Below the pieces are notes generated by a model, which saw only the letters and a list, made by a program, of their open reading frames with translations, was not told where the DNA came from and made no database searches. A program made the translations under genes and the position numbers. From Branchiostoma floridae (Eukaryota; Chordata; Leptocardii; Amphioxiformes; Branchiostomatidae), in contig NW_023365727.1 of assembly GCF_000003815.2 (NCBI RefSeq), positions 58,717-122,716 on the forward strand: a stretch of 64,000 nucleotides of DNA, given 5' to 3'. This document shows, in pieces, positions 1 to 64,000 of the stretch (positions are counted from its first letter, which is position 1; each line of letters starts with the position of its first letter).

Positions 1-930
1 TCTTGAGGGCTGGTTCGTTAGATGTACCAGGAATAGCACATTTCTCTTGGCTGTAGGCTTCACTTACAGGTGGGCTAGTGAATTGTGCCAGGGATAGTGC
101 GATACATGACAGGAAAGTTTCAGTCGCTTCCCGGTTTCAGTTAATCATTGATGTTCACCTCAATCGTCGCCATGGCAATAACGTTTATGTTGCAAGTCTT
201 ATTCTATAATCTTTTATACAAACACACATCAACTTTTTACGCTAATGACATGCGTTCTATTCGTGAACAGTTTCATCAATTAATAAGTCACTGTACACAT
301 CAAAGCCCTTAAGTCGACCAACGGTTCCATGTCTGTCACGATCCTCAGGGCTATTCCGTCATCTGTAACCAGTGACACCTATGCTACAGTGCAATGTGAA
401 CCAGCTATAATTGCGATTCGTGTATTCCAACAGCACATGCGCGTGAGATTTATTATCTCTGGCAGCACGAGTTTTAAAATCAATAATCAGATCGCGCGCC
501 TTTGAAGTTGAAGGCGTAGAGTTGAAGCCTCTACAACAAAGAAACAGCAACACCTGGATCGGGGCCATATTGATCTGCGGGGTATAAATAGGCTGTGCTA
601 AACTAGCACTAAAGTTTCACTGTTTTCCTTACTTTTCACTACCAAATTTGCATAACAAAATCCAAAACGGTGGACCGAATAGTTTATTGTTAGGCACTGT
701 GGCTCTTAAGAACAAACAATGTGTCCATTTAAAAAAATAATCTACTTAGAATCAAAAAGGTGGACGTATACTGTATCTCATGGTCTGTGTATGTTGTAAT
801 AGTAGTTCTTCCTGAACCTAATCGCAGAGACAACGTCTGAGTATGATAGGAGTTCTATGGAGTTATGTATGCTTTTTGTGTACTAAATATCATGGTATCC
901 ATCGTTCCTTTCAACAGTTGTTCTTCTTGG
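1..930. other. no recognised gene
   Basis: AT-rich sequence on both strands with only short open frames lacking splice context or family motifs. I see no repeat shared with the rest of the window until about 940. Confidence 0.5.
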
Positions 931-1018
931 AAGATTTTCATAAAAATGCCACTGCAGTTACAGAGCAAGCTTTTAGGGGATCTCAAAATGTATCACTTCT
1001 TCCTTACATTACAAGCTA

Positions 1019-2901
1019 CTAGTCTCCAAGCAGACCCTACGGTGCCCAAAAGAGTTAGTATCAAAGCTGGCAAAGGAGTTCGTTCGTTCGTCCCATAGCC
1101 TTTTAATCAGCCGTAAGGGCAGCACAACATGTTAGGGACCGTACGGCATTTAGCGAGGGGGAAGGGCCGGTCGCCAGAGGGGGGAGGGCCAAGCAAAAAA
1201 ATATTGAGCCAGGGGGAGGGCCTAGCAAAAAATTTTTGACTTGGGGGGAGGGTCAAGCAAAAAAAAATAGCTTGGTCTACCAGCAAAACTTGTCCCTTAA
1301 AATCCAAGAAATGGCGTTTCAGAGGGTCAAGATTTCAAAATTTTTCTGGACCTCCGCAATTAATCAAGGGATCGCGCGCTCAAAGGTTGGTGCTGAACAC
1401 AGCAGTGAAAATGCGTAAGGGGCAGGGCCTATGCATCGCCCTTGAAAACCTTTTTCACTTACAGAAATGTTATTTTTAACTCTAGATTGCCAGCAAAGTT
1501 TTCCCCTAGGGCCCTCAAAAAGTATGAAATGGCGTTTCAGAGCTCAAGGGTAATGATTTGCAAATTCCCCTGGATCCCTTTTGACGTGACCGGCCTCGCG
1601 CCTTTGGTGGCCGACATCGTGATAATGTGTTCGGGGGGGATTTAATTTTGTATTTAAAAAAAAATGCCATTAAACTTTGCTTTGTTTGCCAGCAAAATAT
1701 ATCCCTCAAACTGCAGGAATTCGCTTTTAAGAGGGTCAAGATTTCAAAATTTACCCGGAACTACCTTGCGATGCTTCGTGCCTTTGGCGCCAGAANNNNN
1801 NNNNNNNNNNNNNNNNNNNNNNNNNNNNNNNNNNNNNNNNNNNNNNNNNNNNNNNNNNNNNNNNNNNNNNNNNNNNNNNNNNNNNNNNNNNNNNNAACCC
1901 TCGGGTTTTTTAAAGAAATTGATGAACCAGAAAATGCCTCAAAATGCATGCAGGAAATCGTGCAAAAAAGCATGGCATTTTTAGATCTCCTGCAAGGCTG
2001 CGTCTCATGCCAGCCGGCACCTAGAGAGAGGCGGACGGTCGACTCTGCCTCGGAAAAATCAGCGTCACTCGTCGGCGTCCCCCTCCCCACTACAGTTTGG
2101 TTAGTCGAATCGTGCTGTCGTTTTTGTTGTCATTTTCTGCCTGATTTACTGTCAGATAAAGCTTAGTTATTACCACCACAGAACAAAGAAAAAGTCAAAA
2201 ATATATGTAAATTGAAAATAGTTTCCGTCAAGCCGCGCAGACCCCAAAGCAATGCGTAAAATAAGGGGGCGGGGCGCGCGCCGCTTCGGGGCGCAAATCT
2301 TCTAGAAATCCAGGTGCATGCTTTTTAGGTTTTGTTTGGATATCAAAGCAATGAAATAATTTTAGTCTATAAAGCAAATATTTATGCCTCTATGAATCAG
2401 ATATTTATCCCTCTATCAAGCAGATATTTTGAGCCATTCAGTTTCCCTTTTTACTAGGGGTGAGAGATCTGCTTTGCGATGAAAATCGTGAAAAAGTATG
2501 ACGCAAAGCACATTTCCAAAGGGGAGCGCAGTAATTAATTGGCGTCTTGAATATTTTTTCAAAGTTGATAGGAGGGGGGAGGGCCTAGCAAAAAAATTTT
2601 GACCTGGGGGGAGGGCCTAGCAAAAAAATTTTGACCTGGGGGGAGGGCCTAGCAAAAAATTTTTGACCCGACCCTCTGGCGACCGGCCCTCCCCCCTCAC
2701 TAAATGCCGTACAGTCCCTTATGCTGTATCAATAGGCATGATAGTCCCCTGGCGGCGCCTATCTCCTATCCGGGAGTATAGCCGGCCAAAGGGAGATAGC
2801 CGGCCAAAGGGAGTCAAACGGGCACCTGGTGCCGCTATACTAAGTCCCTTGCCAGCTTTGATACTATTTCTAAGGCACCGTAGGGTCTGCTTGGAGACTA
2901 G
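1019..2901. mobile_element. 1.88-kb TIR element, non-autonomous, with target-site duplication
   Basis: Both ends carry the inverted repeat CTAGTCTCCAAGCAGACC, continuing for about 60 bp (CCTACGGTGCC, then TATCAAAGCTGGCAA). A second inverted block, GTACGGCATTTAG plus a GGGCCGGTCGCCAGAGG stretch, lies at about 1140-1176 and 2683-2712. The flanks are the direct repeat CAAGCTA at 1012-1018 and 2902-2908. No transposase is visible; a 100-N gap at 1796-1895 hides part of the centre. Subterminal G-rich tandem units (GGGGGGAGGGCCTAGCAAAA...) occur on both sides, three of them in direct array at about 2573-2668. The 7-bp duplication does not settle a superfamily. It could be a deletion derivative of an autonomous DNA transposon. 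Confidence 0.8.
1270..1795 (+). repeat. three diverged internal repeats inside the TIR element
   Basis: Three similar ~170-200-bp blocks begin near 1278, 1487 and 1688. Each reads CCAGCAAA, then CCCT, then a GAAATGGCGTTTCAGAG-like segment, then GATTTCAAAATTT. The third block is cut by the gap at 1796. Confidence 0.55.
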
Positions 2902-3989
2902 CAAGCTACCTCAAAATTCAAGATCATAGCACGTTCAGGTCAAAAGATAAAAAGGAAGTTTTGCTGCAGTACCAAGGTCACATACCAGGGGACTCAAAAT
3001 CAACCTTGACCTTCGAGTAAGCTTAAGCAACACCTACCAACATATCAAATATTATCTTTATTCATTCTTAAGTTATGCTGACAGACACAATCCTGCATAT
3101 ATAGACACTCACGAAACTATAACTCCTTTTTCTAATTTGATAGAAATGATAAACTAACAACCAGGGATGTGTGTCGCTGGGGAAGTTTGTGGGTAGAGGC
3201 TGTTGCATTTTACCTTTTCTGGACGTAGATGTAAAATCCTTTTGATGCAACTTCCGCTTTATAGCTTGTGCACAGTCACAAACCCATAGTACAGGTGTCT
3301 TCAATACTTTACACAACAAGCAAAATATCAGTATTCTGATGATTTGACGTGTAAACTGTATCAATGAACATGGTACTAGAAAACGTCAATTTCGTAAGTA
3401 CATCTTGATCACGGAATAGTCTAGTCTCGCGAGATCATGAGACTTACGTGGATCCCCCGCCTCCTTGTGGAGCAGGGAAAGATAGGATTTCGACTGCTCC
3501 CAGCCATCATTCCGGTTCAGCTTGGCACGCTAACAATGCCGAAGGCCTGGACGTTCATAATTTGAATAAATAGCAAGCAAAAATTGTACTACACCCCAGT
3601 TATTCTCCAATTACCCTTTCTCACAATAATCCACCTACCCACCTACTAATTAACCGACAAATACACATTAAAGAAAACAAGCATAGTAAGGACAGAAGGC
3701 TGCATTGCCGAGGTGCATTTGAAGTGGAAAGATATCGAACGGCATTCTAAGTTTATTCTAACTGCAGTATGGCCGCATTCTACGGCTTTCCAATATTATT
3801 CAAAACATTCTTATCTCATTCGATAAAGATATGAAACGGCAAGCCACTTCAAATCCTGGCAGAATGTGGCCAAAAAAATGGATGCACTGGATGCAGTGGG
3901 AATTCCAAGGAATAGACAAAAATGTTCATTCTGATGGCATTTTGGCTCATTCCGTCTCGTGTGAAGGGATATAAAGTCCATTTGGACCT

Positions 3990-4345
3990 AAAAAATGACC
4001 CTAATCGTTTCAGCTGCTGTTTTAACATTTATTATGCAAATTATGTTTTGATTTGCATAAATTATGTAACTTGATCATCTCCTCCACCAAACAATCTAAT
4101 AAGAAATAAGGCTTTTATCGCATTTTCTGATAAAATATGCAAATGATTAAATGTTCAACGATGTCCATCTGTACATGACTTCCAAATGCTAAAAGTAAGA
4201 AGTTCCTGTCATTTACCACAATGACATTATAGCATTTTTTCATTAATGATGCAAATGAGGTATTTCATTTGCATAATATATATATCTATCAATAATTTTC
4301 TCCTTCTCAGTTACAAATATCACATATTGCAATGCTCCTATAAGG
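3990..4345 (-). repeat. AT-rich ATTTGCAT repeat, inverted copy
   Basis: This is the reverse complement of about 5285-5650. Shared blocks include the segment around ATCTAATAAGAAATAAGGC and the spaced ATTTGCATAA motifs. With the direct copy at 4965-5675 it forms a large inverted repeat around a LINE 3' fragment. Confidence 0.7.
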
Positions 4346-4397
4346 GAACTGAGATCCCAAACAACTTTTTAACTTCGCCAAAAAGGTTATATTTTGG

Positions 4398-4892
4398 GCA
4401 GCGTTTGTATGTTTGTTTGTTTGAACCTTTGAACCTTTTATTCATAAAAGCTCAAATCGTTCTGCAGGCCGCTTTTCATTGAGGTCATGAGGGAAGAGGC
4501 AAGGGCCAGACAAAGTATATGACAGAGATACAGTTACATCATTCAGAGTCCTTATAAGTAAATAAGTCTACATACACAATTTTTGCATACATACAAAGAA
4601 AGAAACTGATACATGATTCAAGTCCGTTCATTTGGCCGTTCCCATTACTTTAAGAGTCTCTGAAAGGAAGCCAGAGTTGGGGCTGTGCGTATGTCCGGTG
4701 GTAGACTGTTCCAGATGGTGGGTCCACGGTAGGCGATGGCTCTTCTGAAGGTTTCTCGTTGGGGTTTTGGCACAACAAGTTGATTACTTGATGTGCTTTG
4801 CCTGGTTGTTCTTGTGCTTTTGTCTCGGCAATGTATGTAGAAGACCAGCATAACTCGAGAACACTTGGATGGATTGTATTGATATTCGGCAT
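4398..4892 (-). mobile_element. LINE 3' fragment (CR1/L2-like C-terminus)
   Basis: Read on the minus strand, 4851-4645 encodes the end of a LINE ORF2: a TRQS...VPKPQRETFRRA segment followed by YRGPTIWNSLPPDIRTA and FQRLLK. The 'yRg..iWNsLP..lR...sl..Fk..L' pattern is the conserved C-terminus of CR1/L2-type ORF2 proteins. Downstream on that strand comes untranslated sequence ending in AATAAAAGGTTCAAAGGTTC and a CAAA-rich tail at about 4398-4445, a typical LINE 3' end. No polymerase motifs are present, so this is a 5'-truncated copy without function of its own. Clade assignment within the CR1/L2 group is tentative. Confidence 0.75.
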
Positions 4893-4964
4893 GTGTGTAG
4901 GTCTTGATGAGATCTGAAAATGTGGGTGGGTCTTGATGAGACCTGAAAATTTTGGCCCCCCTAG

Positions 4965-5675
4965 CGTCCTGTTATGATACTGCAGTGAAACTTCCTGGTT
5001 TGATATCTCGAGTTCTGGACATGCTTAGGCTATGATTTGTTTAAGTGGTAGACAGCTCTTGATACCAAGAGTAAGTGGTATAGGTTTGGGCCTCCTAGCG
5101 GCTTGTTTTGGAACAGCAGGGCAGGTTTAGAGTCAGAATTTGAAAGGGAATAACTCAAGAAGGGGTTGACCGATTGTCCTGACTTTTGGTATGTAGACAG
5201 CTTGAGTGATGCTTCATCTAATTACATATCATTTATGCAAATTGGAATCTAATTTGCATAAACAATGAGGAAATCGTCTAAACATGCTTTGTTCCATTAT
5301 AGGACAATTGCAACATGTGACATTTGTAACTGAGAAATAGAAGAATATTGGAAGATATATATTATGCAAAATAAAGACCTAATTTACATAATAAGTGAGA
5401 AAATGCTTTAATGTCGTTATGTACAGATGAACATCGTTGAACATCAATTATGCAAATGAGGTCATCATTTGCATTTATTATCAGAAAATGCGATTAAAGC
5501 CTTATTTCTTATTAGATTGTGCACGTCTGTTGTTTGGTAAGGGAGATGATCAATGAGTCTAATTTATGCAAATGAGGGCCATGTTTGCATAATTAATGGA
5601 AAACAGAATTAATACAGCAGTTGTAAAGGGTAGAATCATTTGGCGAAGGTATGGGGTCGTGGAACTCTAGTTCAC
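4965..5675 (+). repeat. AT-rich ATTTGCAT repeat, direct copy ending GAACTCTAGT
   Basis: It aligns closely with 43710-44446 from TACTGCAG...AACTTCCTGGTTTGATATCTC to the shared terminus GGCGAAGGTATGGGGTCGTGGAACTCTAGT. ATTTGCATAATTAAT-type motifs recur through it. The same terminus appears inverted at 24863 and in a diverged form at 11281-11304, so this is a mobile family with a defined end. Confidence 0.75.
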
Positions 5676-6367
5676 GGATAGGATACTAAGATAACTCCTC
5701 AGTGTGATTTGGGACCTTGAATTAAATATATTCTCGAGAATAAACCCTTCATGCGACTAACGCATACATCGACTTTTAAGCATGTTTTCTCTTCCTGTAT
5801 GTGGTAATAAACAAGCTGCACAAGGCCTGCTGGCCGAGAAACACAATCTCAAACTAGACACTCCTGTGTACGGAGGCCCAATATCTCTATGAAATATTCT
5901 GATAATGCAAACGACTTCCACATGTACATAATCTATGTTTTGTTACATACACTTTTAACTTACTCACAATGTGAGTCCAATCATTAAACACGTAGAAGAC
6001 CAAGTAGTAGAATTAGTAGAAGAATTATGGTACTTTTGCATTAATTATGTAAATTAGTTACGTATTTACATAATTGGTATCTGTTAATGTCCATCTGCAA
6101 TTAACTACCCCTATTACACGTATCTGGAAAACACGTGATATATGGTATGTTGGTAGGTGTTGGAGAGAAAAAGGTCAAAGTTGATTGCAGTTGACATTGC
6201 ACGTATTTGGAAAACATTGCAGAATTTCCTCATTAATTATGCAAATGAAGTAATCATTTGAATAATTTGCACGTCTTGATATGCATATCTGTCTAAGGTA
6301 CCTGCAGACTGAATATTAAGGAAATCAATCGTTCCTTTGCTCGGCCATTCTCCTTTGCCATGGTTTT

Positions 6368-6600
6368 GAAAAAAAAAACACCCCTGCAGTGCCCAAGCAA
6401 GCTGCTAGGGACCCAAACATACATTACTTCTTTCTTATATCACAATCTACTTGCCACCAAAAAAAAGACCATAGTACGTCCAGGTCAAAATGGAAGTTCT
6501 GCTGCAGTAATAAGGTCACATGCCGAGGGCAATGTCAACTGCAATCAACTTTGACCTTCGTCTTTCCTACACCTACCAACATACCATCTTATTTTATTCA
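6368..6600. repeat. uninterrupted copy of the 940-3060 repeat (empty site)
   Basis: It aligns continuously with 950-1018 joined to 2902-3060. At the point matching the insertion it reads CACAATCTACTTGCC, with no element and a single CAATCTA in place of the two CAAGCTA copies. It therefore preserves the state before insertion. Confidence 0.7.
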
Positions 6601-6619
6601 GAGGTTCGTGCGTTATATT

Positions 6620-7780
6620 GACTACAAAAATTCAGACGGACAGAAACACACACACATTAAACTATATCTCCAATTGTGATGGATACCATTAAAAACATGA
6701 TGACCACCAGTAGGTGCCCAGGGGAGGGGTGATTATTACTTCAGACGTACAAGATAACACCACAATTAAGATATTTTTTCTAAAACATTTCATCTTTTAA
6801 ATTTAGCATAGGGTATTATCATGAATCATATCTATTTTATAGGGTATCAACAATTTAAGGTCAACTACAAGAAATCTGGTAATGAGTTTTTATAGAAACT
6901 ATGGTAAAACTATCACATTGGGCAAAAAGACTGATAAGGACACGCAGGTGGTCAGCCTCGTTTGCTCATGTTTTCAAATTACAGTTTTAAGCATATTTGT
7001 ATGCTGTAATATTGTAATCTATATTTTTAGAGTTGATTCAACTTGATATGTTAAGAAATGTTAAAAAAGGCTGATTTCTGTGTTTGTGTCATAATTGACA
7101 TAGTACCTACCCTAGCTACCCTTTTCTGGTAAAATGTTTTGCTGATTTACCTCCCGCAATTACAAACCGAATTATAGAAAATATGCGATACAGAGAAATG
7201 AGGGTGATGCAGCAAAATCTATAGAAGGCGTTCTAGACTAGCTATAAAAACCACTGTCTTCTAAGCATCGCGCATCTAGGTCTGCCAAAGGGGACAGAAC
7301 TACGGAAGATCTATTATCCCTGACAGTGCTGACTTCTTGATCTAGTCAATGTAGGGCAGGGCAAGAGCTGAGTTGGGAATATCGCCGTTCCACGGAGTGA
7401 GTTTGCCGTGTATCTGATAAAGTACCACTGATGACAGATACCATCAATAACGGGCTTAGGCTCCGGAGAACGCCATTTCCTTTAAGAGCTGTTCAATTGC
7501 CCAGGAAGACTGACGCGGCGTCTTCAACAGCCAAACCTAATGAGGTTGCAATTCCTCTCTGGAAGCTGCTAATCACATAACCACAACTGGATAACAATGA
7601 AGAAGACTTAGACAGTAGAGCACCCATCAACTGAAAGCCTTAGCGAGATAATCTGTCAACTCTGTTTTTCTTCATCTTGCGCAAAGTAGTAGAGTCGACT
7701 ATAGCCATGATGCAACCATAACTCGAAAACTCCTACTTGACTCCCAACTGATTGCATTTGTAGATTATTACCTTTGACAG
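6620..7780. other. no recognised gene before gap
   Basis: Mostly AT-rich intergenic sequence. From about 7240 the sequence is more mixed in composition, but I find no open frame with splice sites or family motifs on either strand. Confidence 0.45.
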
Positions 7781-8359
7781 NNNNNNNNNNNNNNNNNNNN
7801 NNNNNNNNNNNNNNNNNNNNNNNNNNNNNNNNNNNNNNNNNNNNNNNNNNNNNNNNNNNNNNNNNNNNNNNNNNNNNNNNNNNNNNNNNNNNNNNNNNNN
7901 NNNNNNNNNNNNNNNNNNNNNNNNNNNNNNNNNNNNNNNNNNNNNNNNNNNNNNNNNNNNNNNNNNNNNNNNNNNNNNNNNNNNNNNNNNNNNNNNNNNN
8001 NNNNNNNNNNNNNNNNNNNNNNNNNNNNNNNNNNNNNNNNNNNNNNNNNNNNNNNNNNNNNNNNNNNNNNNNNNNNNNNNNNNNNNNNNNNNNNNNNNNN
8101 NNNNNNNNNNNNNNNNNNNNNNNNNNNNNNNNNNNNNNNNNNNNNNNNNNNNNNNNNNNNNNNNNNNNNNNNNNNNNNNNNNNNNNNNNNNNNNNNNNNN
8201 NNNNNNNNNNNNNNNNNNNNNNNNNNNNNNNNNNNNNNNNNNNNNNNNNNNNNNNNNNNNNNNNNNNNNNNNNNNNNNNNNNNNNNNNNNNNNNNNNNNN
8301 NNNNNNNNNNNNNNNNNNNNNNNNNNNNNNNNNNNNNNNNNNNNNNNNNNNNNNNNNNN
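7781..8359. other. assembly gap (579 N)
   Basis: A run of N. Open frames that appear to cross it are artefacts. Confidence 0.98.
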
Positions 8360-8478
8360 AGGCAATATGCTGTTCTCGACAATATTATAATTTTGTTCAC
8401 CTCTACCCCACTATAGGGGCATTTTATTGATAAAAAGGGATTATATAAAGCAGATTGTTGTAATAAATACATGTTTAT

Positions 8479-8518
8479 TATTTTTACCCCGCGTACCGTA
8501 GGTACGCTCGGGAGTAAA
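8479..8518. repeat. short perfect-like palindrome at a repeat edge
   Basis: TTTTACCCCGCGTACC pairs with the inverted GGTACGCTCGGGAGTAAAA across a short centre. It lies just upstream of the tandem-duplicated block and could be a transposon terminus or hairpin. Confidence 0.5.
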
Positions 8519-9054
8519 ATATTGTTTTCATACGGTTTCTTCTTTCTTTCTTTCTCCTGTCGCGATCGTTAAAGTGATTCCTCTCCGTCGTTCCTGCACC
8601 GAATGACCTGAAATTTGGCACAAAGGTAGAGTGGGCCAATACCCTTAGACTGTTTTCTCATTTTTTTTATGGATACCTTTAAAATGATTTTATGGATGTT
8701 TTTAGGTCCATTTCTGACCATGACTGTATATTCTTGCCTCCCGTGCCCAGGTACTCAGTCCAAATAACCTGAAATTTTGCATGATACTGCGTGTGATAGT
8801 TATTAAAAGTACCACGTTATCATTTTTTGGGTAAAAATCACTTCATAATGATTTATAAGCCGGTTTGGCGGGGTATCTACGTGTATTTTCACTCGTTTCA
8901 CGCGATTCGCGCGTGTGACCATATATGGTCACGTTCTCGCGAGTGACGTAATGTGGTGCACGCAGCTGTGAGTTGTGCCTAAATGTAATTACCGCGTCAC
9001 CAATACGCGCGGCACTTAGCGGAAGCGATGACCTGATTTGGTCTGCGAGGAAGT

Positions 9055-9941
9055 GTAACATGCATTGGCATAATACCGGTAGTAAGACTTATACCGGTAG
9101 ATTAAAAATACTGGAGCTTAAAGAGATCTACACATGCAACAATAGTTATTTCTGAGCTGTGCACACTTCAGACATCTAGGTGTCCAATACATCATTTACA
9201 AAGCATCGATAACAATGCATTCGAAGACAACAAGGCCAAAAGTTTTCAGTATCTTTTTCGAGGTAGGCAGCTCGTCGTGGGACGAACACACTGTCACATT
9301 CATTGCCAAATTTATAGATCATAATTACACATGCTCACCGCACAAGACGAACATGATTCAACAACAATCTTGAATTTCTGTTGGTGACCTACAACTCATG
9401 TAAAAGTGTGAAGAACCGTTGCATAATAGCCCGGATATACGACTGAATGGGCAAAATTGAACGTACGCAGCCATTTTCCCGCCATTTTTGTATCTACGCT
9501 AGCAGTAAAGTGTTACGTCATAGCGGTTGTGACGGACAGGAGTTAAATGAAAATTCTTGACAGTATACGTCCGTTTTCTCATGACATTTTGTATGCTCAT
9601 GCAGGTTTATGTTTTATGCATTTACTGACAGAAAAGGAAGGAACATCAGAGGATGTATAAATGTACATAGCGGCAGTTAATTGTGCCGTGTTTCTTCCTA
9701 CCGGTATTTTTACCCCTCCCAACCACGGGCCCGTTCGTAGTGTAATTCCGCGGCGTGTTACAATTACAATATTACGCTTTTAGCAGGACAAGAGTGGCAG
9801 AAAAGTTACACAGAAGAAGTGGCAAGGGTAAGCTATAACAGCAACATGTAACTGGAGAAAATGATGCGTTGACAATTTGTCAAATCAGTATGGCTAGAGA
9901 AATCGTCGTAAACGTACCGGTATTATGATAATAGATGTTAC
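9055..9941 (+). mobile_element. 887-bp TIR element, intact copy
   Basis: The termini are imperfect inverted repeats of about 27 bp. The left starts GTAACATGCATTGGCATAAT and the right, reversed, starts GTAACATCTATTATCATAAT; both continue into ACCGGTA. A second copy in the opposite orientation spans 44621-53616, split by an 8.1-kb insertion. Copy B of the surrounding duplication lacks the element (GAGGAAG...TTTCGAATTA near 12045), which fixes both boundaries. I see no clear target-site duplication and no transposase, so it is a non-autonomous element of unassigned superfamily. Confidence 0.8.
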
Positions 9942-10206
9942 TTTCAAATTAGCAGCTTAATACCATACCAGGAGAACATGTCGTCGGGGAAGAAATTTGT
10001 TAAAAGTATAAGTAAAAAATCGTACTGTTTAACTTACAATTGGCTACAATGCACAAACACAGTAACAAATTTGGGTAGCTTGTCGTCGTTATTGTGTAAT
10101 TTTTGTACGTTTAATTAACGCAAGTTTAGAATGTCGGGTTTAGCGATACAGCAGGGCGTACAGAATGGCGCGGTGGTACATGAAACTACACAAAGGAAAT
10201 ACTAAT

Positions 10207-11304
10207 TACCTCCATGAAAAAATGGAGGTATAGTTTTGAGTGTGTCTGTGTGTGTGTCTGTGTGTGTGTGTGTCTGTGTGTGTGTCTGTGTGTCCGCATA
10301 TTTGTGGTCATCATAACTTGAGAACCTCTTGATCAACTACGATGATATTTGGTATGTGGGTAGGGGTTGGGAAGACGAAGGTCAAGGTCAATTTTGAGCC
10401 CCCTGGTGTGTTACCTTGGTACTGCAGCGCAACTTCCGGTTTTGCTATTTCGATGTTCTGACCATGCTATGGTCAAGATTTTTAAGAATTAGATAGCTCT
10501 TGTGCTCAGGACAAAATGACGTAACTTTGGGCCCCCTGGCATCTAGTTTTGGGATAGCAGGGGCATTTTTGTCAAAAACTTCTGACGAGGATAACTCAAG
10601 AAGGGAACAACGGATTTTCATCATTTTTGGTATGTAGGTACCTTACACAATGTTGTACAAGATTAAATACTAATTATGCAAAATAGGAGTACATTTGCAT
10701 AATTAATGAGGATATTATATCATGGCAGTTTTTTCAATGTATCTCTTGTTCTGGATGTGATATGGTCTTGACATTTGGCTGGTAGATAGCTTGCAGTGTC
10801 ATGACAAAGTGGGGCAGGTTTCAGCCCCCTAACATTTAATTTCGGAACTGCAGGGGCGTTTTTGTCAAGACATTCTAAAGAGGATAACTGCAGAAAGGAT
10901 TGATGGATTGGCATCATACTAGGCATGCGGGTACCTTAGGCAAAGATGTTCATAATGATATACATGTTATGCAAATGATGACTTAATTTGCATTATTAAT
11001 GAGGAAATTGTATAATTCCATTGTTTTCAATAACTGGACTTCAATAAATGTAACACATGTTGACTATGATAGGTGGAATATAAGCAGATACCAAATATGG
11101 TAATGAGGAACTTATTTGCATAATTTATGTAAAAATTGCAAAAACGCTTTATGATTAATAATGGGAATTTTATAATTGTGACATGTGTACGTTAGTCAAT
11201 GATGAACAATACCATGCATAAATTATGTTAATGTGCTAGTCAACTGCATGAAATTTACGAAAGCTCTAAATTTTCATGGAGGTATGAGGTCGCCGAACTC
11301 TAGT
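10207..11304 (+). mobile_element. ATTTGCAT-family element inserted in copy A
   Basis: The segment starts ACCTCCATGAAAAAATGGAG and ends GGTCGCCGAACTCTAG. Copy B reads AATAATTATTGTATTC straight across this point, so the insertion is defined. The interior matches the families at 4965-5675 and 43710-44446 (TACTGCAG..AACTTCC, GCATAATTAATGAG). A TA duplication at the edges is possible. Confidence 0.7.
10236..10295. repeat. TG/TCTG-rich microsatellite
   Basis: An interrupted (GT)n tract with periodic GTCT units lies near the 5' end of the inserted element. Confidence 0.85.
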
Positions 11305-11560
11305 TATTGTATTGTATTCTATTTTCTACTGGATGAAGAGGATACACCACTAGTTGTGCAGACACATGGGATTGTGCCTTGATAGAAGGTGTCAATTTGA
11401 CAGTGCTAAATTTAATACTGGCCGGGTGCTGAAACTTTGGCCTGTAAGAGGGTACAATAGTCAACTGGCTACAAGTGGCATCAACAGACACCAAGAAGAG
11501 GATAGCAAAGTCAAATGCAAGAAGTGTTCCCACATACATTATGAAATTATGACAGAAATT

Positions 11561-12815
11561 CCATCGTTCCTGCACCGAATGACCTGAAATTTGGCACAAA
11601 GGTAGAGTGGGCCGATACCCAGACCCGTTTTTTCTGTTTTTTGATAGATATTTTAAAATGATTTTATGGATGTCTTTAGGTGGTGTTCTGACCGAACTGT
11701 ATAATTGTGCCTCCCGTGCCCAGGTATTAAGCCCAAGGGACCCGAAATTTGGTATGATAGTGCATGATATTTACTAAAAAGACCCCGTTATCATTTGTGG
11801 CACAAAATCACCTAAAAATGATTTATAAGCTGATTTGGCGGGGTTTTTTTTCGTCTTCGTTTTCTTCTTCGCCGCCTCTGAGCGTGTCACCATATATAGT
11901 AAATGACGTAATCACCTTGACATGTGCAGGGCCATGTGGCGGCTGGCGGCGGCCGTGCACGTCGTCGCTAAATGGATTACTGTAGTTAATAACACGGCGC
12001 GCGACATTCAGCATAAGATCGGCAACTCGGCTACAGCCAATGAGGAAGGGTCTTTCGAATTATAATGCTGTGCCATGCATGGGTGCAGACCGCGCGCCGA
12101 AGAATATTGTTCCGTCAAAAGTAAGTAAAAAAAACTGTACTGTTATCTTACAATTGACAAGAATACACAAAAGCTGTAACAAATTCGGGAAGCTTGTCGT
12201 CGTTTGTGGATCGGTAGTTTTTTTTATTTTTACGCGAGTTTAGGGTGTTTGGTTTAGTGATAGATATGGCGCAAATTTAGATGGGAGGGGGGCTTACGAG
12301 CGCACGCATGCATGTACAGCTATTTAATCACGATATGGAATATTTTTGCACTGTGCAGTGATTGAGACAGTATTGTATACTGTGAAAAGTGTAGAGTAGT
12401 TCTCTTCCATAGTATATAGTAGAGATTTTCGGGTGTCACCTCCCCGAGGATGAACTGAACTGAACTGTTTGGATCGGAATTGTCCATGCATGTTGGTTGT
12501 ATACGTAATCAGGTGTGGCTTTTTTCTAGTGAACAAACAAAAAGGATACTCTGCGTGGCACATGAAATTACACAAAGGAAACAATAATTATTGTATTCTA
12601 TTCTATTTTGTAGCAGATGAAGAGGAGACACCAAGAACGTTGTGCAGACACGTGGGTTTGTGTCTTGATGGAAGTTGTCAGTTTGACAGTGCCATTATTT
12701 ATCTGATGCTGGAACTCTAATGTTACTAAGAAGACTGCCCTAATGCGGCGGCTTTCAGAGGGCACAATATAATAGTCAACTGGCTACAATAATGAAATTG
12801 TGACAGAAACACCAG
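11561..12815. repeat. tandem duplication, copy B
   Basis: It starts at the same CGTTCCTGCACCGAATGACC motif as copy A and ends at ATGAAATTGTGACAGAAA. It lacks both insertions but holds about 260 bp (roughly 12265-12545) absent from copy A. Overall divergence is moderate with many small indels, so the duplication is not recent. Confidence 0.7.
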
Positions 12816-15640
12816 CTTTAAATATGATTAGTCTATTTGGGACAATACTGTAACTGGGATTATTCAATATCAACCATGATGTCAAACATTGCATTTCATG
12901 ACAGACATGAATACATTTTTATGACTTTTCAGACACCACGACATGGTATATGCTGTGTAATTTGATAATGCACTGTACTATAAACAGTTACTCAGCACAA
13001 TCAAACAATCATATACTAATTAGTTTATGTGCAAAATAAATGAGACCGTAAGTTATTACAGACACATGATTACTACATTTAAACAAAAGAATACAAAACA
13101 TTAAGATATACAAAACAGACTTGGTGCAAATATACAGTGACTAATTAGCTTTGTTCATCAATACGTATAATGTATAAGCTAATTATAAGTATATAAAAAG
13201 GAGGCGATCCTTCTTGTCTGAATACAATGAACGACTTTATATGTATTTGTACTGATAATGGCATTGCAGTGCAGCCATGCTATCCAATTGGATTTTACAA
13301 ACATACACTGCACTGAAAACTCCTGAGTAGGACAGTGCTGAAAAGCATATTTTGGTAAAGAAGTTTGTTTAGTGAGGTCTGTTTGTATGAAGATTGATAA
13401 TACTTGTGACAATCTTGAATATGTACAGTAACTGCCTTGTCTTGTGTACATAAGCAGGAAAACGACGCTATTGTCTACTGTGGGTATGTAATAACAAAGT
13501 TTAGGGTTTCATAACGTGTTCATTCTGTAGAGAAAATACGACCGATCCGTTTTTGAAATAAAAACTTTCTTTCTTTATGAACAACGGTGTCTTCTTTGTT
13601 AATGTGTGAATCACTAGCATGCTGTTTGCGTGTTGTAATCAAGAAATAAAGTGTGATTACTGAACCGTAATTCCGAGTCATTCTCAAATTGGATCTTTTT
13701 TTCAAATTCACTTTTGGAACAGTCCATTTTTGCAAGGAGGGGCGGAGTAAAAATAGCTGAATTTGCTCCTAAGGAAATACCGGCCTTTCTAGTTTTACCA
13801 ATTCATTCTTCACCAATCTCTGGCGGCACCTCTGTTCATAGTCATGATATTTCCAGGATGTTTTAAAATGTTGGACATATTCTATGTTTTTCATGTTTGC
13901 CCTTGTGTCATATGGGCCAGTGAGAGCCTGAAATGAATAAAGAAAGTAGAAGTTAATACCCTGGGAAAATCAAACTCCTTGAACCAGTGCGCAAATGTTA
14001 ACCGAACCCCGCCACACGCGCCCCGCAACACCCACCAGCCTAACGATCCATCTGACCTCAACTATCGCAAACCACACACGGAAAAGCAAGCGATAGTTGG
14101 GGCCGGAAAGTGGGGCCAGTTGGCAGTGGGGCGGGTGTATAGCTGCGGGCGCGCGTGTGGCAGACGGGCATCGGTAATTCTTCTTTGCGCCGCTTCTTTG
14201 AGTTTGGTTTCCCAGGGTACAAGAACAATACTCCTAGTTTTATTTTATTGATCACGAAACTGGATAACAGAAATTCTACAAATCAAAATCAGACTACAGT
14301 GAAAACGTTCTAGCAACACCTTGATGCAGATACAATTAGATTTGCTCTATCAGATATTAGTATATAGCCAGGAGGCGTGGACCAATCAGAAGGCTCCATT
14401 TTCACCATAACACAGGTCATTAATATCCCATATACTACCCGCTTCTTACAAGGTTTCCATCGGTCCAAATATACGGGCACCACAGAGAGCCACCACATAC
14501 CGCAGACGAACAAAATGGCGGCAGTTTAAAGAAGCGTGTGTACGTACATAAAAATCGCAAACACTGACGTTACGGCAGGTATATGTAGTAGTGGTAAGAT
14601 TTTATCGGTCACACAGGTAAGGAGGTTTGGAAGGCAAGTAGACCAGTAAACCGATATGGCCAGCAAGAAAAATGGCGACCGAACAAAATCTGGATCTCGT
14701 CTATGGGCTACTATACCATATTGCATAACAAGCGAATGCGTCCTCCGGAGTCGTCACGGCTAGGTATCGGACAAAGTCTATATGATAATGACGTTAATAA
14801 CATTGTAAAAGGTCCGACGTTTCAGACAACACCCACTGACTTTTGTTGATGACGTTTTTCTTACGTGGGTGCATAAAACCGGTTTGGTAGGTTTGATTAT
14901 GAAACGAATTGATATGTGCTAATTTTAACAGGGAAAAACATACAGGTTTTATAAGAAAAGAACGATAAAAAATGACATATAACTAGAAATACGGCAAAAA
15001 ATACTGTGTTTTTATTTATTGAATAAACTGAGATGGAAAAAGTATACCATTACGAACTGGGCCAATTCACAACCGGGAAATGGAAACCCGCAGTTTCTGC
15101 GGCTCTCCTGCTGTGCGGAGCGGCTTAGTGTCATTAGCACCTCGGCGCGAGCAAACAGTCGCCTTGGGTAGTTTGACTGCTGAACGATGGTATTAGTGCA
15201 TTTCAATTTTGTATCGCCAGGTGGTGTGTTCACCATCTTACAGTTCCAGAGAGCCGTATCTGTACAGCCGGTACCAGTAGCGCAACACATGTCCACGGGG
15301 TTTGCGTTCTCCGTCTCACTGGGATATCACATCAACGGTTTCAAATGGCAACGACCTTTAGTCTGACTAATGTAACTGCAAATGCTAAACTACGATTTGT
15401 AATCATGGGATTGCCAACGATATACGGGATTTTCTATTACTGCATTTCAAGACAAAACTTCCCACTCACATTAAGCGTTATATTGACGACGGCAAAGCGC
15501 CAACGCTTCTATTTGACACTAGTACGTCCGTCACTCAGGCAAATACAGAAGACGCATCACTCCCTGAGTTAGGGGATAGGCCTGGGATGTTGGCGTACAG
15601 TGTCATATTTTACAGTACTATTCCGTGTGTTCGCATCTAT
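12816..15640. other. no confidently recognised gene
   Basis: AT-rich sequence with short frames only. At 14506-14526 and 14666-14680 there are AAAATGGCGGC and AAAAATGGCGACC motifs resembling YY1-type promoter sites. The second would start an 18-codon frame (14670-14727), and an inverted CCAAT box lies at about 14385. This could be a small promoter or first exon, but no downstream exon can be tied to it. Confidence 0.3.
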
Positions 15641-15645
15641 AACTC

Positions 15646-16042
15646 AAGATCCTGAATTGTCATTCCTCTTGATTCCTGGTAAAGAGGGAACTACGCTTTT
15701 AGCACTCGACAAACTCGACAAACATCATGAGCACTTTATACAACTTTGAATTGGCCAGCTGCAAGCGTTGGGGAGGTTCTATGTGCCATTTTTGGTGACA
15801 TAGTGATACAGTTTGAAAGTGAAAATATTAAATTTCGTCAATAATCCTCAAGATCCTGTAAGTGTCATTCCTCTTGATTCCTGGTAAAGAGGGAATTACG
15901 CTTTTAGCACACGATAAACATCATGAGCACTTTATACAACTTTGAATTGGCCAGCTGCAAGCGTTGGGGAGGTTCTATGTGCCATTTTTGGTGACATAGT
16001 GATACAGTTTGGAAGTGAAAATATTAAATTTCGTCAATAATT
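15646..16042 (+). repeat. ~197-bp tandem duplication
   Basis: 15646-15843 and 15848-16042 are nearly identical (TCAAGATCCTG... through AAATATTAAATTTCGTCAATAAT). One small deletion affects the ACTCGACAAA region of the first copy. The high identity suggests a recent local duplication. Confidence 0.85.
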
Positions 16043-16372
16043 ACACTCCAACCCCGCTGTACATACTACCCCCTGCACAACNNNNNNNNNNNNNNNNNNN
16101 NNNNNNNNNNNNNNNNNNNNNNNNNNNNNNNNNNNNNNNNNNNNNNNNNNNNNNNNNNNNNNNNNNNNNNNNNNNNNNNNNTTGACTGGATCACTCAGGA
16201 ACACTTGAGTGGGGACTAAAAACACTATCTCTGCCATCTAATGGAACAGAGAGCTGGCTTCATCCTAATGGTGACCTTGATAATGTCTCCAGGCCGCTGG
16301 ATACGTACAACAATATATCTTCAGGAGGTATCTGTTCTTGACATGACTAGTCCATTTTTCAGATTGTGGAGG

Positions 16373-16586
16373 TAATGCTAGTTCACCTTTATCCACAGGG
16401 TAACCTATATCCATCCAAATCAGGTTATTTTGGGTAAGCATGCTGATGAAATATGACTTCAAACTGCTATATTATGAAAATATTACAATTTGAAACAACC
16501 GTCTGTCGACTTAATATTCCCTAAATGTGCTGTTCTGAAAAACAACGGATATAGGTTACCCCACGGATAAAGGTGAACTAGCATTA
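16373..16586. mobile_element. palindromic MITE, copy 1
   Basis: Begins TAATGCTAGTTCACCTTTAT and ends with its inverse (GGTGAACTAGCATTA). The arms extend inward through GGGTAACCTATATCC, making almost the whole 214 bp an imperfect palindrome able to form a long hairpin. Confidence 0.85.
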
Positions 16587-16643
16587 AATTTGCTACTTAA
16601 TTTAAACTTCTGAATAGACAATATGCATCATGGTAAAAACATC

Positions 16644-16860
16644 TAATGCTAGTTCACCTTAATCCGTTGGGTAACCTAGATTCATTGTTTTTTTAAAAAA
16701 CTAGGTATTTAGAGATTTCAAGTCAACGACGTGGGTTTCAAATGTCAAAATTTTAAAAATATTGCTATGTGCAATTCCATCGACTTAACAATCCTCAAAT
16801 ACCCTATTTTTATATACAATGGATATAGGTTACCCAACAGATAAAGGTGAGCTAACATTA
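16644..16860. mobile_element. palindromic MITE, copy 2
   Basis: Same family: TAATGCTAGTTCACCTTAAT at the left, AAAGGTGAGCTAACATTA at the right, 217 bp, with GGGTATTTAG-type inner arms. Only about 57 bp separate it from copy 1. Confidence 0.85.
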
Positions 16861-17258
16861 CGATGTCAGCATCTGAAAATAGGGGGAGAGATGGTTTCTT
16901 GCCTAAATCATGCATTGTTCATTCCAGCTATACAGTCTATAACAAGGCCATGTTAACTTGGCTGTATGGATGACATACTCTGGGAAAACCAAAACTGATG
17001 CAAATGTGCACAAAAAATTATTGAAATCTAAGTGGTCAGGAAGATTGAACAAATCACATACAAAGTATGGTATTATACCAAAGAACAGATTCTTCAAATT
17101 TGTTCTGGCACATCTTGTCTTTGACAATTTACAATTGACTTTGGTGTTCTATGACATTGTTATATTTTTTTTGCAATCAATGACATAAATTTTGTATTTG
17201 CTTTGTACAATTTACAATATGTCAAAAACATTATTGGATGGTATCATTGTCATGGATT

Positions 17259-17468
17259 TAATGCTAGTTCACCTTTATCCGCAGGGTAACCTATATACGT
17301 TGGTCTAAAAACAGGGTATTTAGTGATATCGACAGATGTTTGTTTCAGAATGGAATAAGTTGAAAATATACTAAATTCAAAACCACTGTCCATCAACTTT
17401 GTATGAAAAACATTGTTCTTAAAACACCGGATATAGGTTACCCCACGGATCAAGAAGGACTAGCCGTA
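17259..17468. mobile_element. palindromic MITE, copy 3 (right end eroded)
   Basis: The left end is TAATGCTAGTTCACCTTTAT. The right arm GGATATAGGTTACCCCACGG is intact, but the final GGTGAACTAGCATTA is altered to a GAAGGACTAGCCGTA-like sequence. Confidence 0.8.
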
Positions 17469-17743
17469 CACATCACAAAAGTACTAGACAAGAAGTTTTT
17501 GGTTTCATTTTCATGCATAAAACAGACAGTCAAATTGATATGTCTGTCATACTTGAATAATTCACTGAGCATTTTCGAACTGACACAAGTCCATTTGAGC
17601 GCGATCCCCGAGACACGATATCTAAAGTCTCCCCTGGATGACATTAACCTCGACCTCTGGGGGTACAAACTGGCTTTTAATGGTTGCCTCATGACGAGGC
17701 TGCTCACACAAGCAGGGCTCGAAATACCACCTGCATATGCAGG

Positions 17744-17963
17744 TAATGCTAGTTCACCTTAATCCGTGTGGTAACCTATATTCATTGTTTTAAAAAACTG
17801 GGTATTATAGATATTTCAGGTTAACGACGTGGGTTTCAAATGTTAACATTTTCAAAATATTGCAATGTGAAAGTAACTTCCACCGACTTAACTATCCCAA
17901 AATACCCTATTTTTATATACAACGGATATAGGTTGCCCTGCAGATAAAGGTGAACTAACGTTA
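17744..17963. mobile_element. palindromic MITE, copy 4
   Basis: TAATGCTAGTTCACCTTAAT at the left; the right arm ends AAGGTGAACTAACGTTA. It abuts the GTGCAGG repeat that follows. Confidence 0.8.
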
Positions 17964-17964
17964 A

Positions 17965-18250
17965 GTGCAGGTAAAATTGGAGCTATGCAGGTATTTCTGG
18001 TGTCTACCAGCACCTAACCTGCACTGGTCCATGTACTGGGTTTTATTCCTAAATGTCCTATGATGTGGGTGTATATGGATTGTAATTAGCTGCATTGACT
18101 GCTACCACTTATAAAGTATAAAAGCAAAAAAAAATAGCAATAGTTCCTGAACAATTTTAATACGATCCCTACTTCCTAAGTTCAGAGTAGTGCAGGTAAA
18201 CTTTGTCTGGTGTAGATAATTTTCAATGTTACCTGCAAAAAGCATTTTGA
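17965..18250 (+). repeat. GTGCAGGTAA repeat, direct copy
   Basis: It aligns in reverse complement with 21430-21715. Shared segments include GCACCTAACCTGCACTGGTC, the GTACTGGGTTTT region, a GGTTCCTCAACAATTTTA-type stretch and GTGCAGGTAAA ends. Confidence 0.7.
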
Positions 18251-19193
18251 TCCCTGTTGCCTCATGACGAGGCTGCTAACACGAGTCTGGTCCAAAACAG
18301 AACAATGTCGGATTGAGCTCCGATTCTAGTCACGGAGTGAGGCATTACGTATGCAGCATGCTTTCATCCTTCTCGTTCTGTGCAGACACAGGTAATATGC
18401 TTAGGCCTAGGAAAGAATGTTGTGTTTTTTGTTTCAGTCCTGAAAACGTTAGGGGCGGTATGAAGGGATTATGTTTTTGTTTTTAAACTTTGGCCCAAAC
18501 TTTTACCTGTAATGATACAATACAGTTTAACGATTTGAAAGTAAAACTCAAATGCATGATGACACTTATATTTTCAATGTTTAACTTCAATTTTGTGCAT
18601 AACGGTTACAAATCTGGGGATACATTTATCCTTCATTAGATAGGACAAGCAGTTTTTTTTACTTGAATAGGAAGCAGACTGGAAATTATGTGACTCCACT
18701 GTGCACCCAAAAAAAGACTAGGGTTGGCAGGTTTTTCCAAAGGTAGGTTGGGAAACAGGAAACACAACATTTTTCTTTCTTTTTCCACCTGTAGCCTCAA
18801 TGTTAGATTGGATCTTAGCTATTATTGCACATGTAATTTGAGTAATTTTTTTGTGAATATGAGAACGTTTGATTTACACCCACTCAAACCTATGGGGTAT
18901 AATATAATCATTTTAATGACCAGATCTAAAAATAAGCAAGTAGGGACCGAGTGATTCATTAATTTGCGTATTTATTCATTTACTATCTATTACTGTAACG
19001 TTGTTCACTGTTTTCTGTGACCCCTCCCTCCATACAACCATGTTGCTGCCTAATACAAGCCATTGAAACTAAATACAGGCTTGGTCCCTTTGATTTAACT
19101 TTATAGTAATCATGAAAAGGTATGGTGGATTTCCTAATGGCGGCTTTAATAATGGCCACAGATGATACTTACTTGAAAAACATCCCAACACAA

Positions 19194-19275
19194 TGCTTGT
19201 TCACCTTTATCTATGGGGTAGCCTATAATCGTTGTTTTTAAAAATGGTATTCAGGGATATCAAGTTGACAATTCC
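19194..19275. mobile_element. palindromic MITE, truncated copy 5 (left arm only)
   Basis: TGCTTGTTCACCTTTATCTA, GGGGTAGCCTATAATCG and AGGGATATCAAGTTGAC match the left arm of the family. No right arm follows. Confidence 0.65.
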
Positions 19276-20030
19276 AGTCCAATATAGCAGAACCCAATGG
19301 ATGGCAATGGTTCAGCACCAAGGACAAATCCATCCATTTTGTTTTCCTCAAGGTGGCATACATGTATGCTAAGGGTTGGAACTGGTACAGAAAATTCAGG
19401 TACAGGTACGGTCCACATAAGTACAGGTAGGGTCCATATAAGGTCCAGAGGATCAGGTCCAGTCCAGACTTGAATCTAACTACCGGTGAAAACTTGCGAA
19501 TGGGCAATACTCAAAACAATGGCCCTTTTCGCTACAAAGGAACCTGTTCGATGGAGCATCCTACGTCCACTGGCGTTTTAAAATCCTATCATCATGTAAA
19601 CAACACTACTTGTCTCTGTCTTAGAGCAACATTTACTGTAGAAACTTTGCAAAAATGACTATGAACTCACATGTACTTTGATCTTCTTATTTCTTGGATC
19701 TGTAAGCCCCAAAACATGTGAACACCTGTCCATGTAATCTGTCCATTTTCTAATCGGTCCAACATCCGGTCTACAGCTTTTTTTCAGGTCCATTTTTTTT
19801 GGACCGGTCCAAGAAGAAAAAACGGTTTTGTACCTGTACACCATACCGGCACCCACCCCTATTGTATGCTGTTTATTCTAATCAATTTAGAAATGGCAAT
19901 CAGATAAGGCAGACTTCATCCCTTTACCCAAAAATTACTGCTTCGTGAGCCTTCCAGTCCTGTAGCCAAAAATAGCAACCCCTGAGGATGCGTGATCATG
20001 CTGCATTGCACACAGACACACACCAATACA

Positions 20031-20244
20031 TAATGCTAGTTCACTTTATTTATCTAAAAACAGGATATTTAGGGATATCAAGTCAATGGTCAGTGGTTGC
20101 AAATTGCAATATTTTCAACAGTTTTCAAATATTTTTAAAACAATGCAGTTTGAAACCACCACTTGTCAACTTGATTTATCTAAATACTTATTTTGAAATA
20201 CAACAGATATGGGTTACCCTGCAAACAAAGGTTAACTAGCGTTA
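20031..20244. mobile_element. palindromic MITE, copy 6
   Basis: Starts TAATGCTAGTTCACTTTATT and ends GGTTAACTAGCGTTA. Part of its right end is repeated at 20793, so this copy was present before the local duplication that follows. Confidence 0.75.
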
Positions 20245-21147
20245 GATTATCATGCTCACACACAAACACAGATTCACACACACAGACAAGCTAGAAACAC
20301 TTCTTCACTCTCTTCAAGTAATTGAAAAGGCAATACACCCTTGTACATCTTTATCATTTACTCAAGGTAACGCTAGTTCACCTTTATCTGTGTGGGGTAC
20401 CACATATCCGTTGTTTTTAAAAGCAGGGTATTTAGGAATATCAGTCGATTATAGTCGATGGACATTGCAATGTTTTGAAAATAATAAAAAATATTTTTAA
20501 AATCTAACATGTTGAAAACCACAGTCTGGAAATACCCAGCTTTTAAAACAACTGATTCAAGCTACCCAACGGATAAGATGAACTAGCATGAGGATGGAGG
20601 ATTTTCCAACAACAGCAGACATATTCTGCAAAAAAACTTCCAAAAATCTGATAAACACAATTATTCCCAAAGGAGCATGCCTTAGAAAACAGGGACGTGA
20701 CATCTTCCACATAACTGCTGCACACAATGAAAGATGATACTCCTGCGAAACCTCCAAAAACCGGACCCGCTTCCCTTGCCCAGTAAGCTTACTAGCGTTA
20801 GATATCATGCTCACACACAAACACAGATTCACACACACAGACACACAGACAAGCTAAAAACACTCCTTTACTCTCTTCAAGCAATTAGAAAGGTTAAGTG
20901 CCTTTGTACATCATTTATCATTAAATTTTACTAAAGGTATAGGTAGAGGATTTTCCAACTACAGCAGACATATTCTGCAAAAAACTTCCAAAAATCTGAC
21001 AAACACAATTATTCCCAAAGGTGCATGCCTTAGAAAACAGGGACACGACATCTTCCACACGACTGCTCTACACAATAAGAGCCGACACTCCAGCGAAACC
21101 GCCTCTTTCTAATCCAATAGCCGGACCCGCTTCCCTCGCCCAGTAAG
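20233..21147 (+). repeat. local tandem duplication with exon-like content
   Basis: Unit 1 (20233-20790) and unit 2 (20793-21147) share ACTAGCGTTAGAT, a TCATGCTCACACACAAACAC block and GAGGATTTTCCAAC...CAGCAGACATATTC through GACCCGCTTCCC. Unit 1 contains MITE copy 7; unit 2 does not. In unit 1 the frame from 20594 reads MEDFPTTADIFCKKTSKN and stays open for about 48 codons. In unit 2 one A is missing from the poly-A run, which breaks the frame. No family is recognised for this peptide. Confidence 0.7.
20368..20590. mobile_element. palindromic MITE, copy 7
   Basis: TAACGCTAGTTCACCTTTAT at the left, GGATAAGATGAACTAGCATG at the right. Unit 2 of the tandem duplication (ACTAAAGGTATAGGTAGAGG near 20930) gives the state without this MITE. 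Confidence 0.75.
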
Positions 21148-21396
21148 CATGGACTATGGGGAGCTGCCACAATCCCATCTGACAGTTCATGACGTCATGG
21201 TAGTCATGGCAACCACTGTCTACCCAATAGGGAAATCGGATCAGGACAGGAGAAACCTAATTGCATTTTTTTTGCTGAGCATTGTGCCCATTCTTCTTCA
21301 AGATGGAGATAGAATGTCTGTCAGTCACTATTTTTAATCTCAACGCCAATCAGGCAGAAGTAAGAAGATGTGTCTTTTCTTACAAGCGTCCTTTCA

Positions 21397-21727
21397 GGGC
21401 TCAAAATACTTTTTTCTGTATACCAGGTGAGTGCACTGGTGCAGGTAACACTGAAAATTACCTGCACCAGACAAATTTTACCTGCATCGCTCTAGATCTA
21501 AATGTAGGAAGTATGGATTATACTAAAATTGTTGAGGAACCATTGCTATTTTTTTTATACTTAATAGGTGGTAACAGTTAATGCAGCTAATAACAATCCA
21601 CATACACCTACATCATAAGACATTTATGTAGAAAACCCAGTACATAGACCAGTGCATGTTAGGTGCAGGTAGAAAGGTGCAGGTACAATTTTAAGTTCAC
21701 TAACCTGCAAATGCATTGTGTTATTTC
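21397..21727 (-). mobile_element. TIR-bounded GTGCAGG repeat interrupting a tandem array
   Basis: The ends are inverted: AGGGCTCAAAATA at the left and TATTTCAAGCCCT at the right. The interior is the reverse complement of 17965-18250. It separates one unit of the ~90-bp array (about 21307-21395) from the rest (from 21745), so it inserted into an existing array. Confidence 0.65.
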
Positions 21728-21744
21728 AAGCCCTGTTCTTTGCT

Positions 21745-22275
21745 TTAGAATATGTGTCCGTCACTCTTTTTAATCTCAATGTCAATCAGGCATATGTAAG
21801 ATGATATGTCTTTTCTTACAAGCATCCTTTGATTTAGAACATGCACCAATCACCCTTTTTAATCTCAATGCCATTCAGGCATAAGAAAGATGATATGTCT
21901 TTTCTTACAAGCGTCCTTTGCTCTAGAATATCCCTCAGTTACTCTTTTTATAATCAGAATGCCAATCAGGCATAAGTAAGAAGACGTGTCTTTTCTTACA
22001 ACCATCCTTTGCTTTGGAATATCCACCAGTCACTCTTTTTAATCAGAATGCCAATCAGACATCAGTAAGATGATATGTCTTTTCTTACAAGCATCCTTTG
22101 CTCTAGAATATCCCTCAGTCACTCTTTGTTCTTTGTAATCTCTGTATCTGTATCTATGACAATGACAATAGCCGGTATAACCACCGTTCGGCGTAACACA
22201 CCAGCTTGACAACAATCAGGCATAAGTGAGATATGTCTTTTCTTACAACAATACAAGCATCCTTTGCTTTATTCC
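21745..22275 (+). repeat. ~90-bp tandem array
   Basis: Five or six units of 88-91 bp contain GTCACTCTTTTTAATC, CAATCAGGCATAAGTAAGA, TGATATGTCTTTTCTTACAA and GCATCCTTTGCTTTAGAATA in order. A further unit lies upstream at 21307-21395 beyond the inserted element. No conserved open frame is kept across units. Confidence 0.8.
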
Positions 22276-24520
22276 AGCTGCACTGATTTATTTCCTCGTC
22301 ATTTTGGCAGCAAAGATTGACTGAGAAGACAATATAGAGATGGGTGGGGGCAGGAGGTAGAAGGAAAACCTTAAAATACATAAATAAATCTGACTATATA
22401 ATACATCAATTGCTGCCTGAAACTATGTTTAGTAACATCAACTCTTATAATTCCACCAGATGCCAGAATACCTAGCCCCAGGGTACCATCCGGATAGTAG
22501 TTTGCTCTGACGTTTTTTTATAAACTATAACGGGGGCCGCCCTAAGACGGTTCCCGTCGTAAGACGGAACGGATTTTTTGCTGATCTTATTATCCATAAG
22601 TACACCGTGTTTGTTGCTACTGACTATGCTGATTACAAAGGTAAATAAACCAAGTCCATGCACACAGCTTTGATTTGCATTCCAAGTATACTTTAACATA
22701 TTTACTTCATGTTTTAAAAAAACAGAATTCTAACAGTAATGTTGACAGTGCTGAATCACTGCGGTCACCGGCCTCTGCGTATTGGCGGCTCGTGTCGCTA
22801 ACTATACGAACTCTTTCAAGCAGTCACACAACTGCCATGATACACATAAATAAAGCTCCATACAAAACACTATGAATATGGGTCTTCAAATGTCTGTTGA
22901 GTAGAAAAGCAACCAAAAGGAAGCGACATAAACATTGCCACCATTGTACTCCCAAGGGAGTGTGGCCGTGAAGGTGACAGACTAGAGAACGCTCCAAAGA
23001 TTTATTTGACTGTAACAAATGATTCGTGCTGTCTATGAAAATAAGACTTGACAGAGAGATGTAGATGATATTTTCATATAATCAGAAAGAGTTTTGCTGA
23101 TGTTGGCGGTGTCCTTTTTTCGTAATGTTTTTTTTAGTCGGGCATTCACAATCAGTGCATTCAGTCCAGTGCCCGTAAAAACATCAGCTGGATTGTTCTA
23201 GGTACAGCCTTCCTCGTGTGAGACAAGAAGTACATACAGTCACGATTTTACTGTCAAAAGAAAGCTAAAATATCATATTATTAATTTTTTTCTGTGTACT
23301 TAAATTTACCACTTACTTCTGAAGAGAGCAAAATGTAAAAAAAAGCGTACCGAGTTAGGCACACTGTCCATCGTAGCACAAAATTGGAAGGTTACATACA
23401 CGAAATTGTCTCACAGTGTTTGCCGCTTGTAACATGCAGCGCGAAAGGTTCATAAACCACATGAATGCATTTCTTATTCAAATATATTGTTCAAATCTAT
23501 GTGTAAAAAATTCAGTCATCAAAATTTGACCACTCTCAGGCAACTAGCGATGGAGCGCCATGAGTTTGAGCGCAAGAAAAAGCGTACCGTGTTGGGGCAC
23601 CTCCCGTTATATAATACAGTCGCTTCTTGCTCTGACTTTTATTATACACTATATACAGTTACGTTTATGAAGGTTAGACATCCAGGTAAGCAATAGTCAA
23701 ATACAATTCAATCTCTGCAACTGGATAAAAAAACGGATATTCACTTCCGGAAGGAGATATCCGTTTTTCTTAACCAGATGTCGATATCGACTTGAACTGG
23801 ACAGGTGGTCAGGCGGGGAATACCCCCCTGAAACTCTCGGTGAATTCCGTCTAGAATGGAGCATGTCCCACTTTTTTGTTTTTTTACCGCAACTGTACCA
23901 TTGGTCCATCTATCTTCTNNNNNNNNNNNNNNNNNNNNNNNNNNNNNNNNNNNNNNNNNNNNNNNNNNNNNNNNNNNNNNNNNNNNNNNNNNNNNNNNNN
24001 NNNNNNNNNNNNNNNNNNCAAGAGTTCGTAGACCTCAGGCCTGCATGAAATGTATTGGGTTTCTGTAGAACCAGCAGTACAACGCNNNNNNNNNNNNNNN
24101 NNNNNNNNNNNNNNNNNNNNNNNNNNNNNNNNNNNNNNNNNNNNNNNNNNNNNNNNNNNNNNNNNNNNNNNNNNNNNNNNNNNNNGATCGTCTTACTCAT
24201 CAAACTCGTTCTTCCAAATTACACTGAATGTCCATAAAAAGATTTCCTTTTTGAGGCTTTTTCAAAGAGGAAAACATCGAGGATTGCAATAATCCCATTG
24301 AGCTGTAACCACAAAAGGGACATGGAGGAAAAGGGGACTCTCAACAACCCGATGGCTTTCCTGTCCGTGTGGTGCAGCTTGCTGGTACAGCTTGGTTTGT
24401 TCTCGACATCGATTATTCTGCTTTCAAAACATAATTTCAGCAAAGGTAGACTATTCAGGACTCCCTGCTCAATCAGCTTCACATTCTAATACATGTAATA
24501 TACTTTCTGATAATTCATTC
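22276..24520. other. mostly unrecognised; possible eroded zinc-finger piece
   Basis: On the minus strand about 22890-22985 reads CRFLLVAFLLNRHLKTHIHS. The L.RHLKTH spacing resembles half of a C2H2 finger but lacks a proper CxxC, so it is weak. At 23727-23767 an inverted repeat (AAAACGGATAT...ATATCCGTTTT) forms a hairpin. Two 100-N gaps lie at 23919-24018 and 24086-24185. Confidence 0.3.
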
Positions 24521-24523
24521 AAG

Positions 24524-24592
24524 GTACCTCTTCAAGGAAACAGCTGTGACTGTGGTGCACATACCATCTACAACATGGCATGGACTGTTGAC
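24524..24592 (+). CDS. Ulp1/C48 cysteine protease-like exon (catalytic Gln-Cys motif)
   Basis: This 69-bp exon runs from an AAG acceptor-like edge to a perfect GTAAGT donor and encodes VPLQGNSCDCGAHTIYN followed by MAWTVD. The Q-x-N-S-x-D-C-G arrangement is the oxyanion Gln and nucleophile Cys signature of Ulp1/SENP (C48) peptidases, which cleave SUMO or related modifiers. Many transposons also carry C48 domains. The upstream His and Asp of the triad are not visible; gaps lie 340-600 bp upstream. It ends in phase 0 and joins in frame with the exon at 24962. The AAG acceptor is unusual, so the exon may extend further 5'. It may be a real gene or a transposon-derived remnant. Confidence 0.5.
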
Positions 24593-24961
24593 GTAAGTTC
24601 AATCTAATTTTCAAATACTGTAATTCACTCTGTCTTCTTGATACCAAACTTTCATGGTCTGAGAAAATCTAACTTATTCTCGAAATGTTCACATGCGGCA
24701 GTGAACAAATTATTTGTTATTGTTACTATGACAAACTATTTGTTATCAGTAATGATAAGTTCATGTTACAGTCGTCATCGTGAAAATTGTGAACATAACA
24801 GTACATTGAAGAAATCTGGGATTACAGTAAGTGTTTAGTTCAAGAAATGAATAGAAAACTAGAGTTCCATGACCCCATACCTTCGCCAAATGGGTCCTCC
24901 TTGGTCAACATATGATGCTGATGATAAGACTTATAGCAATTTTCTGTGTTTACAATTTCAG

Positions 24962-25102
24962 AACTACAAAGAGTTTGCTGAAAGTAGGACTATCTCGGAC
25001 AGGCCACAGAAGGACGTTGGGCTATACATGCGCAAGAAGATCAGAAATGATCAATACTTCTGTATGAAGTTTAACATGGCTGAACCCACCTTTTCTTGTT
25101 AA
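24962..25102 (+). CDS. C-terminal exon of the Ulp1-like protein
   Basis: A TTTCAG acceptor at 24956-24961 leads into NYKEFAESRTISDRPQKDVG and then LYMRKKIRNDQYF, ending with TAA at 25100-25102. Phase 0 matches the previous exon. A short helix with Y-M-R-K-K near the C-terminus is common after the catalytic Cys in C48 proteases (x-x-R-x-x-M/I). The intron between the two exons contains the inverted terminus of the GAACTCTAGT repeat family at 24863-24890. Domain membership rests mainly on the preceding exon. Confidence 0.45.
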   Translation, partial: NYKEFAESRTISDRPQKDVGLYMRKKIRNDQYFCMKFNMAEPTFSC

Positions 25103-25223
25103 TAGCTTCACTAAAGCTTCTATAGTATACGTAATTCTGGATATCTCAAATATATCGAAAATGTAGTACGGGTATCACATATACACTAGGACAGTGAAGG
25201 CTGTATTTATACCCGTGGTAAGG

Positions 25224-25226
<3 letters not shown>

Positions 25227-25264
<38 letters not shown>
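25227..25264. repeat. (TA)n microsatellite
   Basis: An uninterrupted TA dinucleotide tract of about 36 bp. Confidence 0.95.
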
Positions 25265-25266
<2 letters not shown>

Positions 25267-26081
25267 GCCAGTTTCGATTGTTACAGTTTCACTAAATCAT
25301 CTAGAGTATGACCTACCTAGAACATGCAAGAAAAGGCCGTCTTATTTGCGCTCCTCAAATGTTGACGTGAAGTGAAGAAAGCCATATTTCTAGGCGAAAC
25401 TGTTGTATCCGGTCGGTGTATTTCTCGACCAATGGGATTGCACCATCCTATAGCAGTGAGATAGGAACGACCAATAGGAACGTGGCTCTTCTAGTCTGGC
25501 GCACCGCCACATAGAGCTGCTTGTAATACCTCGAGCATGAAGTCATGGAGCTCATGATGGCCTGAGATGATGTTATTATCGATTGTATAAAAAGTGTAAT
25601 GATAGCATTGATGTACCATACTTTGAATTTTACGTTTTTTTTTTCATTCTTGCATTAGCCTGTAATACTCATTACAATATCTTTACAACTAGTAGAGCAC
25701 AATTTATCATCTTTATCCGCGGCAAATATCTAATGATCGAAACAGGGTGCAGAATGTAGGCCATAAATTGGATGTGACAGTTCATAGACGAAAGGCAAGG
25801 ATTGGACATGGTTGCATGCTTGGCACAATCTGATTGGCATTTCTGATTCAGCTAAATTCATACCAAATATCATGTAAATGTGTCGTTCCATTCAACAGTA
25901 TCCCATTGACACACTCACAGACAGATAGACAGGGACACACATGGAGACACTGTCACACAGTTAACCCCAAAATTTTTTCATGGAGATAATTGTCATTCGT
26001 ATCGCAATTAAGATAATATGTTGTATACAGTAGTTTTATCTTGGCAAGTATCCTGATGTGTTATTTGTAATTATATTTCAG

Positions 26082-26151
26082 ATGATCGCCTTTTTCGACA
26101 GGCTACCCGAGAATGTGATGCCAATCCGCAAAATGACAGAGCAGGACCTTG
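26082..26151 (+). CDS. exon preceding RING-H2 domain
   Basis: A 70-bp exon follows a TATATTTCAG acceptor and ends at G|GTAAAT. It encodes MIAFFDRLPENVMPIRKMT plus EQDL and ends in phase 1. It joins the next exon to read ...EQDLETTAECSICLEEY, so the phases agree. The region just before a RING-H2 domain in many E3 ligases has this 'LP....t..dl....' look. Start of the protein is not determined; the ATG here is the first base of the exon and may be internal. Confidence 0.6.
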
Positions 26152-26325
26152 GTAAATTGCTTCTCATTTCATGTCACCCGGGCTATGCTGCAATATAGCG
26201 TATGCAAGAAAAACACATCAAAATTGTATTACAATTCATAGGTCGTTTCATTCTTTACCCAGTGATATCAATAATACACATCTATATTCAACATAGTTAA
26301 TATTTTGCCAAACTATCGTCAACAG

Positions 26326-26439
26326 AGACCACCGCCGAGTGCAGCATCTGTCTGGAAGAATACGAGGTCAACGAGAAGGTGCTGCAGCTAGCCTGTGGTC
26401 ACCAGTTTCACGTGGCTTGTCATAACCTGGTTAAACAAG
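26326..26439 (+). CDS. RING-H2 finger exon (E3 ubiquitin ligase-like)
   Basis: This 114-bp exon runs from CAACAG| to |GTATGT and encodes ETTAECSICLEEYEVNEK, then VLQLACGHQFHVACHNLVKQ. The metal ligands visible are C-x2-C, then C-G-H-x2-H-x2-C, i.e. the first six of the eight RING-H2 ligands. The family recruits E2 enzymes and transfers ubiquitin. The final C-x2-C pair should lie in the next exon, which I could not find in the following kilobase. The gene may continue past repeats, or be broken. It lies 1.3 kb after the Ulp1-like exons; whether they form one transcript is unknown. Confidence 0.7.
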
Positions 26440-27035
26440 GTATGTGGATAAAATTCTTACATGGTAAACGCACATGACGCAGTAGCTATTGGGAGTGATC
26501 AACTTGCGTCCTTCGAAAAGAGCTGGCCCGGTGGATTCAATGACTCCTTGTCCACGTTGGTGGTGACCATGGCAGTGAAGAGAAAGGGAGTACAGGTTGG
26601 GAACAGTAAAGTGTATGACACAAATCTAATCTACTCTCGGGTAATAGGGTTGCAACAGTCTAGACATTAATATCAAAACTGCCCTTGCGTATGAACTGTC
26701 ACCCGTGCCAACCTCGATGTTTAATGATGAAGGCTACTACAAAATTGCTACTACAAAGTCTACTCTTAAGAGGAAGCTGCAGGTGACTGTCTAACAGCGT
26801 TTGGTTGATATGCCCGTTTCATCTTTATGATTGCGAGGTCGACCAGCAGGCTTCAGTAAGTATATGCAAATTTACAACAATGACGTTGTGTCTAACTGTG
26901 TCTAACAACATTTGAGATATTATAATATTATATGCACATGCATTTGAAAAATGTACAGACCAGAAATTAATGGATAGAATTTTTAACAGAAAAATGTTTA
27001 TACGAAAAATTACCTAGCTCTACAGTCAACCAAAA

Positions 27036-27119
27036 TATGTACCGCTGGGGAGCGTCCTAGGACCCCAACGTTTTTGTAATATTTGTAAACGACATACCAG
27101 ACGATAGTTGCAATAGGAT
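27036..27119 (+). pseudogene. LINE reverse transcriptase scrap, frameshifted
   Basis: The frame at 27036 reads VPLGSVLGPQ and the neighbouring frame continues FVIFVNDIPDDSCNR. Together they match the 'PQGSVLGPLLFLIFINDLP' block of Jockey/CR1-type reverse transcriptases, with a frameshift at about 27073. Nothing else of the polymerase is intact nearby. Confidence 0.6.
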
Positions 27120-27379
27120 GCCAAGAAATCTGATATGTCTTTATGTGTGCTTGAGTACATGTGTATATGCGTGCAAAACATCTAAATGCACCTGGAACAT
27201 TAGAATGCTTACAACTACATTCTAAGGAGGATCAGATACATTTGATATACTCATTTCCTCTAAATGGAAATCTGAGAAAATACATACATTGCAAATGCAA
27301 CTTGACTAATTGTTTTAAATTTTCTTTACAGAAAAATATTGAATTTGCCTGGCTCCAAAGTGCAATTAAAAAAGTCTAA

Positions 27380-27530
27380 GGGCCCGGTCAAGACGTGCAC
27401 ATCGCTGCGGCAGATGACATTGACGACTCAGGTGTATTTGACGAAAGTGATGACACCACCGATGACGCCTCGGACATCGAGGCAGCGGTGTTCCGCGCCA
27501 TGAAAGCATCGCCAGAGTCGACCCTGGGGA
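27380..27530 (+). CDS. acidic exon-like ORF running into a minisatellite
   Basis: After an in-frame TAA at 27377 the frame reads GPGQDVHIAAADDIDDSG, FDESDDTTDDASDIEAAVF and RAMKASPESTLG, then enters the 28-bp minisatellite at about 27531. Asp/Ser-rich content and lack of stops suggest a former coding exon. The acceptor (CTAAG|GG) is weak and no family is recognised. The minisatellite period is not a multiple of three, so the downstream frame changes with every unit. Confidence 0.3.
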
Positions 27531-28082
27531 CAAAACACCTCCCCAGCCGACCCAGGGGGACATCACACATCCACAGCCGACCCAGGGTGAACAAAAATTT
27601 CCACCCCCGACCCAGGGGGACAAAACACCTCCATAGCCAACCCAGGGGGAAAAAACACATCCACAGCCGACCCAAGGGGAAAACATCTCCACAGCCGACC
27701 CAGGGGGGAAAGATCTCCACAGCCGACCCAGGGGGGGGGGGGGGGAAACCTCTCCACAGCCGACCCAGGGGGAAAACATCTCCACAGCCGACCCAGGGGA
27801 AAAACATCTCCACAGCCGACCCAGGGGAAAAACATCTCCACAGCCGACCCAGGGGGGAAAACATCTCCACAGCCGACCCAGGGGGAAAACATCTCCACAG
27901 CCGACCCAGGGGGTAAACATCTCCACAGCCGACCCAGGGGAAAACATCTTCACAGCCGACCCAGGGGGCAAAACATCTCCACAGCCGACCCAGGGGGTAA
28001 ACATCTCCACAGCCGACCCAGGGGGTAAACATCTCCACAGCCGACCCAGGGGGAAAACATCTTCACAGCCGACCGAGAGGGA
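27531..28082. repeat. 28-bp G/C-skewed minisatellite (~19 units)
   Basis: The core is CAGCCGACCCAGGGGGAAAA plus CATCTCCA. Units differ in the G run (3 to 13) and by small substitutions; the first five or six are more diverged, the last dozen nearly identical. Because the unit has no stop in several frames on both strands, long open frames of about 110-216 codons arise by chance. Confidence 0.92.
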
Positions 28083-28810
28083 AAAAATTGAAACAGGAAT
28101 ATACTATTATTAAGATTTAATGGAAGATTGTTTCCTTAATTCATTCCTCTAAGAAAATTTGAGGAATTCATTGGCACCTCACAGTCTAGTGGAACTCAAG
28201 TATCTACGGATACCAGCAGTCACTACATCTACAAGACCTTCCCTTTCATGATCACTTTAACTTTTCCACCAAATCATTTGTAGACATAATGGGCTTACAT
28301 GCAAACAACACTCACAACAGAAAAAACAGATGAAGAAAGAGAAGAAAACATTGGGGCAGTCCAGCAACAATGCTTGGAGTGATACACAGTCCCTGTACAC
28401 ACGTTTTATCGTTCTTCAGGCACCTGTCAAACAGCATTCCCCCGGAAGAGGTACTTAGTAAAAAACATGAGTCACACGAATCCAATGCATGTCTCTATAT
28501 ATGTCTAGTATGTCTAGGAGTTTACAAGTAAAGCAAAGCAGAAAAAAAAGCAAAGAAGTTAAGGGTACGCCAAAAAACATAGCAAAATGATACTAGCAAC
28601 ATCGCAAGAAGATACATATATTCATTTATTAATATTACAATACAGTGCGCTTTTTTCTTATCTAGATTTTCATATGAAAACAGTAACAAGATTTTAAACA
28701 TTACTTGGATTGAAATTGAAAACACAAATAGGCTAGACACATATTGCTTAATCAAAGACAGATCTAAGACAGAAGTATCTGAGAGTTATTAATGTTTTAA
28801 TCACAGAAAG

Positions 28811-29552
28811 GCACTAGCACAGCTGAGATGCGCAGCACATGGGCTAAGCATAGAAACAGGTAGGCATACTAATGTTGACAGGCAAGATAGATTACGTCCT
28901 CTATGTGAGGCAGGCATCATTAAAAACGAATATTACTTTGTAATGGAATGCCCATTTTTAAACAGTTTGAGAATACAACACCTTCCAAAATACTACGCCA
29001 CACGACCGGACCCACACAAGTTTAAGGAATAAATGTCTGGTCCCACTATAAGTTTGATAAGACAGCTTGGAAAGTTTATTTACAAGGCCTTCACTTTAAG
29101 ATACAACTATATCAATGACCAACAACTCTTTCTGTCGTCCTTGTCTACTTAACCTTTGTCCTCAATGTGTTTTTGATTTATTGTGTCGATGTGCAATTAC
29201 TTTCATTTGACGTAACTAATTGAGAGGACTAATCCTTGTATACTTTTTGTTTCTTCTGATTTATGCATTCATTGAGTAATTGTTCCTCATAAGTTCATGT
29301 CCTTGTCAGGTTTTATAATTTCACTTTTGTTCATGTACTTGTACATTAACATAACTGATTTTGGTTCTGCCCTTATATTGATCATATTTTATTTTAATTT
29401 ATGTACAATTGGTCGCTTTGTTTTATTGATTTCATTTGTAACTTGTGTCTAATTATTTATGATTTCAATGTTCTGTTGAGTACATGTCTATGCCTATGTT
29501 ATGTTGCTATGGCCCATCGGTGGCAGAGAGCAAATAAAGATCATCCTACTTC
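28811..29552 (+). pseudogene. LINE ORF2 C-terminus and 3' UTR
   Basis: The frame at 28811 reads ALAQLRCAAHGLSIETGRH, TNVDRQDRLRPLC and EYYFVMECPFLN. This matches the C-terminal zinc-knuckle region of the ORF2 at 45959-49732 (LRIAAHRLEIEKGRHNNV ... LCPTC ... HFMIECP). It continues to an MSGPTISLIRQLGKFIYKA block matching the same ORF's end. The first Cys is Arg and the His is Tyr here, so the zinc ligands are damaged. An AATAAAG signal near 29533 marks the 3' end. It is a related but diverged, truncated copy. Confidence 0.75.
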
Positions 29553-29655
29553 TTGGTAACTGGGATGGAGGGAAAATTCCCAGATAATTCAATATATGTT
29601 TAGATAACTTATGTAATAATGATTCATTTGCTTAATATAATTGATATAATTTCAG

Positions 29656-29786
29656 ATCTACCAGCCTTTCATAGACAAAATCGTGACCAACCTGGAGGAG
29701 CGGTTTCCTGGCATTGAGCAGCTGACTGCCTTCAACGTCTTTGCTCCAGATGAGGCAGGCCACGACCACACGCAGAGGCTCAAGTC
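29656..29786 (+). pseudogene. possible hAT-transposase-derived fragment
   Basis: Following a TTTCAG acceptor the frame reads IYQPFIDKIVTNLEERFPG, then IEQLTAFNVFAPDEAGHDH. 'y.PfiD.i...LeeRF' is a pattern seen ahead of the dimerisation region in hAT-derived proteins of the ZNF862 type. Only about 44 codons are available and no catalytic residues are present, so the call is tentative. Confidence 0.35.
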
Positions 29787-30408
29787 CGTACAGACCCACT
29801 TTACAGTCTCCTTAACCGACAGCCTGACACCTACACTAACTATAGCGAATCGTCCCTCTTCACAGGAAAGCAGACGCCTCACCATCGAACAATGGTCGTC
29901 TGCTTTCCTGATCTTCCAGTTCATTTACATACAACAGCACCCCCCCAACACAGCCCACACCTCGTCTCGTATCTACATCTGATCCGCCGACCTAGCCTCC
30001 CGCAAAGCACAGTGGGTGAAGTATGAGGAGCAATTTCATCACAGGGAAACATTTCCCGACACACCCTGGAACACCCCACATAACATTTAAAGCTATATGT
30101 AGATGCTCTCACCGGCCTTTCCCCTAAAAAAAGGTTTGTGCGTATAGATAACTTAGTTCAAACTCCAAGCATTGTATTAAAACTGCTTCTCTGCTTACAG
30201 CAAATCGCCTGGCAGGGCATTGGTGATGAGTTTATTGTGTCGTACGGCACGATCAATGGACCATACGGCGGCCTTCCATGTTTTAAAACTAAGGATTTAC
30301 AATCCAACATACATGGACAGGAAAGCTATAGTATTGTTTGTATAACTGGATACAAATAACAGAAAACATGCTTGGTTTGTGTCATTTGAATATTGGTTTG
30401 TTCACCAG

Positions 30409-30522
30409 GAACTTACAAAACTGGCTTCGTTAGGTTTCATCGAACCATCCAACTCTCCGTGGGGGCCCTTGTTGTTTTAGTTAAGAGGAATGGCGGCACT
30501 AGAGTGTGTGTAGACTATCTTG
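30409..30522 (+). pseudogene. Ty3/gypsy reverse transcriptase fragment
   Basis: The frame reads ELTKLASLGFIEPSNSPWG, ALVVLVKRNGGTRVCVDY. This is the N-terminal RT block 'l...GiIepSnSPWasPvvlVkKkdG..R.CvDYR' of gypsy-type polymerases. The next expected residues (R-x-L-N) are not present, and no other domain follows. It is unrelated in position to the element at 37.9-41.5 kb. Confidence 0.75.
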
Positions 30523-30533
30523 TGTATCTCCAG

Positions 30534-30697
30534 ATCTAAAGACGAGCCACTGGTACAGAAACTGCCTCCCCCAGCTGCAAGCATGCCAGCATCTACTGCG
30601 CCTTCATCCTCGGGTGCAACCGGACTATATTCTATCTTCAAGGCAGGCGAAAGAAAATGGAGTCCATTCAAAACATATACGAATAAGGAAATTGCTG
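30534..30697 (+). CDS. exon-like ORF, unknown protein
   Basis: Bounded by CTCCAG| and |GTGAGT and open for 164 bp: SKDEPLVQKLPPPAASMPAS, then GATGLYSIFKAGERKWSPFK and TYTNKEIAG. The Pro/Ala/Ser-rich half looks like a disordered linker. No family recognised. It begins only 11 bp after the gypsy RT scrap, so it may itself be transposon-derived. Confidence 0.3.
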
Positions 30698-31342
30698 GTG
30701 AGTTTGTCATGCTATTGTCTACTCCCTTCATTTCAATCACTACAACATTAGTGTTAAGTCTGATGCTCAATTATCATTCACTCTGTCGCCGATTGATCTG
30801 GGGCCAAAAGTAATGTGGTTGCAGGGTTAACAGTTGGCATAATTTTGAAATTTCAAACTTATTGATATATCTTAGTCTTTTTGTGGCCTTGCTTAGGCCA
30901 CAATGATTTGACTATACTGATGGCATCATTCGGGCGCTGCAAATTTGATGAATCCATGTGAAAAAAATTTGCTGTCATTATGAAGAAAGGGAGATTTTCT
31001 CCAAGAGAAATGTTACTCTGTACGTGGGCCTACAAGATGACATCTGCCTCGCTGCTGGCATACAGCACGTCGCCAGCGGTCACCACCAGCACGCCGCCAG
31101 CTGCCGCTGTCACCAACACGCCGCCTCGGTTTAAGTATGAGGGGCTACCATGTCTCGTCGACCTGTTCAAAGCCAGTGATTTATTTCGACCTGCAGAACG
31201 GCCACCATCATGTTGATATTATTCACAATCATAGCCTTATTCGTGTCGGCGGCAACAAATGCCTGCCGTGTGCTTGATGGTGGCGACTGCCCTATTCTTT
31301 TTGTCAGTGTACATAGAGAGAAAGTAGAGATCTATTGGGAGC

Positions 31343-31660
31343 TTGCCAAGAAAAGAACATTCCCACAGATTATCTGTTTTAAGGAAGCTAGCTGGGCTGG
31401 AAGTGGGAAGGCTTCCAAAGTACTGCACTACCAGAATGATGTTTGCAGAGACCAGGCGCCTCAATCAGATTCATGTAGCCAATGTGGTCAGCAGGTGTGA
31501 AAACATCACAGTAGGTATAGATGGAACAACCAAGAAGCATGACAAGTACGGTTCTGTTAGCTTTTTGACTAGTGAAGGATCGTTTGTTGCAGCCATTCAA
31601 GACCAGCTGTCTGGTTACACTGATCAGCAGGCGGCCATGTTCAAAAAAGTCATCTCATAA
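31343..31660 (+). pseudogene. transposase-like fragment with a GIDGTTKK motif
   Basis: The frame encodes RRLNQIHVANVVSRCENITV, GIDGTTKKHDKYGSVSF and LTSEGSFVAAIQDQLSG, stops at 31660 and would continue for about 45 codons after the stop. A hydrophobic strand followed by D-G-T-[TS]-[KR] and a later G-S/Y-V strand recurs in a family of invertebrate transposon-like proteins; it could be the first catalytic strand of an RNase H-fold transposase. I cannot name the family with confidence. The in-frame stop and the short length argue for a relic. Confidence 0.35.
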
Positions 31661-31847
31661 TTTGCCTCAGCTTGTTCAGCCAGTAGAGATGGTGCTCAAA
31701 ACAAAACATCCGAAAAAACAAACCCCTTCCTAAAAGATTCCATTGGAATGAAAATTCAGCACAAAGTTTTCAATCCCTCAGCCAACCACACATTGTAGTC
31801 ATTGTAGATAAACTTCATAATCTTTCAATTAAACGAATAAAAAACAA

Positions 31848-32001
31848 AGACCATTGAAAACTACGTCTCGGACTTCAGTACAGTATTAAGAGATGTCGGA
31901 TATAAATCAATGGGTTTAAAAATTAATCGGAACTGTCCACGAAAGAGTAATAATAAGAAATGGTTTGACAAAAATTGTAATGAAATGAAACGACGACGCC
32001 A
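31848..32001 (+). pseudogene. LINE ORF2 linker fragment
   Basis: The frame reads ENYVSDFSTVLRDVGYKS, then KKWFDKNCNEMKRRRQRT. 'kkWFd.nC..lkr....' is the segment between endonuclease and reverse transcriptase in CR1/Crack-like LINEs; the ORF2 at 45959-49732 has KPWFNQSCAALKRKVNR at the equivalent place. No flanking domains remain. Confidence 0.6.
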
Positions 32002-32544
32002 GCGAACTTGCAGGAGTTACGGCAACACCCGAAGATCCAGGCAGCGATGCGGGAGCTGACGTCCTCGTCGCTGGCACTGGACGACCTGTTGTCGCGCCCT
32101 TCCGCCAAGACCACGGTCCCAGCCACCGCTACGCCCACCGCCTCACCACTCCAGAGGCTGGACCAGGACCCCCAAGTCTACTGTACAAGTCTACTGTCTA
32201 CCCCCAAGTACAATTGAATTTTTAGAGATAAAATCCCATTAACACTCGTTGTAGCCCAGAAAGCTAAGGGCCTTACAAAGAACTAGCCCAACCGTTTCCA
32301 GAAAACACCAATTGTTATCATAAGCTTTGCTAGAAGGTAAATATTTCTTGTTACATTTGGATGTAGATTTGTGGTTCAGCAGTGGATGTCTGAGTCATTG
32401 AAGTCAAATTAGTCATAACTCTCAATTTTCATGGTCATATGATGTCATGGCATGAGATCTGTTTTTAAATTAGAAAAATTTGAGATGATGACTGATTAGA
32501 ACCTTTTTTTTTACAATGTCAACACAATTATCTCTATCTTTCAG

Positions 32545-32610
32545 AGATGTTTGATGCTAACTCACACAGTGACTCCTTACCAACTTCACCAGATGACTCC
32601 GCCAGTTTAG
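32545..32610 (+). CDS. short exon, Ser/Asp-rich
   Basis: A 66-bp exon between TTTCAG| and |GTAGGA encodes EMFDANSHSDSLPTSPDDS, then ASL, ending in phase 1. It joins in frame to the exon at 32986 (…ASL-GPSTLRF). Protein family unknown. Confidence 0.5.
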   Translation, partial: RCLMLTHTVTPYQLHQMTPPV

Positions 32611-32985
32611 GTAGGATGAACCTTGAACGTAGGATAGTGGCAGTAATTATGCAACAGCTGTATGTCAAATCTGTATCTTACAAAAGAAAAGGGTAAATCT
32701 TCCTGATTTATGTAATTAATTCTGCCTCAATTGCTCTTTAGCTATTAACATCTTTAAAAAAAGTATTAGAATGAAAAGTTGTCATTACGGCAATTAATGT
32801 TAACCTACCTCATTGACCTATCTTCAATGTACATTGTACTTGGGGTAAGGGAAGGAATTAGGAGAGGAGATGTGATGATATATAACTGTACAGCAACACC
32901 TGAGGTGGAACTTGACAGCAATAGAAGAATTTGATTCTACAGGAAATGGTGATTAAGCCCATTTTGCTTTTTCATAATTCTGTAG

Positions 32986-33079
32986 GTCCCAGTACTTTGA
33001 GATTTACTTTCAAGAGGAGAGTCAATCGTGCAGAACACATTGAGACAGAGAAGAGGAGGCGAGTATTCAAAAATCACAG
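32986..33079 (+). CDS. short basic exon, in phase with the previous one
   Basis: A 94-bp exon from TCTGTAG| to |GTATTC encodes GPSTLRFTFKRRVNRAEHIE, then TEKRRRVFKNH. Two Lys/Arg clusters suggest a nuclear localisation or nucleic-acid contact region. A CACTA element begins at 33090, 10 bp after the donor site. The exon at 41737 lies on the same strand but its phase does not fit directly after this one, so at least one exon would be missing between them. Confidence 0.5.
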
Positions 33080-33089
33080 GTATTCCGAA

Positions 33090-35362
33090 CACTACACGAA
33101 AACTTGAATATCCGGTCGTTTTTGGGGTTGCATATGTCCCGTGAAACCTGGTGTATCCGGGGCATGTGCAGTCATATCCTGTTATGACAAGCGCGGGTCC
33201 TGCATATTACCGGTTATGCCTGCACATCCGGTAATTAGACATGTATGGGGATATGCGGCCCCTGCTCACGTCTCCTGTCTTGAGTAATGCCAAACAAGAG
33301 ACCATCTTGTGTGTGAATTGATAGACGTATACGTAATGATGCTTTGTCATAAGAATAGGTTTGAGTAAGTTTGGTAAAGGACATCCGCTTTACATAAAAG
33401 TACTCTCCAAGCGGATGTGTATTGACTTGTCTGGCATTTTCAGTCAACAAAACTCACAAACGCCTGATATAAACGAATGCATTGTTTTACAAGAACAAAG
33501 AAAGGCCTAAGCACGAATGGCGCGTATCATCGTTTTCCAATGAATTGTTACCTAGAACGAACACTAAAAATAATTTTGAGGGCGTCGTATACTAGCGTTT
33601 GGTATTATTATATTCTTAAGCTTCGCTTTTACGTTTTTAGCTAATCAACTAATTTTTTTTTTTTTAAAGCTTTTGACACAAAAGAAAACATGGCTTACCC
33701 ACGCTCAATTTTAATATTCGTTTTTTTTTTTTTTTTGCTGCGGCAGTTTGTTGCCTAGATTGAACTACACGAAATGGACATTCTAAGTAAAATCTAACAC
33801 GTTTGATGATAACATTCTCCACCATTCTATGATGGGGTAGTCATTTTACGCCCTAAGCTTATCAATGAAACGGCCGCTTCAGTCTAAAGACCAATGTTGT
33901 GCTTTTGAAACAAAAGAAAACATGGCGTAAATGATATACCCACGCTCGCATTGGAAGCCTTCATTCATTTTTATCCTTGTGGATAATGCTTGTTGCAAAA
34001 ACAATATGTTTGTTACCAGACTGATGTATGAAATCATTAACAATTACAGTAACACATTTTCACCTAGTTCCTTGTGGGTATTGTTTGACTGTGAACTGGC
34101 CAGGTGACAAAAGCTGAATTTAGCTACAGTGGACCTCCCGACCTATTGTGTCTGTCTGTATGCAAATACTCATCAGAACTAGCCAATTGTATTTCACACA
34201 GCATGTAGGTGTTTGAAAATAAGGACCAATCGACACACATGTCAACATTTTCAAATTTTACAGTTGGCATTTCAGAGCTAGACATCTTTCTGTGAGGTTG
34301 CGATTTTTTGGAACGGATCCCGATAGCTGGATATCTGCATGCACGGCAGACAACGTCAGTGAACACTGAGGGATTTAGAATGATACGACCTCGAGACTAA
34401 ACAACATCTTGCCGCGTGGAATTTGAACTGCCTACGCTGAAGGATTGGATTCTGCTTGGAGTTCTAAACAACTGTAATTATAGCTAGTATCCAGTCTCGC
34501 ACGCGGGCAGGCTCTGTAGAGTACGGTGGGGTACGACCGACATGCCCGGTTGTGATTTTGCGAACGGTTTGAGACTACGTCACACGTCGCCATGTAGGGC
34601 TGGCTTAAAAGTTGCTGCCGGAGGCGGTGGTTGGCTCGGGTGATTTCTGCTTCGGCCCCGTGGACAGTGGAGGCTGCCCACCCGTGTTGCGATGGATCAA
34701 TGGTTACCACAAATCTTCACGTCCACGTTTAGAAATTTTGCTGCAGCTGTGCTCCTGACTAACAAAAGTCTGTGCAGAAGACGGGTGGACAACAGAATGT
34801 ATGATAGCGGGAATGCAGAACTTCACAAGACGTAAAAGGAGCATCATTCCTAGCACATATGGAGGAAATCGTCAGGACAGTCTACTGTCCAGAAATACTT
34901 TGAAAAAAATAAAGAAAATTCATTCACCATTCAGAAAGAATAAAAGCAAAATAAACACACTACAGGGAGGGGGGATCCTAGGTAGGGCAGGGTAGTAAAA
35001 CAAAGCTGCTTTCAATGACAAAGGGTATAAAGAAGCCGCTCTAGCCAAGGCCGGGGTGAGATAATTAGGTGATAATTAGGTGCTAACAAGGGTGCATGTC
35101 CCGAATAGGCAGGCATATGCAGGAAATTTGGGTCGGATGAGCGGACATGGGCGGGACATGCACCGGGATGGCCAGGCACATATGCAGGCATTATCGGCCT
35201 CCATATGTCCCGCACACTAATTGTTGTGAATCTCCGGGTCATATGCAGGTCCGTCTATACCAAGTGTGCGGACGGCATATACCCGTTATCGGCCACATAT
35301 TTTGAATATCTGGGTTTATATACAGGAGTATTCGACCCGGATATTCGCTTTTTCGTGCAGTG
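33090..35362. mobile_element. non-autonomous CACTA (EnSpm) DNA transposon
   Basis: The left terminus CACTACACGAAAAC and the right terminus, reversed, CACTGCACGAAAAAG form the CACT(A/G)-type TIR of the CACTA superfamily. The flanks are the 3-bp duplication GAA (33087-33089 and 35363-35365), the size expected of the family. The first and last ~300 bp hold many short subterminal motifs in both orientations (CATATGTCCCG, ATATGCAGG, CCTGCATAT, TATCCGG), as expected for transposase-binding repeats. The 2.27-kb interior has no recognisable transposase. It sits in an intron-like position right after a donor site. Confidence 0.85.
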
Positions 35363-35365
35363 GAA

Positions 35366-37400
35366 GGTGTGTAAAGTCCATACAATGTTAGAATCATTTA
35401 CACCTTGGCATACATAATGTACATTACTAGTAAATTTACCCAAAAAATGCAGAATGGTTGTACGCATGTCTTATGGGCTATGGCGATAGCGAGTATGTGG
35501 ACAGGGAGTTCACCTCGGTGTACTTTGCAAAAACGCTACCAAGCAACTCACCCAGAAAGCTTACAACTTCCGGAGGGTGGTGTGGGTAAAGTTCTTGGAC
35601 AAGGCATGTACGGCAAAAATGTGCCCGCCGAAGGCCAGGGATTAGACTACTATCGTGGTACAGATGCTTTCTCAGATGTTGTCTGGTGATGTTAATATAT
35701 TCTGTGTAATAGATTAAACATGGAAAAGGCGAATGTTGCTCAGTCCACAAGGGGATTATTTTACTTAATTTAGCTACACCTTGAATATAACACAATACAG
35801 ATAGACCTCCCTAGAAAACTATCCGTCAAGTTGGAACCAGGTCCATCCTTACATTCTACGTAAAAAAAATCTTGTATTTGTAATAAGGTTTTGCTTGATA
35901 TATTGGTACCCAACTTTAACAAATCTCATTCTTCTATAACGATGTTATTTTACAATGATTATTTGATAGGAAAATATAAAAAGTCATAACACAATGCTAC
36001 AAACATTCAAAAATATACTTTTCAAAATTGCATGTTAATTTTTTGGGCTGTTGAACATGGACGAAAAGAGGTCAGGGTCAGCGGTGCGCTGCATACCCTG
36101 AAATGAGTATGTAAAAACCAAACCAGGGTGGTGAAATCTCAACTTCAAGTGTTCTATAGAAATAGGCTTCTGGAACATTCAAGGCAGATCTCACCACTCC
36201 AGATGTATTGTTAGGACAGGAATGGTGTTACTACTGTCTAACCCATATTTGGTCTGCTTGATATCCCAGACCCTGATCAGACCACACTGCAAAAAATGGG
36301 CTGCTGCCAGCGAGGCGTACGAGGAAGAAAACAGGGGGAGAACGGCTGCATTATCAGGAGCTTAACAGCATTATCTCTGTGAAGGGCTGAAGTACCATCA
36401 GGAACACGAGCAAAAGGAATGAAACGTTATTTGTGGCCTTGACATCCAGCAAACCCATCTAACTAAGCTGAACAAGCCCCCACTGTACCAGAGGCACAGT
36501 CCCCGAAGTCTGGGTTTCCAAGAGGCTTGACAACTGTAATATTTTAAGACCTGACTAACAGAACCTGAGTAAGCTGGATGTCCTGCCATTGCCAATAGTT
36601 TTGCTCTGTCACCTGTTTATATTTGGATGTGTAATAGTGTATGGAAGATAACATTGCAACAGCTACTGTTGTTCCCATCAAGGGGCTGGTTGTTTTGTCT
36701 CAGTTTTTAACGCCAGAAATTTCCCCCACAAAAGGCCGACATGACCTTCACCAAAAACCAGTTTTCCTCGCCGTTAATATTTTTTTCCAGTTTCAAATTG
36801 CAATGTACTAATTAACCACCGAAACAGCTATACTATAAGATGACAAGAAACATTTCTGAGGCACAATGGAAGAAAAAATAAGAAGACAAAATTTGGTGAA
36901 ACAGATGTCCACCCTCACCTCACAATGGCCGCCCTGCTCTGAGTGGACTCCGCACAGTACAAAAGACTTCTCTTGTATCAATACGCGTAAACATCTGGAA
37001 TGCTGCTGAACTTTAAATGAAACACTTACATACAGCTTATATCGACAAAATTTTTAAAAATACATTTAATAGTAAAAAGCAAACAAGAGAATCAAATGTA
37101 ACCGCATTAACAATAGTACGTTCTAATTCTGGCTGCACTATTTTATGGCGGCGCTTGTGTATATTTCGTCTGGGGAGGGTATTCGGTGGCGGCTGGATGA
37201 TGACGTGTACAGCGCACCGGGGGTTACGTAGGGGTTTTTCGAAGTACCGCTCTTTAAAAAATATCTATACACGTACTCTCATGTCCCTAATAAACATACC
37301 CTCCGGAATAAACATACCCCCCGGACAAATCGTCAATAAAGGGTTAATGCCCCGGCCCGAGGTGTATATGGTGAGATAATCCCTGGTCAGGTGCGATAAC
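35366..37400. other. no recognised gene
   Basis: Intergenic-like sequence, moderately AT-rich. I found no motif-bearing frame on either strand. Any 3' continuation of the gene at 32.5-33.1 kb should fall here or beyond, but I cannot point to an exon. Confidence 0.45.
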
Positions 37401-37576
37401 TGAAACAACCAGAGGGGCGAATAAGAACAGAAAGAAACAACACCCCGACTCCCGGGATTCGAACCCGCGCCGAACCCGGGCAGCCGGATCACAAATCGAA
37501 CGTGCAAACCGTTCGGCCAAAAGGCTTAAGCCGTTAGGCGTCTTCGGTTTAGCAGTCCTTGAACACCACTGTTACA
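37401..37576 (-). repeat. TRIM 3' LTR with tRNA-like promoter boxes
   Basis: On the minus strand it starts TGTAACAGTGG and ends GGTTGTTTCA. It contains TTGGCCGAACGG (37509-37520), close to the Pol III A box, and GGTTCGAATCC (37455-37465), a perfect B box, about 45 nt apart. The arms that would form a tRNA acceptor stem do not pair, so it is tRNA-derived, not a working tRNA. Confidence 0.8.
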
Positions 37577-37680
37577 CTACTCCCCCTTTTCTTTTCAAGA
37601 TTCGTCCTCGAATCTCCGAGATCGACATCCCTGTGTGGCACATACTAGCCTGTTACTCACAGGGCCGGCGTGGGAACCAG

Positions 37681-37856
37681 TGAAACAACCAGAGGGGCGA
37701 ATAAGAACAGAAAGAAACAACACCCCGACTCCCGGGATTCGAACCCGCGCCGAACCCGGGCAGCCGGATCACAAATCGAACGTGCAAACCGTTCGGCCAA
37801 AAGGCTTAAGCCGTTAGGCGTCTTCGGTTTAGCAGTCCTTGAACACCACTGTTACA
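37681..37856 (-). repeat. TRIM 5' LTR with tRNA-like promoter boxes
   Basis: Same 176 bp as the other LTR, with A-box-like sequence at 37789-37800 and B box at 37735-37745. As the 5' LTR on the minus strand it would place internal Pol III promoter elements upstream of the primer-binding site. Confidence 0.8.
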
Positions 37857-37860
37857 TAAC

Positions 37861-38052
37861 TGTTACCCGCCCGTTCTGTCCACTTTAGATGATGTTTAGG
37901 GAGCCCAGAGGTGACACAAGAGCGACTAGGAGACTGGAGTTGAAACGACGTAACTTGATGTTTATTCTTTTTCCCGGCTACTGCCACGACGCATGCGCGT
38001 CGGCCCGGACTATCCCATTATCCATAAAGGGGGTTATTTCTACATGGCAACA
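37861..38052 (-). repeat. Ty3/gypsy 3' LTR (192 bp)
   Basis: On the minus strand it begins TGTTGCCATGTAG and ends GGGCGGGTAACA, with matched TGTT/AACA termini. It is preceded on that strand by the polypurine tract TTTAAAAGAGGGGAGAG (38053-38069). An AATAAA signal lies inside at about 37963-37968. It abuts the TRIM's TAAC flank. The matching 5' LTR is not present in the window. Confidence 0.75.
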
Positions 38053-38299
38053 CTCTCCCCTCTTTTAAAGTCGTCTCGGAACAATAACAATAACAATAAG
38101 AAACTATTAATGAACATATATATATATGGTTGTTTAGTACTATGAAAAATAAAGGCTATATTCTATTCTATTCTCCTTTGCGTTAGCCTCTTTTTTTCTC
38201 TTTAGCTTTGGCACCGATAACATCTTTAACTTTGGCACAGATAGCATCTTCAATAAACTGGCTTCACTGCTACTAACAGAAGCTCCAACGTACTGGCTT

Positions 38300-38859
38300 N
38301 NNNNNNNNNNNNNNNNNNNNNNNNNNNNNNNNNNNNNNNNNNNNNNNNNNNNNNNNNNNNNNNNNNNNNNNNNNNNNNNNNNNNNNNNNNNNNNNNNNNN
38401 NNNNNNNNNNNNNNNNNNNNNNNNNNNNNNNNNNNNNNNNNNNNNNNNNNNNNNNNNNNNNNNNNNNNNNNNNNNNNNNNNNNNNNNNNNNNNNNNNNNN
38501 NNNNNNNNNNNNNNNNNNNNNNNNNNNNNNNNNNNNNNNNNNNNNNNNNNNNNNNNNNNNNNNNNNNNNNNNNNNNNNNNNNNNNNNNNNNNNNNNNNNN
38601 NNNNNNNNNNNNNNNNNNNNNNNNNNNNNNNNNNNNNNNNNNNNNNNNNNNNNNNNNNNNNNNNNNNNNNNNNNNNNNNNNNNNNNNNNNNNNNNNNNNN
38701 NNNNNNNNNNNNNNNNNNNNNNNNNNNNNNNNNNNNNNNNNNNNNNNNNNNNNNNNNNNNNNNNNNNNNNNNNNNNNNNNNNNNNNNNNNNNNNNNNNNN
38801 NNNNNNNNNNNNNNNNNNNNNNNNNNNNNNNNNNNNNNNNNNNNNNNNNNNNNNNNNNN
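38300..38859. other. assembly gap (560 N)
   Basis: Falls between the end of the gypsy integrase region and its 3' LTR. Confidence 0.98.
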
Positions 38860-40452
38860 CAAGTAGCCTGGTTGGCCACCTACATCATACGTGAGAGTCC
38901 GTGGTGGCCTCCTATTTCGTCTGGGTCTGTTCTCTTCTACTTCTGCTGGGTCTGGAACATCCTCAGCACCCTGAGACACACAGGGCTGGTCCTCAGACTC
39001 AACTTCAACATCAGTTTCTTCATCCCTTTCACTCCCTGTACTTCCTCTCTGGTCTTCTTGTTCAGCTCCAATTTCGACTCTGTTGTCTGCAAGTTCTTCT
39101 TCCTCATTATCACTCCTCTTGTCCTCTCTTTGAGGTGTTTTCTCTTTGCTTTGTTTGTCCACTGGAACCTCTAGAGGCAGTCCGTCACACGGTAGTAGCA
39201 TATTTCTATGCAACACTCTTGACCTTCCTTCTCTGCATTCTGGGCGTACCTCATACACTGGAATATCTTTCCCCTTCTGCTTCACAATGATGTGGACTTT
39301 GTCCTCCCAGTGGGAACGCAACTTGCCCGGTCCTCCTCTGTCCGTCATATTTCGAACAAGGACCCGGTCACCACTGGACAGACTGAGACCGTGCACCCTT
39401 CTGTCGTACTGCTTCTTCCCTTTTGCACCTGTTTTCCTGGCATGCTGACTCGCAATCCTGTAGGCCTCCTGCATGCCACGTTTCCATTTCTTGGCATACT
39501 CAGGATATGATTGAACCTCATTCTCCTTGTCTTCAATCCCGAACATAAGGTCCACTGGCAGGCGGGGGTGATGTCCATACAACAGAAAGTGAGGCGAATA
39601 CCCAGTGCTCTCATGTCGGGTGCAGTTGTACGCATGAACCACTTTGTTAAGAGACGCCTTCCAATCTGTTTTCTGGGATTCTGGGAGAGCACGTAACATC
39701 GCTAGCAAAGTCCGATTAAACCTCTCCACCTGACCATTTCCCTGGGGGTGATACGGGGTTGTTCTCGAGGGCGACACTCCACTCAGCTGATGTAGGCGTT
39801 GAAACAACCTATTTTCAAACTCTGCTCCCTGGTCATGGTGAATCTTGAGAGGGTACCCAAATCTAGGAATGAAGTCATTAAAGAGCTTCTCTGCTGCTGT
39901 TCTCCCTGACTTGTTCCTGGTTGCACATGCTTGAGCGAACCGTGTGAAATGGTCCACAACCACCAAAATGTACTCGTAGCCACCTTTGCTCCTTTCAAGG
40001 TGGACATAGTCAATGGACACCAGTTGTAGCGGCTCAGTGGTGATGATGTTAGTAAGTGGGGCTTTGTCTGGAATGTTTGGCTTCCGGCGCTTAATGCACT
40101 GACACTTGGAGGTACAGTATTCAACTATGTCTCTCTGCATCTTTGGCCAGTAGAACCGTTGTCTTGCCAGGCTGACAACCCTGTCTGCTCCCAGATGGCC
40201 CATTTTGTCATGTAGTTCTTGGTACACAATGTTTCTATATTCCTTCGGGAGCACTACTTGCAGTACTGGACCAGCTCTCCGGCGGAGAATGCCCTCATCA
40301 TCGATCTGCAGCTTTTTCCACTCCCGCATGTATTCTCTTGTACCAATTGAGTTGTCTTGCCTCTCTCGGGTAGTGGGATTCCTCCCCCCTTCTTTCAGCT
40401 CTATCACCTTTCTAATGGCCGAGTCCCGACGTTGCGTTCACCGATCTCCTTC
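38860..40452 (-). CDS. Ty3/gypsy integrase
   Basis: The minus-strand frame carries, in order, the H2C2 zinc-binding region (HDKMGHLG ... CTSKCQC), then a DDE catalytic core: first Asp in [10 protein letters not shown], second in [10 protein letters not shown], Glu in [20 protein letters not shown]-like module follows ([19 protein letters not shown]), then an acidic tail ([17 protein letters not shown] ...) of about 130 residues. The enzyme inserts element cDNA into the genome. The core is uninterrupted. It is separated from the RNase H part by a 149-N gap whose size may be wrong; the two segments are not in one frame as assembled. Downstream sequence up to the LTR is hidden by the larger gap. 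Confidence 0.9.
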
Positions 40453-40601
40453 NNNNNNNNNNNNNNNNNNNNNNNNNNNNNNNNNNNNNNNNNNNNNNNN
40501 NNNNNNNNNNNNNNNNNNNNNNNNNNNNNNNNNNNNNNNNNNNNNNNNNNNNNNNNNNNNNNNNNNNNNNNNNNNNNNNNNNNNNNNNNNNNNNNNNNNN
40601 N

Positions 40602-41459
40602 TGTGCAGGTAGCCATAAACTGCTCAGCATCTCCTGGACTTGGTACTCTTGACAGCACATCTGCATCTGCATTGGCTTTCCCAGGTCGGTACTTGATGCT
40701 GAAGTTATAGTCCACCAGCTCTGCCACCCATCGGTGACCTGTCGCATTCAACTTGGCCGTGCTCAGAACGTAGGTGAGTGGATTATTGTCGGTATATACT
40801 TCAAAAGATGGGGCGTGGTACAGGTAGTCTCGGAATTTCTCAGTAATGGACCACTTGAGAGCCAAGAACTCCAACTTCCCCGAGTGCATGTGGTAATTCT
40901 TCTCTGCCGGTGACAGTGTCCGTGAACCATATGCAATCACCCGGAGCTTGCCCTCTTGCTGTTGATATAATACTGCGCCCAAACCATTGGCTGATGCATC
41001 TGTGTGCAGGATAAATGGTTTTTCAAAGTCAGGGTAGGCCATCACAGGTGGGCTGGTCAGTTGTTCTGTCAGTTGATTAAGGATATCTTGGTGTTCCTCA
41101 GTCCACTGGACTGGTTGCTTCGCAGCACTGTCCGACAGCAGGTCGTACAGTGGTTTAGCAATTCTACTGAAGTCCTTGATGTACGTCCTGTAGTACCCGA
41201 GGAACCCAAGCACCCGTCGTACATCTCCTACAGTAGTGGGCTTCTTGTCTCTGATTGCCTTGACTGCTGCTGTATCTTCTGGATCCATCGTGTACCCATC
41301 TGCAGTGACTAGCTTCCCGACATACCTCACCTGTCGTCGGAACATCACACATTTCTTTGGCTTCAACTTACAGCCATGTTCCTGGAACCTGCGCAACACT
41401 CTCCTGATGCGCTCGACATGTGACTCAAAGCCTTCACTGTAGACCATGGTGTCATCCAT
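40602..41459 (-). CDS. Ty3/gypsy reverse transcriptase C-terminal part and RNase H
   Basis: The frame opens inside the catalytic box at DDTMVYSEGFESHVERI and continues through the RT thumb (KCVMFRRQVRYVG, RRVLGFLGYYRTYIKDFS). It then runs into RNase H (FILHTDASANGLGAVLYQQ, KLEFLALKWSITEKFRDYL, FEVYTDNNPLTYVL) and ends near RPGKANADADVLSR. The RNase H acidic residues D, E, D and a final D are all present. Fingers and first part of the palm, gag and protease are missing: the sequence runs into a 100-N gap at 41470, and beyond it lies unrelated sequence with a host-like exon at 41737. The 5' half is therefore deleted or misassembled. Confidence 0.9.
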
Positions 41460-41736
41460 ATACGGTCACNNNNNNNNNNNNNNNNNNNNNNNNNNNNNNN
41501 NNNNNNNNNNNNNNNNNNNNNNNNNNNNNNNNNNNNNNNNNNNNNNNNNNNNNNNNNNNNNNNNNNNNNTTAGTCGTATTGCCCAAATATTCATTACTAA
41601 TGTCTATATTATACTTTGCCTCCTCTCCTACTGTACAGGAAGAGAATGCTATCCAATAAATGTGAGCAGAAATTAGTCCAACCTTGAACATCTGGGTGCT
41701 AATTCCTTGCATTGACTTAAATTTCTTTGCTGCCTA

Positions 41737-41858
41737 GAGAGTTTCACTGATGACAAAGGTAACAATAATGAAGAACGAGATGAGGAGAGTCAACGAGAGC
41801 AGAATAAGAGGAAAATAAAGCTTGTCACTCGAGAGCAGATAATAGAGCTCACAGAAAA
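41737..41858 (+). CDS. exon with Glu/Lys/Arg-rich coding, unknown protein
   Basis: Bounded by TGCCTAG| and |GTAAGT. The open frame includes NEERDEESQREQNKRKIK followed by LVTREQIIELTEK. The charged composition predicts a helical or disordered basic-acidic segment. No family recognised. It may belong to the same gene as the exons at 32.5-33.1 kb, which would give a large intron filled by CACTA, TRIM and gypsy insertions, but phase does not prove it. Confidence 0.45.
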
Positions 41859-42227
41859 GTAAGTAATCTGTGTACAGTTTGTATGTGATTAGCTTTGCCA
41901 AGAAGGTAACCTGTTATGTTTTCAAATTCGTTAGTGCATTTGTCTGTCTGTGTCAATGATAAATGAGAAGTACTGGATGAATTGCCTTGATATTTTGTAC
42001 ATGTGTGCGGGTTCATCTGGATGAAACCTCAAAGCTATTATATCTTCGTTAATATACTACGACTGGATAAAAATGGAGATTTACTTTTGGACGTTTTGAG
42101 TGACAACCATCACTCTTCTTCAGCGTCACGTGAATGAACTGGCAGTACATCTAACTAGTAGTAGAAAACGGTGGAACATGGAAAGATCGTTTGCAAAATT
42201 AACGTGACTTATTACCTTCGCCAAGAA

Positions 42228-43640
42228 GGGGATTGTAACAACTATAGAGGTATATCGCTCCTAAACATTGTCGGAAAAGTGTATGCTAGGATCCTTCTCA
42301 ACAGACTGAAAATCCTGGCTAATCGTGTGTACCCGGAATCACAATGTGGATTTAGGGCAGGAAGATTGACAACTGACATGATCTTCTCCCTACGTCAATT
42401 GCAGGAAAAGAGCAGGGAACAGGGCCAAGCCCTATACAATCATGCTGTTCATAGACCTCACTAAAGCTTTCGATTTAGTGAGCAGGAAAGGCTTGTTCGA
42501 ACTTCTGAAGAAGATCGGCTGCCCACCAAAACTGAGTAGCATGGTGGTTTCTTTTCACACTGACATGAAAGGGACAGTATTGTTCGATGGATCCTGTTCA
42601 GACTCTTTCTCCATAAAGAGCGGCGTAAAGCAGGGGTGCGTGTTAGCACCAACACTCTTTGGGATTTTCTTTTCCATACTGTTGTCGCACGCCTTCGACG
42701 CATCCACAGATGGAGTTTATCTACATACAAGGTCTGACGGGAAGTTGTTTAACCTCGCACGGCTTCGTTCCAAGACAAAGGTGAGGACAGTACTCCTCAG
42801 AGAGATGCTTTTTGCGGACGACGCAGCGCTCGCGGCCCATACAGAGGCCACTCTCCAGAGACTGAGCAACTGCTTTGGCACTGCATGTAAGCTGTTTGGA
42901 CTCACCGTGAGCTTGGAAAAAACCTGCGTCTGTGCACAAGGGGTCAGCACTCCCCCAGCCATCACTATGGACAATGTACTCTTAAAAAATGTGGACAGCT
43001 TTACTTACCTTGGTTCTACAGTTACCAACACACTGTCGCTGGATGCCGAACTTGACAAACGTATCGGGAAGGCCACTACAATGGCTCGACTGACTCAAAG
43101 GGTTTGGGAGAACAGAGATCTGTCATTGCATACAAAAGTACAAGTGTACCGAGCCTGCGTACTGAGTGTCCTACTGTACGGGAGTGAGGCGTGGAACACA
43201 TATGTACGACAAGAACGCCGATTAAACGCCTTTCATATGCGTTGTCTCCGACGCATCTTAGGACTTACCTGGAGAGACAAGGTACCAAACCGTGTCATCC
43301 TTGAACAAACAAAGGTGCAGAGTATCTATTCCATCCTCAGCCGATGCCGTCTTCGTTGGCTCGGACATGTAAGGCGTATGGAGGATGGGAGGATCCCTAA
43401 CGATGTACTTTACAGCGAACTAGCCACTGGCTCCAGGGCTGTGGACGTCCCGCACTACGNNNNNNNNNNNNNNNNNNNNNNNNNNNNNNNNNNNNNNNNN
43501 NNNNNNNNNNNNNNNNNNNNNNNNNNNNNNNNNNNNNNNNNNNNNNNNNNNNNNNNNNNNNNNNNNNNNNNNNNNNNNNNNNNNNNNNNNNNNNNNNNNN
43601 NNNNNNNNNNNNNAAAAGAAGGAGGACTGTAGCAGCAACA
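42228..43640 (+). pseudogene. non-LTR retrotransposon reverse transcriptase, 5'-truncated and frameshifted
   Basis: From GDCNNYRGISLLNIVGKVYA the frame covers RT blocks 1-2 up to about 42440. A +1 shift then moves reading to MLFIDLTKAFDLVSRKG, where the first catalytic Asp lies. Later come GVKQGCVLAPTLFGIFF, MLFADDAALAAHTEATL (the FADD box), and the C-terminal YLGSTVTNTLSLDAELDKR and RLRWLGHVRRMEDGRIPND blocks. This C-terminus is typical of a widespread invertebrate LINE group; I do not assign a clade. The endonuclease is absent. A 154-N gap covers 43460-43613. Confidence 0.85.
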
Positions 43641-43699
43641 ACAGAAGTCACCTCCTCTATGGCGCAATGATGGTCTTGAAGACTGAACTGCCAAAGAAG

Positions 43700-44446
43700 A
43701 GCGACCTTTATGGTACTGCAGCAGAACTTCCTGGTTTGATATCTCAAGTTCTGAACATGCTATGGCCATGATTTTTTAGTGGTAGATAGCTCTTGATGCC
43801 GAGAGTAGGTGGTGTATGTTTGGGCCCCCTAGCGGCTTGTTTTGGAACTGCAGAGCAGGTTTAGTGTCAGACTTTAAAAGGGAATAACTCAAAAAGAGGT
43901 CAACGAATTGTTATGATTTTCGGTATGTGGATAGCTCAAGTGATGCTTCATATAATGACATATTAATTATGCAAATATTTATCTAATTTGCATAATCAAT
44001 TATGAAATTTTCTGAACATGCTCAGTTCCAGTATGGGACCATTGCAACATGTGACACCTGTAACTGAGAAGGAGAAGAATATTGATTGATATATATTATG
44101 CAAAATAGATACCTAATTTGCATAATTAATGAGAAAATGCTGCAATTTTATTGTTGTAAATGACAGTAACTTCTTACTTGTAGCATTTGGAAGTTATGTA
44201 CGGGTGAACATCATTGAACATTAATTATGCAAATGAGGGTCTCATTTGCATAAATTAACAGAAAATGCGATAAAAGCTTTCTTTCTTAAGATTGTGTACG
44301 TCTGGTGTCTGGTAGAGGAGATGATCAACTGATACAATTTATGTAAATAAGAACCTTATTTGCATAATCAATGATAAACAATTAAAGCAGCCGTTGTAAA
44401 GAAAGGTAGGATTATTTGGCGAAGGTATGGGGTCGTGGAACTCTAG
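43700..44446 (+). repeat. AT-rich ATTTGCAT repeat, third copy
   Basis: It is collinear with 4965-5675 from ACTGCAGCAGAACTTCCTGG to the shared end GGTCGTGGAACTCTAGT. Several ATTTGCATAATTAAT-like motifs are conserved. It directly follows the LINE pseudogene. Confidence 0.8.
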
Positions 44447-44620
44447 TATGAAAATCATGTTTAGATAGGTTCCTGTGTTAAGACAATACAAGACAAGTTG
44501 GATGTCACTCAAAATGTCCAGAAGTAAATCTCTGCTTTTATCCAGTTGTAGATATTGAATTGTACAAAAATGTATTTGAATATTGTTTTCCTTGATGTGA
44601 GAAACTTCTTCGTATTAAAC

Positions 44621-44645
44621 GTAACATCTATTATCATAATACCGG
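44621..44645 (-). mobile_element. 887-bp TIR element, second copy, left remnant
   Basis: GTAACATCTATTATCATAAT followed by ACCGG matches the reverse complement of the right end of the copy at 9055-9941. The rest of this copy resumes at 52737. Confidence 0.8.
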
Positions 44646-44806
44646 TGTGACAGCGTTCTCGCCCCCCCCGTGATCTCGCCCCCCCGGGGGCGAAATCACT
44701 AGCGATCTCGCCCCCCCGGGGCGAAATCACTAGCGATCTCGCCCTCCCCAGTTAGTGATCTCGCCCCCCTACCTCGCCCCCCTTTAGCGATTTCGCCCCC
44801 CCCCCC

Positions 44807-45660
44807 AAAAAAATGGGTTTACATGACATTTAAAAAGTTGATTGGTATAAATCACAAAATGCAGTTTCAGAATGATATAAGTTCACGAGTTTGATACATA
44901 ACTCCATTCATAGTATCAATATTAACGTAATTACATGGTAATAAAATAGTTGAACTTGTTTCAGACAAGGAGGGTTGGGTCCTTTGTATTCCCATTATTG
45001 CATATACCTGAGTCTTGACATAAGATGTATTTCATTGTATTCGCCTGTCCTCAAGCAACCTATATATCTCCAATATGAAGTCTCTACCATGAAGTGACCA
45101 CAAAAGAACTGTAATGTCTTTATTAATTATGCAAATATTAGGCATTAATTAGAATAACGCACATTTTGGTATATGCACCTGGCCAAGAGATATCTTCACC
45201 TCCAACATGACTGTTTTTTCTAGTATTTAGGAACTGATGCATTTACCCGTGTTTCTTAAGACTGGTACTTTACCAGTGTTTGTGTAGCATTTAGCAACAG
45301 CTATATCAACTTGCGCGTAGATAGTGTTTATAATGAGAAACTATTATTCACGTGTGTTTTTGTTAGTGCTTTGGAAATGTTTCCAGCACAAGAAAGAAAA
45401 CACTGTGACAAATTGAAAACATATAGCTGACGTATTCCGTACCATAGACGGTGTTGATTTATACGTTCGCAGTAGCACTGTTTTTATGCCACCTCAGCTG
45501 CAAAAATTGTCTTTTTCATTTCAATGTCATGTTTGCACCGAACAATATAGTATCGACTTTCGAGGTATGACATCTTACGGTACGGTAATAAGGTTCCATA
45601 TAGGTACCAGGTAACACACCATATACGTTACTCCCCAGGTGCAGTATAGTACCAGGTAGC
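44807..45660. other. internal sequence of the CCGG-targeted element
   Basis: About 850 bp of AT-rich non-coding sequence between the left subterminal array and the LINE 3' end. No motif-bearing frame is seen. Confidence 0.5.
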
Positions 45661-45663
45661 GCA

Positions 45664-45720
45664 CCTGTAATAGTCAAGTCAAAGTCAAAGTCAAAGTCAA
45701 AGTTTATTGCACAACATTTG
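45664..45720 (-). repeat. LINE 3' tail: AATAAA plus (CTTTGA)n
   Basis: On the minus strand the sequence reads GCAATAAACTTTGACTTTGA with the hexamer repeated four times, then stops. A polyadenylation-like signal followed by a short simple repeat is how many CR1/L2-type LINEs end; it marks the 3' boundary of the element. Confidence 0.8.
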
Positions 45721-45958
45721 TAAAACGGGTACAATGTATGGCAAACTTAGCTAACGTTATATTGTACAGACAACTAGCAATATGCTAGTAGTAGAATTAA
45801 TCTAACAAAGTAACAATAGGTTATGCGATGTTCTATTGCTAATAACATGAAAATATACTACATTCAGGCAGTATTTTACACAAACAATATGACTGAGAGG
45901 AGACATAGCGAGGATCTTATTATCTAGTATATACATTACTATGACAATGTATACAAAA

Positions 45959-48900
45959 TTAAGTTGAAATCATGAGGTTCCTTTTCTGCATTGATGTGTA
46001 TATGTATTGGCCTACGTAAACGGAAACAGTGTCGGGACATGACATAAGTACATGAAATAACTCTCTGTTTGTCTTAGGTAATGATTTGTTCTTTATCGTC
46101 TGCATTAATTTAGCTCTTTCTTCTATGTAAGTTGGACATTCTATCATGAAGTGGTATTCATCTTCTACGCCTTCTTTGCATGTTGGACATAGTCTCTGGC
46201 TCGCTGGGACATTATTGTGTCGGCCCTTTTCAATTTCTAACCGATGTGCAGCAATTCTGAGTTTTGTTGTATTGGCTACGAAAGATTTGTTTTGGACCGA
46301 AAGCAAGTATTTCTCAATATGAAATTCAGATTTTATTTTTGAATATGTTTCGAGTTTACTGAAACTTTTGATTTTTTGTCGCCAGCTGGATAGAAACTCG
46401 TCTTTAAGGCGCTCCTTGAACATGTTTCCAAAGTAGTTGGCGCTTACGTTGGGGTTCAGCCAAATATTTTGGAACCCGTGTCTACAGAGTGTATCTCGTA
46501 CATGTATAACCCAGTCTTGTTCTAGTCTTACAGCTTCATTATATGCTTTTTTCACGATTCTGTCATTCGAGAGGCTGTTCAATCTTATCCAATATTTAAC
46601 CAGTTGAGTCTGTGTATCTATGTATAGCGGAAACATGCCCAATTCTCCCCTTACTGCAGCGTTAACTGAACTTTTGGGGACGCGGAGAAGTATTTTGCAG
46701 AAGTTTAGAAGAACATATTCTAGGTCGGAAACCTCGTAAGAAATTGGAGGTTGAGTTACCGTAATGTTTTGTTTAGCTAATGTATTGGAATGATATATCA
46801 TCTGTAACTTATCATTGTACTTGCTGAGTCGAATTAAAACCGGACGGTTAGATGGTGGGTCGGATTTTTTTCCGACACGAGTAGCTTTACGGATATTAAC
46901 ATCCGATCCTAGTATCGGAGATATAATGTTGGATAATATTTGTCTTATGTTTTCATTTGGACATTCCGTTATTCCATTAAGGATGAGATCCCGTGATTGA
47001 ACTGTTGTTCCCAGTATCTCGCTGCAATAAAGTAGAATTGGTTTGACTAAACTATTAAATAAATCAAGTGCTAGTGGAATGGATGGGTTGTAGTTTGACA
47101 GAAGGAGGGATCTGAGTTTGAAAGAAGCCCGGAGGGCTTTTATTCTCAGTTGTTTTGTTGCACGCTGAAATGATCCGGAGGGTGTTATATCTACCCCCAG
47201 ATATGTATAAAAGTTTGTAATGTTTAAGGACTGTCCTTGTGATTGGAAATTTGAGTTTATGTTGTAACCTGTTCGTCCAGTTTTTGAAAATATCATAACT
47301 TTAGTTTTGTCTCTATTGATTGCTAGCTTCCAGAGTGAGCAGAATCTGTCTAGTCTCTTTAGGCACTCTTGGAGACCACTTTCTGACTTTGAGAAGAGGA
47401 CTAGGTCATCTGCCCATAGGAGACTGTTAATTGGAGTATTATCGAGAGTGACAGGATCACATAATGATGAAGACAACTCGCTAGGGATGTCATTTATAAA
47501 AAGGTTAAATAAAAGGGGGCTTAGATTACACCCTTGGCGTACGCCGCACGTTGATTTAAAGTAGTCTGACAGGCCACCAGGAGTTTTAACACAGTATTTT
47601 ATGTAGGAATACATGGATTGTATGATTTTGAAGAATTGTCCACCTATGCCTGATGATAACAGTTTGTAGTACAAGCCATCTCTCCAAACAGAGTCGAATG
47701 CTTTCTTGAAATCAACAAAGCATGCGTATAACTTTCCACCAGGTTCAGACAACTGTTTATCGATGATAGTTTTAAGCACGAAGATGTTGTCACTTGTCCG
47801 GAAGTTTTGTCTAAATCCGGATTGAGAAGGAGTCAATATATTGTTATCTTCTAGAAAGTGCTGCAGACGGTTACTTAATATGAGAGTGAACAGTTTCCCA
47901 ACGCAGCTAGAAATTGCGATCCCTCTATAGTTTGACGGGTTGGATGTATTGCCGCTTTTGTGTATGGGGACGAGAATGTTTTGACTCCATTGATTGGGAA
48001 ATGTACCGGACTGGATGGCGAGATTGAACAGTTTCTTCAGTGGTATGACAAGTTGGTTTGTGCTACATTTTAGCATTTCATTAGTGATGGAGTCTGTGCC
48101 ACATGCTTTACGGCCCTTTAGTTTATGTAGTCCGGCTATGATTTCGTCTTCTAAAATGTCATAGTCCAAGGGATTTCCCGTTTTATTTGCAAGGGTATTG
48201 ATAATAGTTTTGGTATGCTCCTTATTTCCTATGTCAACTTCGTTATCACTTCCCGTTGTCTGAAGCAGGTCTGTTTCTTTCTGACCGATATGTTGATGGA
48301 AATCTGTGTCGGCTTCATTAATTTTTACAAGATCGTTCAGATTTTTGAAGTGAGTTTTCCACTCTTCAGGGCTTATGTTATTATTTTCATCTTGTTTATC
48401 ATTTCCATCCTGGTTTTGAATTTTCATTTCTCTCCAGAATTTTTGTGGGTCTGATTTACTGAGTTTATAAAGATTGTTCCATTGCCTTTCTTTGAAGAGC
48501 TGTCTTTCTGCTTTAATCTTTTTCTTGTAAATTTTAAGGTTGTTAAAATAAGCATGGCGAAGATCAAGTTTCCAGGGACATTTAGAAAATTCTGTAGCTA
48601 AACGATTGACTTTCCGTTTGAGAGCAGCACATGACTGGTTGAACCATGGTTTGTTTTTGTTTTTCCTTTTCTTTTTCTTTTTGTAGACAATCTTCCGTAA
48701 TGACTTGTCGGCAACATGTATGATAATGTCTTCGATTTCTTTCACGGCGTCTTCTACAGTAGGGAAGGATTTATCCATGAATTTCTGTAAATCTCTTACA
48801 GTTGAGGGAGCTTGTAATGCCTCTGTAAATTTGTCTTTAGGATTGTCGTCCCAAACATATTTGGTCGGTAAAGGATGCGAAAAAGGTTTGGTTTGTTTTA

Positions 48901-49732
48901 TATAGGGTGAATAATTCGTAGAGATTGAGCATGTTATTAAACAGTGATCAGAGAATACGGAGGGATCGTCAACTTTGAAGTATCTAACTTTTGGAAAGAA
49001 TTTCGAGCTAACAACACAATAGTCCACTAAACTAGAACCGTTATATTTATGGCAGGTAAGCTTTCCGGACAGGTCTCCTGCGACTCTACCGTTTAGAATG
49101 GTTAGATCAGCAGATGAACAGAGCTCAATTAAGTGCTTGCCGTATTTGTTTACACCTTTGTCGCAGCTTGATCTATACCGTAGGTCATCTTTGAACTCTA
49201 TAAAATCGTGATTTAGGCAGTCATCTTGAATTGTAGTNNNNNNNNNNNNNNNNNNNNNNNNNNNNNNNNNNNNNNNNNNNNNNNNNNNNNNNNNNNNNNN
49301 NNNNNNNNNNNNNNNNNNNNNNNNNNNNNNNNNNNNNNNNNNNNNNNNNNNNNNNNNNNNNNNNNNNNNNNNNNNNNNNNNNNNNNNNNNNNNNNNNNNN
49401 NNNNNNNNNNNNNNNNNNNNNNNNNNNNNNNNNNNNNNNNNNNNNNNNNNNNNNNNNNNNNNNNNNNNNNNNNNNNNNNNNNNNNNNNNNNNNNNNNNNN
49501 NNNNNNNNNNNNNNNNNNNNNNNNNNNNNNNNNNNNNNNNNNNNNNNNNNNNNNNNNNNNNNNNNNNNNNNNNNNNNNNNNNNNNNNNNNNNNNNNNNNN
49601 NNNNNNNNNNNNNNNNNNNNNNNNNNNNNNNNNNNNNNNNNNNNNNNNNNNNNNNNNNNNNNNNNNNNNNNNNNNNNNNNNNNNNNNNNNNNNNNNNNNN
49701 NNNNNNNNNNNNNNNNNNNNNNNCGCTGACAT
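45959..49732 (-). CDS. LINE ORF2: endonuclease-reverse transcriptase
   Basis: The frame opens at ATG 49732, crosses a 486-N gap (residues 4-165), and then runs over 1,090 codons without a stop. The end of an APE-type endonuclease is visible (FSDHCLITCSIST, about residue 260). After a basic linker (KPWFNQSCAALKRKVNR) the RT follows: GRKACGTDSITNEML (~540), NYRGIAISSCVGKLF (~600), CFVDFKKAFDSVWRDG, GVRQGCNLSPLLFNLF and the catalytic LWADDLVLFSKSES (~775). A C-terminal knuckle, CPTCKEGVEDEYHFMIEC, sits at about 1180. The enzyme nicks target DNA and primes reverse transcription there. The ORF1 on the same strand ends 250 bp upstream. Apparent intactness suggests a young copy of the CR1/Crack/L2 group. 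Confidence 0.9.
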   Translation of the reverse strand: MSAXXXXXXXXXXXXXXXXXXXXXXXXXXXXXXXXXXXXXXXXXXXXXXXXXXXXXXXXXXXXXXXXXXXXXXXXXXXXXXXXXXXXXXXXXXXXXXXXXXXXXXXXXXXXXXXXXXXXXXXXXXXXXXXXXXXXXXXXXXXXXXXXXXXXXXXXXXXXXXXXXXTTIQDDCLNHDFIEFKDDLRYRSSCDKGVNKYGKHLIELCSSADLTILNGRVAGDLSGKLTCHKYNGSSLVDYCVVSSKFFPKVRYFKVDDPSVFSDHCLITCSISTNYSPYIKQTKPFSHPLPTKYVWDDNPKDKFTEALQAPSTVRDLQKFMDKSFPTVEDAVKEIEDIIIHVADKSLRKIVYKKKKKRKNKNKPWFNQSCAALKRKVNRLATEFSKCPWKLDLRHAYFNNLKIYKKKIKAERQLFKERQWNNLYKLSKSDPQKFWREMKIQNQDGNDKQDENNNISPEEWKTHFKNLNDLVKINEADTDFHQHIGQKETDLLQTTGSDNEVDIGNKEHTKTIINTLANKTGNPLDYDILEDEIIAGLHKLKGRKACGTDSITNEMLKCSTNQLVIPLKKLFNLAIQSGTFPNQWSQNILVPIHKSGNTSNPSNYRGIAISSCVGKLFTLILSNRLQHFLEDNNILTPSQSGFRQNFRTSDNIFVLKTIIDKQLSEPGGKLYACFVDFKKAFDSVWRDGLYYKLLSSGIGGQFFKIIQSMYSYIKYCVKTPGGLSDYFKSTCGVRQGCNLSPLLFNLFINDIPSELSSSLCDPVTLDNTPINSLLWADDLVLFSKSESGLQECLKRLDRFCSLWKLAINRDKTKVMIFSKTGRTGYNINSNFQSQGQSLNITNFYTYLGVDITPSGSFQRATKQLRIKALRASFKLRSLLLSNYNPSIPLALDLFNSLVKPILLYCSEILGTTVQSRDLILNGITECPNENIRQILSNIISPILGSDVNIRKATRVGKKSDPPSNRPVLIRLSKYNDKLQMIYHSNTLAKQNITVTQPPISYEVSDLEYVLLNFCKILLRVPKSSVNAAVRGELGMFPLYIDTQTQLVKYWIRLNSLSNDRIVKKAYNEAVRLEQDWVIHVRDTLCRHGFQNIWLNPNVSANYFGNMFKERLKDEFLSSWRQKIKSFSKLETYSKIKSEFHIEKYLLSVQNKSFVANTTKLRIAAHRLEIEKGRHNNVPASQRLCPTCKEGVEDEYHFMIECPTYIEERAKLMQTIKNKSLPKTNRELFHVLMSCPDTVSVYVGQYIYTSMQKRNLMIST
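49238..49723. other. assembly gap (486 N)
   Basis: Hides most of the ORF2 endonuclease domain; its length keeps the ORF2 frame, which may be coincidence. Confidence 0.98.
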
Positions 49733-49982
49733 ATTGAGTTTGACAATTGGACGATAATACCAAATATTCTACAAGTGAGAGCTTAGCTACTTTGTGCGCA
49801 GAGTTAATCAATACAAGTTAACGTAAATATGTACTAAAACTTACATTACATGCGGGTTTCCCCTTTCATGGTAGATTGTACAGAAGTATTTGTATGTGTA
49901 ATTATAAGGTAATTTTGTCACCTGGGTGGTCACTTGGATAAAACTGGTCGTTATCTTTCTAGCGAACCGGCATGTCTTCAGT

Positions 49983-52538
49983 TTAGTGTCTCAGGAAGTC
50001 TGCCAACATGTTCATAAGTGTCTCCACAGTTTGACGCTTGTCCCCAGTCTCAGCAAACGACGGTCCAGTCTTGTGGTTCCACTGTGGAGGTGGCGGGGGT
50101 ACCTGGTTCCAGGGAAACAGCAGTGGCGGGTTCCTCTGAGGCATCCGCAGGGGCCCTGGCGAAGGTCGTCTGTCAGGCTGCACGGGCTTCCTTGGAGGTT
50201 CCTGCCGGGGTCCCAATGGCTGGTGTCGGTCGGATTGTGTGCGGTACGACACTGATGCACCGTTTCTCCCTGGGTTCATGTGTTGTGATGTCGGGTTTCT
50301 GTCCTGTCTGTCTGTCCGATTTACAGCATGAGCTTCCCGTTGGTGCCGAAGTGTACGTTTGACGTCCGCTACCAAAAGTCTGACGCCTGTGTCGGGTTTG
50401 ATATGGATCCCGTCAGGCTTGTATAGCGATCGATCTTCTGACAAGAGTCTATGTCGGATATATATGAGGTCGTTATCCGCCAGACAGGACCTTTCAATGG
50501 CGTCATTGTATGAAGCTATGTTCCTATTGAGCTTGGAATTCATATTCGTTCCTCGCGGTAGGACCTGCGACATCCCAATCTTTGCGTTAGGAAAACACTC
50601 TCTAGTAGACTCGATAACTTTGTGTGTTTGCTCTATACAGGTGGCAACGCTGTCTGGTCTGTTTTTAGTATTGTCCAAATCATTAGATGCGACATGGATG
50701 ATGACAAGCTCGGTGTTGGGATCTGGGGACGCGATAATCCTTTCGGCGGCTCTTGGTAGGGTAGTGGTTTTGGAGATGCTTGCTCTTTTGTGTTTGTACA
50801 TTTTCTCGGGATCGACATCATTCCACAGGGAATCCGCAAAGATTCTTACTTGTGTCGTTACACCTTGATCGTTTTCGGTTGGAGTTGACGCTGTTGTGTT
50901 TCCGTCAGTTTGAGCGGGGGCGGGAGCGGTGGCGGTGGCGGGAGCCGATGACTTGGTGTTCGGGGCTGCATCGGTGATTGGGTTTTGTGCTCGGCCTCCA
51001 GTAACGATTTCAGAGTACAAACGATTTATTCTGGACTCATCCTTCTGAGCTTTGTTCTCTACTGGTGTTGTTTGGATGTCGGATGGTTGAGCTTTGTTCG
51101 TCATTCTGGAGTCATCCTTCTGAGCTTTGTTCTCTGCTGGTCTTGTCGGAGTGTTGGATGTTTGAGCACGGTTCGTCAGGATGAGAACTTGAGCTTGCAA
51201 AGCGTCATGGTCGGCTTTCTGAGAAGCTAGTGTGTCAGTCAGGTTCTTCGTGATTTCACGTTGACGTTGAAGTTCAGAGCCAAGGTTCTCAATTTGTCGA
51301 GATTGCTTGTCAATCACGACTTTCCTGTTCTGCAGGTTGGCTTGTAGACTAGCGATTAGTTTTCCTTGTTTGTCCATAGTTACCTTGTTGCTGAAAACCA
51401 GGGTCTTCAGCTCGTTCATATCGTCCACCAGCGTTGTGTACATATTTTCGTAGTCAGTACTGGGGAGCTTTGCACTTGTTTCTGGCTCTTTTGGAAGGTC
51501 CATCTTTAGAGCTTGGCGCGATCGTGGGTTTGAGAGTTGTGGGTTACTCCCCATCTTGTTTTTACCTGCAGACTCCCGTACTTTTGTGAATGGAGTAAGG
51601 AAAATGTTCTCAAGACCTCCCAGTACTTTGCGGATGGAAGGAGACCTGAGCGATTTTGGAGTTGTGTTTTCTGTTAGGATGTCTTTCTCTACGGCCAGAT
51701 CCTTGGTCAAATCAACAGTTACAGGCTCCAAGTTTGTTGTCTGTTCTAAGTCACTGTCAGGCGCTGTCATGGCGGACACTTCACACTCGGAGGTAGTCTC
51801 TATTGTCTTAGCGTCGTCGTCTTTTGTTTTATCTACGTCAGCCTCAAGTTCCTTATGCATAAGTCCGCCATCNNNNNNNNNNNNNNNNNNNNNNNNNNNN
51901 NNNNNNNNNNNNNNNNNNNNNNNNNNNNNNNNNNNNNNNNNNNNNNNNNNNNNNNNNNNNNNNNNNNNNNNNNNNNNNNNNNNNNNNNNNNNNNNNNNNN
52001 NNNNNNNNNNNNNNNNNNNNNNNNNNNNNNNNNNNNNNNNNNNNNNNNNNNNNNNNNNNNNNNNNNNNNNNNNNNNNNNNNNNNNNNNNNNNNNNNNNNN
52101 NNNNNNNNNNNNNNNNNNNNNNNNNNNNNNNNNNNNNNNNNNNNNNNNNNNNNNNNNNNNNNNNNNNNNNNNNNNNNNNNNNNNNNNNNNNNNNNNNNNN
52201 NNNNNNNNNNNNNNNNNNNNNNNNNNNNNNNNNNNNNNNNNNNNNNNNNNNNNNNNNNNNNNNNNNNNNNNNNNNNNNNNNNNNNNNNNNNNNNNNNNNN
52301 NNNNNNNNNNNNNNNNNNNNNNNNNNNNNNNNNNNNNNNNNNNNNNNNNNNNNNNNNNNNNNNNNNNNNNNNNNNNNNNNNNNNNNNNNNNNNNNNNNNN
52401 NNNNNNNNNNNNNNNNNNNNNNNNNNNNNNNNNNNNNNNNNNNNNNNNNNNNNNNNNNNNNNNNNNNNNNNNNNNNNNNNNNNNNNNNNNNNNNNNNNNN
52501 NAGTCGAAATAAACGGTATAGAACAGTCTGCGGAACAA
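49983..52538 (-). CDS. LINE ORF1 with coiled coil and SGNH-hydrolase-like domain
   Basis: Sequence visible below the 629-N gap encodes, in order: an acidic, Thr/Ser-rich region; a long heptad coiled coil (MNELKTLVFSNKVTMDKQ ... ENLGSELQRQREITKNL); a Gln/Thr/Pro linker with two copies of an ENKAQKD segment; an SGNH-like domain; and a Pro-rich basic tail. SGNH blocks are RIFADSLWNDVD (Ser in A-D-S where the family usually has G-D-S), HVASNDLDN, and DGIHIKPD with the Asp-His pair. Esterase-like ORF1 proteins are known from CR1/L2-group LINEs and bind nucleic acid or membranes. The start lies in or beyond the gap; the listed 5' boundary at 52538 is only the open limit. Confidence 0.8.
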   Translation of the reverse strand: MFRRLFYTVYFDXXXXXXXXXXXXXXXXXXXXXXXXXXXXXXXXXXXXXXXXXXXXXXXXXXXXXXXXXXXXXXXXXXXXXXXXXXXXXXXXXXXXXXXXXXXXXXXXXXXXXXXXXXXXXXXXXXXXXXXXXXXXXXXXXXXXXXXXXXXXXXXXXXXXXXXXXXXXXXXXXXXXXXXXXXXXXXXXXXXXXXXXXXXXXXXXXXXXXXXXXXXXXXXXXXDGGLMHKELEADVDKTKDDDAKTIETTSECEVSAMTAPDSDLEQTTNLEPVTVDLTKDLAVEKDILTENTTPKSLRSPSIRKVLGGLENIFLTPFTKVRESAGKNKMGSNPQLSNPRSRQALKMDLPKEPETSAKLPSTDYENMYTTLVDDMNELKTLVFSNKVTMDKQGKLIASLQANLQNRKVVIDKQSRQIENLGSELQRQREITKNLTDTLASQKADHDALQAQVLILTNRAQTSNTPTRPAENKAQKDDSRMTNKAQPSDIQTTPVENKAQKDESRINRLYSEIVTGGRAQNPITDAAPNTKSSAPATATAPAPAQTDGNTTASTPTENDQGVTTQVRIFADSLWNDVDPEKMYKHKRASISKTTTLPRAAERIIASPDPNTELVIIHVASNDLDNTKNRPDSVATCIEQTHKVIESTRECFPNAKIGMSQVLPRGTNMNSKLNRNIASYNDAIERSCLADNDLIYIRHRLLSEDRSLYKPDGIHIKPDTGVRLLVADVKRTLRHQREAHAVNRTDRQDRNPTSQHMNPGRNGASVSYRTQSDRHQPLGPRQEPPRKPVQPDRRPSPGPLRMPQRNPPLLFPWNQVPPPPPQWNHKTGPSFAETGDKRQTVETLMNMLADFLRH
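51873..52501. other. assembly gap (629 N)
   Basis: Covers the N-terminal part of ORF1 and the transition to the LINE 5' end. Confidence 0.98.
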
Positions 52539-52736
52539 GCAATGGCTCTGAAAGTTATTGACAGGCGAAGCTTATTTGATGCCATTCTGGTCAGTGCGGC
52601 CATCTTAGTCCTATATAATATGTAGTAACCTGCTGCTTGGGGGGGGGGGGGCGAAAACGCTAAAGGGGGGCGAAAACGCTAGTGATCTCGCCCCCCGGGG
52701 GGGCGAGATCACAGGGGGGGCGAGATCGCTGTCACA

Positions 52737-53616
52737 CCGGTACGTTTACGACGATTTCTCTAGCCATACTGATTTGACAAATTGTCAACGCATCATTTTC
52801 TCCAGTTACATGTTGCTGTTATAGGTTACCCTTGCCACTTCTTCTGTGTAACTTTTCTGCCACTCTTGTCCTGCTAAAAGCGTAATATTGTAATTGTAAC
52901 ACGCCGCGGAATTACACGGCGAACGGGCGCGTGGTTGGGAGGGGGTACAAAATACAGGTAGGAAGAAACACGGCACAATTAACTGCCGCTATGTACATTT
53001 ATACATCCTCTGATGTTCCTTCCTTTTCTGTCAGTAAATGCATAAAACATAAACCTGCATGAGCATACAAAATGTCATGAGAAAACGGACGTATACTGTC
53101 AAGAATTTTCATTTAACTTCTGTCCGTCACAACCGCTATGAGGTAACACTTCACTGCTAGCGTAGATATAAAAATGGCGGGAAAATGGCTGCGTATGTTC
53201 AATTTTGCCCATTCAGTTGTAGATCCGGGCTATTATGCAACGGTTCTTCACACTTTTACATGAGTTGTAGGTCACCAACAGAAATTCAAGATTGTTGTTG
53301 AATCATGTTCGTCTTGTGCCGTGAGCATGTGTAATTATGATCTATGTGAATTTGGCAATGAATGTGACAGTGTGTTCGTCCCACGACGAGCTGCCTACCC
53401 CGAAATTTAAAAAAAAGTATACTGAAAACTTTTGGCCTTGTTGTCTTCGAATGCATTGTTATCGATGCTTTGTAAATGGTGTATTGGACACATAGATGTC
53501 TGAAGTGTGCACAGCTCAGAAATAACTATTGTTGCATGTGTAGATCTCTTTAAGTTCCAGTATTTTTAATCTACCGGTATAAGTCTTACTACCGGTATTA
53601 TGCCAATGCATGTTAA
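52737..53616 (-). mobile_element. 887-bp TIR element, second copy, main part
   Basis: This is the reverse complement of about 9055-9920, with high identity, e.g. GATTTGACAAATTGTCAACG, GTTACATGTTGCTGTTATAG and GGTTCTTCACACTTTTACAT. It ends in TGCCAATGCATGTTA at the outer terminus. With the remnant at 44621-44645 it makes a complete element interrupted at its ACCGGT. Confidence 0.88.
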
Positions 53617-54339
53617 ATACACCACTTGAAAACTCCAAAAAATTTTTCTTTCTGAAAAAATTGCAATAATTATTATAAAAAGTGGTATGTGTGTTTATTA
53701 GTAACATTCCTCATCAACTAGTGAATATTGCACTCTGATAATAAGGCTTTTGCAGGCTGGCTTTTGGAAGTGTAGCAGCCTGCCCCCTGGCTTTAAAAAG
53801 TATCTACAGCTCTAGGGATGGAAGTGGTCTCATTCTTTTGTCTTCCTCATACAGGACAAAAAAGTTCTTCAACCCGGTCTTTCTGTTCTNNNNNNNNNNN
53901 NNNNNNNNNNNNNNNNNNNNNNNNNNNNNNNNNNNNNNNNNNNNNNNNNNNNNNNNNNNNNNNNNNNNNNNNNNNNNNNNNNNNNNNNNATACAACACAA
54001 GATTTGTATTTTAACTTTATATAACTTTATATATTAATAGTAATAATAATAATGATAACACATTTAGGCAGTGGGCTGCAATGTCGGCGTTTAACTCTTG
54101 TGCTTGCCCAGAAACGTCATTAAAAGCGTCATCATCTTGCTCTCCGGCTGTAGATGGAATTGCTATGGAATGGTATCAGTTTGACAGAAACTGTTCATGT
54201 AAAGATGTTTGAACGAAAGTGCTTCTCTGTATCCGGTAGCAGTGATGTGCAGCTCTGTACCTGTGAATAGAAATAAAACAATAAATTTACTGGCATGATG
54301 ACACAATAAAAATAGACGGCACCTCGGCCCATACCCCTC

Positions 54340-54650
54340 AGACCTCCTTTTCGTCTAGGGCTGTAGTCCTTGCAGGTTGTGTGGAACAATCCTCCAAGAA
54401 ACATAACATCGAATTAGCAAATCTCAAGCCATAAAACTTATAAGTCATAGAATCGAATGTGTTTTTTATAGTCTGAAATAAAAAGTCCTGGTTTCTGTTA
54501 TTAATCAAATCGAATTTGCGTCTTATCTCACCACTAAATATGCCCTGAATAAATCCACTTTGGGCTTTATCAATAATGTGTGATATGGCAGATTTTACCC
54601 TTAGTGCCAGAAAATTAGAAAGTATTCTGATATCTAGTATTGTCAACAAT
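54340..54650 (-). pseudogene. L1/Tx1-type LINE reverse transcriptase fragment
   Basis: The minus-strand frame reads ILDIRILSNFLALRVKSAIS, HIIDKAQSGFIQGIFSGEI and TIKNTFDSMTYKFYGL. This follows the 'YKIlsk.LA.RLk..l..iI...QsGFi.GR.i..Ni' and 'KAFDs..w.fl' blocks of L1/Tx1-group RTs. The KAFD box is degraded (KNTFD) and the FADD box is missing, so it is a short relic. Confidence 0.6.
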
Positions 54651-54682
54651 GGCTGTCGGACACTCGGCCGCCATGTCAACTC

Positions 54683-55230
54683 TGGTGGGTGACGGGATAC
54701 CGACGCATGTCACCGTGGTGATGGTTACCGTGGCCACCGAATGATTGACAGCTAAGGAGACCACGTGCATCGGGCCATTTCAAATTCGGTGAGTGACGGG
54801 ATGTCGCCACATTGTCACCATGGTGACGGTTCCCGTGCCGACCGGAATGATTGACATGTGATTACAGCACGTGTTCCGTGGTCCGCGACTCCGGGGCGGG
54901 TTACATTTTATTTGGCATCGGAATTCAATATGAAGTACATCAAGAAAATATAACGTACATGAGGCTAAAGACACAATGTATCCAAAGTGTGTCCTCAAGA
55001 TTTTCGTCGCTCACTATAGCTATGTATGATGATTATGTATGGTTATAATGTCTTATATGTTCCCAGGAAGCCCATTCATGGAAGCTGTTTTTGTTGGCAG
55101 AATGATTGACAGCTAACCGGACCACGTACACCAGGAGTACACTAGTATATCATCTCCAGCGAAGGATGGGATATTGAAGCACTTCACCGAGGTGTTATGA
55201 TTGACAGCTTCGAGGCTGGTAGCGTTTGGG
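54683..55230. repeat. diverged repeats around ATGATTGACAGCTAA
   Basis: Two ~107-bp units start at GGTGGGTGACGGGATACCG and GGTGAGTGACGGGATGTCG. Each ends GGAATGATTGACA or CGAATGATTGACAGC, then a CACGTG-like E-box region. Weaker copies of the end follow at about 55098 and 55195. Confidence 0.55.
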
Positions 55231-55534
55231 GCGTAGTTGCGCATTAAATCGGAAAAAAAAATAAGTTTCATCAAAGCCGTATTCAAAATTAAAACATGAC
55301 TCAAAGTTTTGACGTAAATTCATTCATGTCATCGGAAAGCAACGTGAGGCCCAAACACATGGACAATTGCATGGAGTTGTTATGTATGTCATTGGTTGTG
55401 ATTGATAATTTCGATGTCAATATAACACCGATGCGTACAATGGATATATTATGGCTGACATAACGCCAATAATCACAATTAATATTATCAGGATATACAT
55501 AACACAGTACAGAACATATCATATCATAACATGT

Positions 55535-55615
55535 CCGAGGGCGGATTCGAACCCACGCCTGATGCGCAAGTATGCTTCACAATGCACCGCGCTTACCAAC
55601 TGAGCTAACTATCGC
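55535..55615 (-). repeat. tRNA-derived sequence with intact A and B boxes
   Basis: On the minus strand TTAGCTCAGTTGGTAAGCGC is a perfect D-arm/A-box and GGTTCGAATCC a perfect B box. The acceptor strands (GCGATAG and CTCGGAC) do not pair and the T stem has mismatches, so it is a tRNA pseudogene or the head of a SINE. Confidence 0.7.
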
Positions 55616-55679
55616 ACGATAACTACAACGTCTTTGCGGATTTATTGAAGTAAACGTGCAGCGGTTAACGATATCTAAG

Positions 55680-56023
55680 ACCACACCAATTTAATTTCTT
55701 GGTTCACGGATTCGCTCGCTCCTATTTTTTGAAAAAAAAAAAAAATTACCACTCGGCAAATTTTCACCATTAACTATTCACCAACTTTCTGGTGTAGCAA
55801 AGTGGCCTTTATATTATAAGCTTCTTAAAGTGTGGGTACAGGTGCAGTTACTGTACAAGAATAGTGTTTTGTACTTTTTTTCAAGCTGAAATTTTTTTCT
55901 TTATGTTTTGGATTAGCCGTTACCTTAACCCCAACCATTTTACAGTTTTTATTTTTATTTCACCCTCTCGCTCCATATTTTTTATGAAAAAATCCGTGAA
56001 CCAAGAAATTAAATTGGTGTGGC
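55680..56023. mobile_element. 344-bp TIR element with CTAAG duplication
   Basis: Inverted termini ACCACACCAATTTAATTTCT at the left and AGAAATTAAATTGGTGTGGC at the right extend for about 32 bp, to GGTTCACGGAT. Both flanks read CTAAG (55675-55679 and 56024-56028). No coding content; a MITE of unassigned superfamily. Confidence 0.8.
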
Positions 56024-56028
56024 CTAAG

Positions 56029-57460
56029 GTATTCTAATACAGCTTTCGCATCTCTACATTATTAATGGTTTACATGTGAAGTGTAAAAACTTTCTTCACC
56101 ATATACAACACGAATTTTACCTTTTATACGTTTATTTCTATCATCGTTGTACATTTTCGCAGTCTCCTTGTATTTGTATATGGAGAGAAATCTATGGGTA
56201 GAGAAGTACATATACTGTATCAACTGCTGTTATTTCTGAATTATTGACATATATCCATTCTTTTTTGTCATGTAAAAGAACGGTTTAGAAATTATGTTTA
56301 TTTGTAGATATCTGATTTTATGTCTTTGTTCGATGATTGTTAAGGCTTTTATTAGCTTCTGTACTTTGTATCGTGTAAAAATTTTCTTTTGGTGTCTTGT
56401 AAACTGAATGCACAAGACACGAAAAGAAAAGTTGTATTAATTTATTTATTCATTCATTCATTCCAAAACGTCAGATCGAATACTACAGCAGACTTTGATT
56501 CAGGACTGTTGCGTTCACATAAGATATAAGATAATATAAGTTGAAAACAGTAAGGATTTTCTATCTTTCCGTTGTTGTTTTAACTGTAAATTGAAATTTA
56601 AAAGTTATATTATAGTTTCAAACATCCAGAGCTAGCCAAGAAAGTTTGTTAATGAAATATGGGCATGTTAATCTTATTTTCAGTTATGTCAGTCGGCAGT
56701 TAACTACAGGTCGGCTGTGGCCATGGCCGACGTTATGGTTACCGTTAATCGTTACACTTTAGATCAACCCAAAGGCGGCATTCTAGAACTTTACAGTTAA
56801 AATAATTGACCGTCCAGTGTTTGGAGCAGACGTAGCCTGGCGTCCGGTCTATCGTCGTTCAACCGGGCAATATTTGCTCGAGCTTACTTGGGGACAGACA
56901 GACACAGAACAGATTACAAAAGTTGAGAGATCAACATTTTCCGCTTCATATATTTGGTATGCTTTTCCAAATTGTTTCATAGAATCTTTGTTCTGAGCTA
57001 CGTAACGTGCTGTCGGAAAATTAAACGCTTTGTCTCATTACTGATAGAATCTTTTGTTCTGAATCCGTAACGTGCTTTCGGATTTTGACCTTTATTTAGT
57101 ATGTGAAAGTATGCAAATTTCAAAATGACTTATTAATTCACTGTGAAAGATCGCATATCCAAGATTCCTTATAAAGTTAGCTATACTTCGGCGTCGGTAC
57201 CTGTACTTCGGGGTGAATATTTAATATACTTCGCAAAATGACGCTGCAAAAAGGGTACGCAACATGTTTTCAACTTTGGCATAGTTATGTATATGTTCTA
57301 TTGTTAGGCTTCACAATTACTGTATAGTTCTAGGAATTGTTTCAAATTAATTAAATGTACTAAATTGAACATACGATACTAATCTTCCTTTTCACAGGGC
57401 AAAGGCTACCTCAAAACACCTGAGGAGTCGCGAAGGAAATTACCAAAAAATTGACGACCA
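56029..57460. other. no recognised gene
   Basis: AT-rich intergenic sequence. It would hold the 3' untranslated region of the minus-strand gene that ends at 57468, but I see no decisive polyadenylation signal close to that stop. Confidence 0.45.
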
Positions 57461-57467
57461 ACAGGAA

Positions 57468-57539
57468 TCATTTTGATGTGCTCGGCTCGGCTGTCGGCGT
57501 CAGCTGGATGGTGTATATGCTCATATCGATGACGATGTC
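57468..57539 (-). CDS. minus-strand gene, last coding exon
   Basis: A CACCACAG-like acceptor leads to DIVIDMSIYTIQLTPTAEPS, then TSK and TGA at 57468-57470. It enters in phase 0, as left by the exon at 57851. See the exon at 58216 for the gene as a whole. Confidence 0.55.
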   Translation of the reverse strand, partial: DIVIDMSIYTIQLTPTAEPSTSK

Positions 57540-57850
57540 CTGTGGTAGATGAAAATAAAGGAGACACTGTTAAATGTTGCAACTGTTGTAGCAAGTGTTA
57601 TTTATTATCTTTACATGTACTTGCATTAGCGTGAAGTGAGTTGAGAGTAATAATGGTTACCGAGGAAACGCTACAGAAACGGTAAATGTGTTTAGGAAAT
57701 GTTGTTTACTAAGGTCATAATGTCACCTAAAATCCCACAGTTTACCTTGGCGGTTGACCTCCTGTATCACTACAGATATCAGTATAAAATGGGTACCATC
57801 TATTTCTGAGCCCGTTAAAGACGTTATCGAACAACTTTTACCTTTTTAAC

Positions 57851-57909
57851 CTGAGTCAAGACAGGATGTTTCCTTCCTTCCTCTGTCATTGAAAGGATGG
57901 TGACTGCAG
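57851..57909 (-). CDS. minus-strand gene, penultimate exon
   Basis: A 59-bp exon between TGTTTCAG| and |GTTAAA encodes (T)AVTILSMTEEGRKHPVLTQ. It completes the split codon left by the upstream exon (A + CT) and ends on a codon boundary. Confidence 0.6.
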
Positions 57910-58003
57910 CTGAAACAGAAATATATTGTTATCATTCACACCTTGGCATTAGTTTTTGCAAATTGTCTGGAAAGCGGTGTTATAAATAGATTTCAATATT
58001 TAC

Positions 58004-58101
58004 TTCTTGTCCCATTCCTTGACCGGTTTTTGGCAGTAGCCAGAGATGTGCCATCCGGTCTTATTAGCTGAACCGTTGGCACTGTTGATGCTTCAGCTTG
58101 T
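58004..58101 (-). CDS. minus-strand gene, internal exon
   Basis: A 98-bp exon with a TTTGTAG| acceptor and |GTAAAT donor encodes (R)QAEASTVPTVQLIRPDGTS, then LATAKNRSRNGTR. It takes two bases from the exon before it and leaves one for the next; all three frames stay open together. The content looks like a disordered, basic linker. Confidence 0.6.
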
Positions 58102-58215
58102 CTACAAACATGATGAGTTGAGTATGTAATTATTGATGTAAGAAATTCGATTGACACATGACATGTTGGCTTTTGCAATAAAATGGCAACTTCTCATGTC
58201 AATTTAAGTTAATAC

Positions 58216-58316
58216 CTTTCCTTCCTTGTGGTCTGGTCATAAGTTCTGTGCTTTAAGCACGTTTTAACATCTTGTCGGATCCTCCCCCATGGTAAGTCTG
58301 GGTAGGTACGTGCCAC
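58216..58316 (-). CDS. minus-strand gene, upstream exon (unknown family)
   Basis: A 101-bp exon bounded by TTTCGCAG| and |GTATTA encodes VARTYPDLPWGRIRQDVKTC, then LKHRTYDQTTRKE. It joins three further minus-strand exons (58004-58101, 57851-57909, 57468-57539), each in the right phase, to give an open protein segment of about 109 residues ending in a stop. The chance of four such joins by accident is low, so this is a genuine gene or a recent processed-free copy. Family unknown; the 'YPdLpWg.IR.dv' segment looks like a small helical DNA-binding or BEN-like domain, but that is only an impression. Upstream exons were not found between 58317 and 59350. Confidence 0.6.
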
Positions 58317-59350
58317 CTGCGAAATAGGATACACGATGGAGATAAAATCAACCCATCGGGGGTTCAGAAAAAGTCACATGACAAGATAGGCTAGAAAATC
58401 AATAAATGTTTTCTTGTTATGAAGGCTAATTGTTAACAAATACAACAAATGAGCTTTAAGTTGAGAAAAGTAACCATTACTTTTACAAAATAATTGGTTG
58501 CCAGAAACCCAAATAATTATTGTCAAACAAATGAAGGTGAATTTGCCCCCAAAATCAACAGCAGCTTTTTCTTAACAGTACTTGGTGACGAAAACATGCC
58601 GTGTAGCAACAGTTTGCTCTCTATAATTTCTTAGTCGCATGTCGCTTTGATCCAACCTGCTTGTTTTAACGTTCAACGCGGCTACTGAAAATATGAGGTG
58701 TAAGATTACTAAGAGAAAACTTGGTTTCATTTGATTTGTGATAGCACCTTGGCTTGTTTACAGTACTTCTTGTGGGCCCGTGAATAACTAATGACGTGGT
58801 AAATGTCTCGGGCTAATGCATGTGTCTGAATATTAGCTGGAGCTTGCTAATATAGGAGCTTGCATGTCAATAGTCATTACCTACTTCATCTACATGTGTT
58901 AATTTTTGACTCATTATGAAAGCTATCCTTTTTGAGCCATAATTAGCTATTTCCTTTTTTGTAACCCATGCTATGTTAAGGTTGTGCTAAATTATGTTTA
59001 AATGTGTAAATCAATTGAAATCTAGCTCTACTCCCAGTGCTTTGTTCAAATGTTCAACTTCACGGTATTGTCTGAAACATTTTAATACCTCCTGTATTTT
59101 CAAAAAGTTCAATATAGTCTTTGTTATGTTTTGCCAGGGTGTCAGAGCTCCGATCTCTATGCAGTCAAGGTAAGATATAACATTTAACGTTAGACTTTTC
59201 TTTAAAAGTTCTTTCAGCAAATGTTTGAGAAATTCCATACAGGTACAGATGTAAGCCCACTTTGTTAAGTGCAGTCACCAATTATTCTAACGTGCTAATT
59301 TGAAAGGAATATTCTATACTGAATGCAATATTATTCTTGTCATCTTTTCA
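58317..59350. other. no recognised gene; possible missing exons
   Basis: Both genes on either side would need upstream exons here (5' part of the minus-strand gene; helicase motifs I-II of the RecQ-like gene). I see neither. A 33-bp segment at 59140-59169, between a CCAG and a GTAAGA, could be a tiny plus-strand exon, without further support. Confidence 0.4.
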
Positions 59351-59356
59351 ATCCAG

Positions 59357-60384
59357 GGACTCCTGTCTTGGCCCTGACTGCATCTGCAGACCTTAAGACA
59401 CGGAAGGATATCGTCCGCCTCCTAGGAATGAGCTCGGAAACCACTTATGTAGAGGCAAGGTTGGATAGAACAAACATAAGACTAAGCGCTGTGCGTGTGA
59501 AGTCAACAGACTTTACCTGCCTTGATTGGGTTGTTTCTGGGTTGAAGACACATGGTACTTCATTTGACAAAGTGATCATCTACTGTAAAAGTTTCCCGGC
59601 TGTTGGGGCTATTTACAAACATCTAGTGAGACAGGGTGGTGATCAAGCTTATGTTGGCACAAAGCGCTCTGACCACTGTCTTGTTGCAATTTATCAAAGT
59701 GAAACCCTTGAAGAGAAGAAAGAACATGTAATGAGCTCCTTTGTTTAGTCATGCTCAGTAGCCCGTGTTATCGTTGCAACAACTGCACTGAGCATGGGTA
59801 TCAACTTTCCTGATGTTAGGTATATTGCAATGTATGAACCTCCAGCAAACATGGAGGACCTGCTACAGCAACTGGGGAGGGCAGGTAGAACAGGACAGCA
59901 GTCTCATGCTGTGGTTTATACTTATTCTGTACAGCGGTGTGACAAACAGGTAGCACAGTATGTCCGGACTGACAAGTGCTTGCGCACCACTCTGTATCAC
60001 AGGTTTGAAAGAGAACCAACAACAAAGCCTTTCAGTCCAGGACATCTATGCTGCTCTGTTTGTCACCGCTCGTGTACATGTGGTAGTGGCTCAGATTGCA
60101 AGGAGCCCGTCCCAGTTTCTGACTCTGTAGGGGGCGTTAAGACAGAACAACGTTGGTTGACAAGAAGTGTTGACCAGCGCCAAAAAGATGTACTGAGGGA
60201 GGCACTCTATGAGTACCGAGACTCTTTGGTCCAAGAGAAGAAATTGCTTGTGTCGGTAGATCTAACCACAGGGTTTACATTGGACCTCATAGAAAGTGTG
60301 GTAGAAGAGTGCCCTTACATATTTGACGCAAAGTATGTATACGATAACGATAACGATACAAAGGAAGCAATGGGCCACCTATAA
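59357..60384 (+). pseudogene. RecQ-like DNA helicase, C-terminal half, one in-frame stop
   Basis: After a CAATCCAG acceptor the frame starts at helicase motif III (TPVLALTASADLKTRKD). It runs through the second RecA-like domain (DKVIIYCKSFPAVGAIYKHL), motif V (RVIVATTALSMGINFPDV) and motif VI (LLQQLGRAGRTGQQSHAV), then a RecQ-type zinc-binding tail (CLRTTLYHRF ... HLCCSVCHRSCTCGSG). RecQ enzymes unwind DNA 3' to 5'. A TAG at 59746-59748 interrupts the frame just before motif V; reading resumes in the same frame. Motifs I and II are absent. After KYVYDNDNDTKEAMGHL the frame stops at 60382-60384, overlapping the ATG of the next ORF. Confidence 0.85.
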
Positions 60385-61832
60385 TGATCGGCCCTATGGC
60401 CCTTGTACAATACAAAAATAAAGAATCATATATCTCACTCTTTGACGCGTTACTCAGCCATAAACCAGAATTAAAGGAAAAACTACAGGCATATGGATCA
60501 GACGGAGAGCCTGCGCTGATAGAGTCACTGGAGGACTCATTCCCATTAGCTAAAGGATACCGCTGTAGTATTCACCTTTGGGACAACATAAAAAGAAAAT
60601 GCCGTACACTGGGTATACCGTCTTCCACCACATCACAAATGATAGAAGATCTCAAACAGCTTCTCTCGACAAGTAACAACTTCAAAAGTGATCTTAGTAC
60701 CCTTCAAGACTCCTGGATGGCCTTGGGTCAAACTAATATGAAAAAATTCATCAACTATTGCAAACGTGCCATTTTCCCAGTAATAGAAAACCAGGTTGTG
60801 ATCAACATAAATGGAGAACGTTACCTATATACACAAAATGACAGTGAATCTCTGAATGCAATGGTTAAAAGATGGACATCATTCAAACCCCAAGACATAG
60901 ATGCCTTTATTGAAGATATCAAAAAGTTTGTAACAAATCAGGAGAGTGAAATAGTTAAAGCGTACTTAGGCTTGTCAACACAGTGGGAAGTTACAGACAA
61001 CAGCCAGCAACAACCACCAGAATGGTTGACTGATGATAGCATAGAAAACAGAGAGCAAAGAGTAATGGAGCTGTTATTGGGCTATTCCTCACATGATATG
61101 GATACAAATGATAACAGTAACAGCTTTAACGAAGACCAGACCATCGGGGAAATCGAAGATTTGGGAACTGATAATATGATCGACATTGAGGGCGAGGAAT
61201 GTAGAGACTGGGATTGCGCAATGGACCTTACTTTAACTGGACACTCAGAAACAATGGTGCGGGGGGTTATAGAAAAAGCTAAACATTTGGTGCATTTAAG
61301 AAAGGTTAAGGAGGGTTTTTCTGGGGGAAATGATTGGCTAGTAGCTAGCCAAACATCTCAATACCCACGCCGTGTGCAAAAAATGAAGGCGGGGTGGTTT
61401 AAATGCGATTGTAGAGGGTATAAGGCAAGCAGTATTTGTGCACACTCTCTTGCCTCTGCATTTTACAATAGCAACTTAAAAATGTATATTTCCTACTTAC
61501 TAAAGAAAGGAGTTAAGACAACATGTGACCCACTACATGCAGGTACAGCATCAAGTCCTGGGAAAAAAAGCCAGCCTTTAGAAAAAAGAAGGAGAAACTC
61601 TCCAACCAGATTTCCAACTCAATGTATAAACAAGCAGCCGGCAGTTATCTCTCCCAAACCATGGCTTGACTACGATGGCCCATGGCAATTGTTTCCGTGG
61701 AAAAATTGTAGGTGCAGAGTTTGTGCAGGTTGTCGAAAGAGTTTTCGTGATGAGCCAACACCAACACATGGCCTTCGTATACGGCACTATGAGGCTGATT
61801 TTAAGAGGGGGACAAAGGATCTTGCACCATAA
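60360..61832 (+). CDS. MULE-type transposase-like protein with SWIM zinc finger, N-terminally truncated
   Basis: The 482-codon frame from ATG 60384 begins MIGPMALVQYKNKESYISLF, followed by LQAYGSDGEPALIESLED and YRCSIHLWDNIKRKC. These are the second catalytic Asp (D-G-E) and C..H..N blocks of MULE transposases. A Glu-bearing NDSESLNAMVKRW block follows. Residues ~340-355 hold a SWIM finger, FKCDCRGYKASSICAHSLA (CxC...CxH). A Cys-rich tail, CRCRVCAGCRKSF, ends it. In-frame sequence just upstream (GSNGPPI) fits the same family, but the first catalytic Asp region is missing. MULE proteins excise and insert DNA transposons. It lies in a different frame from the RecQ segment and overlaps it by one base. 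No introns are seen. Confidence 0.8.
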   Translation, partial: KGSNGPPIMIGPMALVQYKNKESYISLFDALLSHKPELKEKLQAYGSDGEPALIESLEDSFPLAKGYRCSIHLWDNIKRKCRTLGIPSSTTSQMIEDLKQLLSTSNNFKSDLSTLQDSWMALGQTNMKKFINYCKRAIFPVIENQVVININGERYLYTQNDSESLNAMVKRWTSFKPQDIDAFIEDIKKFVTNQESEIVKAYLGLSTQWEVTDNSQQQPPEWLTDDSIENREQRVMELLLGYSSHDMDTNDNSNSFNEDQTIGEIEDLGTDNMIDIEGEECRDWDCAMDLTLTGHSETMVRGVIEKAKHLVHLRKVKEGFSGGNDWLVASQTSQYPRRVQKMKAGWFKCDCRGYKASSICAHSLASAFYNSNLKMYISYLLKKGVKTTCDPLHAGTASSPGKKSQPLEKRRRNSPTRFPTQCINKQPAVISPKPWLDYDGPWQLFPWKNCRCRVCAGCRKSFRDEPTPTHGLRIRHYEADFKRGTKDLAP

Positions 61833-62065
61833 GTACCAGGGCCTATCATTTAGACTTGAGATGCATAAAATTAAGGCATCCATCCTTCAACCCCGTAGAA
61901 GAAAAAAATTAAGTAACTGTTGATTACCGCGTCACCGATGAACAACTCCAACATGCACAAGACTTGTTGGGTTGTACAATAACACGGAATCCCCCTTAAT
62001 TGTACTTGTTAGTTTATACACTCAAATCATTTTGACATGTTAAGAACAGTGCACGTCCCCTTAAC

Positions 62066-62865
62066 CATGTTTGCATAATTAATGTTTGACTGTGTCTGGT
62101 ATAAACTGTAGCTCTCTATTTGCATAATTAGAACAGTGCCCCTCTCTAATGTTTGCATAATTAATGTTTGACTGTGTCTGGTATAAACTGTGGCTCTCTA
62201 TTTTTGCATAATTAGAACAGTGCCCCTCTCTAATGTTTGCATAATTAATGTTTGACTGTGTCTGGTATAAACTGTAGCTCTCTATTTGCATAATTAGAAC
62301 AGTGCCCCTCTCTAATGTTTGCATAATTAATGTTTGACTGTGTCTGGTATAAACTGTAGCTCTCTATTTTTGCATAATTAGAACAGTGCCCCTCTCTAAT
62401 GTTTGCATAATTAATGTTTGACTGTGTCTGGTATAAACTGTAGCTCTCTATTTGCATAATTAGAACAGTGCCCCTCTCTAATGTTTTCATAATTAATGTG
62501 TGACTGTGTCTGGTATAAACTGTAGCTCTCTATTTGCATAATTAGAACAGTGCCCCTCTCTAATGTTTGCATAATTAATGTTTGACTGTGTCTGGTATAA
62601 ACTATAGCTCTCTATTTGCACAATTAGAGCAGTGCCCCTCTCTAATGTTTGCATAATTAATGTTTGATTCAATCAGGTATGACTGTAGCTCTCTATTTGC
62701 ATAATTAGAACAGTGCCCCTCTCTTATGTTTGCATAATTAATGTTTGACTGTGTCTGGTATAAACTGTAGCTCTCTATTTGCATAATTAGAACAGTGCCC
62801 CTCTCTAATGTTTGCATAATTAATGTTGACTGTGTCTGGTTTAAACTATGTTAAGAACCGTGCCC
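62066..62865. repeat. 82-85-bp satellite, about 9-10 units
   Basis: Each unit holds TGTTTGACTGTGTCTGGTAT, AAACTGTAGCTCTCTATTTG, CATAATTAGAACAGTGCCCC and TCTCTAATGTTTGCATAATT. Variation is small: TTTGCAT against TTTTTGCAT, and one unit with a TTCAATCAGGTATGA variant. The minus strand is open across units by chance. Confidence 0.93.
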
Positions 62866-63680
62866 CCTCCCCCATACACCCATTTCCAGGCTCCATGTTT
62901 GCACTCTAATGTTTGGTTTTCAACTTTGATAAGAACAGTACTACTCTCTGATGTTTTCATAATTAATGTTTGACTCTTCGGTGTAAACACAGTATCTAAA
63001 ACTTCATATAATAATATGATGATGATATAAGACTATGGTGATTACAATATTTTAGCAAGCAAAATTGGCCATTTTGTGTTCACCATGCATATCCATGTGT
63101 AACAACACTCAACATGTTTTTTCAACTCAATTCATAGCATACAGTTACCTGTGTGTTTGGTGTCCATAAAAATGTGTAGTAGCCTTATAAGTTATACCAG
63201 CGTAGGTCCCAACCTTTTATACAATGATAAATGTTCTCAAAACTGTAACTGATACAAGTGTTAAATTAAATATTTAATATTCATTCTTAACACCTGTGTC
63301 ATATTGGTCCTCTGTAGCTAGCTTAAGGCAGGAGGTTGAATAAAAAATGTATAATTTTGATTTTGCACTGAAGTTACTCTTTCCATTTCATTTTTTGCTT
63401 GACAATGTATTTAATAAATAGTCAATGTAGCTAGTCTCTTGCCTCTTAATGTTACATATTAAACATTGACACCAGTAAGTGATTACATTTTGATACAACA
63501 CAAATTTCTCTTGCAAAGTGAGGAAAATGGCTTCATTTAGCCATAAGGGGCACCTGATGCAGATAACTTAATATGTCCCTTTCTTCACGATCGTTTCAGA
63601 CAATCATGTACAAATAATGTAGTCATCCTGCACACCTTCATTAAAGGTAAGGTAAGCATTATATATGATTTTGTTTTTGT
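62866..63680. other. no recognised gene
   Basis: AT-rich sequence. The first ~120 bp carry degraded satellite units (CATAATTAATGTTTGACT near 62955); beyond that nothing stands out. Confidence 0.5.
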
Positions 63681-63684
63681 TCAG

Positions 63685-63759
63685 GAGCCTACAGAGGGGC
63701 ATGCTGCCAAGCTCCAGGAACTAGAAGCTGCCCTGACAGAGAAAGAGGAAAAGATCAAG
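63685..63759 (+). CDS. coiled-coil exon of an unknown gene
   Basis: A 75-bp exon after TTTTGTTCAG| encodes EPTEGHAAKLQELEAALTEK, then EEKIK, and is followed by |GTGGAC, a weak donor. Heptad spacing (L-x2-L-x3-L) predicts a coiled coil. Phase 0 at both ends. The rest of the gene is outside the window or unrecognised. Confidence 0.45.
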
Positions 63760-64000
63760 GTGGACAATGGCTTACTTTGTTGTTACACCACCCAAGTAGA
63801 CTCCCGGTAGACTAATTGATATTATCTGAAAAGTTAAAAGGTAGTTTGGTCTTCTGGGACATTGAAGATAACTGGGTCAAGGTCTATCCTAGCTACATTT
63901 TTAATTTTATACACAAGAAAAGGTAGATTGTCATATACACTCATACATAAGGTAGAAAATCGACAACAGGAGTTCTGCATACAGCAAAAGGGATAAGTCC

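Follow-up and report, generated by a model that had tools for sequence, protein, structure and literature searches.

Our analysis revealed that a 456-bp feature in Branchiostoma DNA is a real LTR element that transposes, has moved recently and carries no genes. Judged from the sequences of its relatives, antisense tRNA-Glu beside their LTRs shows that reverse transcription is primed by mature tRNA-Glu(CUC) and that this primer is itself sometimes copied in full. This mechanistic record, the primer-tRNA copies beside LTRs, is the new part of the finding.

Results

The window, by which we mean the whole stretch of 64,000 nucleotides that was analysed, holds the element at positions 37401–37856, where all its parts read on the minus strand in the order TSD (GTTA), LTR, one base, PBS, interior, polypurine tract (PPT), LTR and TSD (GTTA). 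Repeat comparison showed that the 5' LTR (37681–37856; TGTAACA...TGTTTCA) and the 3' LTR (37401–37576) are 176 bp each, begin with TG, end with CA and are identical letter for letter; the interior between them is 104 bp long. The flanks carry the left TSD at 37857–37860 and the right TSD at 37397–37400, both GTTA in element orientation. The 5' LTR is followed by a one-base spacer (C, 37680) and by the PBS TGGTTCCCACGCCGG (37665–37679, read 37679–37665), which was found by comparison with tRNA-Glu and lies opposite the 3' CCA of the tRNA. The PPT GAAAAGAAAAGGGGGAGTAG (37577–37596, read from 37596) directly precedes the 3' LTR, and translation of the interior yielded the remnant RFEDES* (37595–37615), which resembles the end of a Gypsy pol frame; we take FEDE to be the signature of that end. 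The initial annotation had claimed two identical 176-bp TG...CA repeats, a PBS-like sequence starting with TGG one base inside the 5' LTR, a polypurine tract before the 3' LTR and a TAAC flank on both sides, and all of these were borne out, TAAC being the TSD GTTA in element orientation; the annotation had named no strand for the element. Two LTRs, a PBS, a PPT, a length below 1000 bp that leaves no room for the usual genes, TSDs and dispersed copies in the genome characterize the element as a TRIM.

The assembly from which the window comes (513,431,437 bases, 431 contigs) was searched for copies. A single-LTR query gave 78 LTR matches from 40 scored of 972 candidates, a 38-base piece from the B box to U5 occurred at 434 places with at most 3 mismatches (control, 0), and the exact LTR-PBS junction occurred at 124 places (control, 1). 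Of the 110 loci collected, the overlapping L006, L013, L021 and L022 were left out; the remaining 106 contained 94 interiors, 90 with an LTR pair and 4 without. Among 78 single copies, 53 had both LTR ends bounded, while 25 were left out of the TSD count with an LTR end that was short or lacked the TG...CA bound; some copies outside the count do have a TSD (L004, L024). An exact 4-bp TSD was found in 46 of the 53 bounded copies, the chance being about 1 in 256 for each, and the seven without one include L007 and L075, arrays whose outer ends do match. The full LTR-PBS-PPT-LTR copies with short duplications that a genome search had been expected to reveal are thus present in these 46; the solo LTRs expected beside them appeared as two candidates, L014 and L029, neither with an exact duplication.

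Within the 46 TSD-bearing copies, LTR pair identity ranged from 80.6 to 100% and was 100% in 15, which supports the recent movement claimed earlier from the identical LTRs of the window's copy. L128 and L134, on different contigs, carry an identical LTR with a TSD of their own, and the LTR pairs of L128, L132 and L134 (TSDs TTAT, CCTG and CTGT) are identical. With the interior as query, the best 40 of 493 candidates were 100% identical over 103–104 bases, and 34 of these 40 start at base 2. Ten of the 34 were examined: eight have the U5 end AATTTCTACA and the spacer A, L129 has the U5 end GGTTGTTTCA and the spacer T, and in L126 no LTR start was found.

Each LTR contains an A-box-like TGGCCGAACGG at LTR position 58–68 and a B box GGTTCGAATCC at 112–122, both in element orientation as the initial annotation had stated; 43 bases lie between them, close to its estimate of about 45 nt. 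In the 5' LTR, the pattern search and box reading place them at 37789–37799 and 37735–37745, and in the 3' LTR they lie at 37509–37519 and 37455–37465. When the LTR was shuffled 2000 times with dinucleotides kept, the A-then-B-box pattern never arose; 200 shuffles of the whole window, with both strands counted, gave it once. Outside the boxes, the likeness of the LTR to a tRNA is weak. ARAGORN called no tRNA in the LTR at its default threshold and a poor 91-nt tRNA fold at a relaxed one; Rfam gave no match in the element at the gathering score, 5S rRNA included, and at lax settings only a T-arm, filed under tmRNA at 14.3 bits. The lax list contained no 5S either, that is, no 5S rRNA-derived promoter of the kind typical of Cassandra and Ajax. 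The other GGTTCGAATCC of the window, at 55553 on the minus strand, lies within a separate tRNA-like stretch with AGTTAGCTCAGTTGG.

From the A and B boxes we infer transcription by Pol III from inside the LTR, and a simple start-and-stop model for this transcription is not secure. Comparison of LTRs placed a TTTT just upstream of, and overlapping, the A box of the 5' LTR (37799–37802), at a site that varies among copies. In the main LTR cluster, this T-run accounts for two of the three columns that vary most; it reads TTTT in 40, TTTAT in 51, TTTGG in 9, ATTTGG in 5 and TTTCGG in 4 of its 109 LTRs, and no run of four T occurs in 71 of all 144 LTRs. Given this variability and the many LTRs without four T in a row, the data do not support one strong Pol III terminator at that place, and we dropped the idea of a TTTT terminator that would leave a very short R region. 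TTTCTTTC in the U5 part of the LTR is one place where a leaky RNA end might lie instead. The junction in L113, where antisense tRNA meets LTR position 35 and which by eye precedes the A box by about 23 bases, was considered as a mark of the RNA start; it is one suggestive case, and in L120 and L065 the antisense tRNA joins the LTR elsewhere.

The 144 LTRs fell into clusters of 109, 12, 11 and 6, with six singletons. The first bases are common to these LTRs, as are the U5 part and the B-box zone if deletions and one odd singleton are set aside; the LTRs differ in the A-box stretch, which takes the forms TGGCCGAACGG, GTGGCGACAGCG and GGTGTTGTGG. Strongly unlike LTRs occur within insertions that have an intact TSD (80.6% identity in L096, 86.2% in L108). 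Since the A-box stretch differs between types and unlike LTRs are paired inside intact TSDs, part of the promoter seems to have been exchanged between LTR types. Another lineage, with the junction TGTTTCA-C-TGGTTCCCA and a U5 unlike that of the main family, was seen at L059, L091 and L093; in the latter two, a unit of B box, U5 and PBS stands in short tandem.

The PBS of the window's copy has one mismatch to tRNA-Glu in 15 bases. This copy and most of the copies compared read CACGCCGG where the tRNA would give CACACCGG, and since most of them keep the former, the PBS is usually inherited from the element. At 27 loci examined, the LTR end and one base are followed by 25–75 nt of antisense tRNA-Glu. 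These comprise 19 loci found by simple tRNA scoring (26–75 bases), L121 and L122, and L135–L140 (25–75 bases). Antisense tRNA, in some cases broken or shortened, follows the LTR at L050, L073, L077, L080, L081, L085 and L089, which were picked by the 17-base LTR-PBS junction alone; L085 fell under the cut of the simple scoring and is not among the 19. Most of the other tRNA loci were picked by a pattern that already contained the LTR end and TGG. The antisense stretch of L073 was typed by ARAGORN as tRNA-Glu(ctc), i.e. tRNA-Glu(CUC), and the LTR end followed by 25 bases of antisense tRNA-Glu was found at 58 places genome-wide with at most 3 mismatches (control, 0).

Reverse transcriptases are usually thought to stop at position 58 of the primer tRNA. 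In seven loci (L073, L075, L080, L113, L121, L122 and L139), copying went past this position and reached all 75 bases of tRNA-Glu. The copies beside LTRs include the complement of CCA, whereas the genomic tRNA-Glu genes L123 and L124 have no CCA and continue with AAGT and a T-run; the copied molecule is therefore mature tRNA-Glu. In L139, an LTR remnant and the full antisense tRNA-Glu are followed by the inverted first 15 bases of an LTR, which looks like a fold-back product.

The TSD script covered the 19 scored loci and found a 4-bp TSD next to the U5 end in 9 of them; L121 has one as well. In L080, L114, L116 and L119, a short piece that ends in a U5 end comes after the antisense tRNA, and the TSD comes next (CATT, CGAC, TACA and GTTG, respectively). 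L121 is built alike, except that its 511-bp LTR belongs to another family; it has the TSD ACAA on either side and a U5 tail, features on which we dropped its reading as a tRNA retropseudogene. Longer builds with the TSD at their far end occur at L007, L050, L075, L077 and L120, and at L111, L115 and L118 the TSD lies at the break in the tRNA, where a match may be due to chance, as four letters are compared and several offsets are possible. No TSD was found within the stretch examined at L065, L073, L081, L089, L112, L113 and L117. In L050 and L075, AG stands between the tRNA copy and the next LTR; linear DNA is expected to end in this way until its ends are trimmed.

We compared eight three-LTR loci (LTR-interior-LTR-interior-LTR), of which seven, all except L065, have a 4-bp TSD outside. 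The outer LTRs of L002, L007 and L028 are identical, their middle LTR differs by 2, 1 and 5 positions, respectively, and their interiors differ. L101 has three identical LTRs and identical interiors; the three LTRs of L075 all differ by 2, and the last LTR of L065 is of another type. In L020 and L057, the first LTR has another U5 end, and the first and last differ by 7 and 9 positions. Antisense tRNA lies between the units of L007, L065 and L075. Because seven of the eight keep an outer TSD and three combine identical outer LTRs with a different middle one, the arrays seem to form before integration and to move as a unit.

A second type of LTR, which looks Pol II-transcribed (AATAAA; 511 bp in L121), has the terminal TGTAAC, one spacer base and a tRNA-Glu PBS; the L121 LTR ends with TTTCA, as in the TRIM. 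The search for this type (40 matches scored of 90 candidates) gave three pairs 7.8–7.9 kb apart. One pair, on contig C8, has the PBS TGGTTCCCACACCG and an open reverse transcriptase frame with integrase frames downstream (Pfam RVT_1, Integrase_H2C2 and rve), presumably the Gypsy order. Its 3' LTR, which begins with TGTAAC, is preceded by GGGGGAGGTAG, and a similar junction of GGGGGAG(G)TAG with TGTAAC is found in both the TRIM and the Gypsy element; the LTR of this Gypsy copy ends with GTTATA, not TTTCA. Before the PPT, RFEDES* in the TRIM interior has a counterpart in TFEDK, which one frame of the Gypsy piece contains. Free alignment of the TRIM and Gypsy sequences beyond the PBS is not significant on the PBS side, where 152 of 1875 random pieces of the window score as well; on the PPT side 21 of 1884 (about 1%) do so, and the likeness of the interiors is suggestive only. 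L016 is a hybrid of a Gypsy-type LTR, a TRIM interior and a TRIM LTR; as it has no matching TSD, it may have arisen by later recombination. A tRNA-Glu-primed Gypsy of the 511-bp-LTR group is the likely supplier of the enzymes of the TRIM.

The TRIM has a Gypsy-like neighbor in the window (38140–41465, minus strand), which is interrupted by an N run and contains frames for RT-RNase H and integrase; inspection by eye showed an LTR-like end with AATAAA and a polypurine tract near 37897–38066. This neighbor was considered as a partner; BLAST with its end region gave no further copy within the window, where TGGTTCCCA occurs in the TRIM alone. At L014, L081 and L092, the TRIM or its LTR abuts a Gypsy-type LTR at nearly the same position (127–132 of a 260-base query), which may reflect an insertion hot spot or recombination.

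Discussion

The route outlined here, from a Pol III start to integration, very probably provides the joint explanation of the element and its relatives. Within the 5' LTR, Pol III would start a little before the A box, and it would read through the 104-bp interior into the 3' LTR. As the sequences of the relatives show, mature tRNA-Glu(CUC) primes reverse transcription at the PBS one base inside the LTR; the second strand, to judge from the anatomy, would start at the PPT, and the product integrates with the 4-bp duplication seen in the sequence. The enzymes would probably be those of a tRNA-Glu-primed Gypsy element. In the relatives, the whole primer tRNA is sometimes copied before the template switch, giving insertions with antisense tRNA beside the LTR. 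Hybrid LTR pairs and arrays probably arise via such template switches or via multimeric templates and then integrate as one unit.

We consider the chances even for a more specific proposal: that the reverse transcriptase time and again copies the primer tRNA to its end and then switches template, that products made of an LTR, antisense tRNA and a short U5 end integrate with 4-bp TSDs as the smallest LTR elements, and that the same step builds the hybrid pairs and arrays. If this is true, the plus-strand strong-stop chemistry of an animal LTR-element system has left a heritable record throughout the genome, and this record is seen both in the TRIM and in L121, where the LTR is that of a tRNA-Glu-primed Gypsy-like relative.

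The A and B boxes and the T-arm could also belong to a tRNA-derived SINE that merely duplicated in tandem, a reading that the initial annotation had raised against its own, with the likeness to a PBS, a PPT and TSDs due to chance. A SINE would be a single unit without an LTR pair, PBS or PPT, and neither the element nor its copies have this form. We rejected the reading because the 4-bp TSDs sit outside the LTR pair (46 of 53); hundreds of LTR copies in the genome, the 100% identity of the interior in the best 40 of 493 candidates and the antisense primer tRNA one base past the LTR end leave it a negligible probability. The LTR element being preferred, the tRNA-Glu beside its LTRs might still reflect a target preference for tRNA genes and not a copied primer. 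Ty3 inserts next to tRNA genes, and a comparison of two lists showed that 11 of the 29 places that match the body of tRNA-Glu coincide with those where antisense tRNA-Glu follows the LTR end, at the LTR/PBS junction. A target preference is nevertheless very improbable, given the one-base spacing and antisense orientation in the loci examined, the TGG complement of CCA that the two tRNA genes examined lack, and breakpoints within the tRNA that differ from 26 to 75 bases; moreover, the seven loci chosen by the 17-base junction alone still show antisense tRNA. We favor the copied primer.

A true TRIM could be transcribed by Pol II, its tRNA-like part being a passenger left by an old SINE insertion in the LTR. 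This would suit the 71 of 144 LTRs that have no run of four T, and Pol II-type LTRs do share the primer system, since the 511-bp LTR of the tRNA-Glu-primed Gypsy relative has AATAAA. The 176-bp LTR, in contrast, lacks AATAAA as checked by eye, and the boxes persist although LTR types are unlike each other around the A box: three clusters have an intact GGTTCGAATCCC in 103 of 109, 10 of 11 and 5 of 6 of their LTRs, the fourth being a partial exception with the shorter GGTTCGATCCC in 5 of 12 LTRs and neither form in 7. We regard transcription by Pol II as improbable and prefer the Pol III reading. With regard to the arrays, unequal exchange after insertion predicts identical units at one site, as in L101, where all LTRs and interiors are identical. 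It fits poorly with the outer TSD kept in seven of eight arrays, with the identical outer LTRs, different middle LTR and different interiors of L002, L007 and L028, and with the antisense tRNA between units in L007, L065 and L075; L020 and L057, with outer LTRs 7 and 9 positions apart, and L075 fit neither model cleanly. Exchange after insertion is thus unlikely, and we favor arrays formed before integration.

The initial annotation had considered that a tRNA-based counterpart of Cassandra in an animal would be notable; such an element is already known as Helenus, a "TRIMp3" and tRNA-like TRIM from six animal phyla (Kojima 2024, PMC10886601). As described there, Helenus resembles the present element in the tRNA-like A and B boxes of its LTR, the PBS and PPT, the 4-bp TSD in animals, the Gypsy-type similarity of the PBS and the presence of several families per genome; tandem arrays are mentioned for LTR-11_DR, and tRNA-Glu is a primer in bivalves. 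The Helenus features found here are the boxes TGGCCGAACGG and GGTTCGAATCC, which fit its box A TRGCY...YGG and box B GGTTC, the 4-bp TSD and a PBS complementary to the 3' end of a tRNA, here tRNA-Glu. In contrast, primer-tRNA copies, hybrid LTR pairs and insertion of arrays as units do not feature in the sections of PMC10886601 consulted. Its main text names no Branchiostoma, amphioxus or lancelet and its Table 1 lists no cephalochordate; on this basis, and by its sequence features, the element is of the Helenus kind in a new host lineage, Branchiostoma. A literature search at the level of titles and abstract beginnings, with few subscription papers, found no report of Helenus in lancelets and none of whole primer tRNAs beside Gypsy-type LTRs. 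Branchiostoma is perhaps the first lancelet host of TRIMs with Pol III-type LTRs, the primer can be named from direct evidence as tRNA-Glu, and the young insertions keep a record of the copying, recombination and arraying of such tiny elements.

Other systems share parts of this picture. Cassandra likewise has a Pol III promoter in its LTR, which is here predicted (PMC7215508, PMC10886601), and short arrays of about three LTRs (PMC7215508); in contrast, its promoter is that of 5S rRNA and its hosts are plants (PMC7215508, PMC10886601). For the Cassandra arrays, exchange, template switching and concatemeric transcripts were proposed and the choice was left open, and the array units are reported there without differences, whereas here they differ in several arrays (PMC7215508). 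Arrays with differing units, identical outer LTRs and primer tRNA inside make this open question testable. Ajax is an animal TRIM with a Pol III-type box set in its LTR; unlike the present element, it is 5S-derived, has a 5-bp TSD and occurs in nemerteans (PMC10886601). Ty1 and Ty3 are LTR elements with a tRNA primer, and the window's copy also keeps a PBS that differs from the tRNA; their PBS is described as strictly inherited from the element, whereas some insertions here carry copied tRNA, even whole (PMC7472051). The tRNA-Gly beside HIV proviruses is also a reverse-transcribed tRNA joined to an LTR element, but it is self-primed, was seen in cell clones and is not the LTR primer (PMC12220202).

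The window contains further repeats and mobile sequences. Inverted copies at 9056–9921 and 52736–53615, about 98% alike and about 43 kb apart, are probably a young repeat. A non-LTR retrotransposon on the minus strand (45959–52571) has one frame for a reverse transcriptase and, upstream of it, another that contains a GDSL/SGNH-hydrolase domain. On the plus strand, a Mutator-type transposase frame (60354–61832) scored just above the Pfam cut-off, and a frame with a helicase C-terminal domain adjoins it (59749–60384). A 28–30-bp minisatellite that is open in several frames lies at 27526–28114, and a tandem repeat with a unit of about 82 bp at 62030–62997.
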